The notes below the pieces were generated by a model, which did no database searches, had not been told where the DNA came from, and saw only the letters and a list, made by a program, of their open reading frames with translations. The translations under genes were made by a program, and so were the position numbers. 64,000 nucleotides of DNA from Streptomyces sp. NRRL F-5126 (lineage in GTDB: Bacteria; Actinomycetota; Actinomycetes; Streptomycetales; Streptomycetaceae): contig NZ_JOFZ01000002.1 in NCBI RefSeq assembly GCF_000721265.1, positions 372,001 through 436,000 on the forward strand, given 5' to 3'. Shown piece by piece: positions 1 to 64,000 of the stretch; within the stretch, counting starts at the first letter, position 1, and every line of letters begins with the position of its first letter.

Positions 1-1
1 G

Positions 2-295
2 GACTTCGACGCCACCGTGCTCGGCGCCGGCCTGCCCGTGCTCGTGGACTTCACGGCCGACTGGTGCGGCCCGTGCCGGCAGATCGCGCCCGTGCTCGAC
101 GCCGTCGCGAAGGAGGAGGCCGGCCGGCTGCGCATCGTGCGGATCGACGTGGACGCCAACCCCGCCACCGCGATCAGGTACGGCGTCCTGTCCATGCCGA
201 CGCTCATGGTCTTCCGCGGGGGCGAGCCGGTGAAGACCATCGTGGGGGCGCGCCCCAGGCGCAGGCTCATGGAGGACCTCGCCGACGTGCTCTGA
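2..295 (+). CDS. trxA: Thioredoxin, 5' end outside the window
   Basis: Cytosolic thiol-disulfide reductant; the family reduces protein disulfides and is recharged by thioredoxin reductase. The reading frame is open from base 2 and the first residues (DFDATVLG) already match the start of the thioredoxin fold, so the true start lies left of the window. The active site WCGPC is at bases 62-76. It is followed by the usual fold, including the cis-proline loop SMPT and the GG turn near the C-terminus. A GTG at base 17 is in frame but would remove the first strand and is unlikely to be the start. The gene ends at TGA 293-295 and is followed by a perfect terminator hairpin. Family assignment is secure; only the start is missing. 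Confidence 0.93.
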   Translation, partial: DFDATVLGAGLPVLVDFTADWCGPCRQIAPVLDAVAKEEAGRLRIVRIDVDANPATAIRYGVLSMPTLMVFRGGEPVKTIVGARPRRRLMEDLADVL

Positions 296-339
296 CACCG
301 GGGCCCGTGATCCCCGATCTCCTGAACGCCGCCGCGAAA

Positions 340-383
340 AGAGAAAGACCCTGTCCGCGAATTGACGGACAGGGTCTTTCTCT
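340..383. terminator. Perfect 18-bp inverted repeat, terminator of the thioredoxin gene
   Basis: Bases 340-357 are exactly complementary to 366-383, with an 8-nt loop (358-365). The stem is moderately AT-containing and lies 45 bp after the thioredoxin stop. An intrinsic terminator is the simplest reading. A possible -35 box of the next gene starts in its loop. Confidence 0.85.
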
Positions 384-392
384 GCGTATATT
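362..392 (+). promoter_or_regulatory. Candidate promoter of the HelD gene
   Basis: TTGACG at 362-367 and TATATT at 387-392 resemble -35 and -10 boxes of the housekeeping sigma factor, spaced 19 nt (slightly long). The -35 box lies in the loop and right arm of the terminator hairpin. Three direct GCTCAA repeats (404-409, 413-418, 424-429) follow in the leader. I looked for the inverted repeat of the rifamycin-associated element and did not find a convincing copy. Inferred from sequence only. Confidence 0.4.
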
Positions 393-485
393 GGGGGTTT
401 CGTGCTCAACGCGCTCAAGCCATGCTCAAAAGCGAGGCGTGCACGTGGAGTTCGACGTTCACAGGTTACTAGGGCAGGGGTCGAA

Positions 486-2753
486 TTGTCAAACGACGCG
501 TTGCGGGACGAGCAGGAATTCATCTCCCGTCTGTATGCGCGCCTCGACGGCCTCAGGGACGGCGCCGAGGGCGCGATGAGCCGCTCCGTGGCCCAGGTGG
601 GGACCGGCAGGCAGGCCAAGGTGGAGCGCGACGTGCGCGCTCAGGAGCAGGCCGCGCGGCTGTCGCAGCTGAATGCGGTGGAGTCGGGACTGTGTTTCGG
701 CCGGATAGATTTCCGTGACGGCGCGGAACACCACATCGGCCGTATCGGAATGCGCGACGACGACGCGGAACGCACCCCTCTGCTGATCGACTGGCGTGCG
801 CCCGTCGCCCGCCCCTTTTATCTCGCGACCGGCTATTCGCCGATGGGCCTGAGCCGTCGCAGGCACCTCACCACGCGGGGCCGCGAGGTCACCGATCTGT
901 ACGACGAGATCATGGACCTCGGCGACGCCACGCGCACCGGCTACGAGAGCCGCGACGCGGACGAGGTACTGCTCGCGGCGCTGAACGCGGCACGCACCGG
1001 CCGCATGGCCGACATCGTGCAGACGATCCAGGCCGAGCAGGACCGCATCATCCGCGCACCCCACCGCGGCGTCCTCGTGGTCGAGGGCGGGCCCGGCACC
1101 GGCAAGACCGCGGTCGCCCTGCACCGGGCCGCCTACCTGCTGTACGCGCACCGCGAGCGGCTGGCGCGCCGTGCCGTCCTCATCGTCGGCCCCAACCCCG
1201 CCTTCCTCGGCTACATCGGCGAGGTGCTGCCGTCGCTCGGCGAGACGGGCGTGCTGCTCGCGACCGTCGGCGAGCTGTTCCCCGGCGTCACCGCCACCGG
1301 CACCGACACCCCGGCGGCCGCGGCGGTCAAGGGCGGCGCCGCGATGGCGGACGTACTCGCGCGCGCGGTGCGGGACCGCCAGACGGTGCCCGAGCGCGTC
1401 ACCGGGATCGAGCACGAGGAGCACGGCACGCTCCCGCTCGACCGCGAGAGTGCCGAGGACGCGCGCGCCGCCGCCCGTGCCACCGGACTCCCGCACAACC
1501 TCGCGCGCCCGCACTTCGCCTTCCGCGTGATCGACGCGCTGACGGCCCAGCTCGCCGAGCGGCTCGGCGCCGACCCCTACGGCGGCCCCAACCTCCTCGG
1601 CGCCGACGACATCGCCCAGCTCGGCAAGGAGATCGCCACCAGCCCTGCCGTGCACGCCGCGATCGACGAGCTGTGGCCCCACCTCACCCCGCAGCGGCTG
1701 CTCGCCGGTTTCCTCGCCGACCCGCTGCAGCTGCCCGAGCACGAGCAGGCACTCGTGCGCCGCAGCGAAGGACCCTGGACACCGGCCGACGTGCCCCTCC
1801 TCGACGAGGCCGCCGAGCTGCTGGGCGAGGACGACAGCGCGGCGCGCGCGGCGGCGGAGGCCGCGCGCCAGGAGCAGGTCGCGTACGCGCAGGGCGTGCT
1901 CGACGTGTCGGCCGGATCGAAGACGTACGAGTTCGAGGACGAGGAGTCAGAGGTGCTCGCCGCGCACGACGTCATCGACGCCGAGCGGTTCGCGGAGCGC
2001 CAGGAGGAGGCCGACACGCGCAGCGCCGCCGAGCGCGCCGCGGCGGACCGCACCTGGGCGTTCGGCCACATCGTCGTCGACGAGGCGCAGGAGCTCTCCG
2101 CGATGGCGTGGCGGCTGCTGATGCGCCGCTGCCCCAGCCGGTCGATGACACTGGTCGGCGATCCGGCGCAGACCGGCGACGCGGCGGGCTGCGACTCGTG
2201 GCGGCAGATCCTCCGGCCGTACGTGGGCGACCGCTGGACGCTGGAGCGGCTGGGCGTCAACTACCGCACGCCGGCGGAGATCATGGAGGCCGCGGCGGAC
2301 GTGCGGCGCGCCGAGGAGCCGGACTTCACGCCGCCGCGCTCGGTGCGCTCGACGGGCGAGGAGCCGTTCGTCGTGACCGTGGCGCCGGATGAGCTGGCCA
2401 CCGCGGCTGCCGAACTCGCCCTCAAACTCTCGGGCACGCAGGGGCAGGCGGCCGGGACCGTGGACGCGGCCGGGGCGGCGTCCCTGGGCAGGCTCGCGGT
2501 GATCGCGCCCGCGACGCTGCTGCCGCGGCTCGCCGCCGAACTGCCGGGGGCGTCCCACGGCGAGATGCCCGACCTGACGCGGCCGACGGTGCTGCTCACG
2601 CCGCGCCAGGCGAAGGGCCTTGAGTTCGACACAGTCGTCGTGGTCGACCCGGACACCGTGCGCACGGCATCGCCGCGCGGGACGAACGACCTGTACGTGG
2701 CGCTGACGCGGCCGACGCAGCGGCTCGCCGTCGTGCGCACCGCGGCGGCCTGA
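486..2753 (+). CDS. helD: HelD-type superfamily 1 ATPase (RNA polymerase recycling factor)
   Basis: UvrD/Rep-like superfamily 1 ATPase of the HelD group. Known members bind RNA polymerase, release stalled complexes and, in some actinomycetes, protect against rifamycins. About 755 aa. The N-terminal region carries the charged helices typical of the HelD secondary-channel arm (residues 1-80). Walker A (GGPGTGKT) is near residue 202. Walker B is DEAQ, followed by LVGDPAQTGD, the NYRTPAEI motif, a motif V-like KGLEFDTVVV and the C-terminal NDLYVALTRP. The start is set at TTG 486, behind GGGCAGGGG; the longer frame from GTG 402 adds an unconserved 28 residues. Whether it is an antibiotic-responsive HelR or a housekeeping HelD cannot be decided here. 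Confidence 0.85.
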   Translation: MSNDALRDEQEFISRLYARLDGLRDGAEGAMSRSVAQVGTGRQAKVERDVRAQEQAARLSQLNAVESGLCFGRIDFRDGAEHHIGRIGMRDDDAERTPLLIDWRAPVARPFYLATGYSPMGLSRRRHLTTRGREVTDLYDEIMDLGDATRTGYESRDADEVLLAALNAARTGRMADIVQTIQAEQDRIIRAPHRGVLVVEGGPGTGKTAVALHRAAYLLYAHRERLARRAVLIVGPNPAFLGYIGEVLPSLGETGVLLATVGELFPGVTATGTDTPAAAAVKGGAAMADVLARAVRDRQTVPERVTGIEHEEHGTLPLDRESAEDARAAARATGLPHNLARPHFAFRVIDALTAQLAERLGADPYGGPNLLGADDIAQLGKEIATSPAVHAAIDELWPHLTPQRLLAGFLADPLQLPEHEQALVRRSEGPWTPADVPLLDEAAELLGEDDSAARAAAEAARQEQVAYAQGVLDVSAGSKTYEFEDEESEVLAAHDVIDAERFAERQEEADTRSAAERAAADRTWAFGHIVVDEAQELSAMAWRLLMRRCPSRSMTLVGDPAQTGDAAGCDSWRQILRPYVGDRWTLERLGVNYRTPAEIMEAAADVRRAEEPDFTPPRSVRSTGEEPFVVTVAPDELATAAAELALKLSGTQGQAAGTVDAAGAASLGRLAVIAPATLLPRLAAELPGASHGEMPDLTRPTVLLTPRQAKGLEFDTVVVVDPDTVRTASPRGTNDLYVALTRPTQRLAVVRTAAA

Positions 2754-2872
2754 GCCAGGGCTGCCGCTGCGCCGACCGCGACGCCGTACCGGAGGCGCGG
2801 GCAGCTGGACCGGGGAGCGAGCGGGTGACGGGCCGAGGGCCGTTGACGCCGCCGCCGGGGAGGCGGCGGGGC

Positions 2873-2892
2873 GTGTGTCCGTACGGGCACAC
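2873..2892. promoter_or_regulatory. Near-perfect 20-bp palindrome, candidate TetR operator
   Basis: A 20-bp dyad centred on CCGTACGG has nine of ten base pairs complementary (one T/G exception). It lies 43 bp before the start of the TetR gene and immediately upstream of its promoter, as expected for an autoregulatory operator. Ownership by this TetR protein is inferred. Confidence 0.5.
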
Positions 2893-2897
2893 GGGCC

Positions 2898-2932
2898 GGG
2901 CTCATACAGCGGGCGGGGCTCATACAGTGGGC
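2898..2932 (+). promoter_or_regulatory. Duplicated 17-bp promoter element of the TetR gene
   Basis: Two direct copies of a 17-bp unit (2898-2914 and 2916-2932; one mismatch, period 18 bp) each contain CATACAG. The downstream copy includes TACAGT (2923-2928), a good TANNNT -10 box only 6 nt before the ATG. The tetR transcript is therefore probably leaderless. The duplication may be a second operator or a duplicated -10. Confidence 0.5.
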
Positions 2933-2934
2933 GC

Positions 2935-3555
2935 ATGCCCCGTCGTTCCTACCGTTCCACCGTGCGTGAGCAGGCCGCCGCGAGCACCAGGACCGCGATC
3001 CTGGACGCCGCGGAGGCGCTGTTCGCGGAGCACGGGTACCCGCGCGTGGCCATCAGCAGCGTCGCAGAGTCGGCCGGTGTCGCGCAGGGCACGGTGTACG
3101 CGGCCTTCGGCAACAAGCCGGCCCTCGTCGTCGCCCTGATGGAGCGCGCCGCCTCGGACCCCTCCGTCGAGGCGGCCGTCAGCGCGGTGGCGGCCGCCAC
3201 GAGCGGCGGCGAGATCGTCGCCCTCACCGTCGAGGGAACGGGCACCATCGTGCGGCGGCACGCGCGCACGATGGACGTGCTGTACGGCAACGAGTCGGCG
3301 GACCCGGTGATCGCCGGGGCCGTGCGCCGGGCCGAGGCGCTGCAGCGGGAACGCTTCGCCGGGATCGCCGCGCGCCTCGCGGAACTCGGGGCGCTGCGCG
3401 AGGGGCTCGGCGTGCGCGATGCCACCCGCGTCCTCGAGTACTTCGTCTCGCCCGGGTCCTGGCACCGGCTGCGCCGGCTCGGCTTCAGCGGGAAACGCGC
3501 GGGGGAGTGGCTCACCGACCAGGTGGCGCACGCCCTGCTGGACCAAATTCGATGA
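2935..3555 (+). CDS. TetR/AcrR-family transcriptional regulator
   Basis: One-component repressor of about 206 aa. The N-terminal helix-turn-helix (residues 14-62) is typical: AILDAAEALFAEHGY, then a recognition helix in SVAESAGVAQGTVYAAFGNK. The C-terminal half is the variable ligand-binding and dimerisation domain, with no recognisable ligand signature. The ATG at 2935 has no ribosome binding site but sits 6 nt after a -10 box, so it is probably translated from a leaderless mRNA. Upstream frames extend open but are unconserved. The glycosyltransferase gene begins 18 nt downstream on the same strand, and the pair suggests sensing of a small molecule that is then glycosylated. That link is inference. 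Confidence 0.85.
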   Translation: MPRRSYRSTVREQAAASTRTAILDAAEALFAEHGYPRVAISSVAESAGVAQGTVYAAFGNKPALVVALMERAASDPSVEAAVSAVAAATSGGEIVALTVEGTGTIVRRHARTMDVLYGNESADPVIAGAVRRAEALQRERFAGIAARLAELGALREGLGVRDATRVLEYFVSPGSWHRLRRLGFSGKRAGEWLTDQVAHALLDQIR

Positions 3556-3573
3556 AGTCGTACCCTAATCAAT

Positions 3574-4710
3574 ATGCGCATACTCTTTTCCAGTACGCCC
3601 GCACACGGCCACCTGCTGCCCCAACTCCCGCTCGCCCGCGCGTTCCGCGACCGGGGTGACGACGTCGCGGTGATGACGGCGGGGGCCTTCGCGCCCGTCC
3701 TCGCGCCCGAGGGGATCGAACTGCTCGGCGTGGGCCCCACCGCCGACGTGCTCTTCGCCGAGACGGCGCGCAGGACCGGCGCCGACGCGGCCACGGACCC
3801 GACCCCCGAGACCGTCGCCGAGTTCTTCGCCGGCACGCGCGTCGACCTCACCGCCGACGAGGCCCTCGCCGCCGCCCGCGCCTTCCGCCCCGACCTCGTC
3901 GTCGCCGAGGCCTGCGACGCCGTGGGCCCGCTCGCGGCCGCCGCCCTCGGCGTGCCGTACGCCACCCTCGCCTTCGGGCCCGCGATCCCCGCGCCCTTCA
4001 CCGACGGCCTGACCGCCGTGGCCGCGAGCCGCTACGCCGACCGCGGCCTGACGCAGGGCCAGGCGCGCTGGTACCTCGACCCGTGCCCCGACGCGATCCA
4101 GGCGCCCGGCCGGCGGCCGCCGCACGGCAGGCTGGCGCTGCGTCCCGAGCCGCACCAGGGCCCGGCCGGCGCACCGGCCGTCACGGACACGGCCCCCGCC
4201 CCCGGCGGTCGTGCCCGCGTACTCGTCACGTTCGGCACGCACTTCGCCGAGCCGCGGGTACTGGGCCCGATCCTCACGGCGCTGTCCGCGTCAGGCGCCG
4301 ACCTCCGCGTCACGCTCGGCCTCACGGCGTCGGCCGACGACTACGACGTCGACCGCGAGCGCGTCACCTTCGCCCCCTTCACGCCTCTGGCCGAACTGCT
4401 GCACGGGATCGACCTCGTGGTCACCCACGGCGGCGCGGGCACCACGCTCGGGGCGCTCGCACGTGGCCTGCCGCTCGTCGTCGTGCCGCAGGGCGCCGAC
4501 CAGTTCCTGCAGGCGGCGGGCGTCGCGGCGTCCCGCACCGGGATCGCCGTTGAGCCCGGTGCCGCCACACCGGAGGCAGTGGCCCGCGCGGCGGCCGAGG
4601 TGCTGGCGGACGCGCAGTACGCCGACAACGCCCGCAAGGCGGCGGACCAGATCAGCGCGATGCCCGCACCCGCCGAGGTCGCGGACACCCTGGCGGCCGC
4701 ACTGCGCTGA
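3574..4710 (+). CDS. Macrolide-type (MGT/EryCIII-like) glycosyltransferase
   Basis: GT1-family (GT-B fold) nucleotide-sugar glycosyltransferase of 378 aa, cytosolic. The N-terminus is RILFSSTPAHGHLLPQLPLA, the acceptor-side Rossmann motif with its conserved His. The C-terminal donor-binding motif contains VTHGGAGTT, followed by PLVVVPQGADQF, where the final acidic/Gln pair contacts the sugar. Relatives glycosylate macrolides or other natural products, often as self-resistance. No polyketide genes are nearby, so a detoxifying or opportunistic role fits better; this is inference. TACCCT at 3561-3566 lies 7 nt before the ATG and may drive a leaderless mRNA from within the end of tetR. It converges on glgB. 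Confidence 0.82.
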   Translation: MRILFSSTPAHGHLLPQLPLARAFRDRGDDVAVMTAGAFAPVLAPEGIELLGVGPTADVLFAETARRTGADAATDPTPETVAEFFAGTRVDLTADEALAAARAFRPDLVVAEACDAVGPLAAAALGVPYATLAFGPAIPAPFTDGLTAVAASRYADRGLTQGQARWYLDPCPDAIQAPGRRPPHGRLALRPEPHQGPAGAPAVTDTAPAPGGRARVLVTFGTHFAEPRVLGPILTALSASGADLRVTLGLTASADDYDVDRERVTFAPFTPLAELLHGIDLVVTHGGAGTTLGALARGLPLVVVPQGADQFLQAAGVAASRTGIAVEPGAATPEAVARAAAEVLADAQYADNARKAADQISAMPAPAEVADTLAAALR

Positions 4711-4775
4711 CCGCCCCGTGCCGACCGCACCCGTGCTGACCGCACCGCCCTCACCGCCCGCGCGCTGACCGCGCC

Positions 4776-4799
4776 GCGCCCGCCGCCGTCGGCGGGCGC
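4776..4799. terminator. Convergent terminator between glycosyltransferase and glgB
   Basis: A perfect 10-bp GC stem (4776-4785 with 4790-4799) and a 4-nt loop lie between the two convergent stops. It could serve both strands. Confidence 0.7.
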
Positions 4800-4806
4800 G
4801 CTCGCG

Positions 4807-7242
4807 TCACTCCGGCCTGAACCAGACCGTCGACAGCGGCGGCAGCGTCAGCGACAGGCTCGTCTCGCGGCCCTGCGCGGGCACCGGCTCGGGCTTCAGC
4901 GCCCGTGCGCCGCGCACGCCGCTGCCGCCGAAGCGCTCCTCGTCCGTGTTGAGCACCTCCGCCCACCCCGCGTACCCGTCCGGCACGCCGAGCCGGTAAC
5001 CGTCGCGTACGACCGGCGAGAAGTTCGACACCGCGAGCAGCGGGGCGCCCGAGCGGCCGTGGCGCAGGAACGCGAACACGTTGTCGTCGGCGGCGCCGCC
5101 CTCGACCCACGAGAACCCCTCGGGCTCGGTGTCGCGCTCCCACAGCGCCGGCGTCTCGCGGTAGACCGCGTTCAGCGTCGCGACCAGGTCGCGCACGCCC
5201 TTGTGGTCCGCCGCCGCCGTGTACGACGGGTCCACCAGCCACCAGTCGGGGCCGTGCCCCTCCGACCACTCGGCTCCCTGAGCGAACTCCTGCCCCATGA
5301 AAAGCAGTTGCTTGCCCGGATGGGCCCACATGAAGCCCAGGTACGCCCGGTGGTTGGCGCGCTGCTGCCACCAGTCGCCCGGCATCTTGGACACCAGCGC
5401 GCCCTTGCCGTGCACCACCTCGTCGTGCGAGATCGGCAGGACGTAGTTCTCGCTGTAGGCGTACACCATCGAGAACGTCATCTCGTTGTGGTGGTACTTG
5501 CGGTGCACCGGCTCCTTGGCCATGTACTCCAGGGAGTCGTGCATCCAGCCCATGTTCCACTTCAGCCCGAAGCCGAGCCCGCCGAAACCGCCGGGGCCCG
5601 TGTGGTGCGTGGCGCGTGTGACGCCGTCCCACGCGGTGGACTCCTCCGCGATCGTGACGACGCCGGGGCAGCGCCGGTAGACCGTCGCGTTCATCTCCTG
5701 CAAGAAGCGCACCGCGTCCAGGTTCTCCCGGCCGCCGTACTCGTTGGGCGCCCACTGGCCGTCCTCGCGCGAGTAGTCGAGGTAGAGCATCGACGCGACG
5801 GCGTCCACCCGCAGTCCGTCGATGTGGAACTCCTCGCACCAGTACACGGCGTTCGCGACGAGGAAGTTGCGCACCTCCGTGCGGCCGTAGTCGAAGGTCA
5901 GCGTGCCCCAGTCCGGGTGCTCGGCCCTGCGCGAGTCACCCGGCTCGTACAGGGGGCGGCCGTCGAAGCGCGCGAGCGCCCAGTCGTCCTTCGGGAAGTG
6001 CGCCGGCACCCAGTCGATGAGCACCCCGACGCCCGCCCCGTGCAGCGCGTCCACCAGGAACCGGAAGTCGTCGGGCGAGCCCATGCGCGACGTCGGCGCG
6101 TAGAAACCGGTGACCTGGTAGCCCCACGAGCCGCCGAACGGGTGCTCGGCGACCGGCATCAGCTCCACGTGCGTGAAGCCCAGCTCCCTCACGTACGCGG
6201 GCAGTTGCTCCGCCAGTTGCCGGTAGGTCAGTCCTGGCCGCCAGGAGGGCAGGTGCACCTCGTAGACCGAGAACGGCGCCGTGTGCACGGGCCGGTCCGC
6301 ACGGTGCGCAAGCCACTCCTCGTCCCGCCACGCGTGGCGCGAGACCGCCACCACCGACGCCGTGGCGGGCGGCACCTCGGTGGCACGCGCCAGCGGGTCC
6401 GCACGCAGCGAGTGGTGGCCCTCGGGCGTGCAGACGTCGTACTTGTAGACGTCGCCCTCGCCGATCTCAGGGACGAACAGCTCCCACACGCCGCTCGAAC
6501 CGAGCGAGCGCATCGGAAGCGCCGTGCCGTCCCAGTAGTTGAACGCGCCGGCGACGCGCACACCGCGCGCGTTGGGCGCCCACACCGTGAACCGCGTCCC
6601 CGTCACGCCCCCGTGCTCCATCACCGTCGAGCCGAGCGCCTTCCACAGCTGCTCGTGGCGGCCCTCCGAGATGAGGTGCAGGTCGAGCTCGCCCAGCGCG
6701 GGCAGGAAGCTGTACGGGTCGCGCACCTCCACGACGTCGTCGCCCTGCGCCTCGCCGTAGCGCACGCGCAGCGTGTACGCCGGCACCCCCGCGAGCGGCA
6801 GCACGCCGGAGAACAGCCCGTCGCCCTCGTCGTTCAGCGCCGTGACCGTGCCGTCCGCGACGACGCTCACGCCGCGCGCGTACGGGCGCAGCGCGCGCAC
6901 CAGCACGCCGCCGTCCACCGGGTGCGCGCCGAGCAGGCCGTGCGGGTCGTGGTGCTCGCCGCGCAGCAGCCTGCCGCGGTCGCCGTCGTCGAGCGGGGGA
7001 GCGGGCGGCGTGGCCGTGGCGCCTCGCGGCGTGCTGCCGGTCCCGCCCGATGACCCGGACGAGCCCGCGGCGCTCACGGCCGGACCGGTGTCGAGCGGCG
7101 GCGTGCGGCGCGAAGGCACGGGCCTGCCCGGGGGCTGCGCCGGGGGATCGCCCATCGGCACGGAACCGGACGCCTTGGCGGGACGGAAACGGGCGGACAC
7201 TTCTGGCTCCGACGGGGTGTCGGACGACGGACGGGCGGTCAC
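4807..7242 (-). CDS. glgB: 1,4-alpha-glucan branching enzyme
   Basis: Cytosolic GH13 enzyme that forms alpha-1,6 branches on linear alpha-glucan, here the product of GlgE. About 811 aa. A proline-rich N-terminal extension (roughly residues 1-85) is followed by an N1 module, the CBM48 domain (FTVWAPNARGVRVAGAFNYW) and the GH13 barrel. The nucleophile is Asp480 in DGLRVDAVASM. The general acid lies in IAEESTAW and the transition-state stabiliser in ISHDEVVHGK. The GTG start at 7242 has GAGGAGG six bases upstream; the frame is open a further 131 codons but that part is unconserved. It is the last gene of the glgE-treS-mak-glgB series. Confidence 0.95.
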   Translation of the reverse strand: MTARPSSDTPSEPEVSARFRPAKASGSVPMGDPPAQPPGRPVPSRRTPPLDTGPAVSAAGSSGSSGGTGSTPRGATATPPAPPLDDGDRGRLLRGEHHDPHGLLGAHPVDGGVLVRALRPYARGVSVVADGTVTALNDEGDGLFSGVLPLAGVPAYTLRVRYGEAQGDDVVEVRDPYSFLPALGELDLHLISEGRHEQLWKALGSTVMEHGGVTGTRFTVWAPNARGVRVAGAFNYWDGTALPMRSLGSSGVWELFVPEIGEGDVYKYDVCTPEGHHSLRADPLARATEVPPATASVVAVSRHAWRDEEWLAHRADRPVHTAPFSVYEVHLPSWRPGLTYRQLAEQLPAYVRELGFTHVELMPVAEHPFGGSWGYQVTGFYAPTSRMGSPDDFRFLVDALHGAGVGVLIDWVPAHFPKDDWALARFDGRPLYEPGDSRRAEHPDWGTLTFDYGRTEVRNFLVANAVYWCEEFHIDGLRVDAVASMLYLDYSREDGQWAPNEYGGRENLDAVRFLQEMNATVYRRCPGVVTIAEESTAWDGVTRATHHTGPGGFGGLGFGLKWNMGWMHDSLEYMAKEPVHRKYHHNEMTFSMVYAYSENYVLPISHDEVVHGKGALVSKMPGDWWQQRANHRAYLGFMWAHPGKQLLFMGQEFAQGAEWSEGHGPDWWLVDPSYTAAADHKGVRDLVATLNAVYRETPALWERDTEPEGFSWVEGGAADDNVFAFLRHGRSGAPLLAVSNFSPVVRDGYRLGVPDGYAGWAEVLNTDEERFGGSGVRGARALKPEPVPAQGRETSLSLTLPPLSTVWFRPE

Positions 7243-7365
7243 GGTGCTGCCTCCTCGGCGAGCGTCGGACGAGCGTGGGCTGTCGGAGAACTGCGCGGAC
7301 GGCGTGGTGAACGGCGTGGCTACGAGTCTGCTGGACGGGCGGCCGCGGCGCGAGCGGGCCGCGGG

Positions 7366-7428
7366 CGGACGGGCAGGGAGCGCGTGCGGACGGGTACGGA
7401 GCGCGGACGGACGGGTACGGAGCGCGCC
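7366..7428. repeat. Three tandem 21-bp repeats between mak and glgB
   Basis: Units at 7366-7386, 7387-7407 and 7408-7428 follow the pattern CGGACGGGTACGGAGCGCG plus two variable bases. The last two units are nearly identical and the first has a few changes. The array fills a third of the 187-bp mak-glgB gap and ends at the mak stop codon. Confidence 0.75.
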
Positions 7429-7429
7429 C

Positions 7430-8872
7430 TCACCGCTGCGCCGCCAGGCGCTCGATCGCCGCCATCGGCACCGGCAGCCAGTCGGGCCTGTGCCGCGCCT
7501 CGTACAGGACCTCGTAGACGGCCTTGTCCGTCTCGTAGGCCCGCAGCAGCTCCGGCTCCGAGCGCGGGTCCGTGCCGGCCGCCCGCGCGTAGCCCTCGCA
7601 GTAGGCGTCCCTGCACCGCGCCGACCAGTCGGCACGCCACGGCTCGCGGGAGCGCGCCGCGTAGTCGAAGGAGCGCAGCATCCCCGCGACGTCGCGCACC
7701 GGGGGCTGCGGCCTGCGCCGCTCGGCGAGCGGTCTCGCGGGCTCGCCCTCGAAGTCGATGACGGACCAGCTGCCGTCCGGGCTGCGCAGCGTCTGCCCCA
7801 GGTGCAGGTCGCCGTGGACCCGCTGGGCCGGACGGACGCGCTCCGCCGCGTCGAGGCCGCCGAGCGCCTCGAAGGCGGCGCGCAGCCCAGGGGCGTACGG
7901 CCGGAGCGCGGGCACGGCCTGCGCCGCCGTGTCCAGCCTGCGGCTCATGGCCTCGGCGAGCTGCGCCGTCCTGCCGCCGTCGAGCGTCACCGTCGGCAGC
8001 GCGGACGCCAGCGCGAGGTGCACCTCGGCGGTCGCCCTGCCGAGCTCGCCCGCCTCCGCGGCGAACGCGTGCCCGCCGTCGAGTGCGGCGAGCGCCAGCT
8101 GCCAGCCGTCCGTCGAGCCCCGCAGGTACGGCTGGACGACGCCGAGCGTCAGGGACTCCCCGCTGCCCGCGGGGTCCGCCGCCTCGAACCAGGCCACCGG
8201 CGCGGGCACCCGGGCGCACCCCTCGGCCGCGAGCGCGAGCGGGAGCTCCAGGTCGGGGTGGGGCCCCGGCACCACCCGGCGGAGGATCTTGAGGATGTAC
8301 GCGTCGCCGTACACCAGCGACGAGTTGGACTGCTCGGCGCCGAGCAGCCTCGGGGCGAGACCGGCCGGGATCGGCCCCGCGCGCCCGAACCGCAGGGGCC
8401 CGACCGCGTCCACGCTGCGCAGCCGGTCCATGACGACACCTGCGAGGTACGGGTCGTGCAGGGCGTCGTAGACCGTGCGTCCGGCGAGCGGCCCCTCGGT
8501 GGCGTCGCCGATGAGCGAAGGCGCGAGGTGCGGCGGCAGCGACGTACGCACGCCGAGCAGCAACTGGTAGCAGTCGCCCGGGGCCGTGGCGCTCACGGGC
8601 GGCTGCCCGTCGTGCTGCTCCACCCGCAGCAGCAGGTGCAGCAGTCCTGGGCCCTCGCCGCCGGACGGCACGGGCGGCAGCAGTTCGGTGACCGCGACCG
8701 GCACGAGGCCCGTGAGCGTGCGCCCCTTGCCCGCGAACCAGCGCTGCCGCGGCAGCCACTCCCGCAGCAGCGGGGCGAGCGAGTCGACCACCGCTTCGGC
8801 CGCGGCGGACGGCGCCCCGGCCCGGACGGCGGCCTGTCGCCCGGTGCTCCGGGCGGATGCAGCCTTCGGCAT
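7430..8872 (-). CDS. mak: Maltokinase (Pep2/Mak)
   Basis: ATP-dependent maltokinase making maltose 1-phosphate, the donor for GlgE. About 480 aa, aminoglycoside-phosphotransferase fold. Motifs: REWLPRQRWFAGKGR in the N-terminal cap; GAEQSNSSLVYGD and ILKILRR for nucleotide binding; the catalytic loop HGDLHLGQ; and the metal-binding VIDFEGEPARPL. The ATG at 8872 follows GGAAAGGA at good spacing. It lies between treS, which supplies maltose from trehalose, and glgB; in some bacteria TreS and Mak are fused or form a complex. A hairpin directly after treS suggests that mak is partly uncoupled from it. Confidence 0.93.
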   Translation of the reverse strand: MPKAASARSTGRQAAVRAGAPSAAAEAVVDSLAPLLREWLPRQRWFAGKGRTLTGLVPVAVTELLPPVPSGGEGPGLLHLLLRVEQHDGQPPVSATAPGDCYQLLLGVRTSLPPHLAPSLIGDATEGPLAGRTVYDALHDPYLAGVVMDRLRSVDAVGPLRFGRAGPIPAGLAPRLLGAEQSNSSLVYGDAYILKILRRVVPGPHPDLELPLALAAEGCARVPAPVAWFEAADPAGSGESLTLGVVQPYLRGSTDGWQLALAALDGGHAFAAEAGELGRATAEVHLALASALPTVTLDGGRTAQLAEAMSRRLDTAAQAVPALRPYAPGLRAAFEALGGLDAAERVRPAQRVHGDLHLGQTLRSPDGSWSVIDFEGEPARPLAERRRPQPPVRDVAGMLRSFDYAARSREPWRADWSARCRDAYCEGYARAAGTDPRSEPELLRAYETDKAVYEVLYEARHRPDWLPVPMAAIERLAAQR

Positions 8873-9053
8873 GGCAGCGCGTCCTTTCCCCGGGTACACA
8901 CAGGATGCGCCGAGTGTCCCGGATTGCGGCGGTAGCTGTCCGGCTGTTCGGAATGTGTCGGGTGAGGATGGTCCGTACGGAGTCGACGGACGTAACGGAG
9001 GATCCCCGCGCGGCCCGATTCCCGCGAACCGGCCGTCGGTGAGAGTGCCCCGT

Positions 9054-9077
9054 GCGGGGCGGCGGAAACCGCCCCGC
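9054..9077 (-). terminator. Hairpin directly after treS
   Basis: A perfect 9-bp stem (9054-9062 with 9069-9077) and 6-nt loop lie 3 bp beyond the treS stop on its strand. With a 208-bp gap before mak, it probably attenuates or ends the glgE-treS transcript. Confidence 0.55.
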
Positions 9078-9080
9078 GTC

Positions 9081-10967
9081 TCAGCCCCGCCGGTACTCGG
9101 TCGCGGGCGCCGCGCCGGGGCCCGTCGCCGCGCCGGGACCTGCCGCCGCACCGGGGCCCGCCGCGGCACCACCCTTACCGGGCGCCGGCTTCTCGCCCGG
9201 TGCCGCGCCCACGCCCACGCCGAGTGAGGGCCCCGAGGCGGCCGGCGCCGGCGCGGAGTCCTGGCGCAGCCTGAACCAGTAGAAGCCGTGGCCCGCGAGC
9301 GTGAGCAGGTAGGGCCACTCGCCGATGGCGGGGAAGCGCACACCGCCGATCAGCTCCACCGGATGGCGGCCGCTGTACTGCCGCAGGTCGAGCTCGGTGG
9401 GCTGGGCGAACCGGGAGAAGTTGTGCACGCACAGCACCAGGTCGTCGCCGTTGCCCTCGGGCGACGGCGCCTCGCGCAGGAACGCCAGCACCGCCGGGTT
9501 GGAGGACGGCAGCTCCGTGTACGAGCCGATGCCGAAGGCCGGGTTCTGCTTGCGGATCTCGATCATCCGGCGCGTCCAGTGCAGCAGCGACGACGGCGAC
9601 GCCATGGCCGCCTCGACGTTGGTGACCTGGTACCCGTAGACCGGGTCCATGATCGTCGGCAGGTAGAGCCTGCCCGGGTCGCTGGAGGAGAACCCCGCGT
9701 TGCGGTCGGGCGTCCACTGCATGGGCGTCCTGACCGCGTCGCGGTCGCCCAGCCAGATGTTGTCCCCCATGCCGATCTCGTCGCCGTAGTAGAGGATCGG
9801 CGAGCCGGGCAGCGACAGCAGCAGGGCCGTGAACAGCTCGATCTGGTTGCGGTCGTTGTCCAGCAGCGGCGCCAGCCTGCGGCGGATGCCGATGTTGGCG
9901 CGCATCCGCGGGTCCTTGGCGTACTCGGCGTACATGTAGTCGCGCTCTTCGTCCGTCACCATCTCGAGCGTCAGCTCGTCGTGGTTGCGCAGGAAGATGC
10001 CCCACTGGCAGCCGCTCGGGATGGCCGGCGTCTTCGCCAGGATCTCGGAGACCGGGTAGCGCGACTCGCGCCGCACCGCCATGAAGATGCGCGGCATCAC
10101 GGGGAAGTGGAACGCCATGTGGCACTCGTCGCCGCCGCGCTCGAAGGAGCCGAAGTAGTCGACCACGTCCTCCGGCCACTGGTTGGCCTCGGCGAGCAGC
10201 ACGGTGTCCGGGTAGTGGGCGTCGATCTCGGCCCGTACGCGCTTGAGGAAGGCGTGCGACTGCGGCAGGTTCTCGCAGTTCGTGCCCTCCTCCGCGTACA
10301 GGTAGGGCACCGCGTCCAGGCGGAAGCCGTCGATGCCGAGGTCGAGCCAGAATCGCAGGACCGAGATCATCTCCTCCTGCACGGCCGGGTTCTCGTAGTT
10401 GAGGTCCGGCTGGTGGGAGAAGAAGCGGTGCCAGTAGTACTGCCCCCGCACGGGGTCGAACGTCCAGTTGGACGCCTCGGTGTCGACGAAGATGATGCGC
10501 GCGTCCGCGTACCGCTTGTCCTCGTCGTCCCACACGTAGTAATCGCCGTACGGGCCTTCGGGGTTGGTGCGCGACTCCTGGAACCACGGGTGCTGGTCGC
10601 TGGTGTGGTTCATGACCACGTCGATGATCACACGCATGCCGCGCTGGTGCGCGGCGTCGACGAACTCCACGAAGTCGGCGAGATCGCCGAACTCCGGGAG
10701 GACCGCCGTGTAGTCCGCCACGTCGTACCCGCCGTCCCGCAGCGGGGACTTGAAGAACGGCGGCAGCCAGAGGCAGTCCACGCCGAGCCACTGCAGGTAG
10801 TCGAGTTTGGCGGTGAGGCCCTTGAGGTCGCCGACGCCGTCGCCGTTGCTGTCCTGGAACGAACGCACCAGGACCTCGTAGAAGACGGCCCGTTTGAACC
10901 AGTCGGGGTTGCGGTCCTTCGCCGGCGTGTCCTCGAAGAGGTCGTGGACGGGCTCATTGACGATCAT
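9081..10967 (-). CDS. treS: Trehalose synthase (maltose alpha-D-glucosyltransferase)
   Basis: GH13 enzyme interconverting trehalose and maltose in the cytosol, feeding maltose to Mak. About 628 aa. The N-terminus has [20 protein letters not shown]. The GH13 regions are visible: [26 protein letters not shown] with the nucleophile, [12 protein letters not shown] with the acid/base, and [12 protein letters not shown]. The ATG at 10967 overlaps the glgE stop as ATGA, so translation is probably coupled. The last ~55 residues form a low-complexity tail rich in Gly, Pro and Ala (repeats of GPGAA), which is not part of the family fold. Identity is secure; the tail is odd. Confidence 0.95.
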
Positions 10968-12958
10968 GATGTGGGTGACCCTCCGGTAGGCGGGGACGGT
11001 CGCAGGACGACGATGTGCGCGGGCGTGACGCCCGGCTCCAGGCGCACATAGTTGGCCCTGCCCCAGTGATAGGTGTCGCCGGTGAGCTCGTCGCGCACCG
11101 GGACGGTCTCGTGCCACTCAAGGCCGAGCCGCGGCATGTCCAACGAGACCGTGGCTTCCTGGGTGTGGTGCGGGTCGAGGTTCACGACCACCAGAACGAT
11201 GTTCGAACCCGACCGCTTGCTGTACGCGAGCACGGAGTCGTTGTCGGCGTGGTGGAAGTGGATGTCCCGCAGCTGCTGGAGCGCGGGATGCCTGCGCCGC
11301 AGCCGGTTGAGCGTGGTGATCAGTGGTGCGATCGTGCGGCCCTCACGCTCGGCCGCCTCCCAGTCCCTGGGCCTGAGCTGGTACTTCTCGGAATCCAGGT
11401 ACTCCTCGCTGCCCGGGCGCACCGACGCGTTCTCGCACAGCTCGAACCCCGCGTAGACGCCCCAGGACGGTGACATCGTCGCCGCGAGGACCGCCCGCGC
11501 CTCGAACGCGGGCCTGCCGCCCTCCTGGAGGTAGGCGTGCAGGATGTCAGGCGTGTTGACGAAGAAGTTCGGGCGCATGACGGAGGCGGACTCGCCCGAG
11601 AGCTCGGTCAGGTACTCCGTCAGTTCCTGTTTCGAATTGCGCCAGGTGAAGTAGGTGTACGACTGCTGGAAGCCGATCGCGGCCAGCGCCCGCATCATCG
11701 CGGGGCGCGTGAACGCCTCGGCGAGGAAGATGACGTCGGGGTCGGTCCGGTTGACGGTGGCGATGACCTTCTCCCAGAAGACCACCGGCTTGGTGTGCGG
11801 ATTGTCGACACGGAAGACGCGTACCCCGTGGGACATCCAGTACCGCAGGATCCGTACGGTCTCCCTGACGAGGCCGCGCATGTCCTTGTCGAACGCGATC
11901 GGGTAGATGTCCTGGTACTTCTTCGGCGGGTTCTCCGCATACGCGATCGTCCCGTCGGGCCTGTGGTGGAACCAGTCGGGCTTCCTGCCGACCCACGGGT
12001 GGTCGGGCGAGCACTGCAGTGCGAAGTCGAGCGCGACCTCCATCCGCAGGTCGCGCGCGGTGCCCACGAAGCGGTCGAAGTCGTCGATCGTGCCGAGGTC
12101 CGGGTGCACCGCGTCGTGGCCGCCGGCCTCGGAACCGATCGCCCACGGCACGCCCACGTCACCGGGCCCCGCCGACAGGGAGTTGTTCGGGCCCTTGCGG
12201 AACGTGCTGCCGATCGGGTGGATCGGCGGCAGGTACACCACGTCGAACCCCATCGCGGCGATCGCCGGCAGCCGCTCGGCGGCCGTCGCGAACGTCCCGC
12301 TCACGGCCGGCTCGCCCGGCCTGACCACCGCGCCCTCCGAGCGCGGGAACATCTCGTACCAGGACCCGTACAGCGCGCGCCTGCGCTCCACCTTGAGCGG
12401 CACGGGACGCGAGGCGGAGACCAGATCGCGCAGCGGATGGGCGGCGAGCGCCTCGTCCACCTCGGGTGTCAGCGCCGCCGCGAGACGGGCCGCCGGCGGA
12501 CGCGACGTGTCGCGCAGCGCGTCCACCGCCGCGAGCACGAACTCGCGGCCCTCGCGCTTCGGCACGCCCTCGGCGGCCCGCTCGTGCAGCGCCGCGCCCT
12601 CGGCGAGCACCAGGTCGGTGTCGATGCCGGCCGGGATCTTGATGCCCGCGGTGTGCCGCCAGGTGGTGACGGGGTCGCTCCACGCCTCGACCGTGTACGT
12701 CCAGTCGCCCTCCTCCGTGGGGGTGACGTCGGCGCCCCACCGGTCGGTGCCGGGCGCCAGTTCGCGCATCGGGGTGAAGGGCCCCGGGCGCCCGGCCGGG
12801 TCGGTGAGCACGACGTTGGCGGCGACCGCGTCGTGTCCCTCGCGGAAGACGGTCGCGGCGACCTGGAAGGTCTCACCGCTCACCGCCTTCGCCGGGCGTC
12901 TTCCGCAGTCGACGAGGGGGGTGACGTCCAGGACGGGGATGCGACCGATCAGTTTCAC
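10964..12958 (-). CDS. glgE: Maltosyltransferase GlgE
   Basis: GH13_3 enzyme (EC 2.4.99.16) that transfers maltosyl units from maltose 1-phosphate to the non-reducing end of alpha-1,4-glucan. About 664 aa, close to the S. coelicolor enzyme. N-terminal beta-domains (residues 1-200) precede the barrel. The nucleophile Asp385 lies in [12 protein letters not shown] and Glu414 in [10 protein letters not shown]; their 29-residue spacing matches my recollection of characterised GlgE. The GTG start at 12958 has AGGTGA upstream. It is the first gene of the leftward operon, overlaps treS by 4 nt and diverges from glgP. In mycobacteria GlgE loss is lethal through maltose 1-phosphate build-up; relevance here is inferred. 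Confidence 0.96.
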
Positions 12959-13494
12959 CGAATCACCTGGGGGCTGGGCTGGCGTGACGAGCAGGACAAG
13001 TGGTGCGAGTCGAGCAGGACAGGCGGGGTGCGGAAGGGGTAAGTAGCCGCGAATCAGATTTTGTACTGGTTTTGCTGTTCTTTTTAGCTGCTTGATCGAC
13101 CGGAGGCACGGTGTGGGCAGGTCCGTTTGCGCCCGCGTTCACCCGAACAGCACTCGCGAGCGTGCGTACGGGGGAGCCTTCCATGCGAACGGGGCCGCCA
13201 ATCCGGCGCCGCGTTGACTCACCGCACCGGAATGGTTACCCAATCCTGTACCGCCGCGCCGCCGTGCGCGAGTCCGCCTCGTACCCGCGAGGCGGGCGCC
13301 GCCGTACGGCATATGCACCGGCGCAACGCGGCGGGCGGGGGCGGGAGCGTCGCACGAACCGCGCGCAAACCGCCGCGACGCGCGCGTATGCGCCGTGGTT
13401 GCGGGGGCAGCGGACGGCTAACGTCTCACCACGGCGGGACGCCCTGCGCGGTGCGTCCCCTCCGATACGTACGTCCCTTGCGAAGGTGGAGCAC
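12959..13494. other. Divergent control region glgE/glgP
   Basis: 536 bp without a convincing gene; open frames here lack start signals and conserved sequence. An AT-rich patch at about 13047-13100 stands out against the GC-rich background and is the likeliest core promoter area for glgE. A perfect GCATATGC dyad occurs at 13309-13316. No known operator was recognised. Confidence 0.5.
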
Positions 13495-16221
13495 GTGAAG
13501 GCAATCCGTCGGTTCACCGTCCGCCCGGTACTTCCCGAGCCCCTCGGCCCCCTCAGCGATCTGGCCCGCAACCTGCGCTGGTCCTGGCACACCGCGACCC
13601 GCGAGCTGTTCGAGGCGGTCGATCCGGAGGGCTGGCGGGCCGTGGGAGCCGACCCGGTCAGACTGCTCGGCACCGTGTCGGCGGCACGCCTCGCCGAGCT
13701 CGCCGGGGACCGGGCGTTCCTGGACAGGCTGGCGGCCGTCACCGCGGACCTGGACGCCTACCTGCACGGCGAGCGCTGGTACCAGCAGCGGGACGCCGGG
13801 CAGGCCGGCGGCGAGCAGGGCACGGGGGGCGCCGGCGAGCTGCCCGCCGCCATCGCCTACTTCTCGCCCGAGTTCGGCATCACCGCGGCCCTGCCGCAGT
13901 ACTCCGGCGGCCTCGGCATCCTCGCCGGCGACCACCTCAAGGCGGCGAGCGACCTCGGGGTGCCGCTGATCGGCGTCGGCCTGCTCTACCGGCACGGCTA
14001 CTTCCGCCAGTCGCTCTCCAGGGACGGCTGGCAGCAGGAGCAGTACCCGGTGCTCGACCCGCACGAGCTCCCCCTCACCCAGCTGCGTGAGCCCGACGGC
14101 ACCCCCGCCCACGTGGAGCTCGCGCTGCCCGGCGGCCGCGCGCTGCGCGCCAGGATCTGGCAGGCGCAGGTGGGCAGGGTGCCGCTGCTGATGCTCGACT
14201 CGGACGTCGAGGAGAACGGCCACACGGAACGCGAGGTCACCGACCGGCTCTACGGCGGCGGCAGCGAGCACCGGCTGTTGCAGGAGATGCTGCTCGGCAT
14301 CGGCGGCGTGCGTGCCGTGCGCACGTACTGCCGGCTCACCGGCCACCCGGCTCCCGAGGTGTTCCACACCAACGAGGGCCACGCGGGCTTCCTCGGCCTG
14401 GAGCGGATCAGTGAGCTGGCGGCCGACGGCACCGGCTTCGAGGCCGCGCTTGAGGCCGTGCGCGCGGGCACCGTGTTCACCACGCACACCCCCGTGCCCG
14501 CCGGCATCGACCGGTTCGACCGTGCGCTCGTCGCCCACCACTTCGGCGCCGACGGGGAACTGCCTGGCGTCGAGGCGGAACGGGTGCTCGGCCTCGGCAC
14601 GGAGACCTACCAGGGCGGCGACCCGCAGGTGTTCAACATGGCCGTGATGGGGCTGCGCCTCGCCGGGCGGGCCAACGGGGTCTCCACCCTGCACGGCCGG
14701 GTCAGCCGGGAGATGTTCTCCGGCCTGTGGCCCGGGTTCGACGCCGAGGAGGTGCCGATCACGTCCGTCACGAACGGCGTGCACGCGCTGACCTGGGTGG
14801 CTCCCGAGGTCGTGGCGCTCGGCGCCCGGCAGATCGGCGAGGCCCGGGCCGAGCAGGCGCTCACCGTCGGCGGGCCCGGCCGCTGGGAGTCGGTCGCCGA
14901 CATCCCCGACGCGGACGTCTGGCAGGTCAGGCGCACCCTGCGCGCGCGGCTCGTGGCCGAGGTGCGCGAGCGGCTGCGGGCCTCCTGGCGGCAGCGCGGC
15001 GCGGCGGCCGCGGAACTCGGCTGGATCGACGGGGTCCTCGATCCCGACGTCCTCACCATCGGCTTCGCCCGCCGCGTCCCGTCGTACAAGCGGCTGACGC
15101 TGATGCTGCGCGACCCGGCGCGGCTGACCAGGCTGCTGCTCGACGAGGAGCGGCCGGTGCAGATCGTCGTCGCGGGCAAGGCGCACCCGGCGGACGACGG
15201 TGGCAAGCGGCTCATCCAGGAGCTGGTGCACTTCGCGGACGACCCCCGGGTACGGCACCGGATCGTGTTCCTGCCCGACTACGGCATGGGCATGGCGCAG
15301 AAGCTCTACCCGGGCTGCGACGTGTGGCTGAACAACCCGCTCAGGCCGCTGGAGGCGTGCGGCACCAGCGGGATGAAGGCCGCCCTCAACGGGTGCCTCA
15401 ACCTGTCGGTCCTGGACGGCTGGTGGGACGAGTGGTACGAGCCGGACTTCGGCTGGGCCATCCCGACCGCGGACGGGTCGGCCGCCGCGGACGAGAACCG
15501 CCGCGACGACCTTGAGGCGAACGCGCTGTACGAGCTGATCGAGAACCGCGTGGCACCGCGCTTCTACGACCGGGGCGGCCGGGGCGGCTCGGGCGGCCGG
15601 GGCGGACGGGCCGCGGCAGAGGAGAGTGGCGACGGGCTGCCGGGCCGCTGGATCGAGATGGTGCGCCGCACGCTGGTCACGCTGGGACCGAAGGTGCTGG
15701 CGGGCCGGATGGTGCGCGAGTACGTGGAGCGGCTGTACGCGCCCGCCGCGCACGCGCACCGCGCGCTCGGCACGAAGGCGGCAGCGGAACTCGCGGCCTG
15801 GAAGTACCGGGTGCGCACCCTGTGGCCGCACGTGTCGGTCGACCACGTCGAGACCGTCTCGGCCGGGGAGGGTGCTACCTGCGGCACCGCCCAGCTGGGC
15901 TCCGCGCTCGCGCTGCGGGTCGGCGTCGCCCTCGGCGATCTGCGTCCCGAGGACGTGGAGGTGCAGGCCGTGGCGGGGCGGGTCGACTCGGACGATGCCA
16001 TCGCCGACGCGCAGACGTTCCCGCTCAAGCCGTCGGGCGGTCCTGACGCCGAGGGGCGCTGGGTCTACGAGGGGCCGCTGTCCCTGGACCGCACGGGACC
16101 GTACGGGTACACGGTGCGCGTGCTGCCCTCGCACGTGCTGCTGGCGGGCGGCGTGGACCTCGGCCTCGTCGCGCTGCCCACGGAGGCGGCGGGCGAGCAC
16201 GCGGGGTTGCTGATGCGGTAG
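13495..16221 (+). CDS. glgP: Alpha-glucan (glycogen) phosphorylase with DUF3417 N-terminus
   Basis: Cytosolic PLP enzyme releasing glucose 1-phosphate from alpha-glucan ends; the degradative counterpart to the GlgE pathway. About 908 aa, the long actinobacterial form. An N-terminal DUF3417 segment (residues 1-110, LARNLRWSWHTATRELF) precedes the GT35 fold. Visible motifs are FSPEFGI near residue 125, VFHTNEGHAGF and the PLP-region ACGTSGMKAALNG with its lysine. The start GTG 13495 follows AAGGTGGAG; the upstream frame lacks conservation. A Gly/Arg-rich insert occurs near residue 700. The gene diverges from glgE and is followed by a strong hairpin. Confidence 0.95.
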   Translation: MKAIRRFTVRPVLPEPLGPLSDLARNLRWSWHTATRELFEAVDPEGWRAVGADPVRLLGTVSAARLAELAGDRAFLDRLAAVTADLDAYLHGERWYQQRDAGQAGGEQGTGGAGELPAAIAYFSPEFGITAALPQYSGGLGILAGDHLKAASDLGVPLIGVGLLYRHGYFRQSLSRDGWQQEQYPVLDPHELPLTQLREPDGTPAHVELALPGGRALRARIWQAQVGRVPLLMLDSDVEENGHTEREVTDRLYGGGSEHRLLQEMLLGIGGVRAVRTYCRLTGHPAPEVFHTNEGHAGFLGLERISELAADGTGFEAALEAVRAGTVFTTHTPVPAGIDRFDRALVAHHFGADGELPGVEAERVLGLGTETYQGGDPQVFNMAVMGLRLAGRANGVSTLHGRVSREMFSGLWPGFDAEEVPITSVTNGVHALTWVAPEVVALGARQIGEARAEQALTVGGPGRWESVADIPDADVWQVRRTLRARLVAEVRERLRASWRQRGAAAAELGWIDGVLDPDVLTIGFARRVPSYKRLTLMLRDPARLTRLLLDEERPVQIVVAGKAHPADDGGKRLIQELVHFADDPRVRHRIVFLPDYGMGMAQKLYPGCDVWLNNPLRPLEACGTSGMKAALNGCLNLSVLDGWWDEWYEPDFGWAIPTADGSAAADENRRDDLEANALYELIENRVAPRFYDRGGRGGSGGRGGRAAAEESGDGLPGRWIEMVRRTLVTLGPKVLAGRMVREYVERLYAPAAHAHRALGTKAAAELAAWKYRVRTLWPHVSVDHVETVSAGEGATCGTAQLGSALALRVGVALGDLRPEDVEVQAVAGRVDSDDAIADAQTFPLKPSGGPDAEGRWVYEGPLSLDRTGPYGYTVRVLPSHVLLAGGVDLGLVALPTEAAGEHAGLLMR

Positions 16222-16241
16222 GCCGCCGCGCCCGGCTCGTA

Positions 16242-16278
16242 CGGCGCCCCGTGGTCCCCGGCGGACCGCGGGGCGCCG
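16242..16278 (+). terminator. Terminator after glgP
   Basis: A 10-bp GC stem (16242-16251 with 16269-16278) continues through a wobble pair into a further 5 bp (GGTCC/GGACC) around a 5-nt loop, 20 bp after the glgP stop. Confidence 0.75.
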
Positions 16279-16296
16279 CCGCGTCCGGAGCCAGTA

Positions 16297-16337
16297 AAGG
16301 TACAGACCTTGACGGCCGTCGTGCGGCGCTCTACCTT
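16297..16337 (+). promoter_or_regulatory. Promoter with overlapping operator-like dyad, upstream of the lyase gene
   Basis: TTGACG (16309-16314) and TACCTT (16332-16337) are spaced exactly 17 nt, a textbook housekeeping promoter. An inverted repeat AAGGT-ACAG-ACCTT (16297-16310) ends inside the -35 box, so a bound protein would block it. Its core GGTACAGACC matches 8 of 10 bases of the DasR core GGTCTAGACC and resembles operators of streptomycete chitinase genes. Ownership by DasR is only a suggestion. Confidence 0.65.
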
Positions 16338-16439
16338 CCTGCCATCACGTTCACAACTCCGCCTGGCATTCATGTCGATGAACAACTGGCATCGTGTCCG
16401 GCGGCGTTGGGACACCCTCCACCGGAAGGGACCCCCCAC

Positions 16440-17687
16440 ATGCGCCCCGGAAAGACCTCACGGCTCGTCACGCTCGCCACAGCCCTCGCGGGCGTCACCG
16501 CAGCCCTCTGCATGGCGCCCGCCTCGGCCACCTCGGCCGGCCACGCCGCGCACCGTGCGGCCGCCACCCCCGCGGTGGCCGCGTCCCCCGCCGCCTTCAC
16601 CCACCCGGGTGTCAACCTCGACACCGCCCAACTCGACTTCATACGGGCCAAGGTCCAGGCGGGCGCCGAGCCCTGGAAGTCCGCGTACGACCAGATGATG
16701 GCGAGCAAGTACGCCGACCTGAACCGCACGCCGAAGCCGCGCGCCAACGTCGAGTGCGGCTCGTACTCGCACCCGAACAACGGCTGCACCGACGAACGGC
16801 AGGACGCGATAGCCGCGTACACCGACGCCCTCGCCTGGTACATCAACCGCGACGACCGGTACGCCCAGAAGTCCATCGAGCTCATGGACGCCTGGTCAGC
16901 CACCATCCAGGAGCACACCGATTCCAACGCGCCCCTCCAGACGGGATGGGCCGGCGCCTCCTGGCCGAAGGCCGCCGAGATCATCAAGCACGTGTACGGG
17001 AACTGGCCCGACGAGGGCCGGTTCGACACGATGCTGCGCGACGTCTACCTGCCGACCGTCATCAAGGGCTCCAACTCCAACGGCAACTGGGAGCTGACGA
17101 TGATGGAGGCGGCGGTGTCCATCTCCGTCTACCTCGACGACAAGGCGGACTACGACACGGCGATCTCCAAGTACCTGACGCGCACCGCCGCCTACGTCTA
17201 CCTGCCCTCGGACGGCAGCCTGCCCAAGACGGTGCCGAGCCAGCACCTCGACACCCGCGCGAAGATCGTGGCCTACTGGCAGGGGCAGTCGACCTTCAAC
17301 GCGTCCATGACCGGCGTCACGCAGGAGACCTGCCGCGACTTCACCCACACCGGCTACGGCATCTCCAACATCGGGCACGTCTACGAGACGGCACGCATCC
17401 AGGGCCAGGACCTCTACCCGCAGGTCGGCGAGCGGCTGCGGCAGGCGCTCGGCTTCCAGTCGCGCCTGGAGACGGGGGCCATGTCCCAGCCGTCCACGCT
17501 GTGTCCGGGCAAGTCGCTCAAGCTCGGCCTCGGGCCGATCACCGAGGTCGGCTTCAACGCGCTGCACACGCGCAAGGGCATCGCGATGACCAGCACCCAG
17601 GCGCTGACCGAGCGTCAGCGGCCCGCGGGGACGAACAGCCTGTTCGTCGCCTGGGAGACGCTCACCAACGCGGAGAACCCCAACTAG
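16440..17687 (+). CDS. Secreted alginate-lyase-family protein
   Basis: Predicted extracellular polysaccharide-degrading enzyme, 415 aa. A signal peptide is clear: RPGKTSR, a hydrophobic stretch and ASATSA near residue 30. The mature part matches the alginate lyase (PF05426) alpha/alpha-toroid family: NGCTDERQDAIAAYTDALAW, then repeated helices, SNSNGNWELTMMEA and the late TGYGISNIGHVYETARI. The first two carry the Asn/His-type residues usual in such lyases. The true substrate (alginate, another uronate or an unknown glycan) cannot be told from sequence. The ATG at 16440 follows GGAAGGGA. It stands alone behind its own promoter/operator, suggesting substrate induction, and converges on the next gene. 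Confidence 0.8.
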   Translation: MRPGKTSRLVTLATALAGVTAALCMAPASATSAGHAAHRAAATPAVAASPAAFTHPGVNLDTAQLDFIRAKVQAGAEPWKSAYDQMMASKYADLNRTPKPRANVECGSYSHPNNGCTDERQDAIAAYTDALAWYINRDDRYAQKSIELMDAWSATIQEHTDSNAPLQTGWAGASWPKAAEIIKHVYGNWPDEGRFDTMLRDVYLPTVIKGSNSNGNWELTMMEAAVSISVYLDDKADYDTAISKYLTRTAAYVYLPSDGSLPKTVPSQHLDTRAKIVAYWQGQSTFNASMTGVTQETCRDFTHTGYGISNIGHVYETARIQGQDLYPQVGERLRQALGFQSRLETGAMSQPSTLCPGKSLKLGLGPITEVGFNALHTRKGIAMTSTQALTERQRPAGTNSLFVAWETLTNAENPN

Positions 17688-17710
17688 GCGGCGGGGCGGG
17701 CAGCGGCGCG

Positions 17711-18628
17711 TCAGGCCGACAGCCCGAGCGCCAGGGGCTCGCGGCGCGAGTCCGCCACCAGGCGCAGGCACTCCACCGGGTCGTCACGCACCGGGCGCCT
17801 GACGATCTCCGCGCCCATGGCGCCGATCGTGTCGAGGCGGTGGTGGTAGAGGCCGAGCAGGACCCGCACGAGCGGCCGGAACTCGACCGGGACCTCGCCG
17901 ACGACCCGGCCCGCCTCGAGCAGCGTCGCCCTTGCCCTGTCCGCGGTGGCGAGCACCAGCGCCCGCACACCGCGGGTGGGGCGGCCGCGCTCCAGGTCGG
18001 AGGGGCTCACGCCGTGGCGCTCCAGGTCGGTGAGCGGCAGCGCGAGCCGGCCCTCCGCGAGGTCCTCGGCCAGGTCGGTGAGCAGGTCGGTGCGCTGGCA
18101 GGCGTCGGCGACCAGCCGGCAGGAGGCGGCGAACGCGTCGTCGGGCACGAGGTGCGGGGTGAGGCCGGTGCTGAGCATGATGCCCGGCCAGGTCAGGGTG
18201 TCGATGTAGCGCTGGTAGTCCGCCTCGTCGGCGAAGCCGGGGAACTCCAGGTCGATCCGCGTGCCCGCGAGGTAGCTGTCGAACCACTTCCTCGGCAGGG
18301 CCGCGGCCTCGGCCGAGTGCACGAAGGCGCGCAGCAGCGGATGGTGCGAGTCGCCCGTGTCGAGCGCCCGCGTGACGTGCCCGGTCCAGGCGTCGAGCTG
18401 CCGCAGCCGCTCGCCCGGGGTGCCCGTGTCGCAGACGTCGTCCGTGAAACCGAGCATCGAGGCGCCCGTCAGCGCGTGCGGCAGGAAGCCGCCGGGAGAC
18501 TGGAGGCGCACGACGCCGTAGAGCACGGGCTCCCGGCGGCGCAGGTAGCGTGCGGCGGTGGTGTAGTCGGCGCGCAGGCCGGCGGGCCGCACCCCGGCGA
18601 GATCCAGACAACGTCGCCACGAACGCAC
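17711..18628 (-). CDS. Squalene/phytoene-synthase-family protein
   Basis: Trans-isoprenyl diphosphate synthase (head-to-head) fold, about 305 aa. The first metal-binding motif reads GFTDDVCDTG near residues 63-72. The second reads DLAEDLAEGRLALPLTDLERHGV. A W/YxxxLxGTR-like PRKWFDSYLAGTRIDL lies between them. The family condenses two prenyl diphosphates. No carotenoid or hopanoid genes are adjacent, and the first motif is a loose version of DxxxD, so the substrate and even activity are uncertain. The GTG start at 18628 follows AGGGAG; the longer open frame to 18757 runs through a terminator hairpin and is unlikely to be coding. It converges on the lyase gene with a 23-bp gap. Confidence 0.75.
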   Translation of the reverse strand: MRSWRRCLDLAGVRPAGLRADYTTAARYLRRREPVLYGVVRLQSPGGFLPHALTGASMLGFTDDVCDTGTPGERLRQLDAWTGHVTRALDTGDSHHPLLRAFVHSAEAAALPRKWFDSYLAGTRIDLEFPGFADEADYQRYIDTLTWPGIMLSTGLTPHLVPDDAFAASCRLVADACQRTDLLTDLAEDLAEGRLALPLTDLERHGVSPSDLERGRPTRGVRALVLATADRARATLLEAGRVVGEVPVEFRPLVRVLLGLYHHRLDTIGAMGAEIVRRPVRDDPVECLRLVADSRREPLALGLSA

Positions 18629-18689
18629 GAACAGGCTCCCTGGGCAGTGGAGGACAGGACACGGTGGGACACGTGCCGGCACCAGCGTA

Positions 18690-18731
18690 GCCACGCGGGG
18701 GACCCGGTCCTTGCCGGGTCCCCCGCGTGGC
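18690..18731 (-). terminator. Perfect 18-bp terminator hairpin after the MFS gene
   Basis: Bases 18690-18707 pair perfectly with 18714-18731 around a 6-nt loop, 48 bp past the MFS stop on its strand. It separates that gene from the squalene-synthase-like gene downstream. Confidence 0.85.
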
Positions 18732-18778
18732 GTCGTGGCTACGGCGCCGGTGGTCACGCGCTCGTCGTGCGCCGGGCG

Positions 18779-20206
18779 TCAGGCGCTCCTGGCCGGTTCC
18801 CGGCTCGCGGCGGCGGCCGGCTCCTCGTGTGCGGTGCCGCTTCGGCGGCCGGGGCGCGTGAGAGCCAACACGAGCGCCGCACCCACCACCGCGCAGCCAC
18901 CGGCCACCGCGTAACCGGCGTCCAGCCCCGAGGCGACGGACGCCCGCGGACCCCCGATACCCTCCCCGGCCACGGACGAGAAGACGGTGCCGAGCACCGC
19001 GACCCCGATCGCCAGGCCGAGCTGCCGCGCCATGTTCAGCGCGCCACCGGCCATCCCGGCGCGCTCCGGCGGCACCGCGCCCATCACCGCCGACGACAGC
19101 GGCGGCAGCGCGAGCCCCGCGCCGAGGCCGATGCACAGCATGCCGGGTATCAGTACGCCCGCCGTGGCCGAGGCGTCGAGCCCGGTCTCGAGGAAGGAGC
19201 CCGCGGCGATGCACAGCAGACCCAGCGTCACCGAGTAGCGCGGCCGCACCCCGTGCCCCAGCCGCCCCATCACCAGCGGCACCACGAAGGACACCGCGCT
19301 CATCGGCATGATCACGAGCCCTGTGGACACCGGGCCGAGGCCGAGCTTGCCCTGCATCCACAGCGACGCGTACGGGAACATCGCCCACGCCCCGATCGAC
19401 AGCAGCGCCGCCCCGCTCACGAATCCCACGAACGCGCGGTTCCGGAACAGCGAGAGGTCGAGCATCGGCGCGGCGGTGCGGCGCTCGACGACGAGGAACG
19501 CCGCCAGCGACAGTGCGGCCAGCGCCAGGGGGCCCCAGACCTCCCAGTCGCCCCAGGGCCTCTCGGCGCTGCGGATCAGCCCGAACGTGACGGCCGCGGC
19601 CATCAGGGTGAAGGCGGCCATGCCGGGCAGGTCCAGCGGGCGGGAGCGGCCGCCGTGATCGGGGGCGACGGAGCGCCAGGTGATCGCCACGGCCACGACG
19701 GCCACGGGCACGTTGACCGCGAAGATCCACTGCCAGCCCAGGTGCTGCGTCAGCAGCCCGCCGATTATCGGACCCGCGGCGGCCGCCGCCCCGTTGACCG
19801 CACCCCACACTCCGAACGCGATACCGCGGTCCCTGCCGCGGTAGGTGGTGCTGAGCAGGGCGATGGTGGTGGCGAACATCGCCGCCGCGCCGACGCCCTG
19901 CACGGCCCTGCCCGCGATCAGGACCGCCGTCGACGGAGCGAGCGCGCAGGACAGCGAGGCCAGCGCGAAGATCGTCAGGCCCGCGACGCAGACACGGCGG
20001 TGGCCGAGACGGTCGGCAATGGTGCCGGCACCGAGCAGCAGCGCGGCCAGCGTCAGGGCATAGATGTCGACGACCCACTGCAGGCCGCTGAACGACGTCC
20101 CGAGGTCCTTCGCCATGGCAGGCAGGGCGACGTTCACGATGGTGACGTCGATCAGGAGCATGAACGCACCGAGACTCACCGCGACGAGCGGCCACCACTT
20201 ACGCAT
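18779..20206 (-). CDS. DHA2-family (14-TM) MFS exporter
   Basis: Major facilitator drug:proton antiporter of about 475 aa in the cytoplasmic membrane. The family signature in TM1 is visible as LLIDVTIVNVALPAM. Motif A is ADRLGHRRVCVAG, and motif C (antiporter) is within GVWGAVNGAAAAAGPIIGG. Hydrophobic segments fit about 14 TM helices, with a short charged C-terminal tail (HEEPAAAASREPARSA). The ATG at 20206 begins at MRKWWPLVAVSLG; upstream frame sequence is unconserved. Substrate unknown; relatives export dyes, antibiotics or endogenous products. No regulator is adjacent. Confidence 0.88.
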   Translation of the reverse strand: MRKWWPLVAVSLGAFMLLIDVTIVNVALPAMAKDLGTSFSGLQWVVDIYALTLAALLLGAGTIADRLGHRRVCVAGLTIFALASLSCALAPSTAVLIAGRAVQGVGAAAMFATTIALLSTTYRGRDRGIAFGVWGAVNGAAAAAGPIIGGLLTQHLGWQWIFAVNVPVAVVAVAITWRSVAPDHGGRSRPLDLPGMAAFTLMAAAVTFGLIRSAERPWGDWEVWGPLALAALSLAAFLVVERRTAAPMLDLSLFRNRAFVGFVSGAALLSIGAWAMFPYASLWMQGKLGLGPVSTGLVIMPMSAVSFVVPLVMGRLGHGVRPRYSVTLGLLCIAAGSFLETGLDASATAGVLIPGMLCIGLGAGLALPPLSSAVMGAVPPERAGMAGGALNMARQLGLAIGVAVLGTVFSSVAGEGIGGPRASVASGLDAGYAVAGGCAVVGAALVLALTRPGRRSGTAHEEPAAAASREPARSA

Positions 20207-20528
20207 CGCGCACCCCCGGGCGTGTGCCGCGGGACGTGCCCGCGTCGTGGGCGTGGGACCGATCGGATCCCCCGCGGACGGTTCTGCCGCGCAACGTGAT
20301 GTGCGGGCCACGGCGTATCTCCACCGTCGTTCCCCTTCGTGATACAGCGTTCTCGACGCGCACCACTGTGCCGGGGCGCCGCCGGATGCCACAGCCAGGA
20401 TGGCCCTGGCGGAGGAAGTCGACGTGCCCCGCCTTGATAGAGCGGAAATCCATCACTCGGTGCGGGATCGGGTGGCGCTTTTCGACGACACGACACGACA
20501 CGGCGGGCGCGGCCAGGTCGCCCAGGCC
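20207..20528. other. 322-bp gap upstream of the MFS gene
   Basis: No gene is supported here. The stretch must hold the MFS promoter and the end of the ABC operon. A triplicated 5-bp GACAC run occurs near 20486-20503. No clear terminator or known operator was found. Confidence 0.4.
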
Positions 20529-22415
20529 CTACGCGAGGCTGTCGCGCCAGGCGCGGTGCAGGTCCGCGAAGCGGCCCGTGCCGGCGATCAGTTCGGCGGG
20601 CGCGCCGTCCTCCACGATGCGGCCGTGCTCCATCACCAGGACACGGTCGGCGATCTCCACCGTCGACAGCCGGTGCGCGATCACCACGGCCGTCCGCCCA
20701 CGCAGCACCGTGTCCATCGCGCGCTGCACCGCCCGCTCGCCCGGCACGTCGAGCGAACTCGTCGCCTCGTCGAGGATCAGCACCGAAGGATCGGCGAGCA
20801 GGGCACGCGCGAACGCGACCAGCTGGCGCTGGCCCGCGGAGATCCGCCCGCCGCGCTTGCGGACGTCGGTGTCGTACCCGTCGGGCAGCCCCTCGATGAA
20901 GTCGTGCGCCCCGATCTCCTTGGCCGCCCGCTCGATCTGCTCGCGTGTCGCGTCAGGGCGGCCGATCGCGATGTTCTCCGCGACCGTCCCCGAGAACAGG
21001 AACGCCTCCTGTGTCACCATCACCACGCCGCGCCGCAACTCGGCCGTGTCCAGATCGCGGAGGTCGACACCGTCCAGCAGGACGCGGCCCGCCGTCGGGT
21101 CGTAGAACCGCGCGAGCAGCTTCGCCAGCGTGGACTTGCCCGCCCCCGTGGAGCCGACGACCGCGACCGTCTCGCCCGCGGGCAGGGTCAGCGTGAACCT
21201 GGGCAGCACCTCGCCGCCCGTCCGGTACCCGAAGCCGACCTCCTCGAAGGCGACCTCGCGGCCGGGCAGGCCGCCGTCGCGTACGGGCAGCGCGCGCGGC
21301 TGTGCCGCCTCGGGGACACTGGCCACCTGCGCCAGGAGCCCCGCGATCTTCTCCAGCGAGGCGGACGCCGACTGGTAGGAGTTGAGGAACATGCCGAGGC
21401 GGTCGATCGGGTCGTAAAGCCGCCGCAGGTACAGCACGGCGGCCGCCAGCACGCCCAGCTCAAGGGTGCCGTCCGCGACGCGGTACGCGCCCCACAGCAC
21501 CATGCCGGCGACCGCGGTGTTCGCGACGAGGCGCGAACCGACCACATAGCGGGCCATCTCGATCAGCGCGTCACCGTTGCTGCGCTCGTGGCGCCGGTTC
21601 AGCACGCCGAGCTCGGAGTCGTTGACGGACTCGCGGCGGAACGCCCTGACCGGCCTGATGCCGTTCAGGGTCTCCGCGAACTTCACGATGACCGCGGCGA
21701 TCGCGGTCGAGCGTCGGCCGAAAACCATTCCGGCACGGCGCTGGTAGAGCCGCACCAGCAGGTACAGCGGGACGAACGACACCACCGCGACGCCGCCGAT
21801 GGAGAAGTCCAGGTAGAGCAGCATGCAGGAGATGTAGACGAATGACACGACGACGCTGACCAGCTCCTGCAGGCCCTCGTCGAGCAGCTCGCGCAGCGAC
21901 TCCACGTCCGTGGTGGACCGGGAGATCAGCCGGCCCGACGTGTACCGCTCGTGGAAGTCGACGCTCAGGGCCTGCGCGTGGCGGAAGATCCTGCTCCGCA
22001 GGTCGAACAGGACGGCCTGGCTCACGCGCGTCGACGACTTGATGAAGGACTGCTGGAACCAGCCGGACAGCAGCGCGCACAGTCCGTACCCGGCACCGAC
22101 CGCGATGAGCGCGCCGTGCTCGCCGTGGCGGAGGGCGGGCACCGCGTGGTCGATGGCGTACGCGACGAGCAGCGGACCGGTCTGCGCCGCTGCCTGCTGA
22201 AGCAGCAGCATGACGACCGTCAGCGCGACGCCCCGGCGCTCGGGGCCGAGGAGGGAGCGCAGCAGCGTGCGCGTCGCCCGGGGCGGAGCGGGCAGCGCGT
22301 CCCGGTCGAACGGGTCATCGGCGGGGGCTGCCGCGGCGGCCAGGACCGCCGCGTCCTCGGCCGCCGCCTCTGACCCGCCGCCTGCGGTGGGCCCCGTGGT
22401 CGTCGGCGTGCTCAT
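20529..22415 (-). CDS. ABC exporter half-transporter, catalytically canonical Walker B subunit
   Basis: Type IV ABC exporter, 628 aa. A disordered N-terminus (residues 1-45) precedes six TM helices (to about 340) and a nucleotide-binding domain. Walker A is VVGSTGAGKST, Walker B is LILDEATSSLD with the catalytic Glu, and the H-loop is VIAHRLSTV. The signature motif is degenerate (ISAGQRQ instead of LSGGQ). The start ATG 22415 overlaps the stop of the upstream partner as ATGA. Together they form a heterodimer in which this subunit pairs its degenerate signature with the partner's degenerate Walker B. Substrate unknown; lipids or drugs are usual. Confidence 0.9.
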   Translation of the reverse strand: MSTPTTTGPTAGGGSEAAAEDAAVLAAAAAPADDPFDRDALPAPPRATRTLLRSLLGPERRGVALTVVMLLLQQAAAQTGPLLVAYAIDHAVPALRHGEHGALIAVGAGYGLCALLSGWFQQSFIKSSTRVSQAVLFDLRSRIFRHAQALSVDFHERYTSGRLISRSTTDVESLRELLDEGLQELVSVVVSFVYISCMLLYLDFSIGGVAVVSFVPLYLLVRLYQRRAGMVFGRRSTAIAAVIVKFAETLNGIRPVRAFRRESVNDSELGVLNRRHERSNGDALIEMARYVVGSRLVANTAVAGMVLWGAYRVADGTLELGVLAAAVLYLRRLYDPIDRLGMFLNSYQSASASLEKIAGLLAQVASVPEAAQPRALPVRDGGLPGREVAFEEVGFGYRTGGEVLPRFTLTLPAGETVAVVGSTGAGKSTLAKLLARFYDPTAGRVLLDGVDLRDLDTAELRRGVVMVTQEAFLFSGTVAENIAIGRPDATREQIERAAKEIGAHDFIEGLPDGYDTDVRKRGGRISAGQRQLVAFARALLADPSVLILDEATSSLDVPGERAVQRAMDTVLRGRTAVVIAHRLSTVEIADRVLVMEHGRIVEDGAPAELIAGTGRFADLHRAWRDSLA

Positions 22416-24364
22416 CGGGCGTCCTCCTCTTCGCCGTCCGGCCGGCCGCCGCCCACTCCGGCGCGGGCCGGCTCCGCGGTGGCCCCCGGCTGAGCGGCGG
22501 CAAGCGGCTCAACGGTGGCGGCTTGCCCGCCGCGTTCCTCGCCCGACATCAGCCAGGCGTACTCCGCGCTCTCACGCAGCAATTGCTGGTGCGTGCCGAC
22601 CGCGGCCACCCGGCCGTGCGAGATCAGCGCGACCCGGTCGGCCAGCAGGACGGTCGACGGCCGGTGGGCCACCACCAGCGCCGTCGTCTCCCGCAGGACG
22701 CGGCGCAAAGCCGCCTCCACCAGCGCCTCGGTATGCACGTCGAGCGCGGAGAGCGGATCGTCGAGCACCAGGAAGCGCGGCCTGCCCACCACCGCCCTTG
22801 CCAGCGCGAGCCGCTGGCGCTGTCCGCCCGACAGGCTCAGCCCCTGCTCGCCGACCTGGGTGTCCGTGGAACGGGGAAGCTCCCGTACGAATCCCGCCTG
22901 CGCGATGTCGAGCGCGCGGTCCAGATCGCCGCCGTCGGCCCCGTCGGCCCCGTCGGCTCCGCCTGCCTCGCCGCCGGCGCCCATCAGCACGTTCTCCCCG
23001 GCGCTCGCCGAGAACAGCGTCGGTTCCTCGAAGGCGACCGAGACCAGTTCACGCAGGCGTGCGCGCGGCATCCGCGTGATGTCCTCGCCGTCCAGCGTGA
23101 TGCGGCCCGACGTCGCCTCGTGCAGGCGCGGCACCAGTGCCGTCAGCGTGGTCTTGCCCGAACCCGTCGCGCCGACCAGCGCCATCGTCTCGCCCGGGGC
23201 CACATGCAGGTCGATCCGCGACAGCACGGCGGGCGCGTCGGGCCCCGCGTCCGGGTAGCGGAAGGACACGCCCTCGAAGCGCAGGCCGGCCTCGGCCGGA
23301 GAGTCGGCGGGCAGCGCCGCTTCGGGCAGCGCCCCGGCCGGCTCCGTGCCCGTCTCCCGCGGGAGGTCCGTCTCCTCCCGCGCGTCCATCGGCTCGAAGA
23401 ACCGCTCGGCCGCGGTCGCCGCCTCCTGGCTCATGGCGAGCATGAAGCCGATCGACTCGACCGGCCAGCGCAGCGCCAGCGCCGTGGAAAGGAACGCGAC
23501 GAGCGTGCCCGCCGACAGGCCGCCGTCCGCGACCCGCAACGTGCCGAACACGAGCGCCGCGCCGATCGCCAGCTCGGGGATGGTCGTGATGAGAGACCAG
23601 ATGCCCGCCAGCAGGCGGCCCTTCTCCAACTCGGTGCCCCGCAGCTTCGCCGCGAGTGCGCGGAAGGCCTGCGTCTGGCTGCGGTGGCGCCCGAAGCCCT
23701 TGACGATGCGGATGCCGAGCACACCCTCCTCGACCACCGTCGTCAGATCGCCGACCTGGTCCTGCGCGCGCCGCGCCACCAGCGCGTACCGCGACTCGAA
23801 GATCGAGCAGAGGATCACAAGCGGCACCGCCGGCGCGAGCAGCAGGAGCCCGAGCGCCCAGTCCTGCAGCAGCAGGATCACGCAACCGGTCACGATCGTC
23901 ACGCCGTTGACCAGCAGGAACATCAGCGGGAAGGAGAGGAACTGGCGCAGCAGCATCAGGTCCGTCGTGCCGCGCGAGAGCAACTGGCCCGACGGCCAAC
24001 GGTCGTGGAAGGCGACCGGCAGGCGCTGCAGGTGGCGGTAGAGGTCCGCGCGCATCGCCGCCTCGATCCCGGCGAGCGGACGGGCCACCAGCCACCTGCG
24101 CAGGCCGAACAGGCCGGCCTCGGCGGCACCGAGGAGCAGCAGGATGAGCGCGCCACGCCAGACGCCGCCGGTGTCGCGGTGCGCGATCGGCCCGTCCACC
24201 ATCCACTTCAGCACCAGCGGGAAGACCAGTCCGAGGCAGGACGCCACGATGGCGATCACGGCGGCGACGGACATGCGCAGCCGCACGGGCCGCACGTACG
24301 GCCACAGCCGCAGCAGTGTCCGCACGGCCGGCGGTCTTCCCGTTGCTTCTCGGTTCTCGGACAT
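22412..24364 (-). CDS. ABC exporter half-transporter, degenerate Walker B subunit
   Basis: Type IV ABC exporter, about 650 aa: six TM helices, a linker rich in Pro/Glu/Ala (around 330-360), then the nucleotide-binding domain. Walker A LVGATGSGKTT and signature LSGGQRQRLALARAV are canonical. Walker B reads LVLDDPLSALD, with Asp where the catalytic Glu should be, which marks the non-hydrolysing site of heterodimeric exporters such as TM287/288 and BmrCD. A Gly/Ala/Asp insert lies in the NBD before the signature. The start is set at ATG 24364; a second ATG at 24394 is in frame, and neither has a strong ribosome site. First gene of a two-gene operon, divergent from the next exporter. Confidence 0.88.
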   Translation of the reverse strand: MSENREATGRPPAVRTLLRLWPYVRPVRLRMSVAAVIAIVASCLGLVFPLVLKWMVDGPIAHRDTGGVWRGALILLLLGAAEAGLFGLRRWLVARPLAGIEAAMRADLYRHLQRLPVAFHDRWPSGQLLSRGTTDLMLLRQFLSFPLMFLLVNGVTIVTGCVILLLQDWALGLLLLAPAVPLVILCSIFESRYALVARRAQDQVGDLTTVVEEGVLGIRIVKGFGRHRSQTQAFRALAAKLRGTELEKGRLLAGIWSLITTIPELAIGAALVFGTLRVADGGLSAGTLVAFLSTALALRWPVESIGFMLAMSQEAATAAERFFEPMDAREETDLPRETGTEPAGALPEAALPADSPAEAGLRFEGVSFRYPDAGPDAPAVLSRIDLHVAPGETMALVGATGSGKTTLTALVPRLHEATSGRITLDGEDITRMPRARLRELVSVAFEEPTLFSASAGENVLMGAGGEAGGADGADGADGGDLDRALDIAQAGFVRELPRSTDTQVGEQGLSLSGGQRQRLALARAVVGRPRFLVLDDPLSALDVHTEALVEAALRRVLRETTALVVAHRPSTVLLADRVALISHGRVAAVGTHQQLLRESAEYAWLMSGEERGGQAATVEPLAAAQPGATAEPARAGVGGGRPDGEEEDAR

Positions 24365-24528
24365 CCACGTGAGCCTACGGGGAGCCACTGACATCGTTCA
24401 CCGGCTTTCCGGCCGCTGCCCGGGTGCCCGGAGCGGACCGGTGGATACGGCATCAACCGATCGGATGATGGCGGTTCGAGCGCGTTGGCGGATACCCGGC
24501 GCGGGCCGCGGGCGGCATGGTTTCAGGT

Positions 24529-25476
24529 ATGGCGATCATCGAAGTGCGAGACCTGCGCAAGGCGTACGGGGGCAGGCCCGTGGTGGACGGGGTGTCCTTC
24601 ACCGTGGAGGAGGGGGAGGTCTTCGGCATCCTCGGCCCGAACGGCGCGGGAAAGACGACCACCGTCGAATGCGTGGAGGGGCTGCGCGTACCGGACAGCG
24701 GTGCGATAAGGGTCGCGGGCCTGGACCCGGTCACCGACCACGAGCGGGTGACCCACCTGCTGGGCGCGCAGCTCCAGGAGAGCGAGCTGCAGCCCAAGCT
24801 CACCGTGCGGGAGGCTCTCGAGCTGTACGCCGCGCTGTACCCGCACCCCGTCGACTGGCGGCCGCTCGCGTCCCGCCTCGGCCTCGACGCCAAGCTGACC
24901 ACACGTTTCGCGAAGCTGTCCGGCGGCCAGAAACAGCGCCTGTTCATCGCGCTCGCCCTGATAGGCGGCCCGCGCGTGGTCGTCCTCGACGAACTGACCA
25001 CCGGCCTCGACCCGAGGGCCCGCCGCGACACCTGGCAGCTGATGGAGGAGATACGGGACTCCGGTGTCACGGTGCTGCTGGTCACGCACTTCATGGAGGA
25101 GGCCCAGCGGCTGTGCGACCGCGTCGCCGTCATCGACGAGGGCCGCCTCGCCGCGCTCGACACGCCATCGGGCCTGATCGCCAGGTCCAGCGCGTCCACC
25201 GTCATCTCCTTCACCCCGTCGCGGCCGCTGGCGGAGCCTGAGCTGTACGCGCTGCCCGACGTCATGTCCGTCAACGCGCCGGGCGGCCGGGTCGTGATCC
25301 ACGGCAGCGACGAGACGGTCAACGCCGTCATCACGCTGCTCGCCCGCCACCGCATAACGGCCCGTCAGCTGCGGGTCACCGAGGCGTCCCTCGACGACGC
25401 GTTCCTCGACATCACGGCCGGCCAGGGCGCGGCCCGGCAGCCGAATGCCCTGCACACACCGGAAGAGAGAGTGTGA
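24529..25476 (+). CDS. ABC-2 transporter ATP-binding protein (DrrA/CcmA type)
   Basis: Cytosolic ATPase of an ABC-2 exporter, 315 aa. Walker A is GPNGAGKTTT, the signature is LSGGQKQRL, Walker B is VVVLDELTTGLDP and the H-loop is LLVTHFMEEA. The C-terminal ~80 residues are the accessory domain of DrrA-like ATPases. The start is ATG 24529; ATG 24517 is also possible. The stop lies 2 nt before the permease ATG. The order ATPase, permease, histidine kinase, response regulator suggests the exporter is controlled by its own two-component system, as in many streptomycete antibiotic-stress modules. Confidence 0.9.
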   Translation: MAIIEVRDLRKAYGGRPVVDGVSFTVEEGEVFGILGPNGAGKTTTVECVEGLRVPDSGAIRVAGLDPVTDHERVTHLLGAQLQESELQPKLTVREALELYAALYPHPVDWRPLASRLGLDAKLTTRFAKLSGGQKQRLFIALALIGGPRVVVLDELTTGLDPRARRDTWQLMEEIRDSGVTVLLVTHFMEEAQRLCDRVAVIDEGRLAALDTPSGLIARSSASTVISFTPSRPLAEPELYALPDVMSVNAPGGRVVIHGSDETVNAVITLLARHRITARQLRVTEASLDDAFLDITAGQGAARQPNALHTPEERV

Positions 25477-25478
25477 CC

Positions 25479-26261
25479 ATGTCCGCCACCGCCACTCCCG
25501 CGCCCGCCGGGCGCAGGCCGTCCCCGGCTGCCGCCGTCCTGCGGACCGAGGCCCGCCTCCTCTACCTTCGAGAGCCGTCCGTCGCCCTGTCGGTCCTGCT
25601 GCTGCCCACCGTCCTCCTGGTGATCCTCGGCCTCATCCCCGGCTTCCGGGAGGCGGACGCCGGCCTCGGCGGGCGCCGCGTCATCGACCTGTACGTGCCG
25701 GTCGCCGTGCTGCTCGCGCTGACCATGGCGGGGATGCAGGCCATGCCGCCGATCCTCACCGGCTACCGGGAGCGCGGGATCCTGCGCCGCATGTCGACCA
25801 CGCCGGTCCGGCCGTCCGCGATGCTCGTCTCGCAGCTGGTGCTGCTGGGCGGTGGCGCCCTGTTCTCGGCCCTGCTGGCGGTCGCGGTCGGCCGCATCGC
25901 GTTCGGCGTGGCCCTGCCCGGCCGGCCCGGCGGGTACCTCCTCGCGCTCGTCCTCGCCGCCGCGAGCGCCATATCGCTCGGCCTGCTGATCTCTGCGGTC
26001 GCCCGCCACGAGAAGGCCGCCCAGGCGCTGGGGGCCGTCACCCTGTTCCCCTCGATGTTCACCGCGGGCGTCTGGCTGCCCGTCCAGACCATGCCGCACC
26101 TGCTGCGCACGATCGTCGAGTACACGCCGCTCGGCGCCGCGTCACAGGCACTCGACCAGGCCGCGCGCGGCGCGTTCCCGGGCCTCGCCCACTTGGGGGT
26201 GACCGCGCTGTGGACGGTTCTGCTGACGGCGGGCGCGGCCCGCTGGTTCCGATGGCAGTGA
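25479..26261 (+). CDS. ABC-2 type permease
   Basis: Membrane subunit of the exporter, 260 aa with six hydrophobic segments typical of ABC-2 permeases. The conserved cytoplasmic loop reads LTGYRERGILRRMSTTPVR, and the late segment MFTAGVWLPVQTMP precedes YTPLGAASQALD. Start ATG 25479 behind GGAAGAGAGAG; GTG 25473, overlapping the ATPase stop, is an alternative. Works with the preceding ATPase; substrate unknown. Confidence 0.88.
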   Translation: MSATATPAPAGRRPSPAAAVLRTEARLLYLREPSVALSVLLLPTVLLVILGLIPGFREADAGLGGRRVIDLYVPVAVLLALTMAGMQAMPPILTGYRERGILRRMSTTPVRPSAMLVSQLVLLGGGALFSALLAVAVGRIAFGVALPGRPGGYLLALVLAAASAISLGLLISAVARHEKAAQALGAVTLFPSMFTAGVWLPVQTMPHLLRTIVEYTPLGAASQALDQAARGAFPGLAHLGVTALWTVLLTAGAARWFRWQ

Positions 26262-26362
26262 CCCGCCAGGACCGAAGGGAGCGCGCCCGGCCCGCCGCGG
26301 CGGTGCTCCTGGCCCGGGGCGCGTCCTGGTCAGCCCTCCCCTGTCTGGGGGAGACTGGCCGG

Positions 26363-27613
26363 ATGAGAGGCCACGCCGCTCTCCACGAGGAGCGCTGGGA
26401 GCAGGTCTTCCGCTGGGGTCCGCTCACCCTCTTCGGGGTCGGCACGGCCGTCTCCGCGGCGGTGGCGACCGCGCTCATGAGCCGTACGGATCTGTACGGT
26501 GCGGCCTGCGCGGCGCCGGTGGCGCTCGCCTTCGAGCTGTGGTGGGCGCGGCCCGGGCGGGTGGCCGTGCCCGAGTCGGCCGCCGAGCAGGCCCACTACT
26601 GGATCCGTACGACCCTCGCGTTCGCCCTGACCTGGTTCAACCCGCTGTACGCGATCTACGCGTACAGCGGCTACCTCGCCGTCAGCCGCATGCTGCCCCG
26701 CCGGATCACCAGGGTGGGCCTCTTCGTCAACGCGGTCACGATCGCCGGGTCGCAGTCGTCCGGGCTGCCGCCACGGACCACCACCGTGTGGATCCTGTTC
26801 GGTGCGCTGATCGTGCTGAACAGCGGCATGGCGGCGATCTTCTCCGCCCTCGGGGAACGCGAGGTGGCGAAGGCCAAGCAGCGGACGGACACGATCCGCC
26901 AGCTGGAGACCGCCAACAGGCGCCTCGAACTGGCCATGCAGGAGAACGCGCAACTGCATGCGCAACTGCTCGTCCAGGCGCGCGAGGCGGGGGTCGCGGA
27001 CGAACGCCGCAGGCTGGCCGCGGAGATCCACGACACGATCGCCCAGGGGCTCACCGGGATCATCGCGCAGCTCCAGGCCGTCAGCGCCGCGAACGACGGG
27101 GACCTCGCACGCGCGCACCTGTCGCGGGCGGCCACGCTCGCCCGGCACAGCCTGGGGGAGGCACGCCGCTCCGTGCAGAACCTCAGCCCGCTCGACCTGG
27201 AGGACGGCGCGCTGCCCGAGGCGCTGAAGAAGACCGTGGACGCCTGGTCGGACCGTACGGGGGTCACCGCGCGGTTCACCGTCACCGGCACCGAGGAGCA
27301 GCTGCACGACGAGGTCGCGGCGACGCTGCTGCGGGTCGCGCAGGAGGCGCTCGCCAACGCGGACCGGCACGCGGCCGCCGGCCGTGTCGGGGTCACGCTC
27401 TCCTACATGGGCGACGAGGTGACGCTCGACGTGCGCGACGACGGCGCCGGCTTCGACGTCCTCCACGTGCCGGAGCGTACCGGGACGGGAGGGTTCGGCC
27501 TCGCGGGCATGCGCGCCCGGGTCGAGCGGATCGCGGGCTCCCTCACGGTCGAGTCGGAGAAGGGAGGGGGTACGGCGGTCTCCGCTCGCGTACCGTTGGT
27601 CCACCATGGGTGA
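26363..27613 (+). CDS. Sensor histidine kinase, NarX/DesK-like (HisKA_3)
   Basis: Two-component sensor, about 416 aa. Hydrophobic segments fill residues 15-150 with no sizable extracellular domain, so the signal is probably sensed in or at the membrane. A coiled coil follows (residues 165-215). The phospho-acceptor is His223 in AAEIHDTIAQGL, and the ATP-binding HATPase_c domain has LANADRHA, DVRDDGAGFD and GGFGLAGMRAR. ATG 26363 follows GGGGGAGA. It overlaps the response-regulator gene by 8 nt and lies 101 bp after the permease, so it probably belongs to the exporter operon. Confidence 0.9.
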   Translation: MRGHAALHEERWEQVFRWGPLTLFGVGTAVSAAVATALMSRTDLYGAACAAPVALAFELWWARPGRVAVPESAAEQAHYWIRTTLAFALTWFNPLYAIYAYSGYLAVSRMLPRRITRVGLFVNAVTIAGSQSSGLPPRTTTVWILFGALIVLNSGMAAIFSALGEREVAKAKQRTDTIRQLETANRRLELAMQENAQLHAQLLVQAREAGVADERRRLAAEIHDTIAQGLTGIIAQLQAVSAANDGDLARAHLSRAATLARHSLGEARRSVQNLSPLDLEDGALPEALKKTVDAWSDRTGVTARFTVTGTEEQLHDEVAATLLRVAQEALANADRHAAAGRVGVTLSYMGDEVTLDVRDDGAGFDVLHVPERTGTGGFGLAGMRARVERIAGSLTVESEKGGGTAVSARVPLVHHG

Positions 27614-28262
27614 ACAGGCCGGCAGGACCGTGACGCTGCTGCTCGTCGACGACCATCCCGTCGTGCGCGACGGGTTGCGCGGGATGTTCGAGTCGTCGCC
27701 GGGTTTCCGGGTGCTCGGCGAGGCGCCGAACGGCGTCGACGGCGTCGAGCTCGCGCTGCGGCTCGACCCGGACGTGGTCCTGATGGATCTGCGGATGCCG
27801 GGCGGCGACGGGGTCGCCGCGATCGCCGAGCTCGTCCGCAGGGGCGCCCGCGCCAAGGTCCTCGTGCTCACCACGTACGACACCGACTCCGACACGCTGC
27901 CCGCGATCGAGGCGGGCGCGACCGGCTACCTGCTCAAGGACGCCCCGCGCGAGGAGCTGTTCACGGCGGTGCGGGCAGCGGCCCAGGGCCGTGCGGTCCT
28001 GTCGCCCGCCGTCGCATCCCGCCTGGTCTCCCGCGTGCGCGCGCCGCTGAGCGCGCCCGGGGTCGAGCCGCTCTCGGCGCGCGAGCGCGAGGTGCTCGAA
28101 CTCGTCGCGAAGGGCACCTCGAACCGCGAGATCGCGAAGGACCTCTTCATCAGCGAGGCCACGGTCAAGACCCACCTGACCCACCTCTACGCCAAGCTCG
28201 GCGTGAAGGACCGCGCGGCGGCGGTGGCCGTCGGCTACGACCGGCACATCCTCGGCGCCTGA
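27606..28262 (+). CDS. NarL/LuxR-family response regulator
   Basis: DNA-binding regulator of 218 aa. The receiver domain (residues 10-125) has the acidic pair DD15-16, phospho-acceptor Asp61 in VVLMDLRMPGG, conserved Thr in VLTTYDTDS and Lys in YLLKDAP. The LuxR-type HTH (155-215) reads LSAREREVLELVAKG then NREIAKDLFISEATVKTHL. Overlaps the kinase gene by 8 nt. Probable target: the ABC exporter upstream; inferred from order. Confidence 0.92.
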   Translation: MGEQAGRTVTLLLVDDHPVVRDGLRGMFESSPGFRVLGEAPNGVDGVELALRLDPDVVLMDLRMPGGDGVAAIAELVRRGARAKVLVLTTYDTDSDTLPAIEAGATGYLLKDAPREELFTAVRAAAQGRAVLSPAVASRLVSRVRAPLSAPGVEPLSAREREVLELVAKGTSNREIAKDLFISEATVKTHLTHLYAKLGVKDRAAAVAVGYDRHILGA

Positions 28263-28290
28263 CGGGCGGAGCCCGGACGGGGTGCCCGGC

Positions 28291-30627
<2,337 letters not shown>

Positions 30628-30799
30628 CTGTCGGCCTCCCGCGGCTCGTCGGCCCCCGCGGGCGGCGGCGCGCGGCGTCCCCGCGCCGCACCCCTGCCCG
30701 CGTGGTCTTCCCCCTGTTCCTTCCCTCTACGGGACCCACCCTCACGCCCCTCCGGGTCACGGTACGTTTCCCCGGGCCCCCGGCGTCGTTGGGCGGGGC

Positions 30800-32026
30800 G
30801 TGAGACAGCTAACGCAGCGGGCCGCAGCCCGCGCCGCCATCCTGGTACTCGCCTCGGCCGCCCTCCTCGCCGGCCTCACGGGGTGCGACGGCGGGCACAC
30901 CGACAGTGCGGGCAAGGACCAGGCGCCGGGCGAGGCCTCCGCCGACTCCATCCGTGTCACCCCACGCGACGGCGCCAAGGACGTGGGCCGCTTCGACCGC
31001 GTCCGCGTCACGGTCCCCGAGGGGCGGCTCGAACGCGTCACCGTCCGGCAGATCGAGGCCGCCGACCCGGTCGACCTGCCCGGCAGGGTCTCGGCCGACG
31101 GGCGCAGCTGGACGCCATTGCCGGGCGCGCACCCGGCACTCGCGGCCAAGTACGGCGTCGACGCCGTCACCGTCGACGACAGCGGCAGGCGAGCCGCCCG
31201 GCACACCACCTTCACCACCACCGTGCCCGCCCACCGCTTCATCGGGTACTTCACGCCGGAGAACCGTGCCACCGTCGGCACCGGCATGATCGTCTCCATC
31301 GACTTCAACCGGCGGATCAAGGACCGGGCAGCAGTGCAGCGCGCCATCTCCGTCACCTCGGACCCGGCGGTCGACATCGCGGGACACTGGTTCGGCGACC
31401 GGCGCCTCGACTTCAGGCCGCGCTCGTACTGGAAGCCGGGCACCAAGGTCACGCTCGGCATGCACCTGCGGGACGTCCAGGCGGCGCCCGGCGTGTACGG
31501 GACCCAGCAGAAGACGGTCGCCTTCACGATCGGCCGCTCCCAGGTCTCCACGGTCGACGCGGCGGCGCACACCATGAAGGTCCGCGGCGAGGGCGGCAGG
31601 CTGCTCGCCACCCTCCCCGTCACGACGGGCGCCCCGAACAGGACGACGTACAACGGTGAGATGGTCATCTCGCAGATGTACGACGTGACCCGCATGAACG
31701 GCTCCACCGTCGGCTTCGGCGGCGAGTACGACATCAAGGACGTGCCGCACGCGATGCGGCTGACCCGGTCGGGCACGTTCATCCACGGCAACTACTGGAC
31801 GTCCCCCGACACGTTCGGATCGCGGAACACCAGCCACGGCTGCATCGGCCTGCGGGACGTCAAGGGCGGCAGCTCCTCCACCCCCGCGGGGTGGTTCTTC
31901 GACCGGTCCCTCATCGGCGACGTGGTGAAGGTCGTCAACTCCGACGACCGCACGGTCGCGCCCGACAACGGGCTCGGCGGCTGGAACATGGACTGGGCCG
32001 CGTGGCGGAAGGGTTCGGCCCTGTGA
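30800..32026 (+). CDS. Lipoprotein L,D-transpeptidase (first of three)
   Basis: Cell-wall 3-3 crosslinking enzyme on the outer face of the membrane, 408 aa. A lipoprotein signal ends in LTGC (Cys29). Two Ig-like domains follow (residues 50-260), as in mycobacterial LdtMt2, then the YkuD domain. Its active site reads HGNYW near residue 330 and SHGCIGL with catalytic Cys348. The GTG start at 30800 follows GGGCGGGG; the longer open frame back to 30326 overlaps glgX and lacks conservation. A paralogue begins 179 bp downstream with the same N-terminal VRQ. Members resist most beta-lactams except carbapenems; that is family knowledge. Confidence 0.9.
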   Translation: MRQLTQRAAARAAILVLASAALLAGLTGCDGGHTDSAGKDQAPGEASADSIRVTPRDGAKDVGRFDRVRVTVPEGRLERVTVRQIEAADPVDLPGRVSADGRSWTPLPGAHPALAAKYGVDAVTVDDSGRRAARHTTFTTTVPAHRFIGYFTPENRATVGTGMIVSIDFNRRIKDRAAVQRAISVTSDPAVDIAGHWFGDRRLDFRPRSYWKPGTKVTLGMHLRDVQAAPGVYGTQQKTVAFTIGRSQVSTVDAAAHTMKVRGEGGRLLATLPVTTGAPNRTTYNGEMVISQMYDVTRMNGSTVGFGGEYDIKDVPHAMRLTRSGTFIHGNYWTSPDTFGSRNTSHGCIGLRDVKGGSSSTPAGWFFDRSLIGDVVKVVNSDDRTVAPDNGLGGWNMDWAAWRKGSAL

Positions 32027-32205
32027 GCGGAGGGAAGACCTCCCCGTCGGCGTGAGGCCCGGCCACCCGTGGTTGGGACCGAACGGTGACACTCGTGTGA
32101 ACGTCGTGCGTCCTTCGGTGTGATTGTCTAACGACAGCGCGTGCGCTGGTCACGCGGGGTTGCGGGCCGTGGCGGTGCCAGGCCGTGCGAGGGGAGACGA
32201 CCGAC

Positions 32206-33477
32206 GTGAGGCAGCCACTCATACCGCTGGGACTGCGGACGGGTGAACAGAAGGGGACCGCGCGCCCCCGGGGCAGGGCGGGCACCGGAGTGCTCGCGCT
32301 CATCCTGGGCGCGCTGCTGTTCGCCGTCGCGGCATGCGGCGGCTCGGGCGGGGGCAAGGGCGACGACGGCAAGGCGCAGGCGGGCAGCACGGCGGCGAAG
32401 GCCGCGGACGACGTGTCGCAGGCCGTCGTCAAGGTCACGCCGGACGACGGCGCCAAGTCGGTGGCCACGACGGGCGCGCTGCGGGTCGGCGTCGCCAAGG
32501 GCACGCTGACCTCCGTCACGGTGAAGGACGACCAGGGCGCCGCGGTCGACGGCAAGATCTCCGCGGACGGCACGGGCTGGCAGCCGCTGCAGCACCTCGC
32601 GTCCTCCACCGAGTACAAGGTGCACGTCACGGCGAAGGACGCCAAGGGCCGGGTCTCCGCGAAGGACACCACGTTCGCCACGCTGACCCCGAAGAACACC
32701 TTCATCGGCTACTACAAGCCTGAGAACGGCGCCACGGTCGGCGTCGGCATGCCCGTCTCGCTCAACTTCACGCGCGGCATCACGGACCCCGCCGCCGTCG
32801 AGAAGGCGATCACGGTGACGGCGGACCCCGCGGTGCCCGTCGAGGGCCACTGGTTCGGCAACGACCGGCTGGACTTCCGGCCCGAGAAGTACTGGGCGCC
32901 CGGCACGAAGGTGACCGTCAAGCTGAACCTCGACGGCGTCGAGGGCAGGCCCGGCGTGTACGGCACGCAGTCGAAGACGGTGAAGTTCACCGTGGGCCGC
33001 AGCCAGGTCTCCACCGTCGACGCCGACGCCCACACCATGAAGGTCGTGCGCGACGGCAAGCAGATCCGCCAGATCCCGATCAGCGCGGGCGGCCCCGGCC
33101 ACACCACGTGGGAGGGGCAGATGGTCATCAGCGAGAAGGACCCGGTGACCCGCATGAACAGCCAGACCGTCGGCCTCGGCGGCGAGTACGACATCCCGGA
33201 CGTGCCGCACGCGATGCGGCTGACCCAGTCGGGCACGTTCATCCACGGCAACTACTGGTCGGGGACCGGCATCTTCGGCTCGTCCAACACCAGCCACGGC
33301 TGCGTCGGCCTGCACGACCAGCGCGGCGGCGGGAACAACGGCACCCCGGCGGCGTGGTTCTACAACCACTCCCTGATCGGCGACATCGTGGTCGTGAAGA
33401 ACTCGCACGACAAGACGGTCGCGCCGGACAACGGCCTCAACGGCTGGAACATGTCCTGGGCCGACTGGAAGAACTGA
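32206..33477 (+). CDS. Lipoprotein L,D-transpeptidase (second of three)
   Basis: Paralogue of the preceding gene, 423 aa with the same architecture: lipobox AVAAC (Cys44), a low-complexity GSGGGKGDDGK linker, two Ig-like domains, then YkuD with HGNYW and SHGCVGL (Cys366). Large parts are near-identical to the first copy (FIGYYKPENGATVG against FIGYFTPENRATVG), so it arose by tandem duplication. Start GTG 32206 behind GGGGAG; GTG 32185 is in frame further up. It has its own promoter region (32027-32205) and a terminator, so it is probably transcribed independently. Confidence 0.9.
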   Translation: MRQPLIPLGLRTGEQKGTARPRGRAGTGVLALILGALLFAVAACGGSGGGKGDDGKAQAGSTAAKAADDVSQAVVKVTPDDGAKSVATTGALRVGVAKGTLTSVTVKDDQGAAVDGKISADGTGWQPLQHLASSTEYKVHVTAKDAKGRVSAKDTTFATLTPKNTFIGYYKPENGATVGVGMPVSLNFTRGITDPAAVEKAITVTADPAVPVEGHWFGNDRLDFRPEKYWAPGTKVTVKLNLDGVEGRPGVYGTQSKTVKFTVGRSQVSTVDADAHTMKVVRDGKQIRQIPISAGGPGHTTWEGQMVISEKDPVTRMNSQTVGLGGEYDIPDVPHAMRLTQSGTFIHGNYWSGTGIFGSSNTSHGCVGLHDQRGGGNNGTPAAWFYNHSLIGDIVVVKNSHDKTVAPDNGLNGWNMSWADWKN

Positions 33478-33489
33478 CACCGAGACCTG

Positions 33490-33524
33490 GGGCCCGGCGC
33501 GCTGTGAACCGGCGCACCGGGCCC
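33490..33524 (+). terminator. Terminator after second L,D-transpeptidase
   Basis: Perfect 8-bp stem GGGCCCGG (33490-33497) with 33517-33524, 19-nt loop, 13 bp past the stop. Confidence 0.6.
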
Positions 33525-33542
33525 GGTGTCGTTAGCGGGCGT

Positions 33543-33548
33543 TAACCT
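33543..33548 (+). promoter_or_regulatory. -10 box of a leaderless promoter
   Basis: TAACCT lies 7 nt before the ATG of the enoyl-CoA hydratase gene, which has no ribosome binding site. This spacing is typical of leaderless streptomycete mRNAs. Confidence 0.45.
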
Positions 33549-33555
33549 GCCTCGT

Positions 33556-34326
33556 ATGGCAACCGTATCCCTCGAAGTGTCAGGCGGCGTCGGTACGATC
33601 CGGCTCGACCGCCCCCCGATGAACGCGCTCGACGTCTCCATGCAGGACCTGCTCCGCGACCTCGCGCAGGAGGCCGGCGACCGCGACGACGTGCGCGCGG
33701 TCATCCTGTACGGCGGCGGCAAGTCCTTCGCGGCGGGCGCCGACATCAAGGAGATGCGCGACATGGACCATGCGGCCATGGTCGTGCGTTCCCGCGCGCT
33801 CCAGGAGGCGTTCACCGCCGTGGCGCGCATCCCCAAGCCCGTCGTCGCCGCCGTCACGGGCTATGCGCTCGGCGGCGGCTGCGAGTTGACGCTCTGCGCC
33901 GACTACCGCATCGCCGCGGACGACGCCAAGCTCGGCCAGCCGGAGATCCTGCTCGGGCTCATCCCCGGCGCGGGCGGCACCCAGCGCCTCGCGCGCCTCG
34001 TCGGCCCGTCCAGGGCGAAGGACCTGATCTTCACGGGGCGCTCGGTCAAGGCCGACGAGGCGCTCGCGATCGGGCTCGTCGACCGGGTGGTCCCCGCGGC
34101 CGACGTCTACACCGAGGCGCAGAAGTGGGCCGAGCGGCTGGCGAAGGGGCCGGCGCTCGCGCTCCGCGCGGCGAAGGAGGCGGTGGACGCGGGCCTCGAA
34201 ACGGATATCGAGTCCGGGCTCGCGATCGAACGCACCTGGTTCGCCGGACTGTTCGCGACGGAGGACAGAGAGCGCGGCATGCGCTCGTTCGTCGAGGAAG
34301 GGCCCGGCAAGGCGCAGTTCCGCTGA
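33556..34326 (+). CDS. Enoyl-CoA hydratase/isomerase (crotonase family)
   Basis: Cytosolic beta-oxidation-type enzyme of 256 aa that hydrates trans-2-enoyl-CoA. Oxyanion-hole strands are visible as SFAAGADIKEM (residues 57-67) and GYALGGGCELTL. The catalytic Glu pair lies in the second of these and in GQPEILLGLIPGAGGTQRL. Start ATG 33556, probably leaderless; the open frame upstream to 33526 has no start signal. Single gene flanked by terminators. I recall the same gene next to two L,D-transpeptidases in S. coelicolor. Confidence 0.92.
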   Translation: MATVSLEVSGGVGTIRLDRPPMNALDVSMQDLLRDLAQEAGDRDDVRAVILYGGGKSFAAGADIKEMRDMDHAAMVVRSRALQEAFTAVARIPKPVVAAVTGYALGGGCELTLCADYRIAADDAKLGQPEILLGLIPGAGGTQRLARLVGPSRAKDLIFTGRSVKADEALAIGLVDRVVPAADVYTEAQKWAERLAKGPALALRAAKEAVDAGLETDIESGLAIERTWFAGLFATEDRERGMRSFVEEGPGKAQFR

Positions 34327-34328
34327 TG

Positions 34329-34361
34329 GCCGTCTGACAGCCGTCTGACAGCCATCTGACG
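34329..34361. repeat. Three tandem 11-bp repeats
   Basis: GCCGTCTGACA occurs twice exactly and a third time with two changes, immediately after the hydratase stop codon. Confidence 0.7.
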
Positions 34362-34383
34362 GCCGTTTTCCGGCATCGTTCCC

Positions 34384-34427
34384 CGAGGCCCCGTTCCGGC
34401 TCGCACCACCTGCCGGGCGGGGCCTCG
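34384..34427 (+). terminator. Terminator after the hydratase gene
   Basis: 10-bp stem CGAGGCCCCG (34384-34393) with 34418-34427 and a 24-nt loop that holds a small inner CCGG pairing. Confidence 0.6.
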
Positions 34428-34514
34428 CCGTCTTAAACGGAACTTAAGGCGATCATCTGATCGGGTGGTTCCATTGCATAAATCGGCTACTAAGCCCAGG
34501 TCAGCCGGGATGTC

Positions 34515-35135
34515 ATGACTGACAGCCTGCCTTTGGCATATGCCGATGCAATTGCACGGAATCCCGCGTTCCGGGGGTGGATTCCCGCGGAACGCCCCCA
34601 CGGCGCCCCGCGGACGGCCATGATGGAGGGCATGGCGAGTCTGGAGAAAGTGGAGCGGCCACGACGACTCGGCGGCGCGGTCGCCGTGCGGCCGGCGCCG
34701 GCCGTCGAGGACGAACACGCGCTCAAGGCGCTCGAACTGTTCGGCAATCCGGCGGAGGACGAGGTGTGCCTGTCATCCCTGCCCGAGTCCGCGGCCGTCG
34801 CCCGCCGCATCACCCACGCGGTCGTGCGGCGCCACTGGTCGCTGTCCCCGCAGTTGGCCGAGCACGCCGTGCTGCTCGTCTCCGAACTCGTCGGCAACGC
34901 CGTGCAGCACGCGGGCGCCCGGGTCTTCGGCCTGCGGATGCTGCGCCGCAGAGGCTGGATCAGGATCGAGGTGCGCGATCCCTCACGCGGCCTGCCCTGC
35001 CTGATGCCCGTGCAGCCGATGGACGCGGGCGGCCGCGGCCTGTTCCTCGTCGACAAGCTGGCCGACCGCTGGGGTGTGGACCTGCTGCCCCGCGGCAAGA
35101 GCACCTGGTTCGAGATGCGTCTCCAGGACCGCTGA
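34515..35135 (+). CDS. RsbW-like ATP-binding regulatory protein
   Basis: Single HATPase domain protein of the RsbW/SpoIIAB group, about 206 aa. The C-terminal ~125 residues carry the Bergerat fold: LLVSELVGNAVQHAG (N-box) and MDAGGRGLFLVDKLADRWGV (G-box). The N-terminal ~80 residues are unrecognised. Such proteins are serine kinases of anti-anti-sigma factors or sigma binders; streptomycetes hold dozens. Start ATG 34515 is weakly supported; ATG 34623 (MEGMASLEK) is an alternative. A 14-bp dyad CGATCA-TC-TGATCG at 34450-34463 in the AT-richer upstream region may be regulatory. No sigma gene is adjacent. Confidence 0.78.
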   Translation: MTDSLPLAYADAIARNPAFRGWIPAERPHGAPRTAMMEGMASLEKVERPRRLGGAVAVRPAPAVEDEHALKALELFGNPAEDEVCLSSLPESAAVARRITHAVVRRHWSLSPQLAEHAVLLVSELVGNAVQHAGARVFGLRMLRRRGWIRIEVRDPSRGLPCLMPVQPMDAGGRGLFLVDKLADRWGVDLLPRGKSTWFEMRLQDR

Positions 35136-35240
35136 ACGCGCGGACGCACCCCCGAATGCGCGGACCCGCCCCGCCGAACGGGTGAGTCCGGGCCGATAAT
35201 CTGGGCGCGTCAACGACCCGACCAGAATGGGGCTGAAGCA

Positions 35241-35456
35241 GTGGCGGACATCGACGAGACGCGCAAGGCGTTCGACAGGTTCGACGCGAACGGCGACGGA
35301 TTCATCACCGCGGCGGAGTACAAGAGCCTCATGGCGCAGCTCGGCGACCACCACGTCACCGAGTCCATCGCCCAGACGGTCATCAACGCCCACGACGCCA
35401 ACGGCGACGGGCTGCTCAGTTTCGAGGAGTTCGTCGCCTCCCGCAAGGACGCCTGA
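35241..35456 (+). CDS. Small EF-hand calcium-binding protein (CabB-like)
   Basis: 71-aa calmodulin-like protein with two EF-hands. The loops are DANGDGFITAAE (residues 15-26) and DANGDGLLSFEE (residues 52-63); positions 1, 3, 5 and 12 carry the expected Asp/Asn/Glu ligands in both. The whole protein matches the streptomycete EF-hand proteins I remember as CabB (about 70 aa). Relatives of this type have been linked to calcium-dependent aerial growth. Start GTG 35241. Followed by a very strong terminator. Confidence 0.9.
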   Translation: MADIDETRKAFDRFDANGDGFITAAEYKSLMAQLGDHHVTESIAQTVINAHDANGDGLLSFEEFVASRKDA

Positions 35457-35461
35457 CCTCC

Positions 35462-35506
35462 CCGGCATCCGGCGCGGCGCCGGCGCGCCACCGCGCCGGA
35501 TGCCGG
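35462..35506 (+). terminator. Perfect 15-bp terminator hairpin after the EF-hand gene
   Basis: 35462-35476 pairs perfectly with 35492-35506; the 15-nt loop contains a further GCGCC/GGCGC pairing. It lies 5 bp past the stop. Confidence 0.85.
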
Positions 35507-35563
35507 TCCGCCGGATGGCGCGCTCGCGCTGCGCCGCGCTCCGTGCGCGGAGATGATCGGCCG

Positions 35564-36541
35564 GTGAGCCTTCCGGGACCCTCAGCAGACGCGGCCCTGC
35601 CCGACGAGCGCCGGGGCGCCACCCGTACCGCGTGGCTCGCCGCACCCGCCGTCGTGGCGGCGGCGCTCATCGCCCTGCTCGGCGTCGCGGCCGCCACCCA
35701 CGGCACGGGCGAACTGCCCGTCCACGCGGCCGGCACGACGACGCTGCTGCGTGCGATCGTCTTCGCCGCACTCGCCGTCCACCTCGGCGAACTCGCCGGC
35801 GCGCGCTTCGCCCGCGCCCCGTCACACGCGGACCGGCCGCGCCCGGCGCCGCGCCCCCTGTCCGCCGTCGCCTCGCTCGTGGGCGCCGGCGCCTGTGCGG
35901 GCCAACTCCTGCTGCTGTGCGGCGTCAGCGGCCTGAACGCGGCCTCCGCGTACAGCACCGTCCAGGGGCGGCTCCTGCTCGTCATGGCCAACGGCTTCCT
36001 GCTCGCCGCCGGATGCGCCGCAATCGGCCGACCCGGCTGGGCGCTCGCCCCGCTCGCCGCCGTCCTCGGCGCCGAGGCCCTGCGCGCCCACCCCGAGCAG
36101 TCGACGCCCCTCATCGGCGCGGCCCTCACCGTCGTGCACCTCACCGCGGCCTCCCTGTGGGCGGGCGGCCTGCTCCACGTCCTGCGCGTCCTTTTCACCG
36201 CCCGCGGCGACCGCCCGTACGCGAAGGCCGTCCTGTCCCGCTACGCCCGGCGTGCCGGCTGGCTGCCGGCCGCGCTTGCCGCGACAGGCACCGCGTCCGC
36301 GCTGCGCAAGCTGCCCTTCGAGGTGGCACTCACCAGCGCGTACGGGAGAGTCCTGCTCGTCAAACTGGCGCTCGTGGGCGCCGCGAGCGCCCTCGCGCTC
36401 GGCGCGCGCCGCAGGCTGCGGCGCACCGGCAGGGCCGGCCGTGAGGCGTATCTGGAGGTCACCGTCCTCGCCGTCGTCGTCCTCGTCTCCGCAGTCCTGA
36501 CCGTCGTCCCCAACCCCGGATGGCACGCGCTCGCGCGCTGA
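35564..36541 (+). CDS. CopD-domain membrane protein
   Basis: Integral membrane protein of about 325 aa with eight or nine hydrophobic segments, resembling the CopD/YcnJ copper-resistance domain. The diagnostic stretch is VVHLTAASLWAGGLLHVLRV (residues 190-209), followed by RRAGWLPAALAATGTASALRK and the last TM pair. CopD proteins are thought to import copper together with CopC; no CopC gene is adjacent, so copper transport is inferred from family only. GTG 35564 is the likely start; the 21 bases before it are in frame. Confidence 0.75.
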   Translation: MSLPGPSADAALPDERRGATRTAWLAAPAVVAAALIALLGVAAATHGTGELPVHAAGTTTLLRAIVFAALAVHLGELAGARFARAPSHADRPRPAPRPLSAVASLVGAGACAGQLLLLCGVSGLNAASAYSTVQGRLLLVMANGFLLAAGCAAIGRPGWALAPLAAVLGAEALRAHPEQSTPLIGAALTVVHLTAASLWAGGLLHVLRVLFTARGDRPYAKAVLSRYARRAGWLPAALAATGTASALRKLPFEVALTSAYGRVLLVKLALVGAASALALGARRRLRRTGRAGREAYLEVTVLAVVVLVSAVLTVVPNPGWHALAR

Positions 36542-36685
36542 TAGCACAACAGTCGCGTATGTCACACCCCTCGCGCCCGTCTTTGTCGTCGCTTTGCCCG
36601 CAGGCGGGAACTGCCGCGCGGTCAACCACGTCCAATCTGATGTCGGACTTGTGACAACACACGTGGTGTGAGCGGGAGCTGAGGT

Positions 36686-37687
36686 ATGGGCGTGGGCATA
36701 GGCCGCCGCAGGAGCAGCATCGGAATGGCGCTGCTGACCGGTGCCGTACTGGTCGGGGTGAGCGCGTGCGGAGGCAACGCGGACGCGAAGACCTCGGCCT
36801 CCGACAACAAGGCGGGGTCCGCGAGCACCGCGAAGGCGACGCCCGACGCGAAGCCGAGCCCGTCGAAGCCGGCGGCGCCGCCGATGCTGCTCGACACGAT
36901 CGTCCCGCGCGGCGGCACGGTGGGCGTGGCGCAGCCGATCTCGGTCGTCTTCAGCAACCCCGTCGCGAAGTCGGCGCGGGCCGACGTGGAGAAGCACCTC
37001 AAGATCACCACGTCCACGGCGGTCACCGGGGCGTGGCACTGGTTCAGCGACACGCGCGTCGACTTCAGGCCCGAGAACTACTGGCCGAGCGGCACGAAGG
37101 TCAGCCTCGACGCCGACATGACGGGCGTGAAGAACGGCAACGGCCGCGTGGGCGTCCACGGCTACCAGCACTCCTTCACGATCGGCGACGACGTGGAGGC
37201 CAAGGTGTCGGTCAAGGGCCACACGATGACCGTCACGAAGAACGGCGCGAAGGTCCGTACGCTGGCGATCGACGCGGGCAACCCGAAGTTCCCGACGTGG
37301 GACGGCACCATGGCCGTGATCGACAAGGCCAAGAAGGTCCACATGACGTCGTGCAGCGTCGGCATCAGCTGCACGAAGGGGTCGCCGAACTACTACGACA
37401 TCACGCTGCCGTGGGATGTGCACCTCACGACGTCGGGCACGTACATCCACTACTCGACCGGCGACCCGTACCCCGGCCACGGCTACGGTTCGCACGGCTG
37501 CGTCCACCTGTCGATGGCCGACGCGAAGTGGTTCTACAACTACGTCAAGGCCGGCGACCCGGTCACCGTCACGGGCTCGCCGCGCGGCAAGGCCAAGGGC
37601 GACAACGGCTACGCCGACTACAACCTGTCGTGGTCGGACTGGCTGGGCGAGAGCGGCGCGGGGCAGATCACGACGACCGTCGGCTGA
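36686..37687 (+). CDS. Lipoprotein L,D-transpeptidase (third of three, divergent)
   Basis: 333-aa lipoprotein L,D-transpeptidase. Lipobox VSAC (Cys28), a Ser/Ala/Lys/Pro linker, only one Ig-like domain (residues 65-170), then YkuD. The active site differs from the other two: HYSTGDPYPGHGYGSHGC, with catalytic Cys272. Two extra cysteines (TSCSVGISCTKG) lie just before it and could form a disulfide outside the membrane. ATG 36686 follows GAGCTGAGG. It ends at a strong bidirectional terminator. Confidence 0.9.
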   Translation: MGVGIGRRRSSIGMALLTGAVLVGVSACGGNADAKTSASDNKAGSASTAKATPDAKPSPSKPAAPPMLLDTIVPRGGTVGVAQPISVVFSNPVAKSARADVEKHLKITTSTAVTGAWHWFSDTRVDFRPENYWPSGTKVSLDADMTGVKNGNGRVGVHGYQHSFTIGDDVEAKVSVKGHTMTVTKNGAKVRTLAIDAGNPKFPTWDGTMAVIDKAKKVHMTSCSVGISCTKGSPNYYDITLPWDVHLTTSGTYIHYSTGDPYPGHGYGSHGCVHLSMADAKWFYNYVKAGDPVTVTGSPRGKAKGDNGYADYNLSWSDWLGESGAGQITTTVG

Positions 37688-37702
37688 CCGCCGGTCACCT
37701 CA

Positions 37703-37735
37703 GCCCCGGGCGCGGCGTCGCGTCGCGCCCGGGGC
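37703..37735. terminator. Bidirectional terminator
   Basis: Perfect 12-bp stem (37703-37714 with 37724-37735), 9-nt loop, between the convergent L,D-transpeptidase and DedA genes. Confidence 0.85.
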
Positions 37736-37754
37736 GGAGCGGACGGGGGCCCGT

Positions 37755-38447
37755 TCAGCCGTCGGTCCCCGTGTCCTTCTGCCCCGTGTCCTCCTGTTGT
37801 CCCGTGTCCTCCTGGTGCGCGCGCCCGCGGCGGCGCAGGTGGCGGAAGACCATGAAGGCGATCACGGCGACGACCACCCCCGCGAGCACCAGCTCGTAGC
37901 GCTGGATCTGCGGGTAGAGCGTGTCCAGGTGCCGGCCGGCGAAGTAGCCCACCGTGGACCACGCGCCCACCCACAGCGCCGCACCGAGCACGTTGAACGC
38001 CAGGAACCGCGGCCAGGGCATCAGCGTCATGCCGGCGATGATCCCGTTGGCCTGGCGCAGGCCGTCCACGAAGCGCGCGATGGTGACGATCTTGCCGCCG
38101 TGCCGCTTGAAGAAGTCCTCGGCCTTGCGCACCCGCGCCGGCGTCAGCAGCACGTACGTCCCGTAGCGGTCGACGAGCCGGTGCCCGCCGAAGCGCCCGA
38201 TCGCGTAGCCGACGTTGTCCCCGAGCACCGCGGCGAGGACCGCGACCACGATCACGAGCGCCCAGCTCAGACGGCCCGCGCCCGCGTACACCGAGGCCGC
38301 GATGAGGATCGTCTCGCCGGGCACGGGGATCCCGAAGTCCTCGACGAACAGCAGCCCGCCGACGGCCAGGTAGCCCCAGTGGTCGAGGAGGGGCGCGATG
38401 TCGCCGAGCACACCGGGCAGCGGCGGGGGCGCGTCGGTCATCGGCAC
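37755..38447 (-). CDS. DedA-family membrane protein
   Basis: VTT/DedA integral membrane protein of about 230 aa. Some relatives flip undecaprenyl phosphate or phosphatidylethanolamine across the membrane. Signatures: FVEDFGIPVPGET (residues 41-53), GDNVGYAIGRFGG, and the FARFVPGxR motif as ARFVDGLRQANGIIAGM, in which Pro is replaced by Asp. The C-terminal tail is acidic and repetitive (three DTGQ-like units) and is not conserved. GTG 38447 lies seven bases after GGAGG; ATG 38441 is also possible. Confidence 0.87.
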   Translation of the reverse strand: MPMTDAPPPLPGVLGDIAPLLDHWGYLAVGGLLFVEDFGIPVPGETILIAASVYAGAGRLSWALVIVVAVLAAVLGDNVGYAIGRFGGHRLVDRYGTYVLLTPARVRKAEDFFKRHGGKIVTIARFVDGLRQANGIIAGMTLMPWPRFLAFNVLGAALWVGAWSTVGYFAGRHLDTLYPQIQRYELVLAGVVVAVIAFMVFRHLRRRGRAHQEDTGQQEDTGQKDTGTDG

Positions 38448-38500
38448 GAGGCGTCCTCCTTCGTACACCGCGCTACGTACCCGACCTCACCGTAACGCCT

Positions 38501-38522
38501 CGGACCGCGCGAACGCGGTCCG
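38501..38522 (-). terminator. Terminator after the secreted-protein gene
   Basis: Perfect 9-bp stem (38501-38509 with 38514-38522) closed by a CGAA tetraloop, 37 bp beyond the stop on the minus strand. Confidence 0.75.
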
Positions 38523-38558
38523 AAGCGGCGGTGGGCACGGCGGAGCGTGCGGAGGGCC

Positions 38559-40031
38559 TCAGCCGACCGTGAGCGACGTGTCGTCCACGACGAAGGACGT
38601 CTGCAGCTTCGACCCCTCCGTGGCGGTGAACCGCAGCGTGACGTCCTGCCCCGCGTACGCGCTCAGGTCGGCGGTGTGCTGCTGGTACCCGCTCATCGCG
38701 TCCGTGTTGGACCAGCTGCCCACCGTGGCGAGCACAGCACCGGACGAGCCGAGCACCTGCACCTTCATGGTGTCGTAGGGGGTGGTGCCGGTCTCCGCCG
38801 TGTCGATGTGCAGCCAGTAGCCGAGCGTCGCCGTGCAGCCGGCGGGGAGCGACACCGTCTGGGACAGCGTGTTGGTGGTCGCCCGCCCGTACCCGTCGAG
38901 CCAGGCCATGGCGGAGCCGGAGCGCGGCGCCTCGGCCGGATCGGACGAGATCACCTTGTCGGAGGCGGACCAGCCGGTGCTGCCCGACTCGAAGCCCGGG
39001 TTGGCCAGGAGCTGGCCGGCGTCGCACCCCTGCCCGCCGCCGGGAGGCGGATTCGTGCCGCCCGAGGAACCGTCGCCCGAGAGCCAGGCGGTGGCGTTGA
39101 GGGCGAGCGCCGCGTTGGTGCCGCCCGTGTCGTTCCAGCCGTCGTAGAGGTTGTCGCCCGGGTGGCCCGTGCCGTCGTCGATCGGCGAGCTGTCGCCCCA
39201 GACAGCCACACGGCCGCTGCCGAACGTGCTGGTCACGAAGAAGGCGCCGGTGGTGCCCGAGGTGTCGGCGCCCGCCTTCCACACCAGGCCCTTGACGTCC
39301 GGGTTGTCGCCCGGCTTCAGCGTGAACGTCGTGCCGTCGGCGATGGTGGAGCCCGTGACCTTGCCGAAGGGGCCGTTCAGCACCGGGTCCGAGCTGTCGC
39401 TGATGGCGCGCGGGGTGCCGGAGCCGATGTCCACGGAGTCCACGGAGAAGCCGAACGGGTCGGTGTCGTCGACGCCGTTGTCCGTCATCAGGTCGTTGAT
39501 GACCTTGGGCGAGTCGTACCCGTCGTTGTTGCGGTCGCTGCCCGTGTGGTCGGAGATCAGGAAGAGGCCGCCGCCGTTCTGCACGAACTTCATGATCGCG
39601 GACTTCTCCGCGCTGGTGAGGCGGATGTTCGGCTCCGGCAGCACGAACGTGTCGAAGTTCTTCAGGTCGAGCGCGCCAGAGCCGCCGTAGGTGATGGTCG
39701 AGCCGGACGGGAGGGTGTCGAGCGTGTAGCCGCCCGCGCGCTGGAGCGCGACCCCCCAGGACGACAGGGCGCCCGTCCAGTCCGTCTCCCGGGACGGCGA
39801 CGCGTTCTCGCCGAGCGGGTCCGGCTGGCTGGTGCTGATGACCCAGTCGGCGTTGCCCGCCGTCTCGGCCTCGGTGTTGTCGAAGAGCACGCGGTGCGTG
39901 GCGGCCGCGGCGGGGGCGGGGGCGGCCGGAGCCGTGGCGGCCTGGGCGGTGGTGAGCGAACCCGCGGCGAGCAGGCCGAGCGACGTCGCCGCCGCGGCCA
40001 TCAGCAGGCGGGACCTGCGCGATCGGAGCAT
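38559..40031 (-). CDS. Secreted two-domain protein: amidotransferase-like fold plus galactose-binding-like domain
   Basis: Extracellular protein of 490 aa. The signal peptide is clear (RSRRSRLLMAAAATSLGLL, cleavage near AQAATA, residue 31). Residues 45-320 contain a class I glutamine-amidotransferase-like fold: VLFDNTEAETAG at the start, FVQNGGGLFLISDHTG in the middle and SGRVAVWGDSSPIDD late. No catalytic Cys is seen, so it may bind rather than hydrolyse. A Pro/Gly linker (NPPPGGGQG) leads to a C-terminal beta-sandwich (residues 345-490) ending in FVVDDTSLTV, typical of carbohydrate-binding modules. Start ATG 40031 follows GGAGG. Function unknown; an exported surface or polymer-binding role is inferred. 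Confidence 0.75.
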   Translation of the reverse strand: MLRSRRSRLLMAAAATSLGLLAAGSLTTAQAATAPAAPAPAAAATHRVLFDNTEAETAGNADWVISTSQPDPLGENASPSRETDWTGALSSWGVALQRAGGYTLDTLPSGSTITYGGSGALDLKNFDTFVLPEPNIRLTSAEKSAIMKFVQNGGGLFLISDHTGSDRNNDGYDSPKVINDLMTDNGVDDTDPFGFSVDSVDIGSGTPRAISDSSDPVLNGPFGKVTGSTIADGTTFTLKPGDNPDVKGLVWKAGADTSGTTGAFFVTSTFGSGRVAVWGDSSPIDDGTGHPGDNLYDGWNDTGGTNAALALNATAWLSGDGSSGGTNPPPGGGQGCDAGQLLANPGFESGSTGWSASDKVISSDPAEAPRSGSAMAWLDGYGRATTNTLSQTVSLPAGCTATLGYWLHIDTAETGTTPYDTMKVQVLGSSGAVLATVGSWSNTDAMSGYQQHTADLSAYAGQDVTLRFTATEGSKLQTSFVVDDTSLTVG

Positions 40032-40209
40032 CCGTCAACCTCCGTGTGGGGCGGGGGAATGAGCTCTGCGGGGATACTCTGCGCGCGTAGACCCGGAAAC
40101 GGAAGACCGCACACACGACCACTGGGTGAACGTCCGGTCCCGGCCCCGCCCCGTCGCACCGGGTCGGGCGGGCACAAAGGAGGCCCGCGGCGTGCTGGAC
40201 GGCGCGCTT

Positions 40210-40228
40210 GTGGGTACGCCGTACCCAC
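40210..40228. promoter_or_regulatory. 8-bp inverted repeat upstream of the anti-anti-sigma gene
   Basis: GTGGGTAC-GCC-GTACCCAC is a perfect dyad 26 bp before the ATG. Its left arm contains GGGTAC, the -10 form of sigma-B-type promoters in Streptomyces, but no matching -35 at proper spacing was seen. It could be an operator or an mRNA hairpin. Confidence 0.45.
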
Positions 40229-40254
40229 GTCGGGCCCGAGCCGAGGAGTGCGTG

Positions 40255-40614
40255 ATGACTGAGGAACTGCGGGTGGAGATCGTCGAGGAGCACGGCCGCC
40301 TCGCGGTGGCGGCGGTGGCCGGGGAACTCGACATCGCCACCGCCGGTGACCTGCACACACGCGTCAGCGCGGCGCTGGCCGCCCACCAGGACCTGATCCT
40401 CGACCTGGCGGAGGTGGGGTTCTGTGACTCCTCCGGCTTCAACGCGCTGCTGCGCGTGCGGCGGCGCGTGGGGGAGACGGGCGGGCGGCTGGCGCTCGCC
40501 GCGCCGCCGGTGCAGGTGGAACGCCTGCTCGCGCTCAGCGGCGGTGGCCACGAGCTGTTCGCCGTGCACGCGAGCCGAGCCGAGGCGCTCGCCGCCTACG
40601 ATGCCGGCTCCTGA
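40255..40614 (+). CDS. STAS-domain anti-sigma factor antagonist
   Basis: SpoIIAA/RsbV-like protein of 119 aa filling one STAS domain. Family members bind an anti-sigma kinase and free a sigma factor; phosphorylation on Ser inactivates them. The site reads FCDSSGFNALL with Ser59 in the phosphorylated position. Start ATG 40255 behind GAGGAG. Its 3' end overlaps the convergent RsbU-type phosphatase gene by 19 bp, and that enzyme class dephosphorylates exactly this protein class, so the two may act together. This partnership is inferred. Confidence 0.9.
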   Translation: MTEELRVEIVEEHGRLAVAAVAGELDIATAGDLHTRVSAALAAHQDLILDLAEVGFCDSSGFNALLRVRRRVGETGGRLALAAPPVQVERLLALSGGGHELFAVHASRAEALAAYDAGS

Positions 40615-41918
40615 GCGGCAGGCAGGCGCAGGGCCAGCAGCGCGATGTCGTCGTGGGAGTCGGCGGCCAGGCCCGTGAGCAGCTCGTCGCAGAGCACGTC
40701 CAGGTCGTGGTGGACGAGCGCGGCGGCGTGCTGGCGCAGCCGGGTCAGGCTCTGGTCCAGGGATTCGCCCCGGCGCTCGATCAGCCCGTCCGTGTACAGG
40801 AGCAGGGTGCCGCCAGGGGGCAGCGGCGTGTTGGCGCTCTGCCGCTCGACGTGCGGGTCGACGCCGAGGAGCATGCCGTGGGCGTCCTCCAGGTAGGAGG
40901 TGTCGCCGTCGGGCGTGATCAGGAGCGGCGGCGGGTGCCCCGCGCGCGCCCAGTCCAGCTCGTACGGGCCGCCCACCGGTCCCTTGAGCAGCCCGTAGAC
41001 GCACGTCGCCGTCTGGTTCGGGTAGAGGGCGCTGGCGGCGGTGTCCAGGCGGGCGAGGATCTTGCCCGGCGGCTCCTGCCGGTCGCACGCGATGCCGCGC
41101 AGCATGTTCCGCAGCTGGCTCATCGTCACGGCCGCCCGCAGGTCGTGGCCCGTCACGTCGCCGATGATCAGCGTGGTGTCCCCCTGCGGGAGGACGAAGC
41201 TGTCGTACCAGTCCCCGCCGACCTGCGCGGTGGCTGCGGCCGGTGCGTAGCGCGCCGCGATCCCGAGGCCGCCCACGACCGGCAGCACGGGCGGCAGCAG
41301 CGAGCGCTGCATGCGCGCGGCGATCGCCTGCGTCTCGGTGTGCAGCCGCGCGTTGTCCACGGCCAGAGCGATCCGGTGGGTCAGGTCGTCCACCAGCGCC
41401 AGGTCGCTCTCGGTGAGCGGTGGACGACCCGCGTCGCGGACCACGGTCAGCGCCCCGAGCACCCGTCGGCGGGCCCGCAGCGGCGCCACGATCAGCGTCT
41501 CGCCGCCCAGCCGTTCGAACAGGTCGATGTCGATCGCGTGCAGAGCGTCGGGAACCGTCTCGGGCGCGGGCATCCGATCGGCGGAAAGCAGCAGCGGGCC
41601 CGCGCCGCGCAGCACCCGCGACAGCGGCCCGGACGCGGTGCCTGCCGCCACCGGCAGCGCGCCCGTCAGGCCGGTCAGCACGGCGGCGGGGTCGTGGTGC
41701 GCCACGCAGACGCGGTCCAGCCGGCCCTCCTCGTCCATCAGGTCGGCGACACACCAGTCGGCCAGCGCCGGGACCAGCACCCGGCACAGGCGGCGCAGCC
41801 CCTCGACCGCGTCGAGGGTGCTGGAGAGCACCGCCGCCGCCTGGTTGAGCAGCGTCAGCCGGTCGAGCGCGGCCTGGAGGGCCGCGTCAACGTCGTATTC
41901 GTCTTCTCCGTCTTCCAT
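40596..41918 (-). CDS. GAF-PP2C serine phosphatase (RsbU/SpoIIE type)
   Basis: 440-aa cytosolic regulator. A GAF domain (residues 20-195) precedes a PPM/SpoIIE phosphatase domain. Metal-binding motifs are visible: AQVGGDWYDSF, LIIGDVTGHDLRAA, LYTDGLIERRG and the terminal DSHDDIALLAL. Such enzymes dephosphorylate STAS antagonists in partner-switching cascades; the convergent gene at 40255 encodes a candidate substrate. The ATG is 24 bp after the stop of a frameshifted GAF gene, indicating a former or present operon. Confidence 0.9.
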   Translation of the reverse strand: MEDGEDEYDVDAALQAALDRLTLLNQAAAVLSSTLDAVEGLRRLCRVLVPALADWCVADLMDEEGRLDRVCVAHHDPAAVLTGLTGALPVAAGTASGPLSRVLRGAGPLLLSADRMPAPETVPDALHAIDIDLFERLGGETLIVAPLRARRRVLGALTVVRDAGRPPLTESDLALVDDLTHRIALAVDNARLHTETQAIAARMQRSLLPPVLPVVGGLGIAARYAPAAATAQVGGDWYDSFVLPQGDTTLIIGDVTGHDLRAAVTMSQLRNMLRGIACDRQEPPGKILARLDTAASALYPNQTATCVYGLLKGPVGGPYELDWARAGHPPPLLITPDGDTSYLEDAHGMLLGVDPHVERQSANTPLPPGGTLLLYTDGLIERRGESLDQSLTRLRQHAAALVHHDLDVLCDELLTGLAADSHDDIALLALRLPAAQEPAS

Positions 41919-41942
41919 GACCGCCTCGCTTTCCCTGCCGGG

Positions 41943-42398
41943 TCAGACGTCGAGGGCGCCGGTCTCGCAGACCTGCCGGGCCAGGTCGCGCATCTTGGCG
42001 TAGCGCTCCATGATGATGCCCATCGCCGCGCCGATGGTGTGGCGGCCGGCCGTCTCGCTCTCTTCGGTGAAGGCAGCCGGCTTGCGCGAGTACATGTTCA
42101 GCGCGCCGAAGGCACGCTCCTGCGCGCAGGGGGGGAAGCCCCGTCATGCTGCCGATGCCCGGTTGCCGCGCGTCGGGGACGTAGCGGGGCCGCCGTGGCT
42201 GGTGGTCGTCGAGGTCGCAGATGCGGAGGACGCGCTCGTCCCCCATGTGCCGGACCGCGTCGAAACACGGGCCCTCGCCGTCGGCCTCCTGGAGTTCGTC
42301 CGACTGGACGACCGCCGCGTCGGTGGGCGCGAGCGTCTCGACGTGCTGCCCGTGGACCACCAGGATGCCGGCCGTGTCACGTAGTTCTGCCAGTCCAT
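41943..42398 (-). pseudogene. GAF-domain protein gene with two compensating frameshifts
   Basis: A good start (ATG 42398 behind GGAAGGAAC, giving MDWQNY) opens one frame. Within a few codons the recognisable GAF sequence is in another frame (AELRDTAGILVVHGQ, then DELQEADGEGPCFDAVRHMG). The tail GALNMYSRKPAAFTEES to ETGALDV is back in the first frame. The second shift maps to seven consecutive G (42129-42135). The net change is zero, so a full-length ~151-aa GAF protein like those paired with streptomycete RsbU enzymes is readable only with both corrections. It may be a pseudogene, a phase-variable gene or sequencing error. Confidence 0.75.
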
Positions 42399-42677
42399 GA
42401 CGTTCCTTCCGTCGCGGCGGCGCCGTACGGCGACACTGTGCGGCGTAGGCCGTGCGGGTGCCGTGTGCCCGCCGCTGCCCGGCCGCCGACCCGGACCCGC
42501 CGAGCCGGCGCCCGTCACCGTCGAGACCGGGCCCGCCAGGGACGTGGCGGCGACATCTTCGAGCGCCACCGCCCCCGCGTCCCGCGAAGGCCGCGCCGGT
42601 CGCCGCCCCGAAAACGAGAGGCGGCACGAGCCCAGCGGCAAAGCCGGCCCGGGATGCCGTGCCACGGGCCGCCCGGG
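42399..42677. other. Gene-free gap upstream of the GAF gene
   Basis: 279 bp of GC-rich sequence. Open frames exist on both strands but lack ribosome sites and any family resemblance. No hairpin or known operator stands out. Confidence 0.35.
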
Positions 42678-43142
42678 TCACGCGGCGCGCGCCGACGAGG
42701 CGACAGCTCCGTAGGTGGCCAGGCCGTACAGGATGTGCGGTACGACGTCGGACGCCCAGTCCCGTCCCGACCAGGTGCGCGGGTCGGTGATGCCGAGACG
42801 CGTCATCGGCAGGTCGTCGGCCACCATGGCCAGCAGCCCGGTGATCACGCCCCCGAGCACGAGGGGTGGCCGGAGCCCGGCCCGGTGGAGCAGCGACACG
42901 GCGACGCCGGTCCCCGTGCCGATGGCGATCCCCGAAAGGGCGCCGAGGCCCGTGAGCCGGTTGTCCCGGCCGTCCGTGTCCGGCAGGGGGTGCCCCGCAC
43001 GTTCGGTGATCCTCTCCACCGTGTCCTCGGGGGTGGAGCTCGCCGGCCTTCCGCGCACGGCCATGTCGGCGTAGGTCACGGCGTTCAGCACGGTCGTGCC
43101 CGCGGCCCCCGCGACGCAGCCACGCAGGATGGATCCGATCAT
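42678..43142 (-). CDS. Small conserved-looking membrane protein, function unknown
   Basis: About 154 aa with two to four hydrophobic segments: ILRGCVAGAAGTTVLNAVTY at the start, LGALSGIAIGTGTGVAVSLL and LVLGGVITGLLAMVA in the middle, and VPHILYGLATYGAVAS at the end. The segment between the first two is hydrophilic (RPASSTPEDTVERITERAG) and probably faces one side of the membrane. No family recognised. ATG 43142 is chosen; ATG 43160 adds six basic residues. Divergent from selA, so the 248-bp gap should hold both promoters. A link to selenium metabolism is not supported by anything seen. Confidence 0.65.
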   Translation of the reverse strand: MIGSILRGCVAGAAGTTVLNAVTYADMAVRGRPASSTPEDTVERITERAGHPLPDTDGRDNRLTGLGALSGIAIGTGTGVAVSLLHRAGLRPPLVLGGVITGLLAMVADDLPMTRLGITDPRTWSGRDWASDVVPHILYGLATYGAVASSARAA

Positions 43143-43390
43143 GCGCCGCCGGGTTCCCATGTCCCGGCGACCGAAACGGCCGCAGTCCGGCCGTGGCGGC
43201 GCCGGCGTGCGGGAGGGTTGGCGCCGCCGTCCCGGGGCAGTCGGTGCGCTGTCCGACGCGGCACCGCCCGCGGCGCCGACAGCGCGCCTAGTGTGTGGGG
43301 CGCGCAGGCGGCTTCCCGTCGGGGCGGACGTACACGGTCCCGCCCACTCGCACGGGTACGCGGAGCCGGTGGAGTCAGGGAGGGCATGTC

Positions 43391-44746
43391 ATGGAGCACC
43401 GTGCATCCGCGGTCGCCACGGATCCGCGGCGCCTGGTGGCACGCACCGACGCGGTACTCGCCGATCCACGGCTGGCCGGCGCCGCCCTGCGGCTCGGGCG
43501 GGACCTGGTGAAGTCCGTCGTCGCCGACGCCCAGCAGCGGGTGCGCAGCGGGGAGATCGCGCCAGGCGCGCTGGCCGACGCGGCCGTCGCCGCCCTGCCG
43601 GACACGGCCGCGCGGCTGCGTCCGGTCGTCAACGCCACCGGCGTGCTGCTGCACACCAACCTGGGACGCGCCCCCCTGTCCGGCGCCGCCATGGCGGCGC
43701 TGGCGGCTGCCTCGGGCACCACCGACGTCGAACTCGACCTGGCCACCGGGCAGCGGTCGGGGCGAGGCCGCTCGGCGCTCGCCGCCCTCACGGCGGCGGT
43801 ACCGGCAGCGGAGGCGGCGCACGTGGTGAACAACGGGGCCGCGGCGCTCGTGCTGGCCGCGACCTCTCTCGCCGCGGGCAAGGAGATCATCGTCAGCCGG
43901 GGGGAGATGGTCGAGATCGGCGACGGCTTCCGCATCCCCGACCTGCTGGTGTCCACGGGCGCCCGGCTTCGCGAGGTGGGCACCACCAACCGCACCACGC
44001 GCGCCGACTACGCGGCGGCCGTGGGTCCCGAGACCGGCTTCATCCTCAAGGTGCACCCGTCCAACTTCCGCATCACCGGCTTCACCAGGGGCGCCGACGT
44101 CGGCGAGCTTCGCGGGCTCGGAGTGCCCGTCGTCGCCGACATCGGATCCGGGCTGCTGCGGGCGGAACCGCTGCTGCCGGACGAACCGCACGCACAAGGC
44201 CGGCTGGAAGCGGGCGCCGACGTGGTCACCGCCAGTGGCGACAAGCTGCTCGGCGGACCCCAGTGCGGCCTCGTACTCGGCCGCACCGACCTGGTGCGTA
44301 CGCTCGCCCGCCACCCGCTGGCCCGTGCGCTGCGCGTCGACAAGCTGACGTTCGCCGCGCTCGAAGCCACCCTGCGCGGCCCGCACACCCCCACCCATCA
44401 GGCCCTGCACGCCGCCCCAGGCACCCTGCGGGAGCGTGCCGGACGACTGGCGGACGGGCTGAAGGCGGAGGGGATCGACGCGCGTGCGGTCGACTGCGAG
44501 GCCGCGGTCGGCGGTGGCGGCGCGCCGGGGGTCACCCTGCCGAGCGCGGCGGTGTCACTGCCGGAACCGTATGCGGCGGCGCTGCGCGGCGGCCGGTACG
44601 CCGTGCTGGGACGCGTGGAGAGCGGCCGGTGCCTGCTGGACCTGCGCACCGTCCCTCCGGAGGCCGACACGGCCCTGGCGGACGCCGTGAGGGCAGCCGG
44701 CACGGCCCTCACGTCCGCCGCGACCACCGGCACGCGGGCGCGGTGA
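43391..44746 (+). CDS. selA: L-seryl-tRNA(Sec) selenium transferase
   Basis: PLP enzyme converting seryl-tRNA(Sec) to selenocysteyl-tRNA(Sec) with selenophosphate; a decamer in characterised bacteria. 451 aa, normal length. The N-terminal tRNA-binding region (residues 1-75) is followed by NATGVLLHTNLGRAPL and the PLP fold. The Schiff-base lysine is Lys285 in TASGDKLLGGPQCG. REVGTTNRTTRADY is also typical of SelA. ATG 43391 follows GGGAGGG. Its stop overlaps an in-frame GTG before selB by 4 nt. With selB, tRNA-Sec and selD it forms a complete Sec insertion set. Confidence 0.95.
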   Translation: MEHRASAVATDPRRLVARTDAVLADPRLAGAALRLGRDLVKSVVADAQQRVRSGEIAPGALADAAVAALPDTAARLRPVVNATGVLLHTNLGRAPLSGAAMAALAAASGTTDVELDLATGQRSGRGRSALAALTAAVPAAEAAHVVNNGAAALVLAATSLAAGKEIIVSRGEMVEIGDGFRIPDLLVSTGARLREVGTTNRTTRADYAAAVGPETGFILKVHPSNFRITGFTRGADVGELRGLGVPVVADIGSGLLRAEPLLPDEPHAQGRLEAGADVVTASGDKLLGGPQCGLVLGRTDLVRTLARHPLARALRVDKLTFAALEATLRGPHTPTHQALHAAPGTLRERAGRLADGLKAEGIDARAVDCEAAVGGGGAPGVTLPSAAVSLPEPYAAALRGGRYAVLGRVESGRCLLDLRTVPPEADTALADAVRAAGTALTSAATTGTRAR

Positions 44747-44751
44747 ACCCC

Positions 44752-46563
44752 ATGTACGTCATCGCCACCGCCGGCCATGTGGACCACGGCAAGTCGGCGC
44801 TGGTGCGCGCGCTCACCGGGATGGAGCCCGACCGCTGGGCGGAGGAGCGCAGGCGGGGCATGACGATCGACCTGGGCTTCGCCTGGACGCGGTCGGCGGA
44901 CGGCGACCGCATCGCCTTCGTCGACGTGCCCGGCCACGAGCGTCTTGTCGGCAACATGCTGGCCGGGGTCGGCCCCGTACCGGCGGTGCTGCTGGTCGTC
45001 GCGGCCGACCAGGGGTGGCAGCCCCAGTCGGAGGAGCACCTGTCGGTCCTGCACGCGCTGGGCGTGCGCCACGGCGTACTCGCCGTCTCGCGCAGCGACC
45101 TCGCGGACCCTGCGGCGGTGCGGGGCGACGCGCTGGCCCGCATCGCCGCCACCTCGCTCGGCGACGTCGAGGCGGTCCCGGTGAGCGCCGTTACGGGCCG
45201 AGGCATGGCGGAACTGCGGTCGGCGCTCGACCGGCTGACGGCATCGCTGCCCGCGCCCGACACCGAAGCCGACGTCCGCTTCTGGATCGACCGCGCCTTC
45301 ACCGTCCGCGGCCGGGGCACCGTCGTCACCGGCACGCTCGGGGCCGGGACCCTGCGCGTCGGGGACCGCCTGAGCGTCGCGGGCGCAGGCGGCCACCAGG
45401 TACGGGTGCGCGGCATGCAATCGCTGAAGGAGGACAGGACCGAGGCGGGCGCCGTCGCCCGGGTCGCCGTCAACCTGCACGGGGACACCGGCGGCCTCGG
45501 CCGTGGCAGCGCCCTGCTCACCCCGGAGCGCTGGCTCACCACTGACGTGGCCGACGTGCGCCTGCACGGCGATCCGGAGGCCGAGCTGCCCCGCCGCCTC
45601 ACGTTCCACTTCGGCTCGGCCGCCGTCGAGGCAGGCGTGCGCCCGATCGGCGACGACACGGCACGGCTTTCGCTCGCCGCCGAACTGCCGCTGCGGATCG
45701 GCGACCGGGGCCTGCTGCGCGACCCGGGGCTGCGGCGGGTCGCCGCCGGCATCACCGTCCTCGACGTGAGACCGCCCCGGTTCACGCGGCGCGGGGCGGC
45801 CAGGGCCAGAGCCACCGAGCTGGCCGCGATGACGGGAACGCCCGACCCCGCGGACGAGCTGCGCCGCCGGGGCCTGCTCCGGCGCGGCGAACTGGCCGCC
45901 ATGGGCGCGCCGGTGACCGCACGAACGATGGCCGCCGAGCCGGTGGCCGGGGACTGGCTCGCCGACCCCGGGCACTGGGCGCGGCTGCGGCGGCGGCTCG
46001 CGGCGGCCGTACAGGACCACGCACGGCGAAACCCCCTCGAACCGGGGATGCCCGCGGAGGCCGCGAGGCGCGCACTCGGCCTGCCGGACCGGCTGCTCGT
46101 CGACGCGCTGGTCGCCGCCCGTGCTGAACCCGCCCTGCGGCGCCGCGGCGGACGCCTCCACATCGGCGCGGCACGCGCCGAGCTGCCCGAGGCCGTGCGG
46201 CGGGCCGTGGACGCCGTGCACGCCGAACTGGCCGAGCGGCCCTACCGGTCGCCCGAGGCCAAACGCCTCGCCGAACTGGGCCTGACGCAGAAGGCGATGG
46301 CCGCAGCGGCCGCCGCCGGCGTCCTGCTGAAGGTCGCCGACGGCATCGTGCTGCTGCCCGGCGCCGACGCGCGCGCGGCGCGCCTGCTCGCCGGGCTGGA
46401 ACAGCCCTTCACGCTCAGTCAGGCGCGCATCGCCCTCGACACGACACGCAGGGTGGCCGTCCCGCTGCTCGAACACCTCGACAGGAAAGGGCACACCGTC
46501 CGCGTCGACGAGACCCGCAGGCGCTGCGCCGGGACGGGGGCCGACGGGCAGGAACCGCGGTGA
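44752..46563 (+). CDS. selB: Selenocysteine-specific elongation factor SelB
   Basis: GTPase that delivers Sec-tRNA(Sec) to ribosomes at a UGA followed by a SECIS. About 603 aa. The EF-Tu-like domain has G1 GHVDHGKS, switch II VDVPGHE and a G4 position reading VSRSDL. It then has beta-barrels II-III (VRGRGTVVTGTLGAG). The C-terminal third (residues 340-600) carries winged-helix repeats that bind the SECIS in known SelB. ATG 44752 gives the usual N-terminus MYVIATAGHV; GTG 44743, overlapping the selA stop as GTGA, is an alternative three codons earlier. Operon with selA. Confidence 0.95.
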   Translation: MYVIATAGHVDHGKSALVRALTGMEPDRWAEERRRGMTIDLGFAWTRSADGDRIAFVDVPGHERLVGNMLAGVGPVPAVLLVVAADQGWQPQSEEHLSVLHALGVRHGVLAVSRSDLADPAAVRGDALARIAATSLGDVEAVPVSAVTGRGMAELRSALDRLTASLPAPDTEADVRFWIDRAFTVRGRGTVVTGTLGAGTLRVGDRLSVAGAGGHQVRVRGMQSLKEDRTEAGAVARVAVNLHGDTGGLGRGSALLTPERWLTTDVADVRLHGDPEAELPRRLTFHFGSAAVEAGVRPIGDDTARLSLAAELPLRIGDRGLLRDPGLRRVAAGITVLDVRPPRFTRRGAARARATELAAMTGTPDPADELRRRGLLRRGELAAMGAPVTARTMAAEPVAGDWLADPGHWARLRRRLAAAVQDHARRNPLEPGMPAEAARRALGLPDRLLVDALVAARAEPALRRRGGRLHIGAARAELPEAVRRAVDAVHAELAERPYRSPEAKRLAELGLTQKAMAAAAAAGVLLKVADGIVLLPGADARAARLLAGLEQPFTLSQARIALDTTRRVAVPLLEHLDRKGHTVRVDETRRRCAGTGADGQEPR

Positions 46564-46614
46564 GAGGGCGCGCGAAGGCCTTCCCTCCCGCTGGAACCGC
46601 CGCGGAAGCTTCAG

Positions 46615-46707
46615 CGGAGACGGACGGGAATCGAACCCGCCTGCCCGAGATCCTCGGACACCTCGGTTTTGAAGACCGGGAGGGCCACCAGGCACCCCTA
46701 CGCCTCC
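46615..46707 (-). tRNA. selC: tRNA-Sec (anticodon UCA)
   Basis: Read on the minus strand, 46707 to 46615 folds as a ~93-nt tRNA. Acceptor ends are GGAGGCG and CGTCTCC plus discriminator G (one G-U pair). The anticodon loop is CTTCAAA with anticodon TCA. A long variable arm has an 8-bp stem TGTCCGAG/CTCGGGCA (one wobble) and GAT loop. The T arm is GCGGG-TTCGATT-CCCGT. CCA is not encoded. UCA anticodon, long variable arm and position between selB and selD identify it as tRNA-Sec. It is antisense to the selB-selD transcript direction and must have its own promoter to the right. Confidence 0.93.
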
Positions 46708-46831
46708 CCGCCCCCGCCCGCCGAATCACCCGGCGGGTGCGGACCGGTCCATCAAACCGCAGCAGGACACCGATGTCGACGTACGCCCGGCGGTGTGTTC
46801 AGTCAGCCGCCCGCGACATGTGAGGAGCGCC

Positions 46832-47884
46832 ATGGACACCGTCGAGCAGGCAGGGCAGGCAGCACCGGGGGCCGGGCCGGGGGCCGCGGCGGGCCCCGTC
46901 CGCCTGACGCAGTACGCGCACGGCGGCGGCTGCGCCTGCAAGATCCCGCCGGGCGAGCTTGAGGACATGGTCGCCGGACTCGTCGGCGCGCCCGCGACCG
47001 GGGCGGCCGCGGAACTCCTCGTCGGCCTCGAAAGCGGCGACGACGCCGCCGCCGTGCGGCTGCGTGGCGGCACCGCCGTCCTCGCCACCGCGGACTTCTT
47101 CACACCCGTCGTGGACGATCCCTACGACTGGGGCAGGATCGCCGCCGCCAACGCCTTCTCCGACGTCTACGCCATGGGCGGGCAGCCGGTGGTGACGGTG
47201 AACCTGCTCGCCTGGCCGCGCGACGTACTGCCGTTCGACCTGGCAAGGGAGTTGCTGCGCGGCGGGCTCGACATCGCCGCCGAGGCCGGCTGCCACGTGG
47301 GGGGCGGCCACAGCGTCGACGACCCCGAACCGAAGTACGGCATGGCCGTCACCGGCATCGCGGACCCCGGGCGGCTGCTGCGCAACGACCGCGGACGCCC
47401 GGGCCTGCCGCTCTCCTTGACCAAGCCGCTCGGCCTCGGCGTGCTGAACAACCGTCACAAGGCCACGGGCGAGGTCTTCCCCGAGGCGGTCGCCACCATG
47501 GTGGCGCTCAACGGGGACGCGTCGGCCGCCGCGCTGCGCACGGGCGCCGTGTGCGCCACGGACGTGACGGGGTTCGGGCTGCTGGGGCACGCCTACAAGC
47601 TGGCGCGCGCCTCGGGCGTCACAGCGGTGATCGACGCGTCGGCCGTGCCGTACCTCGACGGCGCGCGGGAAGCGGTGCGGGGCGGCTTCGTCAGCGGCGG
47701 CACCCGGCGCAACCTGGCCTGGGTCGCGCCGCACACCGACTTCGGGCAGGCGGACGAGGAGACGCGGCTGCTGCTCGCCGACGCGCAGACATCCGGCGGC
47801 CTGCTCGTGGCGGGCGAGGTGCCGGGGGCGCCCGTCATCGGCGAGCTGGTGCCCGCGTCGGGCGCCCCGCTGGTGATCCGCTGA
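46832..47884 (+). CDS. selD: Selenide, water dikinase (selenophosphate synthetase)
   Basis: Makes selenophosphate from selenide and ATP for SelA. 350 aa, usual length. The catalytic segment reads HGGGCACKIPPGEL: Cys34 and Lys37 match Cys17 and Lys20 of E. coli, so this SelD is a cysteine form, not itself a selenoprotein. Other signatures: GDDAAAVRL, TADFFTPVVDDPYDWG, NAFSDVYAMGG and GGHSVDDPEPKYGMAVTG. ATG 46832 follows GAGGAG. Transcribed in the direction of selAB but separated from selB by 268 bp containing the antisense tRNA-Sec, so probably its own unit. It converges on the fdh operon with a 5-bp gap. Confidence 0.95.
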   Translation: MDTVEQAGQAAPGAGPGAAAGPVRLTQYAHGGGCACKIPPGELEDMVAGLVGAPATGAAAELLVGLESGDDAAAVRLRGGTAVLATADFFTPVVDDPYDWGRIAAANAFSDVYAMGGQPVVTVNLLAWPRDVLPFDLARELLRGGLDIAAEAGCHVGGGHSVDDPEPKYGMAVTGIADPGRLLRNDRGRPGLPLSLTKPLGLGVLNNRHKATGEVFPEAVATMVALNGDASAAALRTGAVCATDVTGFGLLGHAYKLARASGVTAVIDASAVPYLDGAREAVRGGFVSGGTRRNLAWVAPHTDFGQADEETRLLLADAQTSGGLLVAGEVPGAPVIGELVPASGAPLVIR

Positions 47885-47889
47885 GCAAG

Positions 47890-50800
47890 CTACTGCGTGC
47901 CCGTCTCCTCCGTGATCCCGGCCCGCCTGCGGTAGCCCCGGACGAACTCTGCCGCCGCCGCGCCCTGCGGCCGCCTGCCGGGGCGAATGTCGCAGGTCAG
48001 GGCCTTCGACTCCTGGATGTGTGTGTTGGGGTCGAGCGACATGTGCGTCAGCTCGTTGGCGGCGTCGCCCTTCGTGTAGCCGTTGGGCCCCCAGTGGTAC
48101 GGCAGGCCCACCTGGTGCATGGTGCGGCCCTGCACCACGAGCGGCGCCATCCGGTCGGTGACCAGGACCCGCGCCTCCACGACACCCCGGGCGGTGACCA
48201 CGGTCGCCCATCCCGCGTGCTCGAGCCCGCGCTCCGCGGCGAGCTCGGGGGAGACCTCGCAGAAGAACTCGGGCTGGAGCTCGGCCAGGTAGGGCTGCCA
48301 GCGTGACATGCCGCCCGCCGTGTGGTGCTCGGTGAGCCGGTACGTCGTCATCACGTACGGGAACACCTCGGAGCCCGGCTCGTTGGCGCTCGGCTGGTAG
48401 CGGTTGTCCGGGTGCGAGAGCAACTGGCGTGCCGGGTTGCGCTGCTGCCCGTACAGCAGGTTCGGGAACGGCGAGTCCTGCGGCTCGTAGTGCGCGGGCA
48501 GCGGCCCGTCGGTCAGGCCGGCCGGCACGTAGAGCCACGCCTTCCCGTCCGCCTGCATGACGAACGCGTCGGTGCCGGACAGTGCCGCGGGTCCCGTCGC
48601 CCCCTCGGGCGGCCGGTGGTCGGGCGCCTTGCCCGCGGAGAAGTCGGGCACGTCGTGCCCCACCCACTGCTCCTGCTCCGCGTCCCACCACACCAGGGCC
48701 TTGCGCTCGCTCCACGGCTTGCCGTCCGGGTCGGCGGACGCGCGGTTGTACAGGATGCGCCGGTTGGCCGGCCACGCCCAGCCCCACTCGTTCGCCACCC
48801 AGTTCTGCTCGTTGCCCGGCCTGCGCCGGGACGCCTGGTTGACGCCGTCCGCGTACACCCCGCAGTAGATCCAGCAGCCGCAGGCCGTCGAGCCGTCGCC
48901 CTCCAGCTGCTCGTACGACGACAGCGGGTTCCCCTCGGCGTCGTAGCCGTTGATCTCGGCCAGCACGGCCTCGGCCTCGGGCTCGTCGATCTCGCCCCTC
49001 GTCGGGTAGTCCCACGTCACGTCGAGCAGCGGGCGGTCCATCCCGTCGGTGGAACCCGCGAGCTTCTCTCTGATCAGGCGGCCGAGGTGGTACGTGAACC
49101 ACAGGTCGCTGCGGGCGTCACCGGGCGGTTCGACGGCCTGGTGGTGCCACTGCAGCATGCGCTGGGTGTTGGTGAACGAGCCGTCCTTCTCGGTGTGGGC
49201 GGCGGCGGGCATGAAGAACACCTCGGTGGCGATGTCCTCCGTCCGCATCTCGCCCGTCCCGATCTCCGGCCCGTCCTTCCACCAGGTGGCGGATTCGATG
49301 AGCGAGAAGTCGCGCACCACCAGCCAGTCCAGGTTCGCCATGCCCAGACGCTGCATCTTGGCGTTGGACGAGCCGACCGCCGGGTTCTGCCCGACGAGGA
49401 AGTACCCCTTGCAGGTGCCCTCGATCTGCGCCATGACGGTCTCGTACGTGCTGTGCGAGCCCGTCAGCCGCGGCAGGTAGTCGAAGCAGAAGTCGTTGTC
49501 CTCCGTCGCCGCCGCGCCGTAGTAGGCCTTGAGCAGGCTCACCGCGTACGCCCGCATGTTGCCCCAGTAGCCCTTCTCCGCGGCCTCCGCCCGCACGAAG
49601 GCGTCCAGGTCCTGCTGCCGGTGGGCGTGCGGCATCGGGATGTAGCCGGGCAGCAGGTTGAACAGGGTGGGGATGTCGGTGGAGCCCTGGATGGAGGCGT
49701 GCCCGCGCAGGGCGAGGATGCCGCCGCCCGGCCGGCCGATGTTGCCCAGCAGGGACTGCAGGATGGCCGCCGTCCGGATGTACTGGACGCCGACCGTGTG
49801 CTGCGTCCAGCCCACCGCGTAGGCGAACGCCGTCGTGCGGTCGCGCCCGGAGTTGCTCGTCACCAGCTCGCACACCTGGCGGAACTGCTCCTCGGGCACG
49901 CCGCAGACCTGCCGCACCATCTCCGGCGTGTACCGCGCGAAGTGGCGCTTGAGCACCTGGAACACGCACCGGGGGTGGGTGAGCGTCTCGTCGCGCTCCG
50001 GCTCGCCCTCGCCGATCGGCGCACCGCCGGATCCGGTGGCCTCCCCGAGGCCCGCCTCGGCCACGGAGCTGCCCGACCTCGTGCGCCGCTCGTACTCCTG
50101 GTCCCGCTGGCCGGAGGCCGCCTGCACCTCCACGCCCTCGTAATGCCACGTGCCGTTGTCGTACGAGCCGCTGTCCGGGTCGAAACCGGAGAAGAGGCCG
50201 TCCAGGTCCTCCGTGTCCTTGAAGTCCTCGCCCAGGATCGTCGGCGCGTTGGTGTACGCGACGACGTAGTCGCGGAAGTACTTGTCCCGCTCCAGCACGT
50301 AGTTGATGATCGCGCCGAGGAACGCGATGTCACTTCCCGCGCGCAGCGGCACGTGCACGTCGGCCAGGGCGCTCGTACGCGTGAAGCGCGGGTCGACGTG
50401 GATGACCTTGGCGCCGCGCGCCTTGGCCTCCATCACCCACTGGAACCCGACCGGATGGCACTCCGCCATGTTCGAGCCCTGGATGACGATGCAGTCGGAG
50501 TTCTGCAGGTCCTGCTGGAAGGTGGTCGCGCCGCCGCGGCCGAACGAGGTCCCCAGACTGGGGACGGTGGAGGAGTGTCAAACACGCGCCTGGTTCTCGA
50601 TCTGCACCGCGCCCATCGCCGTGAACAACTTCTTGATGAGGTAGTTCTCCTCGTTGTCCAGCGTGGCGCCGCCCAGGCTCGCGATGCCCAGCGTCCGCCG
50701 GGTGCGCACCCCGTCGGCCTCCCACTGCCAGCCCTCCCGCCGCGCCTTGACGACGCGGTCGGCGATCATCTCCATCGCCGTGTCCAGGTGCAGGCTCTCC

Positions 50801-51144
50801 CACTCGGTCCCGTACGGCCTGCGGTAGAGCACCCGGTGCTCGCGGGCGGAACCGGTCGTCAGCTGCAGGCTGGCCGAGCCCTTGGGGCACAGCCGGCCGC
50901 GTGAGACCGGCGAGTCGGGATCGCCCTCGATCTGCGTGACCTTGCCGCCTTGCACGTAGACGTTCTGGCCGCAGCCCACGGCGCAGTAGGGACAGATCGA
51001 CTTGACGACCTTGTCGGCCGTCGCCACGCGGGGCTTCAGGGTGTCGCTGCGCCTGCTCTTGGCCGCCGCGCCGCGCCCCAGCGGGTCGTCGCCGCTCAGC
51101 TGCCGGTAAGTGGGCCACGAGTCGATCCAGGTGCGGATTCCCAT
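47890..51144 (-). CDS. fdh: Selenocysteine-containing formate dehydrogenase, catalytic subunit (UGA read through)
   Basis: Molybdopterin bis-MGD formate dehydrogenase of the FdnG/FdoG type, about 1084 aa if UGA 50578-50580 is read as Sec189; E. coli FdnG has Sec at 196. Before the UGA: a 4Fe-4S site (Cys51, 54, 58 in CPYCAVGC, fourth Cys in GRLCPKG) and VQIENQARV. After it: HSSTVPSLGTSFGRGGATT, then IQGSNMAECHPVGF and the molybdopterin domains. Both halves are in one frame and the residues flanking the UGA match the family exactly. ATG 51144 follows GAGGAG. No Tat signal is seen, so it should face the cytoplasm. Last gene of its operon. Confidence 0.95.
50549..50580 (-). promoter_or_regulatory. 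UGA selenocysteine codon with SECIS stem-loop
   Basis: On the minus strand the UGA (50580-50578) is followed by 12 nt and then a 17-nt hairpin: GUCCCC, loop AGUCU, GGGGAC (50565-50549). In E. coli fdhF the minimal SelB-binding hairpin is also 17 nt, starts 11 nt after the UGA and has loop AGGUCU. The match in spacing, size and GUCU loop supports a functional SECIS; SelB binding is inferred. Confidence 0.85.
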
Positions 51145-51145
51145 G

Positions 51146-51406
51146 TCACTGCTCCTCGTTCTGCCTGCGCGCTGCCGCGCGGCGCATGGGCTTGTCGTCG
51201 GCGGCCCGTTGCTTGAGCCACCGCGCGACCACCGCCGCCGTCGGTGAAGCGGGGTTCCCGGCCGGCCTGGGACTGCCGCCGCCGTCGGCGGGCAGCCCGG
51301 TGGCGATCATGTACGCCTGCCCTGCGGGCACCCCGAGACGGCGGGCGGCCTCCTCGTAGCCGAGCCGGGAGTCCAGCAGTCGCATGACCTGTTCGCGCGT
51401 GGGCAT
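51146..51406 (-). CDS. Small fdh-operon protein, function unknown
   Basis: 86-aa basic protein encoded between the membrane subunit and the catalytic subunit, with one-base gaps on both sides (TGAGATG, TGACATG). ATG 51406 has GGGAGG eight bases upstream. Residues 4-40 form two or three helices resembling a helix-turn-helix (VMRLLDSRLGYEEAARRLGV, then AGQAYMIATGLPAD). The middle is Pro/Gly-rich and the C-terminus is basic (KPMRRAAARRQNEEQ). Tight coupling argues for a role in expression, assembly or cofactor insertion of the enzyme, but no family function is known to me. A DNA- or RNA-binding role is possible. Confidence 0.8.
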   Translation of the reverse strand: MPTREQVMRLLDSRLGYEEAARRLGVPAGQAYMIATGLPADGGGSPRPAGNPASPTAAVVARWLKQRAADDKPMRRAAARRQNEEQ

Positions 51407-51407
51407 C

Positions 51408-52451
51408 TCAGGCGCCTCCCGCCCGCTCGGCCCGCTGCCTTTCGGCCTCGTCAAGGCGCTCGCGCTGCGGCACCACCACGTACTTGGGGTCCTCCGTGGA
51501 AGCGACCCCCGCGTGGAAGACGCCGAAGCGCAGCGCGGCCGAGCCGCAGAGCAGCGCCGTGCCCGCGGCCGCCGCGGCGACGCGGCTGCGGCGTCCGGCC
51601 GTCAGCGCCAGCACGGCCCCGGCGCCGCTCAGCGCCTCCGAAGCGTGCATCAGCCGGCCGGCCTTGCCCTGCTCGAAGGTCTCGGAGGCGATCCCCATCC
51701 GCTGCTTCATCACCTGAATCGCGGCCAGTTCGAGGGCCGTGCCGAAGGCGGCCATGCGCCGTGCGGGGCCCGCCTCGCCGACCCGCGCGGCCAGCATGCC
51801 GAGGCCGCCGGCGGCGCTCGCGCCCGAGCCGACGAAGGCGAACGGCAGTTCGCGGTAGCCCTCGTGCCACGACGGCGCGGCCGTGTCCGCCAGCAGCACC
51901 GCGGTGTACGCGGCCACCGCGGGGCCGAGCGCCGCCGCGCCCGCCGTCGCCGCGGTGCCCACGGGCCGCAGCCTGCCCGTCAGGTCGGAGGCGGTGGCGG
52001 CGGCGGCCAGCGGCGCATAGCCGCTGAGCAGCCAGGAACCCACGCTCATCGGGGACGTCGGCTTGAACACCCTGAGCATGTTGAGGAAGCGGGCAGGCCG
52101 CCCCAGGTCGTGGACGAGCGCCGCGAGCGACAGGGAGATCGCCCCGAAGGCACCGGCCTTGGCGGCGCGAGCGAGCCCCGGCCGCCCGGTGGCCTGGGCG
52201 CCGGCCGCCAGCGCCGACGAACCGCCCGCCAGGCCGCCGAGGAACAGGTAGCCGGCGATGTCCATCGGCTTCCAGGTGGGCTTGTTGAGCACGGGCTTGC
52301 CGTAGTACGAGGAGAACTTCGCCTTCGGCACCATGGGTTCCTCGCCGCCGCGCCTGCGGCGCCTGTGCCGCCCGGCGGCCTTGCCCGTCAGCGCCTCCCT
52401 GCCCGGGCTCGCGCCCTTCACGCCCTCGCGCGTCACGTCCGAGCGGCTCAT
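51408..52451 (-). CDS. nrfD: NrfD/PsrC-type membrane subunit of formate dehydrogenase
   Basis: Integral membrane quinone-interacting subunit, about 347 aa. A basic N-terminus (residues 1-45) precedes AKFSSYYGKPVLNKPTWKPM and about eight TM helices. The NrfD hallmark DLGRPARFLNMLRVFKPTSP follows TM3, and SPMSVGSWLL lies before TM4. No heme-binding cytochrome subunit is encoded, so electrons from formate should pass through the Fe-S subunit to menaquinone via this protein. ATG 52451 overlaps the Fe-S subunit stop as ATGA and follows GGAGGT. Confidence 0.9.
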   Translation of the reverse strand: MSRSDVTREGVKGASPGREALTGKAAGRHRRRRRGGEEPMVPKAKFSSYYGKPVLNKPTWKPMDIAGYLFLGGLAGGSSALAAGAQATGRPGLARAAKAGAFGAISLSLAALVHDLGRPARFLNMLRVFKPTSPMSVGSWLLSGYAPLAAAATASDLTGRLRPVGTAATAGAAALGPAVAAYTAVLLADTAAPSWHEGYRELPFAFVGSGASAAGGLGMLAARVGEAGPARRMAAFGTALELAAIQVMKQRMGIASETFEQGKAGRLMHASEALSGAGAVLALTAGRRSRVAAAAAGTALLCGSAALRFGVFHAGVASTEDPKYVVVPQRERLDEAERQRAERAGGA

Positions 52452-53488
52452 CGGGACCTCCGGAGGAAGCAGGCGGCCGCGCCCGCGGCCAGGGTCAGGG
52501 CCGCGGCGCCCGCACAGCGCCACATCCGAGGCAGGTCACGCGTCGTCACGACGGGGTCGGGCGGCAGGCCGTACACCTCGGGCCGGTCGAGCAGGAGGAA
52601 GAAGGCGCCGTCACCGCCGACGCCGTCGCCCGGGTCCTCGCCGTACAGCCGAGCGTCGGCGACGCCCGCGTCGTGCAACCGGCCGACGCGGGCGGCGGCG
52701 CGCTCGCGCAAGTCGTCGAGGGGCCCGAACTGGATGGAGTCCGTGGGGCACGCCTTCGCGCAGGCGGGCTCCATGCCGACGCCCAGGCGGTCGTAGCACA
52801 GCGTGCACTTCCACACGCGGCCGTCGTCCTTGCGCTGGTCGATGACGCCGTAGGGGCAGGCGGGCACGCAGTAGCCGCAGCCGTTGCAGATGTCCTCCTG
52901 CACCACGACCGTGCCGAACTCCGTGCGGAACAGGGATCCGGTCGGGCAGACGTCGAGGCAGGCCGCGTGGGTGCAGTGCTTGCACACGTCCGAAGACATC
53001 AGCCAGCGCAGCTCGGTCCGCCCGTCGGGGGCGATCGGCGAGATCTCGCCGGCCGGCGCGGCCGAGGTCGCCGCGTCCGGCGGCGGGGTGGTCGCCCCGG
53101 GTCCTGGGGAGGCCGGGGAGACGCCGAGGCTGCCGGCCGCCGCGAAGATGTCGACGTCGCTGTGGTCGACGCCGGGCTCCTGGCCGCCGAGCGCCTTGCG
53201 CTGCTCGATGAACGCGACGTGGCGCCAGGTGTCGGCGCCCAGCCCCTGGGTGTTGTCGTAGGACATGCCGGTCAGTTCCAGGCCGTCCTCGGGAACGGCG
53301 TTCCACTCCTTGCACGCGACCTCGCACGCCTTGCAGCCGATGCACACCGAGGTGTCGGTGAAGAACCCCATGCGCGGCGCGTGGTCCGTGTATCCGGCGG
53401 CACCGCTGACGTCCGGCTGCGGCCCGTACAGGGTGGCACCGCCCGACCCGAGGACGACCGGCACGCCGCTCGAACCCGTCTCAGCCAT
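52448..53488 (-). CDS. Formate dehydrogenase iron-sulfur (beta) subunit
   Basis: Electron-transfer subunit, about 346 aa, with four 4Fe-4S motifs: CIGCKACEVACKEWN (residues 47-61), CKHCTHAACLDVCP, CNGCGYCVPACPYG and CTLCYDRLG with a late CAKACP. An Ala/Pro/Gly-rich insert sits between the first and second clusters. The last ~25 residues (MWRCAGAAALTLAAGAAACF) form a membrane anchor, as in FdnH. ATG 53488 follows GGAGGG and is the first gene of the operon. The reading frame stays open upstream through a frameshifted membrane-protein remnant, which an automated caller could wrongly fuse to it. Confidence 0.92.
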   Translation of the reverse strand: MAETGSSGVPVVLGSGGATLYGPQPDVSGAAGYTDHAPRMGFFTDTSVCIGCKACEVACKEWNAVPEDGLELTGMSYDNTQGLGADTWRHVAFIEQRKALGGQEPGVDHSDVDIFAAAGSLGVSPASPGPGATTPPPDAATSAAPAGEISPIAPDGRTELRWLMSSDVCKHCTHAACLDVCPTGSLFRTEFGTVVVQEDICNGCGYCVPACPYGVIDQRKDDGRVWKCTLCYDRLGVGMEPACAKACPTDSIQFGPLDDLRERAAARVGRLHDAGVADARLYGEDPGDGVGGDGAFFLLLDRPEVYGLPPDPVVTTRDLPRMWRCAGAAALTLAAGAAACFLRRSR

Positions 53489-53895
53489 CGTGACACCCTC
53501 CGTCGGCAACAAAGGCGGGGGCGCGGCCCCGGCACGTCGCTCCATGGGTAACCCCTGAGCGCGGTCGCAAACCAGACGTCCTCCCCACGCCAGGAGCGCG
53601 GCACCCGCGCCGAGCAGCGTCGGCAGGAGGAGGGTGACGCCGACGCTCAGGGCCTGCGCGCCGGCCTGCGTCCACGTGCCGTGCCGGGTGACGGCCACCG
53701 GGGGATGGCTCCACGGGCCGAGGACGGCCAGGCACGCGAGGCCGCAGGTGGCCGCCGGCGGCGAACGCGGCGGCGGCCGGCACGAGCACCCGCAGCGCGG
53801 TCCTCAAGGTCGCGCGGCGGTCGGCGGGGAGCCCGTGGGCCCGCTCGGCGGACTGCCACGCCTGTGCCGGGGCGGATCGACGCGGAAACGTTCAT
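53489..53895 (-). pseudogene. Frameshifted small membrane-protein gene
   Basis: ATG 53895 overlaps the stop of the glycosyltransferase gene as ATGA and starts MNVSASIRPG. Plausible coding sequence then continues in the second frame (AERAHGLPADRRATLRTALR, VLVPAAAAFAAGG; about 53860-53760). It then moves to the third frame (ATCGLACLAVLGPWSHPP, QALSVGVTLLLPTLLGAGAA; about 53765-53560). Together these give a two-TM protein of about 110 aa. No single frame spans it. Either a decayed gene or two sequencing errors; no family recognised. Confidence 0.5.
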
Positions 53896-54998
53896 GCGGG
53901 GCTCCGTTCGTCCCGCGGTGATGCGCCGTGCCGGGCGGCCAGTTCCTCCAGCGGGGCCACCGGGTCGGCGTCGAACAGCGACCGGCCGGCCGCCGTGCGC
54001 CGCGCACGCAGGGGCCCCGGCGCCGTGAGGGCGTCGAGCGAGCGGACCAGCGCCCACGAGTCACGCGCGTAGTCGGTGAACCCCTCCTGCGCCATGCGTC
54101 TGACACCCTCGCGCCCGTGCCCGGGGATGGGCCGGTAGCCGATGACCGGCACGCCCGCCGCGAGTGCCTCGAGCGCCGTCTGCCCCGCCGCGTTGTCCAC
54201 GAGCGCGTGCGCACCGGCCAGTAGGCCCGGCATGTCGTCCGTCCAGCCGACGGCGCGTGCGCCCGGCACGCGCTCGACCTCACGGCGCAGCTCCTCGTTC
54301 CTGCCGCACAGGACGACCGGCTCGTACCCGGCGCCCGCCACCCACCGTGCGGTCCGCGCGATGTGCGTGCCGACGCCCCAGGCGCCCGCCGCGATGAGCA
54401 CGCGGTGGCGGCCGTCCGCCGCGGTGGCCCACGGGTGCGCCGCCGGGCGCAGGAAGCGGCGGGCGACGAGCGGCCCCGACACGGCCGCGGGACGCCCGAC
54501 GGCCCGCCGCACCTCGTCGGCGATGCCGGGGGTCAGGCACAGATGCAGGTCGTTGCCCGGGTGGAGCCACTGCCGGTGCGCGGCGAAATCCGTGATGACG
54601 ACGGCGCTGCCGGCGCCCAGCCGGCCGCGGGCCCGGAGCCCGCCCGTCAGCTGGGCCGCCAGGTGGAAGACGGGCACGACGACGTCGAAAGCGCCCTGCC
54701 CGACGATGTCGAGCAGGGGCGCGTCGGCCAGGGTGGCGAGCGGGCTGCTGCCCGGTCTCGGCCCTTCCCCCGACCGGAAGAACGTCGCGTAGATGCCCGC
54801 GTATACGGCCGGAGCATGGTGGATGACCGTGCGGTAGAACGTGCGTACGGCGCCGCCGACCCCCGCGGGGAGCAGGTCGAGGACATCGACGCGCACGCAT
54901 CCGTGCCCCCGCGCGCGCAGCCGTCCGGACAGTTCCGCGGCCACCGCGTCGTGCCCCGAGCCCATGCTCGCGCTCAGCACCAGGAAGCGTCGCCCCAT
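53892..54998 (-). CDS. UgtP/MurG-like glycosyltransferase (GT28)
   Basis: GT-B glycosyltransferase of about 368 aa similar to processive diacylglycerol glucosyltransferases and plant MGDG synthases. The N-terminus is FLVLSASMGSGHDAVAAEL, the glycine-rich loop of that group. It then has VFHLAAQLTGGL, DLHLCLTPGIADEVRRAVG, and the donor site LLAGAHALVDNAAGQTALEA with PVIGYRPIPGHGREG. These enzymes add sugars to diacylglycerol or a related lipid at the inner membrane face. ATG 54998 follows GGAGGGAGAGGG. It overlaps a frameshifted membrane-protein gene by 4 nt. Confidence 0.82.
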   Translation of the reverse strand: MGRRFLVLSASMGSGHDAVAAELSGRLRARGHGCVRVDVLDLLPAGVGGAVRTFYRTVIHHAPAVYAGIYATFFRSGEGPRPGSSPLATLADAPLLDIVGQGAFDVVVPVFHLAAQLTGGLRARGRLGAGSAVVITDFAAHRQWLHPGNDLHLCLTPGIADEVRRAVGRPAAVSGPLVARRFLRPAAHPWATAADGRHRVLIAAGAWGVGTHIARTARWVAGAGYEPVVLCGRNEELRREVERVPGARAVGWTDDMPGLLAGAHALVDNAAGQTALEALAAGVPVIGYRPIPGHGREGVRRMAQEGFTDYARDSWALVRSLDALTAPGPLRARRTAAGRSLFDADPVAPLEELAARHGASPRDERSPA

Positions 54999-55153
54999 CC
55001 GCCCTCTCCCTCCGTCCTTCCCCCTCGCCTTCGGCCAGTCGGCCGTCGCGGGCTGCTTCGTACGCGGTATTGCCGTCCGATCCCCATTGGCCCGCCCGGG
55101 GTACGGGGGAGTCTTCGCGTGGAGCACTGTCTCCGTATCCGAGGAGGAACGGC

Positions 55154-55285
55154 ATGGTCACCCCCGGCCTCGATGTCCTGCCGGTGTATCCGCGCCGGCG
55201 GCGCTTCAAACCGATCGTCCCGCGTCACGCCCGCGGTCGCCGCCCGTGGGCGGATGCGTCCTCCCGGCGGGTTTGCGACCGGTGA
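55154..55285 (+). CDS. Possible 43-aa basic protein
   Basis: A near-ideal ribosome site GAGGAGGAAC lies 4 bases before ATG 55154, and most codons end in G or C, as in real genes here. The product is strongly basic (RRRRFKPIVPRHARGRR). No homologue recognised. It sits in the gap between the divergent glycosyltransferase and SDR genes and could be a short gene, a leader peptide or a gene remnant. Confidence 0.35.
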   Translation: MVTPGLDVLPVYPRRRRFKPIVPRHARGRRPWADASSRRVCDR

Positions 55286-55411
55286 AAACGGTCAACTCGA
55301 CGTCGTCCGCGGATCGAGTGGCCACAGCGCGACGGCCGGGCGGTCCCGTCGTGTCCCCGGCGTGCGGTGGCTGAGCGCCGCGGCCGGGCCAACCCGTCTG
55401 AGGAGGGCGTC

Positions 55412-56221
55412 GTGACGCGAGCTCTGCCCGGTCCCGACTACCGGGATGCCGCTCCGACCGCTGCCGGCCGCCGCACGTCGACGGGGGTGGCCCTGGTGAC
55501 CGGTGCCTCCTCCGGCATCGGGGCCGCCGTCTCACGGCGCATGGCGGCGGGCGGCTGGGACCTGCTGGTCACCGGCCGCGACGCCGAGCGCCTGCACGAG
55601 GTCGCCGCCGCCACATCCGGGGTCGCGCTGCCCGCCGATCTGTCCTCTCCCGACGGCGCACGCGCGCTGGTGTCGAGCGCGTTCGCCACCACCGACCGGA
55701 TCGACCTGCTCGTGGCCGGGGCCGGCGTCGGCTGGGCCGGACCCTTCGCGGCCATGCCGGCCGCCGCCGTCGACCGGGTGGTCTCCGTCGACCTCACGTG
55801 CGTACTGCACCTGGTGCGGCTCGTCCTGCCGCACATGCTCGCGGAGAAGCGCGGCCACATCGTGCTCGTCGGGTCCGTCGCGGGCACGCTCGGGGTGCGG
55901 GAGGAAGCCGTCTACTCCGCGGCCAAGGCCGCGATCTGCGTCTTCGCCGACGCCCTGAGGTACGAGCTGCGGGGTACGGGCGTACGGGTGACGCACGTCG
56001 TGCCCGGCGTGGTCGACACCCGGTTCTTCGAGCGGCGCGGCCGCCCGTACACGCGCGCACGCCCGCGCCCCGTGCCGGCCGAACAGGTGGCCGACGCGGT
56101 CTGGGACGCGCTGGTGCACGGACGGGACGAGGTGTACGTACCCGCCTGGCTCCAGTGGCCGCGCAGGGTCCGAGGCGTCGCCCCGACCGTCTACCGGCGG
56201 CTCGCCGCCCGGTTCGGATGA
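55412..56221 (+). CDS. Short-chain dehydrogenase/reductase
   Basis: Classical SDR, 269 aa, NAD(P)-dependent. Cofactor motif TGASSGIG at residues 30-37, LVAGAGVG (NNAG equivalent) near 105, catalytic Ser in VLVGSVAG and the YSAAK motif near residue 180. Start GTG 55412 behind GAGGAGGG. The first gene of a rightward run with a DMT-family protein and a polysaccharide deacetylase (19-bp gap, then a 4-nt overlap). Substrate unknown. Confidence 0.88.
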
Positions 56222-56240
56222 GGATGGGGACGACCGGAAG

Positions 56241-57254
56241 ATGAACGCCCTCAGCGTCGTGCTGGCGCTGATCGCCGCGATGACCAACGGTGGTGCCTCG
56301 GTGCTGCAGCGCCGCGCCGCCATCGAGCAGAAGGACCAGGAGAACCGGGACGGACAACGGAGGGGGGACGCGGACGGGGGCGGGGACAGCGTCGCGGAGG
56401 AGGGCGGAGACGGAGGCCGAGACCGCAGGAGGTCGCCGTCGCCCGTACGCTCCGGGCTCGCCCGCCTGGTCGACCTGCTGCACCGCCCCTACTGGCTGAC
56501 CGGCACCGCCGCGCTCGTGGTGTCCGGAGGGTGCCAGGCCGGTGCGCTGGCCGTCGGACGGCTCTCGGTGGTGCAGCCACTGCTCGCCACGGAGCTCCTG
56601 TTCACCCTGGTCATCGGCAGCATCGTCTTCCACCACACACCCGATCGCAGGACGTGGCTGTCGTTCCTGATGCTCGCCGTGGGCCTCGGCACGTTCCTGA
56701 TCTCGGCCTCGCCCACGGCGGGGACCGCCACCTCCGACGCCGGGCGGTGGCTGCCGACCGGCGCCTGCGTGGCCGCGGTCATCGCCCTGCTGCTCCTTGC
56801 CGCGAGCCGGTTCGGCGGCTCACCGCGGGCTGCGCTGCTCGGCTGCGCGTCGGCCGTCTCGTTCTCCGCGACGGCGGCGTTCATGAAGGAGGTCACGGGC
56901 AGGCTGGGGGAGGGCTGGGTCCAGTTGCTGACGACCGGCTACCTCTACGTGGGGTGCGCGGTCGGGCTGTTGAGTTTCCTGCTGCTGCAGAGCGCCCTGC
57001 GGGCGGGGTCGCTGGCCGCGTCGCAGCCGGCGCTCACCCTGGGCGACGCCATGTCGAGCGTCGTCCTGGGCTGGGCCCTGTTCCAGGAGCGCGTCATGGG
57101 AGGCCTCGACGTCCTGCCCGAGGTCCTCGGCGTCTGCCTGATGGTCCTCGGGGCTGTCGGCCTCTCGCGCTCGCCCGCGGTGGCGGGGAACTGGGACACC
57201 ACCGAGGACGCGGCCGAGGGTGCCGCGACACGAGAGGAGACGAGCCGGAAGTGA
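56241..57254 (+). CDS. DMT-superfamily (EamA-like) membrane protein
   Basis: 337-aa membrane protein with nine or ten hydrophobic helices. An unusual hydrophilic insert rich in Gly, Asp, Arg and Glu (residues 30-75) separates TM1 from TM2. The EamA-type pattern is visible: GRLSVVQPLLATELLFTLVI in the first half and SLAASQPALTLGDAMSS in the second. A second protein of this type lies at 58115-59017 on the opposite strand. Substrate unknown. Its stop overlaps the deacetylase start as GTGA. Confidence 0.8.
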   Translation: MNALSVVLALIAAMTNGGASVLQRRAAIEQKDQENRDGQRRGDADGGGDSVAEEGGDGGRDRRRSPSPVRSGLARLVDLLHRPYWLTGTAALVVSGGCQAGALAVGRLSVVQPLLATELLFTLVIGSIVFHHTPDRRTWLSFLMLAVGLGTFLISASPTAGTATSDAGRWLPTGACVAAVIALLLLAASRFGGSPRAALLGCASAVSFSATAAFMKEVTGRLGEGWVQLLTTGYLYVGCAVGLLSFLLLQSALRAGSLAASQPALTLGDAMSSVVLGWALFQERVMGGLDVLPEVLGVCLMVLGAVGLSRSPAVAGNWDTTEDAAEGAATREETSRK

Positions 57255-58051
57255 CCAGGACAACGGCGGCCCGCGCCCGCGAGCCGCACGCATCAGTGGT
57301 CCGCGCGCGACGGCGCACGACGGTCCGCGACCTGGCAGGGCCGGCCGCGGCCGCGTCGCTGCTCGCCCTCGCGGCCCACGTCCTGCCCGCCGGCACCTGG
57401 CTGCACGGGCCGCGCAGGAGGCTGCTGCCGGGGCTCGCGGGCATCGGGCACCCCGGGCACGTGGCACTCACCTTCGACGACGGGCCCGACCCCGCCAGCA
57501 CACCGCTCTTCCTCGACGCCCTTGACGCCCTCTCGGTGCGCGCCACCTTCTTCGTGCTCGGCGAGAGTCTGGCCCACTACCCGGAGCTCGGCCGGGAGAC
57601 GGTGCGCCGTGGCCACGAGCTGGCCGTGCACGGCTGGACCCACTCGCGTCCCTGGATGCCGGCCCCCGCACGCGATGCCCGCGAGGTCGCGCGGGCCGCG
57701 CGGACCGTCAGGCACGTGAGCGGCGAGGACCCTCGCTGGTACCGGCCGCCCTACGGCATCCTCACCGGCGGACGCTGGTACGCCGCCGCGCGCGCCGGGC
57801 TGCGGCCCGTGCTGTGGAGCGCGTGGGGGCGGGACTGGACGGCCGACTGCACACCCGCATCGGTCGTGAGGACGGTGGAACGCGACCTCGCGGGCGGCGG
57901 AACACTGCTGCTGCACGACACGGACCGGACGTCGGCACAGGGGTCCTGGCACGCCACCCTGGACGCCCTGCCAGGCCTGGTGCGCGGCGTCAGGGAAGCG
58001 GGCCTCGCGGTGGGCACCCTGTCGGAGCACTGGGACGCGCCCGCGCCCTGA
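57251..58051 (+). CDS. Polysaccharide deacetylase (CE4, NodB domain)
   Basis: 266 aa. One N-terminal hydrophobic segment (residues 30-50, AAAASLLALAAHVLPAG) suggests membrane anchoring or export. The NodB catalytic domain has LTFDDGPDPAST (motif 1, base and metal Asp), HGWTHSRP (motif 2, metal His), RPPYG (motif 3), WSAWGRDWTADC (motif 4) and LLHDT (motif 5). Removes acetyl groups from cell-wall or surface amino sugars. GTG 57251 overlaps the upstream stop. Confidence 0.9.
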   Translation: MTRTTAARAREPHASVVRARRRTTVRDLAGPAAAASLLALAAHVLPAGTWLHGPRRRLLPGLAGIGHPGHVALTFDDGPDPASTPLFLDALDALSVRATFFVLGESLAHYPELGRETVRRGHELAVHGWTHSRPWMPAPARDAREVARAARTVRHVSGEDPRWYRPPYGILTGGRWYAAARAGLRPVLWSAWGRDWTADCTPASVVRTVERDLAGGGTLLLHDTDRTSAQGSWHATLDALPGLVRGVREAGLAVGTLSEHWDAPAP

Positions 58052-58114
58052 CTGCGGGCCGGGCCCGGCCGGGAGCTCGCCCGGGTCGGCCCCGGGCCCA
58101 CTCCGGTCCCGGGC

Positions 58115-59017
58115 TCATTCGCGGTCCTCCGCGGGGGGCCTGCCGGTGCGCGCCGGCGGATCGGCCTGCTGCTGCGGGCTCCCGGGCAGCATCGGGTGGC
58201 GTCCCAGCAGGAAGACACCCGCGACGACGGCGGCGAGCCCGGCGGCCTCCCCGGCGAGGGCGCCCGGGGTGGTGCGGACGGTGTCGCCGAGGAAGCCGAT
58301 GCCGCAGGCGATGCCGATGAGGGGTTCGCTCGCGGTGAGGGACGGCAGTGACATGCGCAGGGGCCCGGTCTCGAAGGCGCTCTGCACGAGCATGAGGCCC
58401 GTGACGGCCGCCGCGATGACGCCGTAGGGCTGCCAGGTGAGCAGCAGGCCGCTGACTCCCTTTTCGTCGAAGTTCTGGGTGGAGACGCGGGTGAGCGCGT
58501 CCTGCAGCCCGTAGAGCGTGCCCGCGGCGGCGGCGAGCAGGGGCGGCTCCAGAGCCGTGGCCCGGCGGGCGAATGCCACCAGAAGGAGCACCACGGCCAG
58601 GACACTGCCGACGACGAGCCAGTGGCGCAGCGCGCCCGCGTCGTGGGTCGACCCCGAGGGGCGGCCGGCGATCATGAACGCGGCGACGCCGCCGCTGAGG
58701 AGCACGACCCCCGTCCATCCGGTGATGCCGAGGCGCTGCCCGGTGAGCCGGCGGGCGAGGGCCATCGCGAAGATCAGATTGGTGCTCAGCAGCGGCTCGA
58801 CGGCGCTGAGTTCTCCGTGGTCGAGCGCGAGGACGCTGACGAGTTGCCCGGCGACCATGCAGCCGATGCCCGCCAGCCACAGCGGGACCTTGACCAGGTC
58901 GAGGAGGAGGCGGAAGGACAGGACGTCCGCCGCGGGGGCGCGTTCGGCGGCGTGCTGCTGGAGTACGAACGCCAGGCCGAGCAGGCAGGCGGCCGTCAGA
59001 CCGTATACGTACAGCAC
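58115..59017 (-). CDS. DMT-superfamily membrane protein
   Basis: About 300 aa with nine or ten TM helices; EamA-type pattern HGELSAVEPLLSTNLIFAMA in the first half and SLTASEPLIGIACGIGFLGD in the second, parallel to the protein at 56241. The C-terminal 25 residues are hydrophilic (Pro/Arg/Glu). GTG 59017 lies five bases after GAGGAGG. It converges on the deacetylase gene with a 63-bp gap. Confidence 0.82.
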   Translation of the reverse strand: MLYVYGLTAACLLGLAFVLQQHAAERAPAADVLSFRLLLDLVKVPLWLAGIGCMVAGQLVSVLALDHGELSAVEPLLSTNLIFAMALARRLTGQRLGITGWTGVVLLSGGVAAFMIAGRPSGSTHDAGALRHWLVVGSVLAVVLLLVAFARRATALEPPLLAAAAGTLYGLQDALTRVSTQNFDEKGVSGLLLTWQPYGVIAAAVTGLMLVQSAFETGPLRMSLPSLTASEPLIGIACGIGFLGDTVRTTPGALAGEAAGLAAVVAGVFLLGRHPMLPGSPQQQADPPARTGRPPAEDRE

Positions 59018-59344
59018 AACAGCCTCCTCGCAGGTCGGTCGCGGGCCATTGCCACCGGGCACCGGCCGGCCGGTGCCGCGTGGCCTGCACGGCGACGATA
59101 CGAGCTACCGCCCGTGCCCCCCGGTAGCCGGGCCCGAACATCCGAGGACTGAGCCGATTGCCCCGCCCGGCGCCCCACCTGGGTACCCGCATGCTCGCGC
59201 GGCATCCACGGACAGGAGGGCAACCATGGCGGCAGCGGATCGCGGGAACGCGGTAAGACCTCCTGCCCGCACGACACGAATGTGGTGTGAGCTGTGCGAG
59301 GAGTGCGTTCTCCTCGGAGGTGTCAGCGAGAACGGGAGGACGTC
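59018..59344. other. Divergent promoter region
   Basis: 327 bp between the divergent DMT gene and the acidic-protein gene. It contains an inverted GGCCGGCC-type cluster near 59060-59075. A short frame at 59226 has a ribosome-site-like AGGAGGGC but poor codon bias. No operator recognised. Confidence 0.35.
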
Positions 59345-59785
59345 ATGGGAGACGGCGAGCAGGAGAACGGACTTCTGCGATCCCAGGAAGAACTGGACGA
59401 GGACGAGATAGGCGACTACCTCGACGCCGGCTACTCGCCGGCCGAGCGTCCCCTGGCCGTACGGGAGTGGGGCATCACCGAGCGGGAGTCGCACGGCCAC
59501 GAGTCCTTGTCGCGGCGCCTCGCCCGGGAGGAGAAGCCCGTCGACCGCCTGGAGGGCGAGGGCGACTTCCCCGGGGACACCACCGACACGGACGGAGAGA
59601 TCATCGACGACCAGGTCGGCGCGGAGCGCTCCGGACGCCTCGTGGCGTGGGACACGGACGTCACGGGCGTCGCCTACGACGGTGACGACTACTGGGCCAG
59701 GGATGTGGGGACGGACGGCGGCGCGGCATCGGCGGAGGAGTCGGCCGTCCACATCGTCGACCCGGACCAGTACGGCTCACGGTGA
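59345..59785 (+). CDS. DUF5709-like acidic protein
   Basis: 146 aa, strongly acidic, no TM helix or signal. It fits the actinobacterial DUF5709 pattern: LDEDEIGDYLDAGYSPAERP near the N-terminus, then REWGIT, a central ESLSRRLAREEKP, AERSGRLVAWDTD and a terminal GAASAEESAVHIVDP. Function unknown. ATG 59345 behind GGGAGG. Single gene. Confidence 0.78.
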   Translation: MGDGEQENGLLRSQEELDEDEIGDYLDAGYSPAERPLAVREWGITERESHGHESLSRRLAREEKPVDRLEGEGDFPGDTTDTDGEIIDDQVGAERSGRLVAWDTDVTGVAYDGDDYWARDVGTDGGAASAEESAVHIVDPDQYGSR

Positions 59786-59860
59786 CGTCCGCCAGAGTTA
59801 AGAATCCATACATAATGGGAAAAGCTCCCATATCGCTGATCCCTGAGGATGGTGGGTGCA

Positions 59861-60457
59861 GTGGTCATTTCGCGCGGATTTCACGGCAGGCGGCCGCCTG
59901 CCGGCAGGAAACTGCCGCCCGGCCAGTACGAGACCACCGGATTCCCGGTGCTCTCCGCCGGGCCGACGCCGCGTCTCTCGGCGGCTGACACAGAACTGAG
60001 CGTCACGGCCGAAACCGGCCGGCGCCACACGTGGCGATGGGCGGACCTGATGGCCCTGCCCTCGGAGCGCCCCACGGTGGACCTGCACTGCGTGACGAAG
60101 TGGTCCAAGTTCGAAACGAGCTGGGAGGGCATTTCCCTGGACGTCCTCCTCGCGGACGTGGAGACGGACGCCGAGTACACGCTCGTGTCGTCCCACGGCG
60201 GCTACACCACGAATCTCCCGCTGGAGGACCTCCTCGACGGTAAGGCGTGGATCGTGCACACCTACGAGGGCGAGCCGCTGGCGCCCGAGCACGGTGGTCC
60301 CCTCAGGCTGCTCGTCCCCCACCTGTACCTGTGGAAGTCCGCGAAATGGCTGCGGAGCATTGAGCTCCGTGACGAAGACGAACCCGGCTTCTGGGAAACC
60401 GCCGGCTACCACGACTACGGAGACCCATGGCGCGAGCAACGGTACAGGGGAGACTAG
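59861..60457 (+). CDS. Sulfite-oxidase-fold molybdopterin oxidoreductase
   Basis: Compact molybdoenzyme of about 198 aa in the YedY/SUOX fold. LPPGQYETTGFPVLSAGPTP opens it. The Mo-ligand Cys lies in DLHCVTKWSKFE (around residue 82), and SSHGGYTTNLPLEDLLD and HGGPLRLLVPHLYLWKSAKW follow. No Tat signal or dimerisation domain, so it should act in the cytoplasm. The next gene, overlapping by 31 bp, encodes a flavin reductase that probably passes electrons to or from it. Start GTG 59861; ATG 59849 and GTG 59852 are alternatives. The reaction is unknown. Confidence 0.85.
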   Translation: MVISRGFHGRRPPAGRKLPPGQYETTGFPVLSAGPTPRLSAADTELSVTAETGRRHTWRWADLMALPSERPTVDLHCVTKWSKFETSWEGISLDVLLADVETDAEYTLVSSHGGYTTNLPLEDLLDGKAWIVHTYEGEPLAPEHGGPLRLLVPHLYLWKSAKWLRSIELRDEDEPGFWETAGYHDYGDPWREQRYRGD

Positions 60458-61182
60458 GCGAGCGACTCCGCTGGAGGACGGCCGAGGTCGTCGGGCGCCG
60501 CAGCGAGTACGCCGAAGCCACGACGCTGATGCTGAAGGTGCCCGACTGGCCGGGTCACCTCGCGGGCCAGCACGTCGATGTGCGGCTGACGGCCGAGGAC
60601 GGCTACTCGACCCAGCGGAGCTACTCGGTGGCGTCGACGCCCGAGCCCGGACACCTCGAACTCACCGTGCAGTCACTGCCCGACGGCGAGGTGTCGCCCT
60701 ATCTGGCCCACGACATGGCCGTCGGCGACCTTCTCGAACTGAGGGGACCGGTCGGCGGCTGGTTCGTGTGGCGCCCGGAACAGGAGGAACCCGTCCTGCT
60801 CGTGGCAGGCGGATCCGGCCTTGTGCCGCTCATGTCCATGATCCGTGCCCGCGGCTCCTCCGGCGGGCGTACGCCCTTCCGGCTGCTGTACTCCCTCCGT
60901 TCACCTGCGCACGGCCTCTACGCGAAGGAACTGCGAGAGGGCCTGCCGGGACTGGACGTGACGTACCTGTACACCCGCGAGGCGCCGGAGGGCGCGAAGC
61001 GGGAGCCGGGCCGTATCGTCCCGTCCGATCTCGTCGAACACGGCTGGCCGGCGGAGTTCGCGCCGACGTGCTACGTGTGCGGGCCGACGGCCTTCGCCGA
61101 GAAGGCGTCCGCCTATCTCGTCCTTCTGGGGCATTCCCCCGAGCGTGTGCGTGTGGAGCGATTCGGCGGCACAGGAGAGTGA
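60427..61182 (+). CDS. FAD/NAD(P)H oxidoreductase (ferredoxin-reductase fold)
   Basis: 251 aa. The FAD-binding barrel has RSYSVAST (residues 60-67), and the nucleotide domain has LLVAGGSGLVPLMSMIR near 120 and CYVCGPTAFAEKA near the C-terminus. The 2Fe-2S domain seen in larger relatives is absent. The overlap with the molybdoprotein gene and the one-base gap to the zinc-ribbon gene mark a three-gene operon that I recall as conserved in actinomycetes. Confidence 0.9.
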   Translation: MARATVQGRLGERLRWRTAEVVGRRSEYAEATTLMLKVPDWPGHLAGQHVDVRLTAEDGYSTQRSYSVASTPEPGHLELTVQSLPDGEVSPYLAHDMAVGDLLELRGPVGGWFVWRPEQEEPVLLVAGGSGLVPLMSMIRARGSSGGRTPFRLLYSLRSPAHGLYAKELREGLPGLDVTYLYTREAPEGAKREPGRIVPSDLVEHGWPAEFAPTCYVCGPTAFAEKASAYLVLLGHSPERVRVERFGGTGE

Positions 61183-61183
61183 C

Positions 61184-61471
61184 ATGACGTCAGAAGAGCA
61201 CCTGCCCGACGGCCACGTGGACGGCAACGCCCTGGCCGGGCCCCTGGCCGAGGTCTTCACGGCCGACGTCACCATCGCGCGGAGCGAATGCACCCATTGC
61301 GGCGCCACGGGGCCGGTGGCCCGGCTGCTCGTGTACCGGGACGCGCCCGGCCTTGTCGCACGCTGCCAGGAGTGCGGCCAGGTCGTCCTGCGCTACGTCC
61401 GCACGCCGGGCGCGGCCCATCTGGACATGCGCGGCACGGTGACACTCACGTTTTCCCTTGCGCCGGAGTGA
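61184..61471 (+). CDS. DUF6510-like zinc-ribbon protein
   Basis: 95 aa. Two CxxC knuckles (CTHCG and CQECGQ) spaced about 30 residues form a zinc ribbon; the rest is beta-rich and ends in GTVTLTFSLAPE. The N-terminal DGNALAGPLAEVFTADVT is typical of the family as I remember it. ATG 61184 follows CAGGAGAG, 1 bp after the previous stop. Possibly an assembly or stability partner of the molybdoprotein/reductase pair; inferred from position. Confidence 0.82.
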   Translation: MTSEEHLPDGHVDGNALAGPLAEVFTADVTIARSECTHCGATGPVARLLVYRDAPGLVARCQECGQVVLRYVRTPGAAHLDMRGTVTLTFSLAPE

Positions 61472-61531
61472 GCGCGCTCGCGCACCCGGCGAACGACAGC
61501 CGAAGCCCGATCGCCCCGAGAGGTGGGCCCA

Positions 61532-61819
61532 ATGGTCACGTGGAGTCACGTATCACCCGGTGAGGTCCAGCGAGCCATCGAAGAGTACGACCGCCTGGGA
61601 GCGGAGCAGTTCTTCTCGGCCCACGGATTCGGTCCTTCGAGGAGCTACGAGCTCGTGAGCGAAGGCCGGCGCTACCCGCACAAGGCCATCCTGGGCACCG
61701 CCTACGAATACGCCACCGGTGAGCGGCTGAACCCCGGCGACTTCGAAGGCGGCAAGGCGGGTGCCGTTCGCGTACTCGAGAAGATGGGCTTCGACGTACA
61801 GGCCAGAAAGCCCGCCTGA
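61532..61819 (+). CDS. Stand-alone ScoMcrA-type N-terminal head domain
   Basis: 95 aa resembling only the N-terminal head domain of ScoMcrA, a type IV restriction enzyme of S. coelicolor that recognises phosphorothioated and methylated DNA. Matching pattern: VTWSHVSPGEVQRAIEEYDR, FFSAHGFGPSRSYELV, GRRYPHKAILGTAYEYATGE and the final VRVLEKMGFDV. The sulfur-recognition, SRA and HNH domains are absent; the stop is followed by a strong terminator. Either a domain reused alone or a remnant. ATG 61532 follows GAGAGGTGGG. Confidence 0.75.
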   Translation: MVTWSHVSPGEVQRAIEEYDRLGAEQFFSAHGFGPSRSYELVSEGRRYPHKAILGTAYEYATGERLNPGDFEGGKAGAVRVLEKMGFDVQARKPA

Positions 61820-61847
61820 CGCCGGGCTCCGGCGCCGGCAGTCCCCT

Positions 61848-61887
61848 GCGCCCGGCGGGATCGCGCACGCGCGATCCCGCCGGGCGC
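61848..61887 (+). terminator. Rho-independent terminator with T-rich tail
   Basis: Perfect 18-bp stem (61848-61865 with 61870-61887), 4-nt loop, followed by ATAAATTTT. One of the few in the window with a canonical T tract. Confidence 0.9.
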
Positions 61888-61903
61888 ATAAATTTTGCCC
61901 GTC

Positions 61904-61937
61904 GTGCAACGCGGGCGGGGCCGCCGACGTACAAGAG
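61904..61937 (+). promoter_or_regulatory. Candidate ECF promoter of the sigma-factor gene
   Basis: GTGCAACG (61904-61911), 16-nt spacer, then CGTACAAGAG (61928-61937). The same pair with the same spacing occurs at 63253-63286. An -AAC- -35 and CGT -10 are usual for ECF sigma factors, so autoregulation is likely; this is inferred. Confidence 0.6.
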
Positions 61938-61978
61938 GTGTCCATGTGGCACGTGCCGACGCCGGAGGGCGCACATCT

Positions 61979-62485
61979 GTGAGATCGACCAGCGAACAGG
62001 ACCGGGAGTTCAGCGAGTACGTGAGAAGGCGGCGCACGGAACTCGTGCGCCTGGCGACCCTTCTGCTCTCGGGCGACCCGAACAGGGCGGAGGACGCGGT
62101 GCAGGTGGCGCTCACCCGCCTGTATGTCGCCTGGCCCAGAATCCGTCCCATCACCCGGGACGCCTACATACGCCGTTGTGTGGTGAACGCGACGATCGAC
62201 GATCGCCGCAGCGTGTTCCGCCGCCGTGAGCAGACCCACGCGGACGTCCCCGACGTGGCCGCCGCCGAACTCGAAGTCGTGGACCACGCGAGGCTCGTGA
62301 CCCTGCTCGACGCGCTGCCGGCCCGGATGCGGGCCGCGGTCGTGCTGCGCTACGTCGAAGGGCTCGATGTGGCCGACACAGCCAAGGCGCTGGGGTGCCG
62401 GGAGGGCACCGTCAGAAGCCAGAGCGCACGCGGCCTGGAGCGGCTGCGCGCCAACCTCACCCGTCTCGAAGCCGCCCACGTCTGA
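61979..62485 (+). CDS. ECF sigma factor (SigE-family, streptomycete type)
   Basis: RNA polymerase sigma-70 family, ECF group, 168 aa. Region 2 (residues 10-80): FSEYVRRRRTELVRLATLLL then DPNRAEDAVQVALTRLYVAW and YIRRCVVNATIDDRR. Region 4 (105-160): ALPARMRAAVVLRYVEGLDV then TAKALGCREGTVRSQSARGL, the -35-binding HTH. GTG 61979 follows GGAGGG. Followed 33 bp later by a gene for a single-pass membrane protein, its likely anti-sigma or sensor partner. Confidence 0.93.
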   Translation: MRSTSEQDREFSEYVRRRRTELVRLATLLLSGDPNRAEDAVQVALTRLYVAWPRIRPITRDAYIRRCVVNATIDDRRSVFRRREQTHADVPDVAAAELEVVDHARLVTLLDALPARMRAAVVLRYVEGLDVADTAKALGCREGTVRSQSARGLERLRANLTRLEAAHV

Positions 62486-62518
62486 GGGGAACAGGACCAC
62501 ACCATGGAGGAATCTCCC

Positions 62519-63235
62519 ATGCAGGACGTGATCGACGCGCTCGCGACGCTGCGCACCACGGGCGTTCAGCCCGACGCGGGCACGGAACAGCTCGCCGCGG
62601 ACCTCGCCCGCGGACATCGCGCGCTGAACCGCCGGCGCAGCCTGCGCATCGCGGGCGCGGGCCTCACGGCCGCGGTCGCGGCCGCCTGTCTGACCGCCGC
62701 CGTGAGCGGGCCCTTCGGCGGGTCGACGCCCGGCGTGGCGGCGCGGCACACCTCGCCGGCCCCGGTGTCGCGGGCCGCGCGGTCCGGGGCTCCGCAGTCG
62801 CCGGTGCCGTCCGGCTCCCTGCAGCTCGCGGCCTACACCGGCGCGCAGCCGGCCGGGTTCAGGGTCACCACGCTGCCGGCGGGCTGGAAGGTGCGTTCGG
62901 TGAGCCAGTACGACTTCGTCGCCGTGCCGCCGGGGACGCCCGAGCGAACGATGCCGCAGGGCGCCGTCTACCTCGCCGACGGCATCGCCGTGTCGTTGCA
63001 GGGCGCTTCCCGGTTCTCCGCCGGCGAGTCCTTGAAGAAGGTGAGCGTGCGGGGCAGGACGGGCCGACTGGGACTCACCGCGGACAAGACGGCCAAGTGG
63101 CTGATCTTCCCGTCCACCGCGGGCCGGAAGGTCCTGATCCAGGTGCCCGTCGAGCTGGGCCTGACCGACGCCCAGATCGTCCGGTTCGCGCAGGGGGTCT
63201 CCGCCACCGGCGACGCGAAGCCCACGGGCGGCTGA
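62519..63235 (+). CDS. Membrane partner of the ECF sigma factor, putative
   Basis: 238 aa. A short N-terminal cytoplasmic part (residues 1-40, IDALATLRTTGVQ, then a basic RALNRRRSLR) precedes one TM segment (AGAGLTAAVAAACLTAAVSG). A Ser/Pro-rich linker leads to an extracellular domain (105-238) with beta-strand-rich sequence (GFRVTTLPAGWKVRSVSQYD). Topology and position right after the sigma gene suggest an anti-sigma or co-sensor. No zinc-binding HxxxCxxC motif is present, so an anti-sigma role is unproven. ATG 62519 follows GGAGGAA; ATG 62504 is in frame. Confidence 0.7.
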   Translation: MQDVIDALATLRTTGVQPDAGTEQLAADLARGHRALNRRRSLRIAGAGLTAAVAAACLTAAVSGPFGGSTPGVAARHTSPAPVSRAARSGAPQSPVPSGSLQLAAYTGAQPAGFRVTTLPAGWKVRSVSQYDFVAVPPGTPERTMPQGAVYLADGIAVSLQGASRFSAGESLKKVSVRGRTGRLGLTADKTAKWLIFPSTAGRKVLIQVPVELGLTDAQIVRFAQGVSATGDAKPTGG

Positions 63236-63252
63236 GTCCCTGGGCTCTCGCC

Positions 63253-63286
63253 GTGCAACGTCAGGCGCGCCGGCGTCGTAGAAGAG
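63253..63286 (+). promoter_or_regulatory. Second copy of the ECF promoter
   Basis: GTGCAACG (63253-63260), 16-nt spacer and CGTAGAAGAG (63277-63286) repeat the sigma-gene promoter. It should drive the short ORF at 63328 and the DUF3152 gene. Confidence 0.6.
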
Positions 63287-63327
63287 ATGCCCGGGGGACC
63301 TGCGCCGACGACGAGGGATGCACCACT

Positions 63328-63381
63328 GTGAGAGCGACAACTGAACGGGACCGTGAGTTCGGCGAATGCGTGAGCGCATGA
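63328..63381 (+). pseudogene. Truncated duplicate of the sigma-gene start (17 codons)
   Basis: GTG 63328 opens VRATTERDREFGECVSA, then TGA. Compare VRSTSEQDREFSEYVRR at the start of the sigma gene. The leader before it is also similar (GCCGACG, GAGGG, GCAC, TGTGAGA blocks). The first ~15 codons were therefore duplicated along with the promoter. The stop overlaps the next ATG as ATGA, so this remnant may now act as a coupled leader peptide. Confidence 0.65.
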
Positions 63382-64000
63382 CGCGCCGAAGGGGATCGTC
63401 CCATCGGCGCGCCCCCGGGCGCCGGCGGCCCCTGCTCGGCGCGCTGGCGGCCGTCGTCCTGGTCGGCGGAGCCTCGTTGCTGGTCAACGGGGTACGCACC
63501 GACACGTCGAGTGGGTCGCCGCGCCCCGGGGGCCGGACACACATCGCGGCGTCCGGGCCGAACGCCCCCGCATCCTCACCGGCACCGCACTCCCCGTCCC
63601 CGAGCCCGACGGACACCCGGATCAAGGTCCCGGCGACCGGCCCGGGCACCTTCGAAACGGCCCGGGCGTCCGGTGCGAAGGTCGGCCACGGGGCGAAGCT
63701 GCTGCGCTACAAGGTCGAGGTCGAGGACGGCGTCGACGTGTCGCCGACGCAGGCGGCGAACGAGATAGCCGACATACTCGCGGCCCCCCGTGGCTGGACC
63801 GCCAACGGGACCTCCTCGTTCGAGCTGGTGAGTTCGCCGCCCTTCGACCTCGTGGTGAAGATCGCGACACCGGGCACGACGGACGCCCTGTGCTGGGCGG
63901 GGATCCACCAGGACACCGAGGGCGAGTACGACTGCGAGGTGCCGGGCGGCGTGGTGGTGAACCTCAAACGCTGGGTCGAGGGCTCACCCACGTTCGACGG
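63378..64000 (+). CDS. DUF3152-family exported protein, 3' end outside the window
   Basis: Open to the last base; at least 207 aa. The N-terminus is basic with many Arg (TRRRGSSHRRAPGRRRP), then one hydrophobic segment (LLGALAAVVLVGGASLLVNG), so it is anchored or exported. A Ser/Pro/Thr linker follows. The domain begins IKVPATGPGTFETA and continues LLRYKVEVEDGVDV, LAAPRGWTANGTSSFELV and TPGTTDALCWAGIHQDTEG. DUF3152 has a zincin-like pattern in known members; the metal motif would lie beyond the window. ATG 63378 overlaps the preceding short ORF as ATGA. Confidence 0.8.
   Translation, partial: MTRRRGSSHRRAPGRRRPLLGALAAVVLVGGASLLVNGVRTDTSSGSPRPGGRTHIAASGPNAPASSPAPHSPSPSPTDTRIKVPATGPGTFETARASGAKVGHGAKLLRYKVEVEDGVDVSPTQAANEIADILAAPRGWTANGTSSFELVSSPPFDLVVKIATPGTTDALCWAGIHQDTEGEYDCEVPGGVVVNLKRWVEGSPTFD

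Follow-up and report, generated by a model that had tools for sequence, protein, structure and literature searches.

A compact selenocysteine cassette with a formate dehydrogenase client in Streptomyces sp. NRRL F-5126, and a candidate membrane selenoprotein in its relatives

Can one short stretch of Streptomyces DNA hold both the machinery that makes and inserts selenocysteine (Sec) and the protein that needs it, and do such stretches travel whole? Here, we describe the analysis of a 64,000-nucleotide window from Streptomyces sp. NRRL F-5126 ("the window" is this whole stretch: contig NZ_JOFZ01000002.1, positions 372,001 to 436,000), in which an initial annotation had placed all Sec-insertion parts and an apparent Sec client together at 43391-53488. 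That placement is borne out: SelA, SelB and SelD score above curated cut-offs and, with a tRNA-Sec of UCA anticodon, complete the bacterial selABCD set, next to a Sec formate dehydrogenase alpha subunit (FdhA) that is likewise above its cut-off. Judged from sequence, the locus is very probably a functional, compact Sec cassette with one dedicated client, whose history would be partly vertical descent and partly loss, exchange and reassembly among actinomycetes. Its features, in window coordinates, are as follows.

43391-44746, + strand: selA, L-seryl-tRNA(Sec) selenium transferase, 451 aa (TIGR00474, 414.7 bits, cut-off 267.9; PF03841, E 1.6e-96)
44752-46563, + strand: selB, Sec-specific elongation factor, 603 aa (TIGR00475, 273.5 bits, cut-off 242.25)
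46616-46707, - strand: selC, tRNA-Sec, anticodon TCA (Rfam RF01852, 73 bits, gathering 47; ARAGORN)
46832-47884, + strand: selD, selenophosphate synthetase, 350 aa (TIGR00476, 372.5 bits, cut-off 125)
47890-51144, - strand: fdhA, formate dehydrogenase alpha subunit, 1084 aa, Sec at residue 189 (NF041513 'formate_DH_Act', 2052.5 bits, cut-off 1400)
50549-50565, - strand: SECIS-like hairpin GUCCCC-AGUCU-GGGGAC, 12 nt 3' of the fdhA UGA
50578-50580, - strand: UGA (Sec) codon of fdhA, its single in-frame TGA, context ARV-U-HSSTVPSL
51146-51406, - strand: small conserved ORF, 86 aa, within the fdh operon between fdhA and the NrfD-type gene
51408-52451, - strand: fdhC, NrfD-type membrane subunit, 347 aa (PF03916, 48.6 bits, cut-off 25.8; also PF14589)
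52448-53488, - strand: fdhB, 4Fe-4S electron-transfer subunit, 346 aa (PF13247, 82.4 bits)

The tRNA-Sec gene lies on the strand opposite to selA, selB and selD, and the fdh operon converges on selD with 5 bp between the two stops (47884 and 47890), as first annotated. SelB ends in a winged helix (SelB-wing_3, 53.9 bits) and has SelB 5lzb as its top match among solved structures, and the translated SelD is of the Cys type (GGGCACK), not the Sec type. FdhB matches the formate dehydrogenase beta family TIGR01582 at 181.2 bits, under the cut-off of 334.7. The 86-aa ORF, absent from the initial annotation, is weakly helix-turn-helix-like (PF13384, 16.5 bits, under the cut-off of 24.6) and has 23 matches counting itself, with homologues adjoining fdhA in three relatives (L088, L089 and L092). 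A gene for FdhD, which is required for formate dehydrogenase maturation, is present in the genome. A search for another tRNA-Sec, proposed with the annotation, yielded none above the cut-off in the genome (the five weaker matches are Ser, Gly, Trp, Met and Leu tRNAs), and no second FdhA was found there at E<=1e-200.

The cassette belongs to an already known kind of gene cluster, described in Streptomyces incarnatus in 2015 and in Corynebacterium aurimucosum in 2010. In S. incarnatus NRRL8089, selA, selB, selC and selD are clustered near the alpha gene of a Sec formate dehydrogenase (FDH-O), which has an in-frame UGA with a SECIS behind it; the components are the same as in the window, a likeness by description, gene order not being given there (PMC4498112). 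The C. aurimucosum region (fdnG/fdxH with selDAB/selC), from another genus, follows the same cluster logic by its description, and the accessible text calls the gene order highly conserved (PMC2830990). The FDH1 cluster of Actinomycetospora chiangmaiensis comprises genes for Sec FdhA1, FdhB1, FdhC1, SelA and SelB, and selenite aids formate removal by this organism; it differs from the window in having three Sec formate dehydrogenases, and selD is not listed for FDH1 in the accessible part of that paper (PMC7176365). Among relatives' loci, 18 of 40 share the converging selA-selB, selD / fdhA order, those 18 having been chosen for Sec-FdhA. On plasmid pYA7-1a of Arthrobacter sp. YA7-1 (L306), selB-selA, tRNA-Sec and selD are likewise followed by nrfD, 4Fe-4S and fdh genes converging on selD, but the cassette is plasmid-borne and its fdh subunit order is reversed. 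The alpha subunit is also homologous to that of E. coli FDH-N (FdnGHI, 1kqf); unlike FdnGHI, the window operon has an NrfD-type membrane subunit in place of cytochrome b, and no cytochrome b family appears among its profile matches.

The trait is patchy: tRNA-Sec was found in 52 of 295 Streptomyces genomes, so the block is not common to all streptomycetes, the case in which the annotation would have had it ancestral instead of an island. Across the class, tRNA-Sec occurs in 83 of 316 genomes and 45 of 120 genera, a breadth that would suit a trait already present in ancestral actinomycetes, passed down vertically in the chromosome arms and repeatedly lost, with the compact order as an old operon organisation. 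Trees, with rpoB alone as the species reference, agree with this in part, since the close rpoB groups G106/G148, G144/G234, G111/G020/G016, G153/G172 and G176/G206/G151 remain near one another in SelABD and, for the most part, also in FdhA. Also in keeping with it, cassette GC is inside the window's range, no integrase or transposase is among the window neighbours scanned with Pfam (a subset of window genes), and 41900-56300 holds no exact direct repeat of at least 18 nt, only imperfect repeats (13 families). Other observations fit long residence less well: the rpoB near-twins G026 and G260 differ in SelABD and FdhA types, the window's rpoB neighbours G065 and G274 have different clients, and the flank genes traced in relatives (SpoIIE-like, 40596-41918; MGDG/SDR/EamA-like block, 53892-57254) are scattered and mostly do not adjoin sel. 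Plasmid-borne sel-fdh clusters in Arthrobacter and in Tsukamurella, the latter also with tRNA-Sec, count against it as well, and we regard purely vertical descent with loss as possible, at somewhat below even chances.

The opposite extreme, a strict mobile genetic island in which the whole block moves as a single element that has boundaries of its own, we consider unlikely. Published work describes transfers of the Sec trait between Actinobacteria, mostly with fdhA nearby (PMC5029168, as far as its accessible text goes), and the complete cassette on pYA7-1a, a plasmid typed as conjugative, is flanked by a Tn3 transposase on one side and an integrase on the other. Taken with the patchy tRNA-Sec, the conjugative plasmid indicates that such cassettes can move. 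Nevertheless, apart from the lack of mobility genes among the scanned neighbours and of exact repeats around the window copy, the distance between fdhA and tRNA-Sec is 46 kb in G092, 72 kb in G101 and 95 kb for the second copy in G176, and the two are on separate contigs in G043, G169 and G279 (also in G033, but there each is at the end of a contig and they may be adjacent). Moreover, G214 and G043 are sisters in the SelABD tree (support 1.0) and distant in the FdhA tree, and no clean empty site with both flanks joined was seen among the 10 stretches examined in relatives. Because sel and fdhA are apart in several genomes and their trees conflict for some, they do not form one rigid unit; of the proposal that the trait is patchy and may move as a unit, the patchiness and the capacity to move stand, and the unity does not hold throughout.

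The reading we prefer is a working cassette of mixed descent. That it works is supported, besides the family scores and the tRNA-Sec, by the codons behind the fdhA UGA, a codon that occupies the catalytic Sec site and lines up with the Sec residue of E. coli FdnG. In 28 Sec-FdhA genes, the fourfold sites of the 14 codons past the UGA have a third-base identity of 0.93 (0.651 gene-wide), a value reached by 11 of 982 comparison windows; the same stretch in 18 Cys homologues gives 0.571 (0.579 gene-wide), reached by 482 of 911. Third-position A/T around the UGA is 0.239 versus 0.045 in the gene. The hairpin is paired in 66 of 66 cells (11 distinct rows from 14 genes), and only the window sequence swaps one of its pairs on both sides, from U-A to C-G, although this covariation consists of one double change and 49 of 500 shuffles attain as much. 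The folding energy is not distinctive (157 of 200 shuffles fold equally well), as expected in GC-rich sequence, and lends no support to a SECIS either. The strong synonymous constraint in Sec genes, absent in Cys homologues, together with the paired change makes a working cassette very probable. One counter-case is a relative (G102, 1420 contigs) with a TGA-containing FdhA and no tRNA-Sec match. That the window cassette is silent or decaying seems very unlikely: the SelABD branch of this genome is long and its position unsupported (0.329), but every frame is open, SelA, SelB, SelD and FdhA all score above cut-off, and the paired change preserved the hairpin.

In a working cassette, SelD would supply selenophosphate, SelA would convert Ser-tRNA-Sec to Sec-tRNA-Sec, and SelB would deliver the latter to the UGA of fdhA, with the hairpin 12 nt downstream as its guide. 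The biochemistry, the electron path and the part of quinone are modelled on known enzymes: the Sec- and molybdopterin-containing FdhA would oxidise formate and pass electrons through the 4Fe-4S subunit and the NrfD-type membrane subunit to the quinone pool, for a role in the respiratory use of formate. Inspection by eye showed no twin-arginine signal on the window FdhA, an apparent further difference from FDH-N. Metal-dependent Sec formate dehydrogenases are reversible in vitro, which speaks in a general way for the window enzyme running in reverse as a CO2 reductase, but wiring to NrfD and quinone would favour oxidation, and we hold the reverse role to be highly improbable. Selenium-dependent formate removal also argues against reversal: in an actinobacterium with such Sec formate dehydrogenase clusters, formate built up (molar ratio ~0.6) when no selenite was added, and next to none was reported with selenite (PMC7176365, accessible text).

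A Sec cassette serving formate dehydrogenase is one arrangement in the genus, and at the threshold used Sec formate dehydrogenase is missing from 13 of the 52 tRNA-Sec-positive Streptomyces. Asking what these genomes make with selenocysteine led to a candidate Sec-only membrane protein, carried by 11 of the 13, with a conserved in-frame UGA (SGSVUTRNS). The UGA keeps a single position, with homologous sequence before and after it, in 12 of 12 sequences in the genus and 13 of 13 in the class (sets that overlap with the public loci), and it is present in all 80 public loci examined out of 127 confirmed. Third-base identity past the UGA is 0.769 versus 0.620 (reached by 8 of 204 comparison windows) and 0.757 versus 0.564 (9 of 174), and a hairpin follows the UGA in the best fold of some, not all, of 12 sequences. 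The motif is SGS[VT]-U-[TS]xNS, and a second, distantly related branch reads VFSP-U-G[QE]SM; both families were searched for in the window genome and are absent from it.

Of the 12 Streptomyces genomes having the UGA membrane gene, 9 carry it within the sel locus, and its companions are a MauE-like gene, one with a weak likeness to MauD, and one for a Cys-rich protein that seems to be exported. Beyond Streptomyces, the family is present in Actinomadura, Micromonospora, Stackebrandtia and others. A comparison of its fold with that of CcdA/DsbD-like transporters spoke neither for nor against kinship. Databases annotate it as a shortened protein: the 120 listed of 795 database proteins are 152-191 aa long versus 254 aa for the UGA-containing protein, and the three inspected all begin behind the UGA. 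No homologue with Cys at the Sec site appeared in the genus, public-locus and class searches, so the usual searches, which pair Cys with UGA, would miss the family. By name and by motif, it matches none of the 119 families in the accessible text of a 2026 catalogue (PMC13188914), and it was not found in NCBIfam or in the openly accessible main texts searched (including PMC12013277, PMC5322559 and PMC1794560). From the pattern of genes, we think it likely that the streptomycete Sec machinery is a module with an exchangeable client, either formate dehydrogenase or this uncatalogued candidate selenoprotein found with MauE-like, weakly MauD-like and Cys-rich genes.

The window copy is thus one more intact Sec formate dehydrogenase cassette, its SECIS preserved by a paired change, in a genus where the Sec trait is patchy and sel and fdhA can occur in mixed combinations. 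In a 2016 survey, a few genomes that use Sec had no known selenoprotein; its accessible text mostly attributes these cases to incomplete genomes while leaving new selenoproteins possible (PMC5029168). If it is a true selenoprotein, the UGA membrane family could account for Sec-decoding genomes that seem to have no selenoprotein, and it makes the possibility left by that survey testable in soil bacteria.

The sel genes and a Sec-type formate dehydrogenase alpha subunit (FdhA) lie side by side in the window, as the initial annotation had held, and all of the sel components are present with family scores above their cut-offs:

43391-44746, + strand, selA (NCBIfam score above the curated cut-off)
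44752-46563, + strand, selB (NCBIfam score above the curated cut-off)
46616-46707, - strand, tRNA-Sec (73 bits; gathering score 47)
46832-47884, + strand, selD (NCBIfam score above the curated cut-off)
47890-51144, - strand, fdhA (NF041513, 2052.5 bits, above the curated cut-off)
51146-51406, - strand, 86-aa ORF between fdhA and the NrfD-type gene
51408-52451, - strand, NrfD-type membrane subunit
52448-53488, - strand, 4Fe-4S subunit

The fdh genes converge on selD with 5 bp between the selD and fdhA stops, so the compactness first described is borne out by the coordinates. The N-terminal motif of SelD contains Cys rather than Sec, FdhD is encoded elsewhere in the genome, and NF041513 is an existing NCBI model covering actinobacterial formate dehydrogenase of this type. 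The small ORF of the fdh operon is conserved and weakly HTH-like, and is a possible regulator; by eye, its homologue in one relative's locus (L088) runs on into a hemerythrin-like stretch. Streptomyces incarnatus NRRL8089 carries selA, selB, selC and selD as a cluster close to a SECIS-bearing gene for a Sec-FDH alpha subunit (PMC4498112). Further papers describe a comparable sel/Sec-FDH cluster in Corynebacterium aurimucosum (PMC2830990), list Sec-trait transfers among Actinobacteria (PMC5029168), and report for Actinomycetospora one cluster listing FDH1 subunits, SelA and SelB, with formate piling up to a molar ratio of about 0.6 in the absence of selenite and hardly at all in its presence (PMC7176365). 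Given the clusters published from these three organisms, this kind of cassette is already known; the window copy is ordinary in kind and probably functional.

Comparative evidence points to translation of the fdhA UGA as Sec. Aligned to E. coli FdnG (1kqf), this in-frame codon falls on the Sec position. Across 28 Sec-FdhA genes including that of the window, the 14 codons that follow the UGA have a mean third-base identity of 0.93 at fourfold sites (0.651 gene-wide), a value reached by 11/982 windows, and the six top-scoring windows begin at residues 188-203 (Sec is residue 189). In 18 Cys homologues this stretch shows no synonymous constraint (0.571 vs 0.579, with 482/911 windows reaching the value). 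A hairpin, GUUCCC-RGUCU-GGGAAC, is paired in 66/66 cells (14 aligned genes, 11 distinct rows); the only row with a double change is that of our window (GUCCCC...GGGGAC), a single event matched by 49/500 shuffles, and fold stability is not above that of shuffles (157/200 fold equally well).

Among 295 Streptomyces genomes, that of the window being one (G numbers below; L numbers are loci from relatives), tRNA-Sec was found in 52 (E<=1e-9), and FdhA of the window's family in 77 (E<=1e-200). One-TGA FdhA occurs in 39 genomes as 40 copies (two in G176), stop-free matches occur in 41, and both together in 3/295. All 18 stop-free matches read, of the 41, have Cys (TGC/TGT) at the Sec site (L199-L216), and no SelA, SelB or SelD match was found around these 18 genes; the stop-free matches of G146, G180 and G045 leave the site uncovered. 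G102 (1420 contigs) has TGA-FdhA and gave no tRNA-Sec match.

The window gene order recurs in 18/40 relatives' loci, these 18 having been selected for Sec-FdhA. Elsewhere fdhA and tRNA-Sec are 46 kb (G092), 72 kb (G101) or 95 kb (G176, second copy) apart, or on different contigs (G043, G169, G279); in G033 each lies at a contig end and the two are possibly adjacent. In L088, L091 and L095 a cytochrome-oxidase-I-like frame, read by eye, lies on the opposite strand between fdhC and fdhA. SelABD, FdhA and rpoB give matching trees in several close groups, a point in favour of descent. The rpoB near-twins G026 and G260 differ in SelABD and FdhA types, clients differ between the window's rpoB neighbours G065 and G274, and the SelABD sisters G214 and G043 (support 1.0) stand apart in the FdhA tree; SelABD placement of the window is unsupported (0.329). 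Genes flanking the cassette are mostly not next to sel among the 40 loci, except in G026 (a block with MGDG, SDR and EamA-like genes, order reversed) and G192 (where the left-hand 160-aa gene has a 45% homologue); SpoIIE-like, SDR and EamA-like matches at 28-39% in other loci are taken as paralogues.

Cassettes with tRNA-Sec are carried by Arthrobacter pYA7-1a (L306), typed conjugative, where Tn3 transposase and integrase flank the cassette, and by Tsukamurella plasmid 17 (L307); such cassettes therefore do move. No mobility gene was present among the neighbours scanned in the window, nor any exact repeat, and GC is normal. The proposal that the block may move as a unit is partly borne out: the kind is mobile, sel and fdhA do not form a fixed unit, and the window gives no indication of how its own copy arrived.

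Clients in the 52 tRNA-Sec genomes are TGA-FdhA in 38; 13 lack FdhA (E<=1e-200), and in G146 the match lies wholly beyond the Sec site. A membrane protein of ~254 aa with an in-frame TGA (motif SGS[VT]-U-[TS]xNS) was found in 11/13 FdhA-less genomes, and in G172 in addition to FdhA. Members in relatives include L069:15107-15871, L077:14196-14960, L119-L198 and L309-L321. The twelfth FdhA-less genome, G276, and a Streptomyces anthocyanicus plasmid, here beside tRNA-Sec, selD, selA and selB, encode distant homologues with TGA at the aligned site (26% and 27% identity to the L069 protein with UGA read as Cys; one-to-one BLASTP E 6e-10 and 4e-11). Copies of this second branch (VFSP-U-G[QE]SM) are:

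L305:10378-11025, S. anthocyanicus plasmid NZ_CP109276.1
L076:10924-11571

These genes adjoin selD, selA, selB, tRNA-Sec and a MauE-like gene; of four database homologues read, three start directly after the UGA and one further in. Only in G215 (L075), among the 52, was no Sec client found; there, three extra genes separate selA from selD, by eye one acyl-CoA-dehydrogenase-like and one PhnD-like.

All 12 Streptomyces copies of the main family keep the TGA, and all 12 genomes have tRNA-Sec (hypergeometric p 2.9e-10), with the gene inside the examined sel locus in nine, ~390 kb from tRNA-Sec in G172, and on another contig in G050 and G271. Public genomes gave 127 confirmed loci; the best 80, from nine named genera, have TGA at the site in 80/80, and tRNA-Sec is above cut-off in 50/50 genomes searched from these 80. 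In a draw from the class, 13/13 copies from 10 genomes have TGA, and 10/10 carriers are tRNA-Sec positive vs 83/316 overall (E<=1e-10; p 1.0e-6), at least two of the ten apparently recurring among the 50 public genomes (identical tRNA-Sec coordinates). Third-base identity after the UGA is again raised (0.769 vs 0.620; 0.757 vs 0.564). UGA was present in every copy examined, and no Cys homologue was found. There are 795 database homologues; the 120 listed are shortened, at 152-191 aa each, those named mostly hypothetical, and 3/3 read begin behind the UGA.

Genes preceding the UGA membrane gene share its strand, with one exception, and at 71 loci encode a 236-aa protein (67), MauE-like (34) and weakly MauD-like (31) proteins, and a Cys-rich protein, apparently exported (39), counts from a simple frame caller that are probably low. 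We infer that the UGA protein may be a membrane redox partner in disulfide formation in the Cys-rich protein. NCBIfam gave no match to the family, and the available part of a 2026 catalogue of 119 selenoprotein families (PMC13188914) does not contain it by name or motif. Searches of the window genome found neither the family nor its distant branch. Within this survey, the UGA membrane family is the part likely to surprise a specialist.
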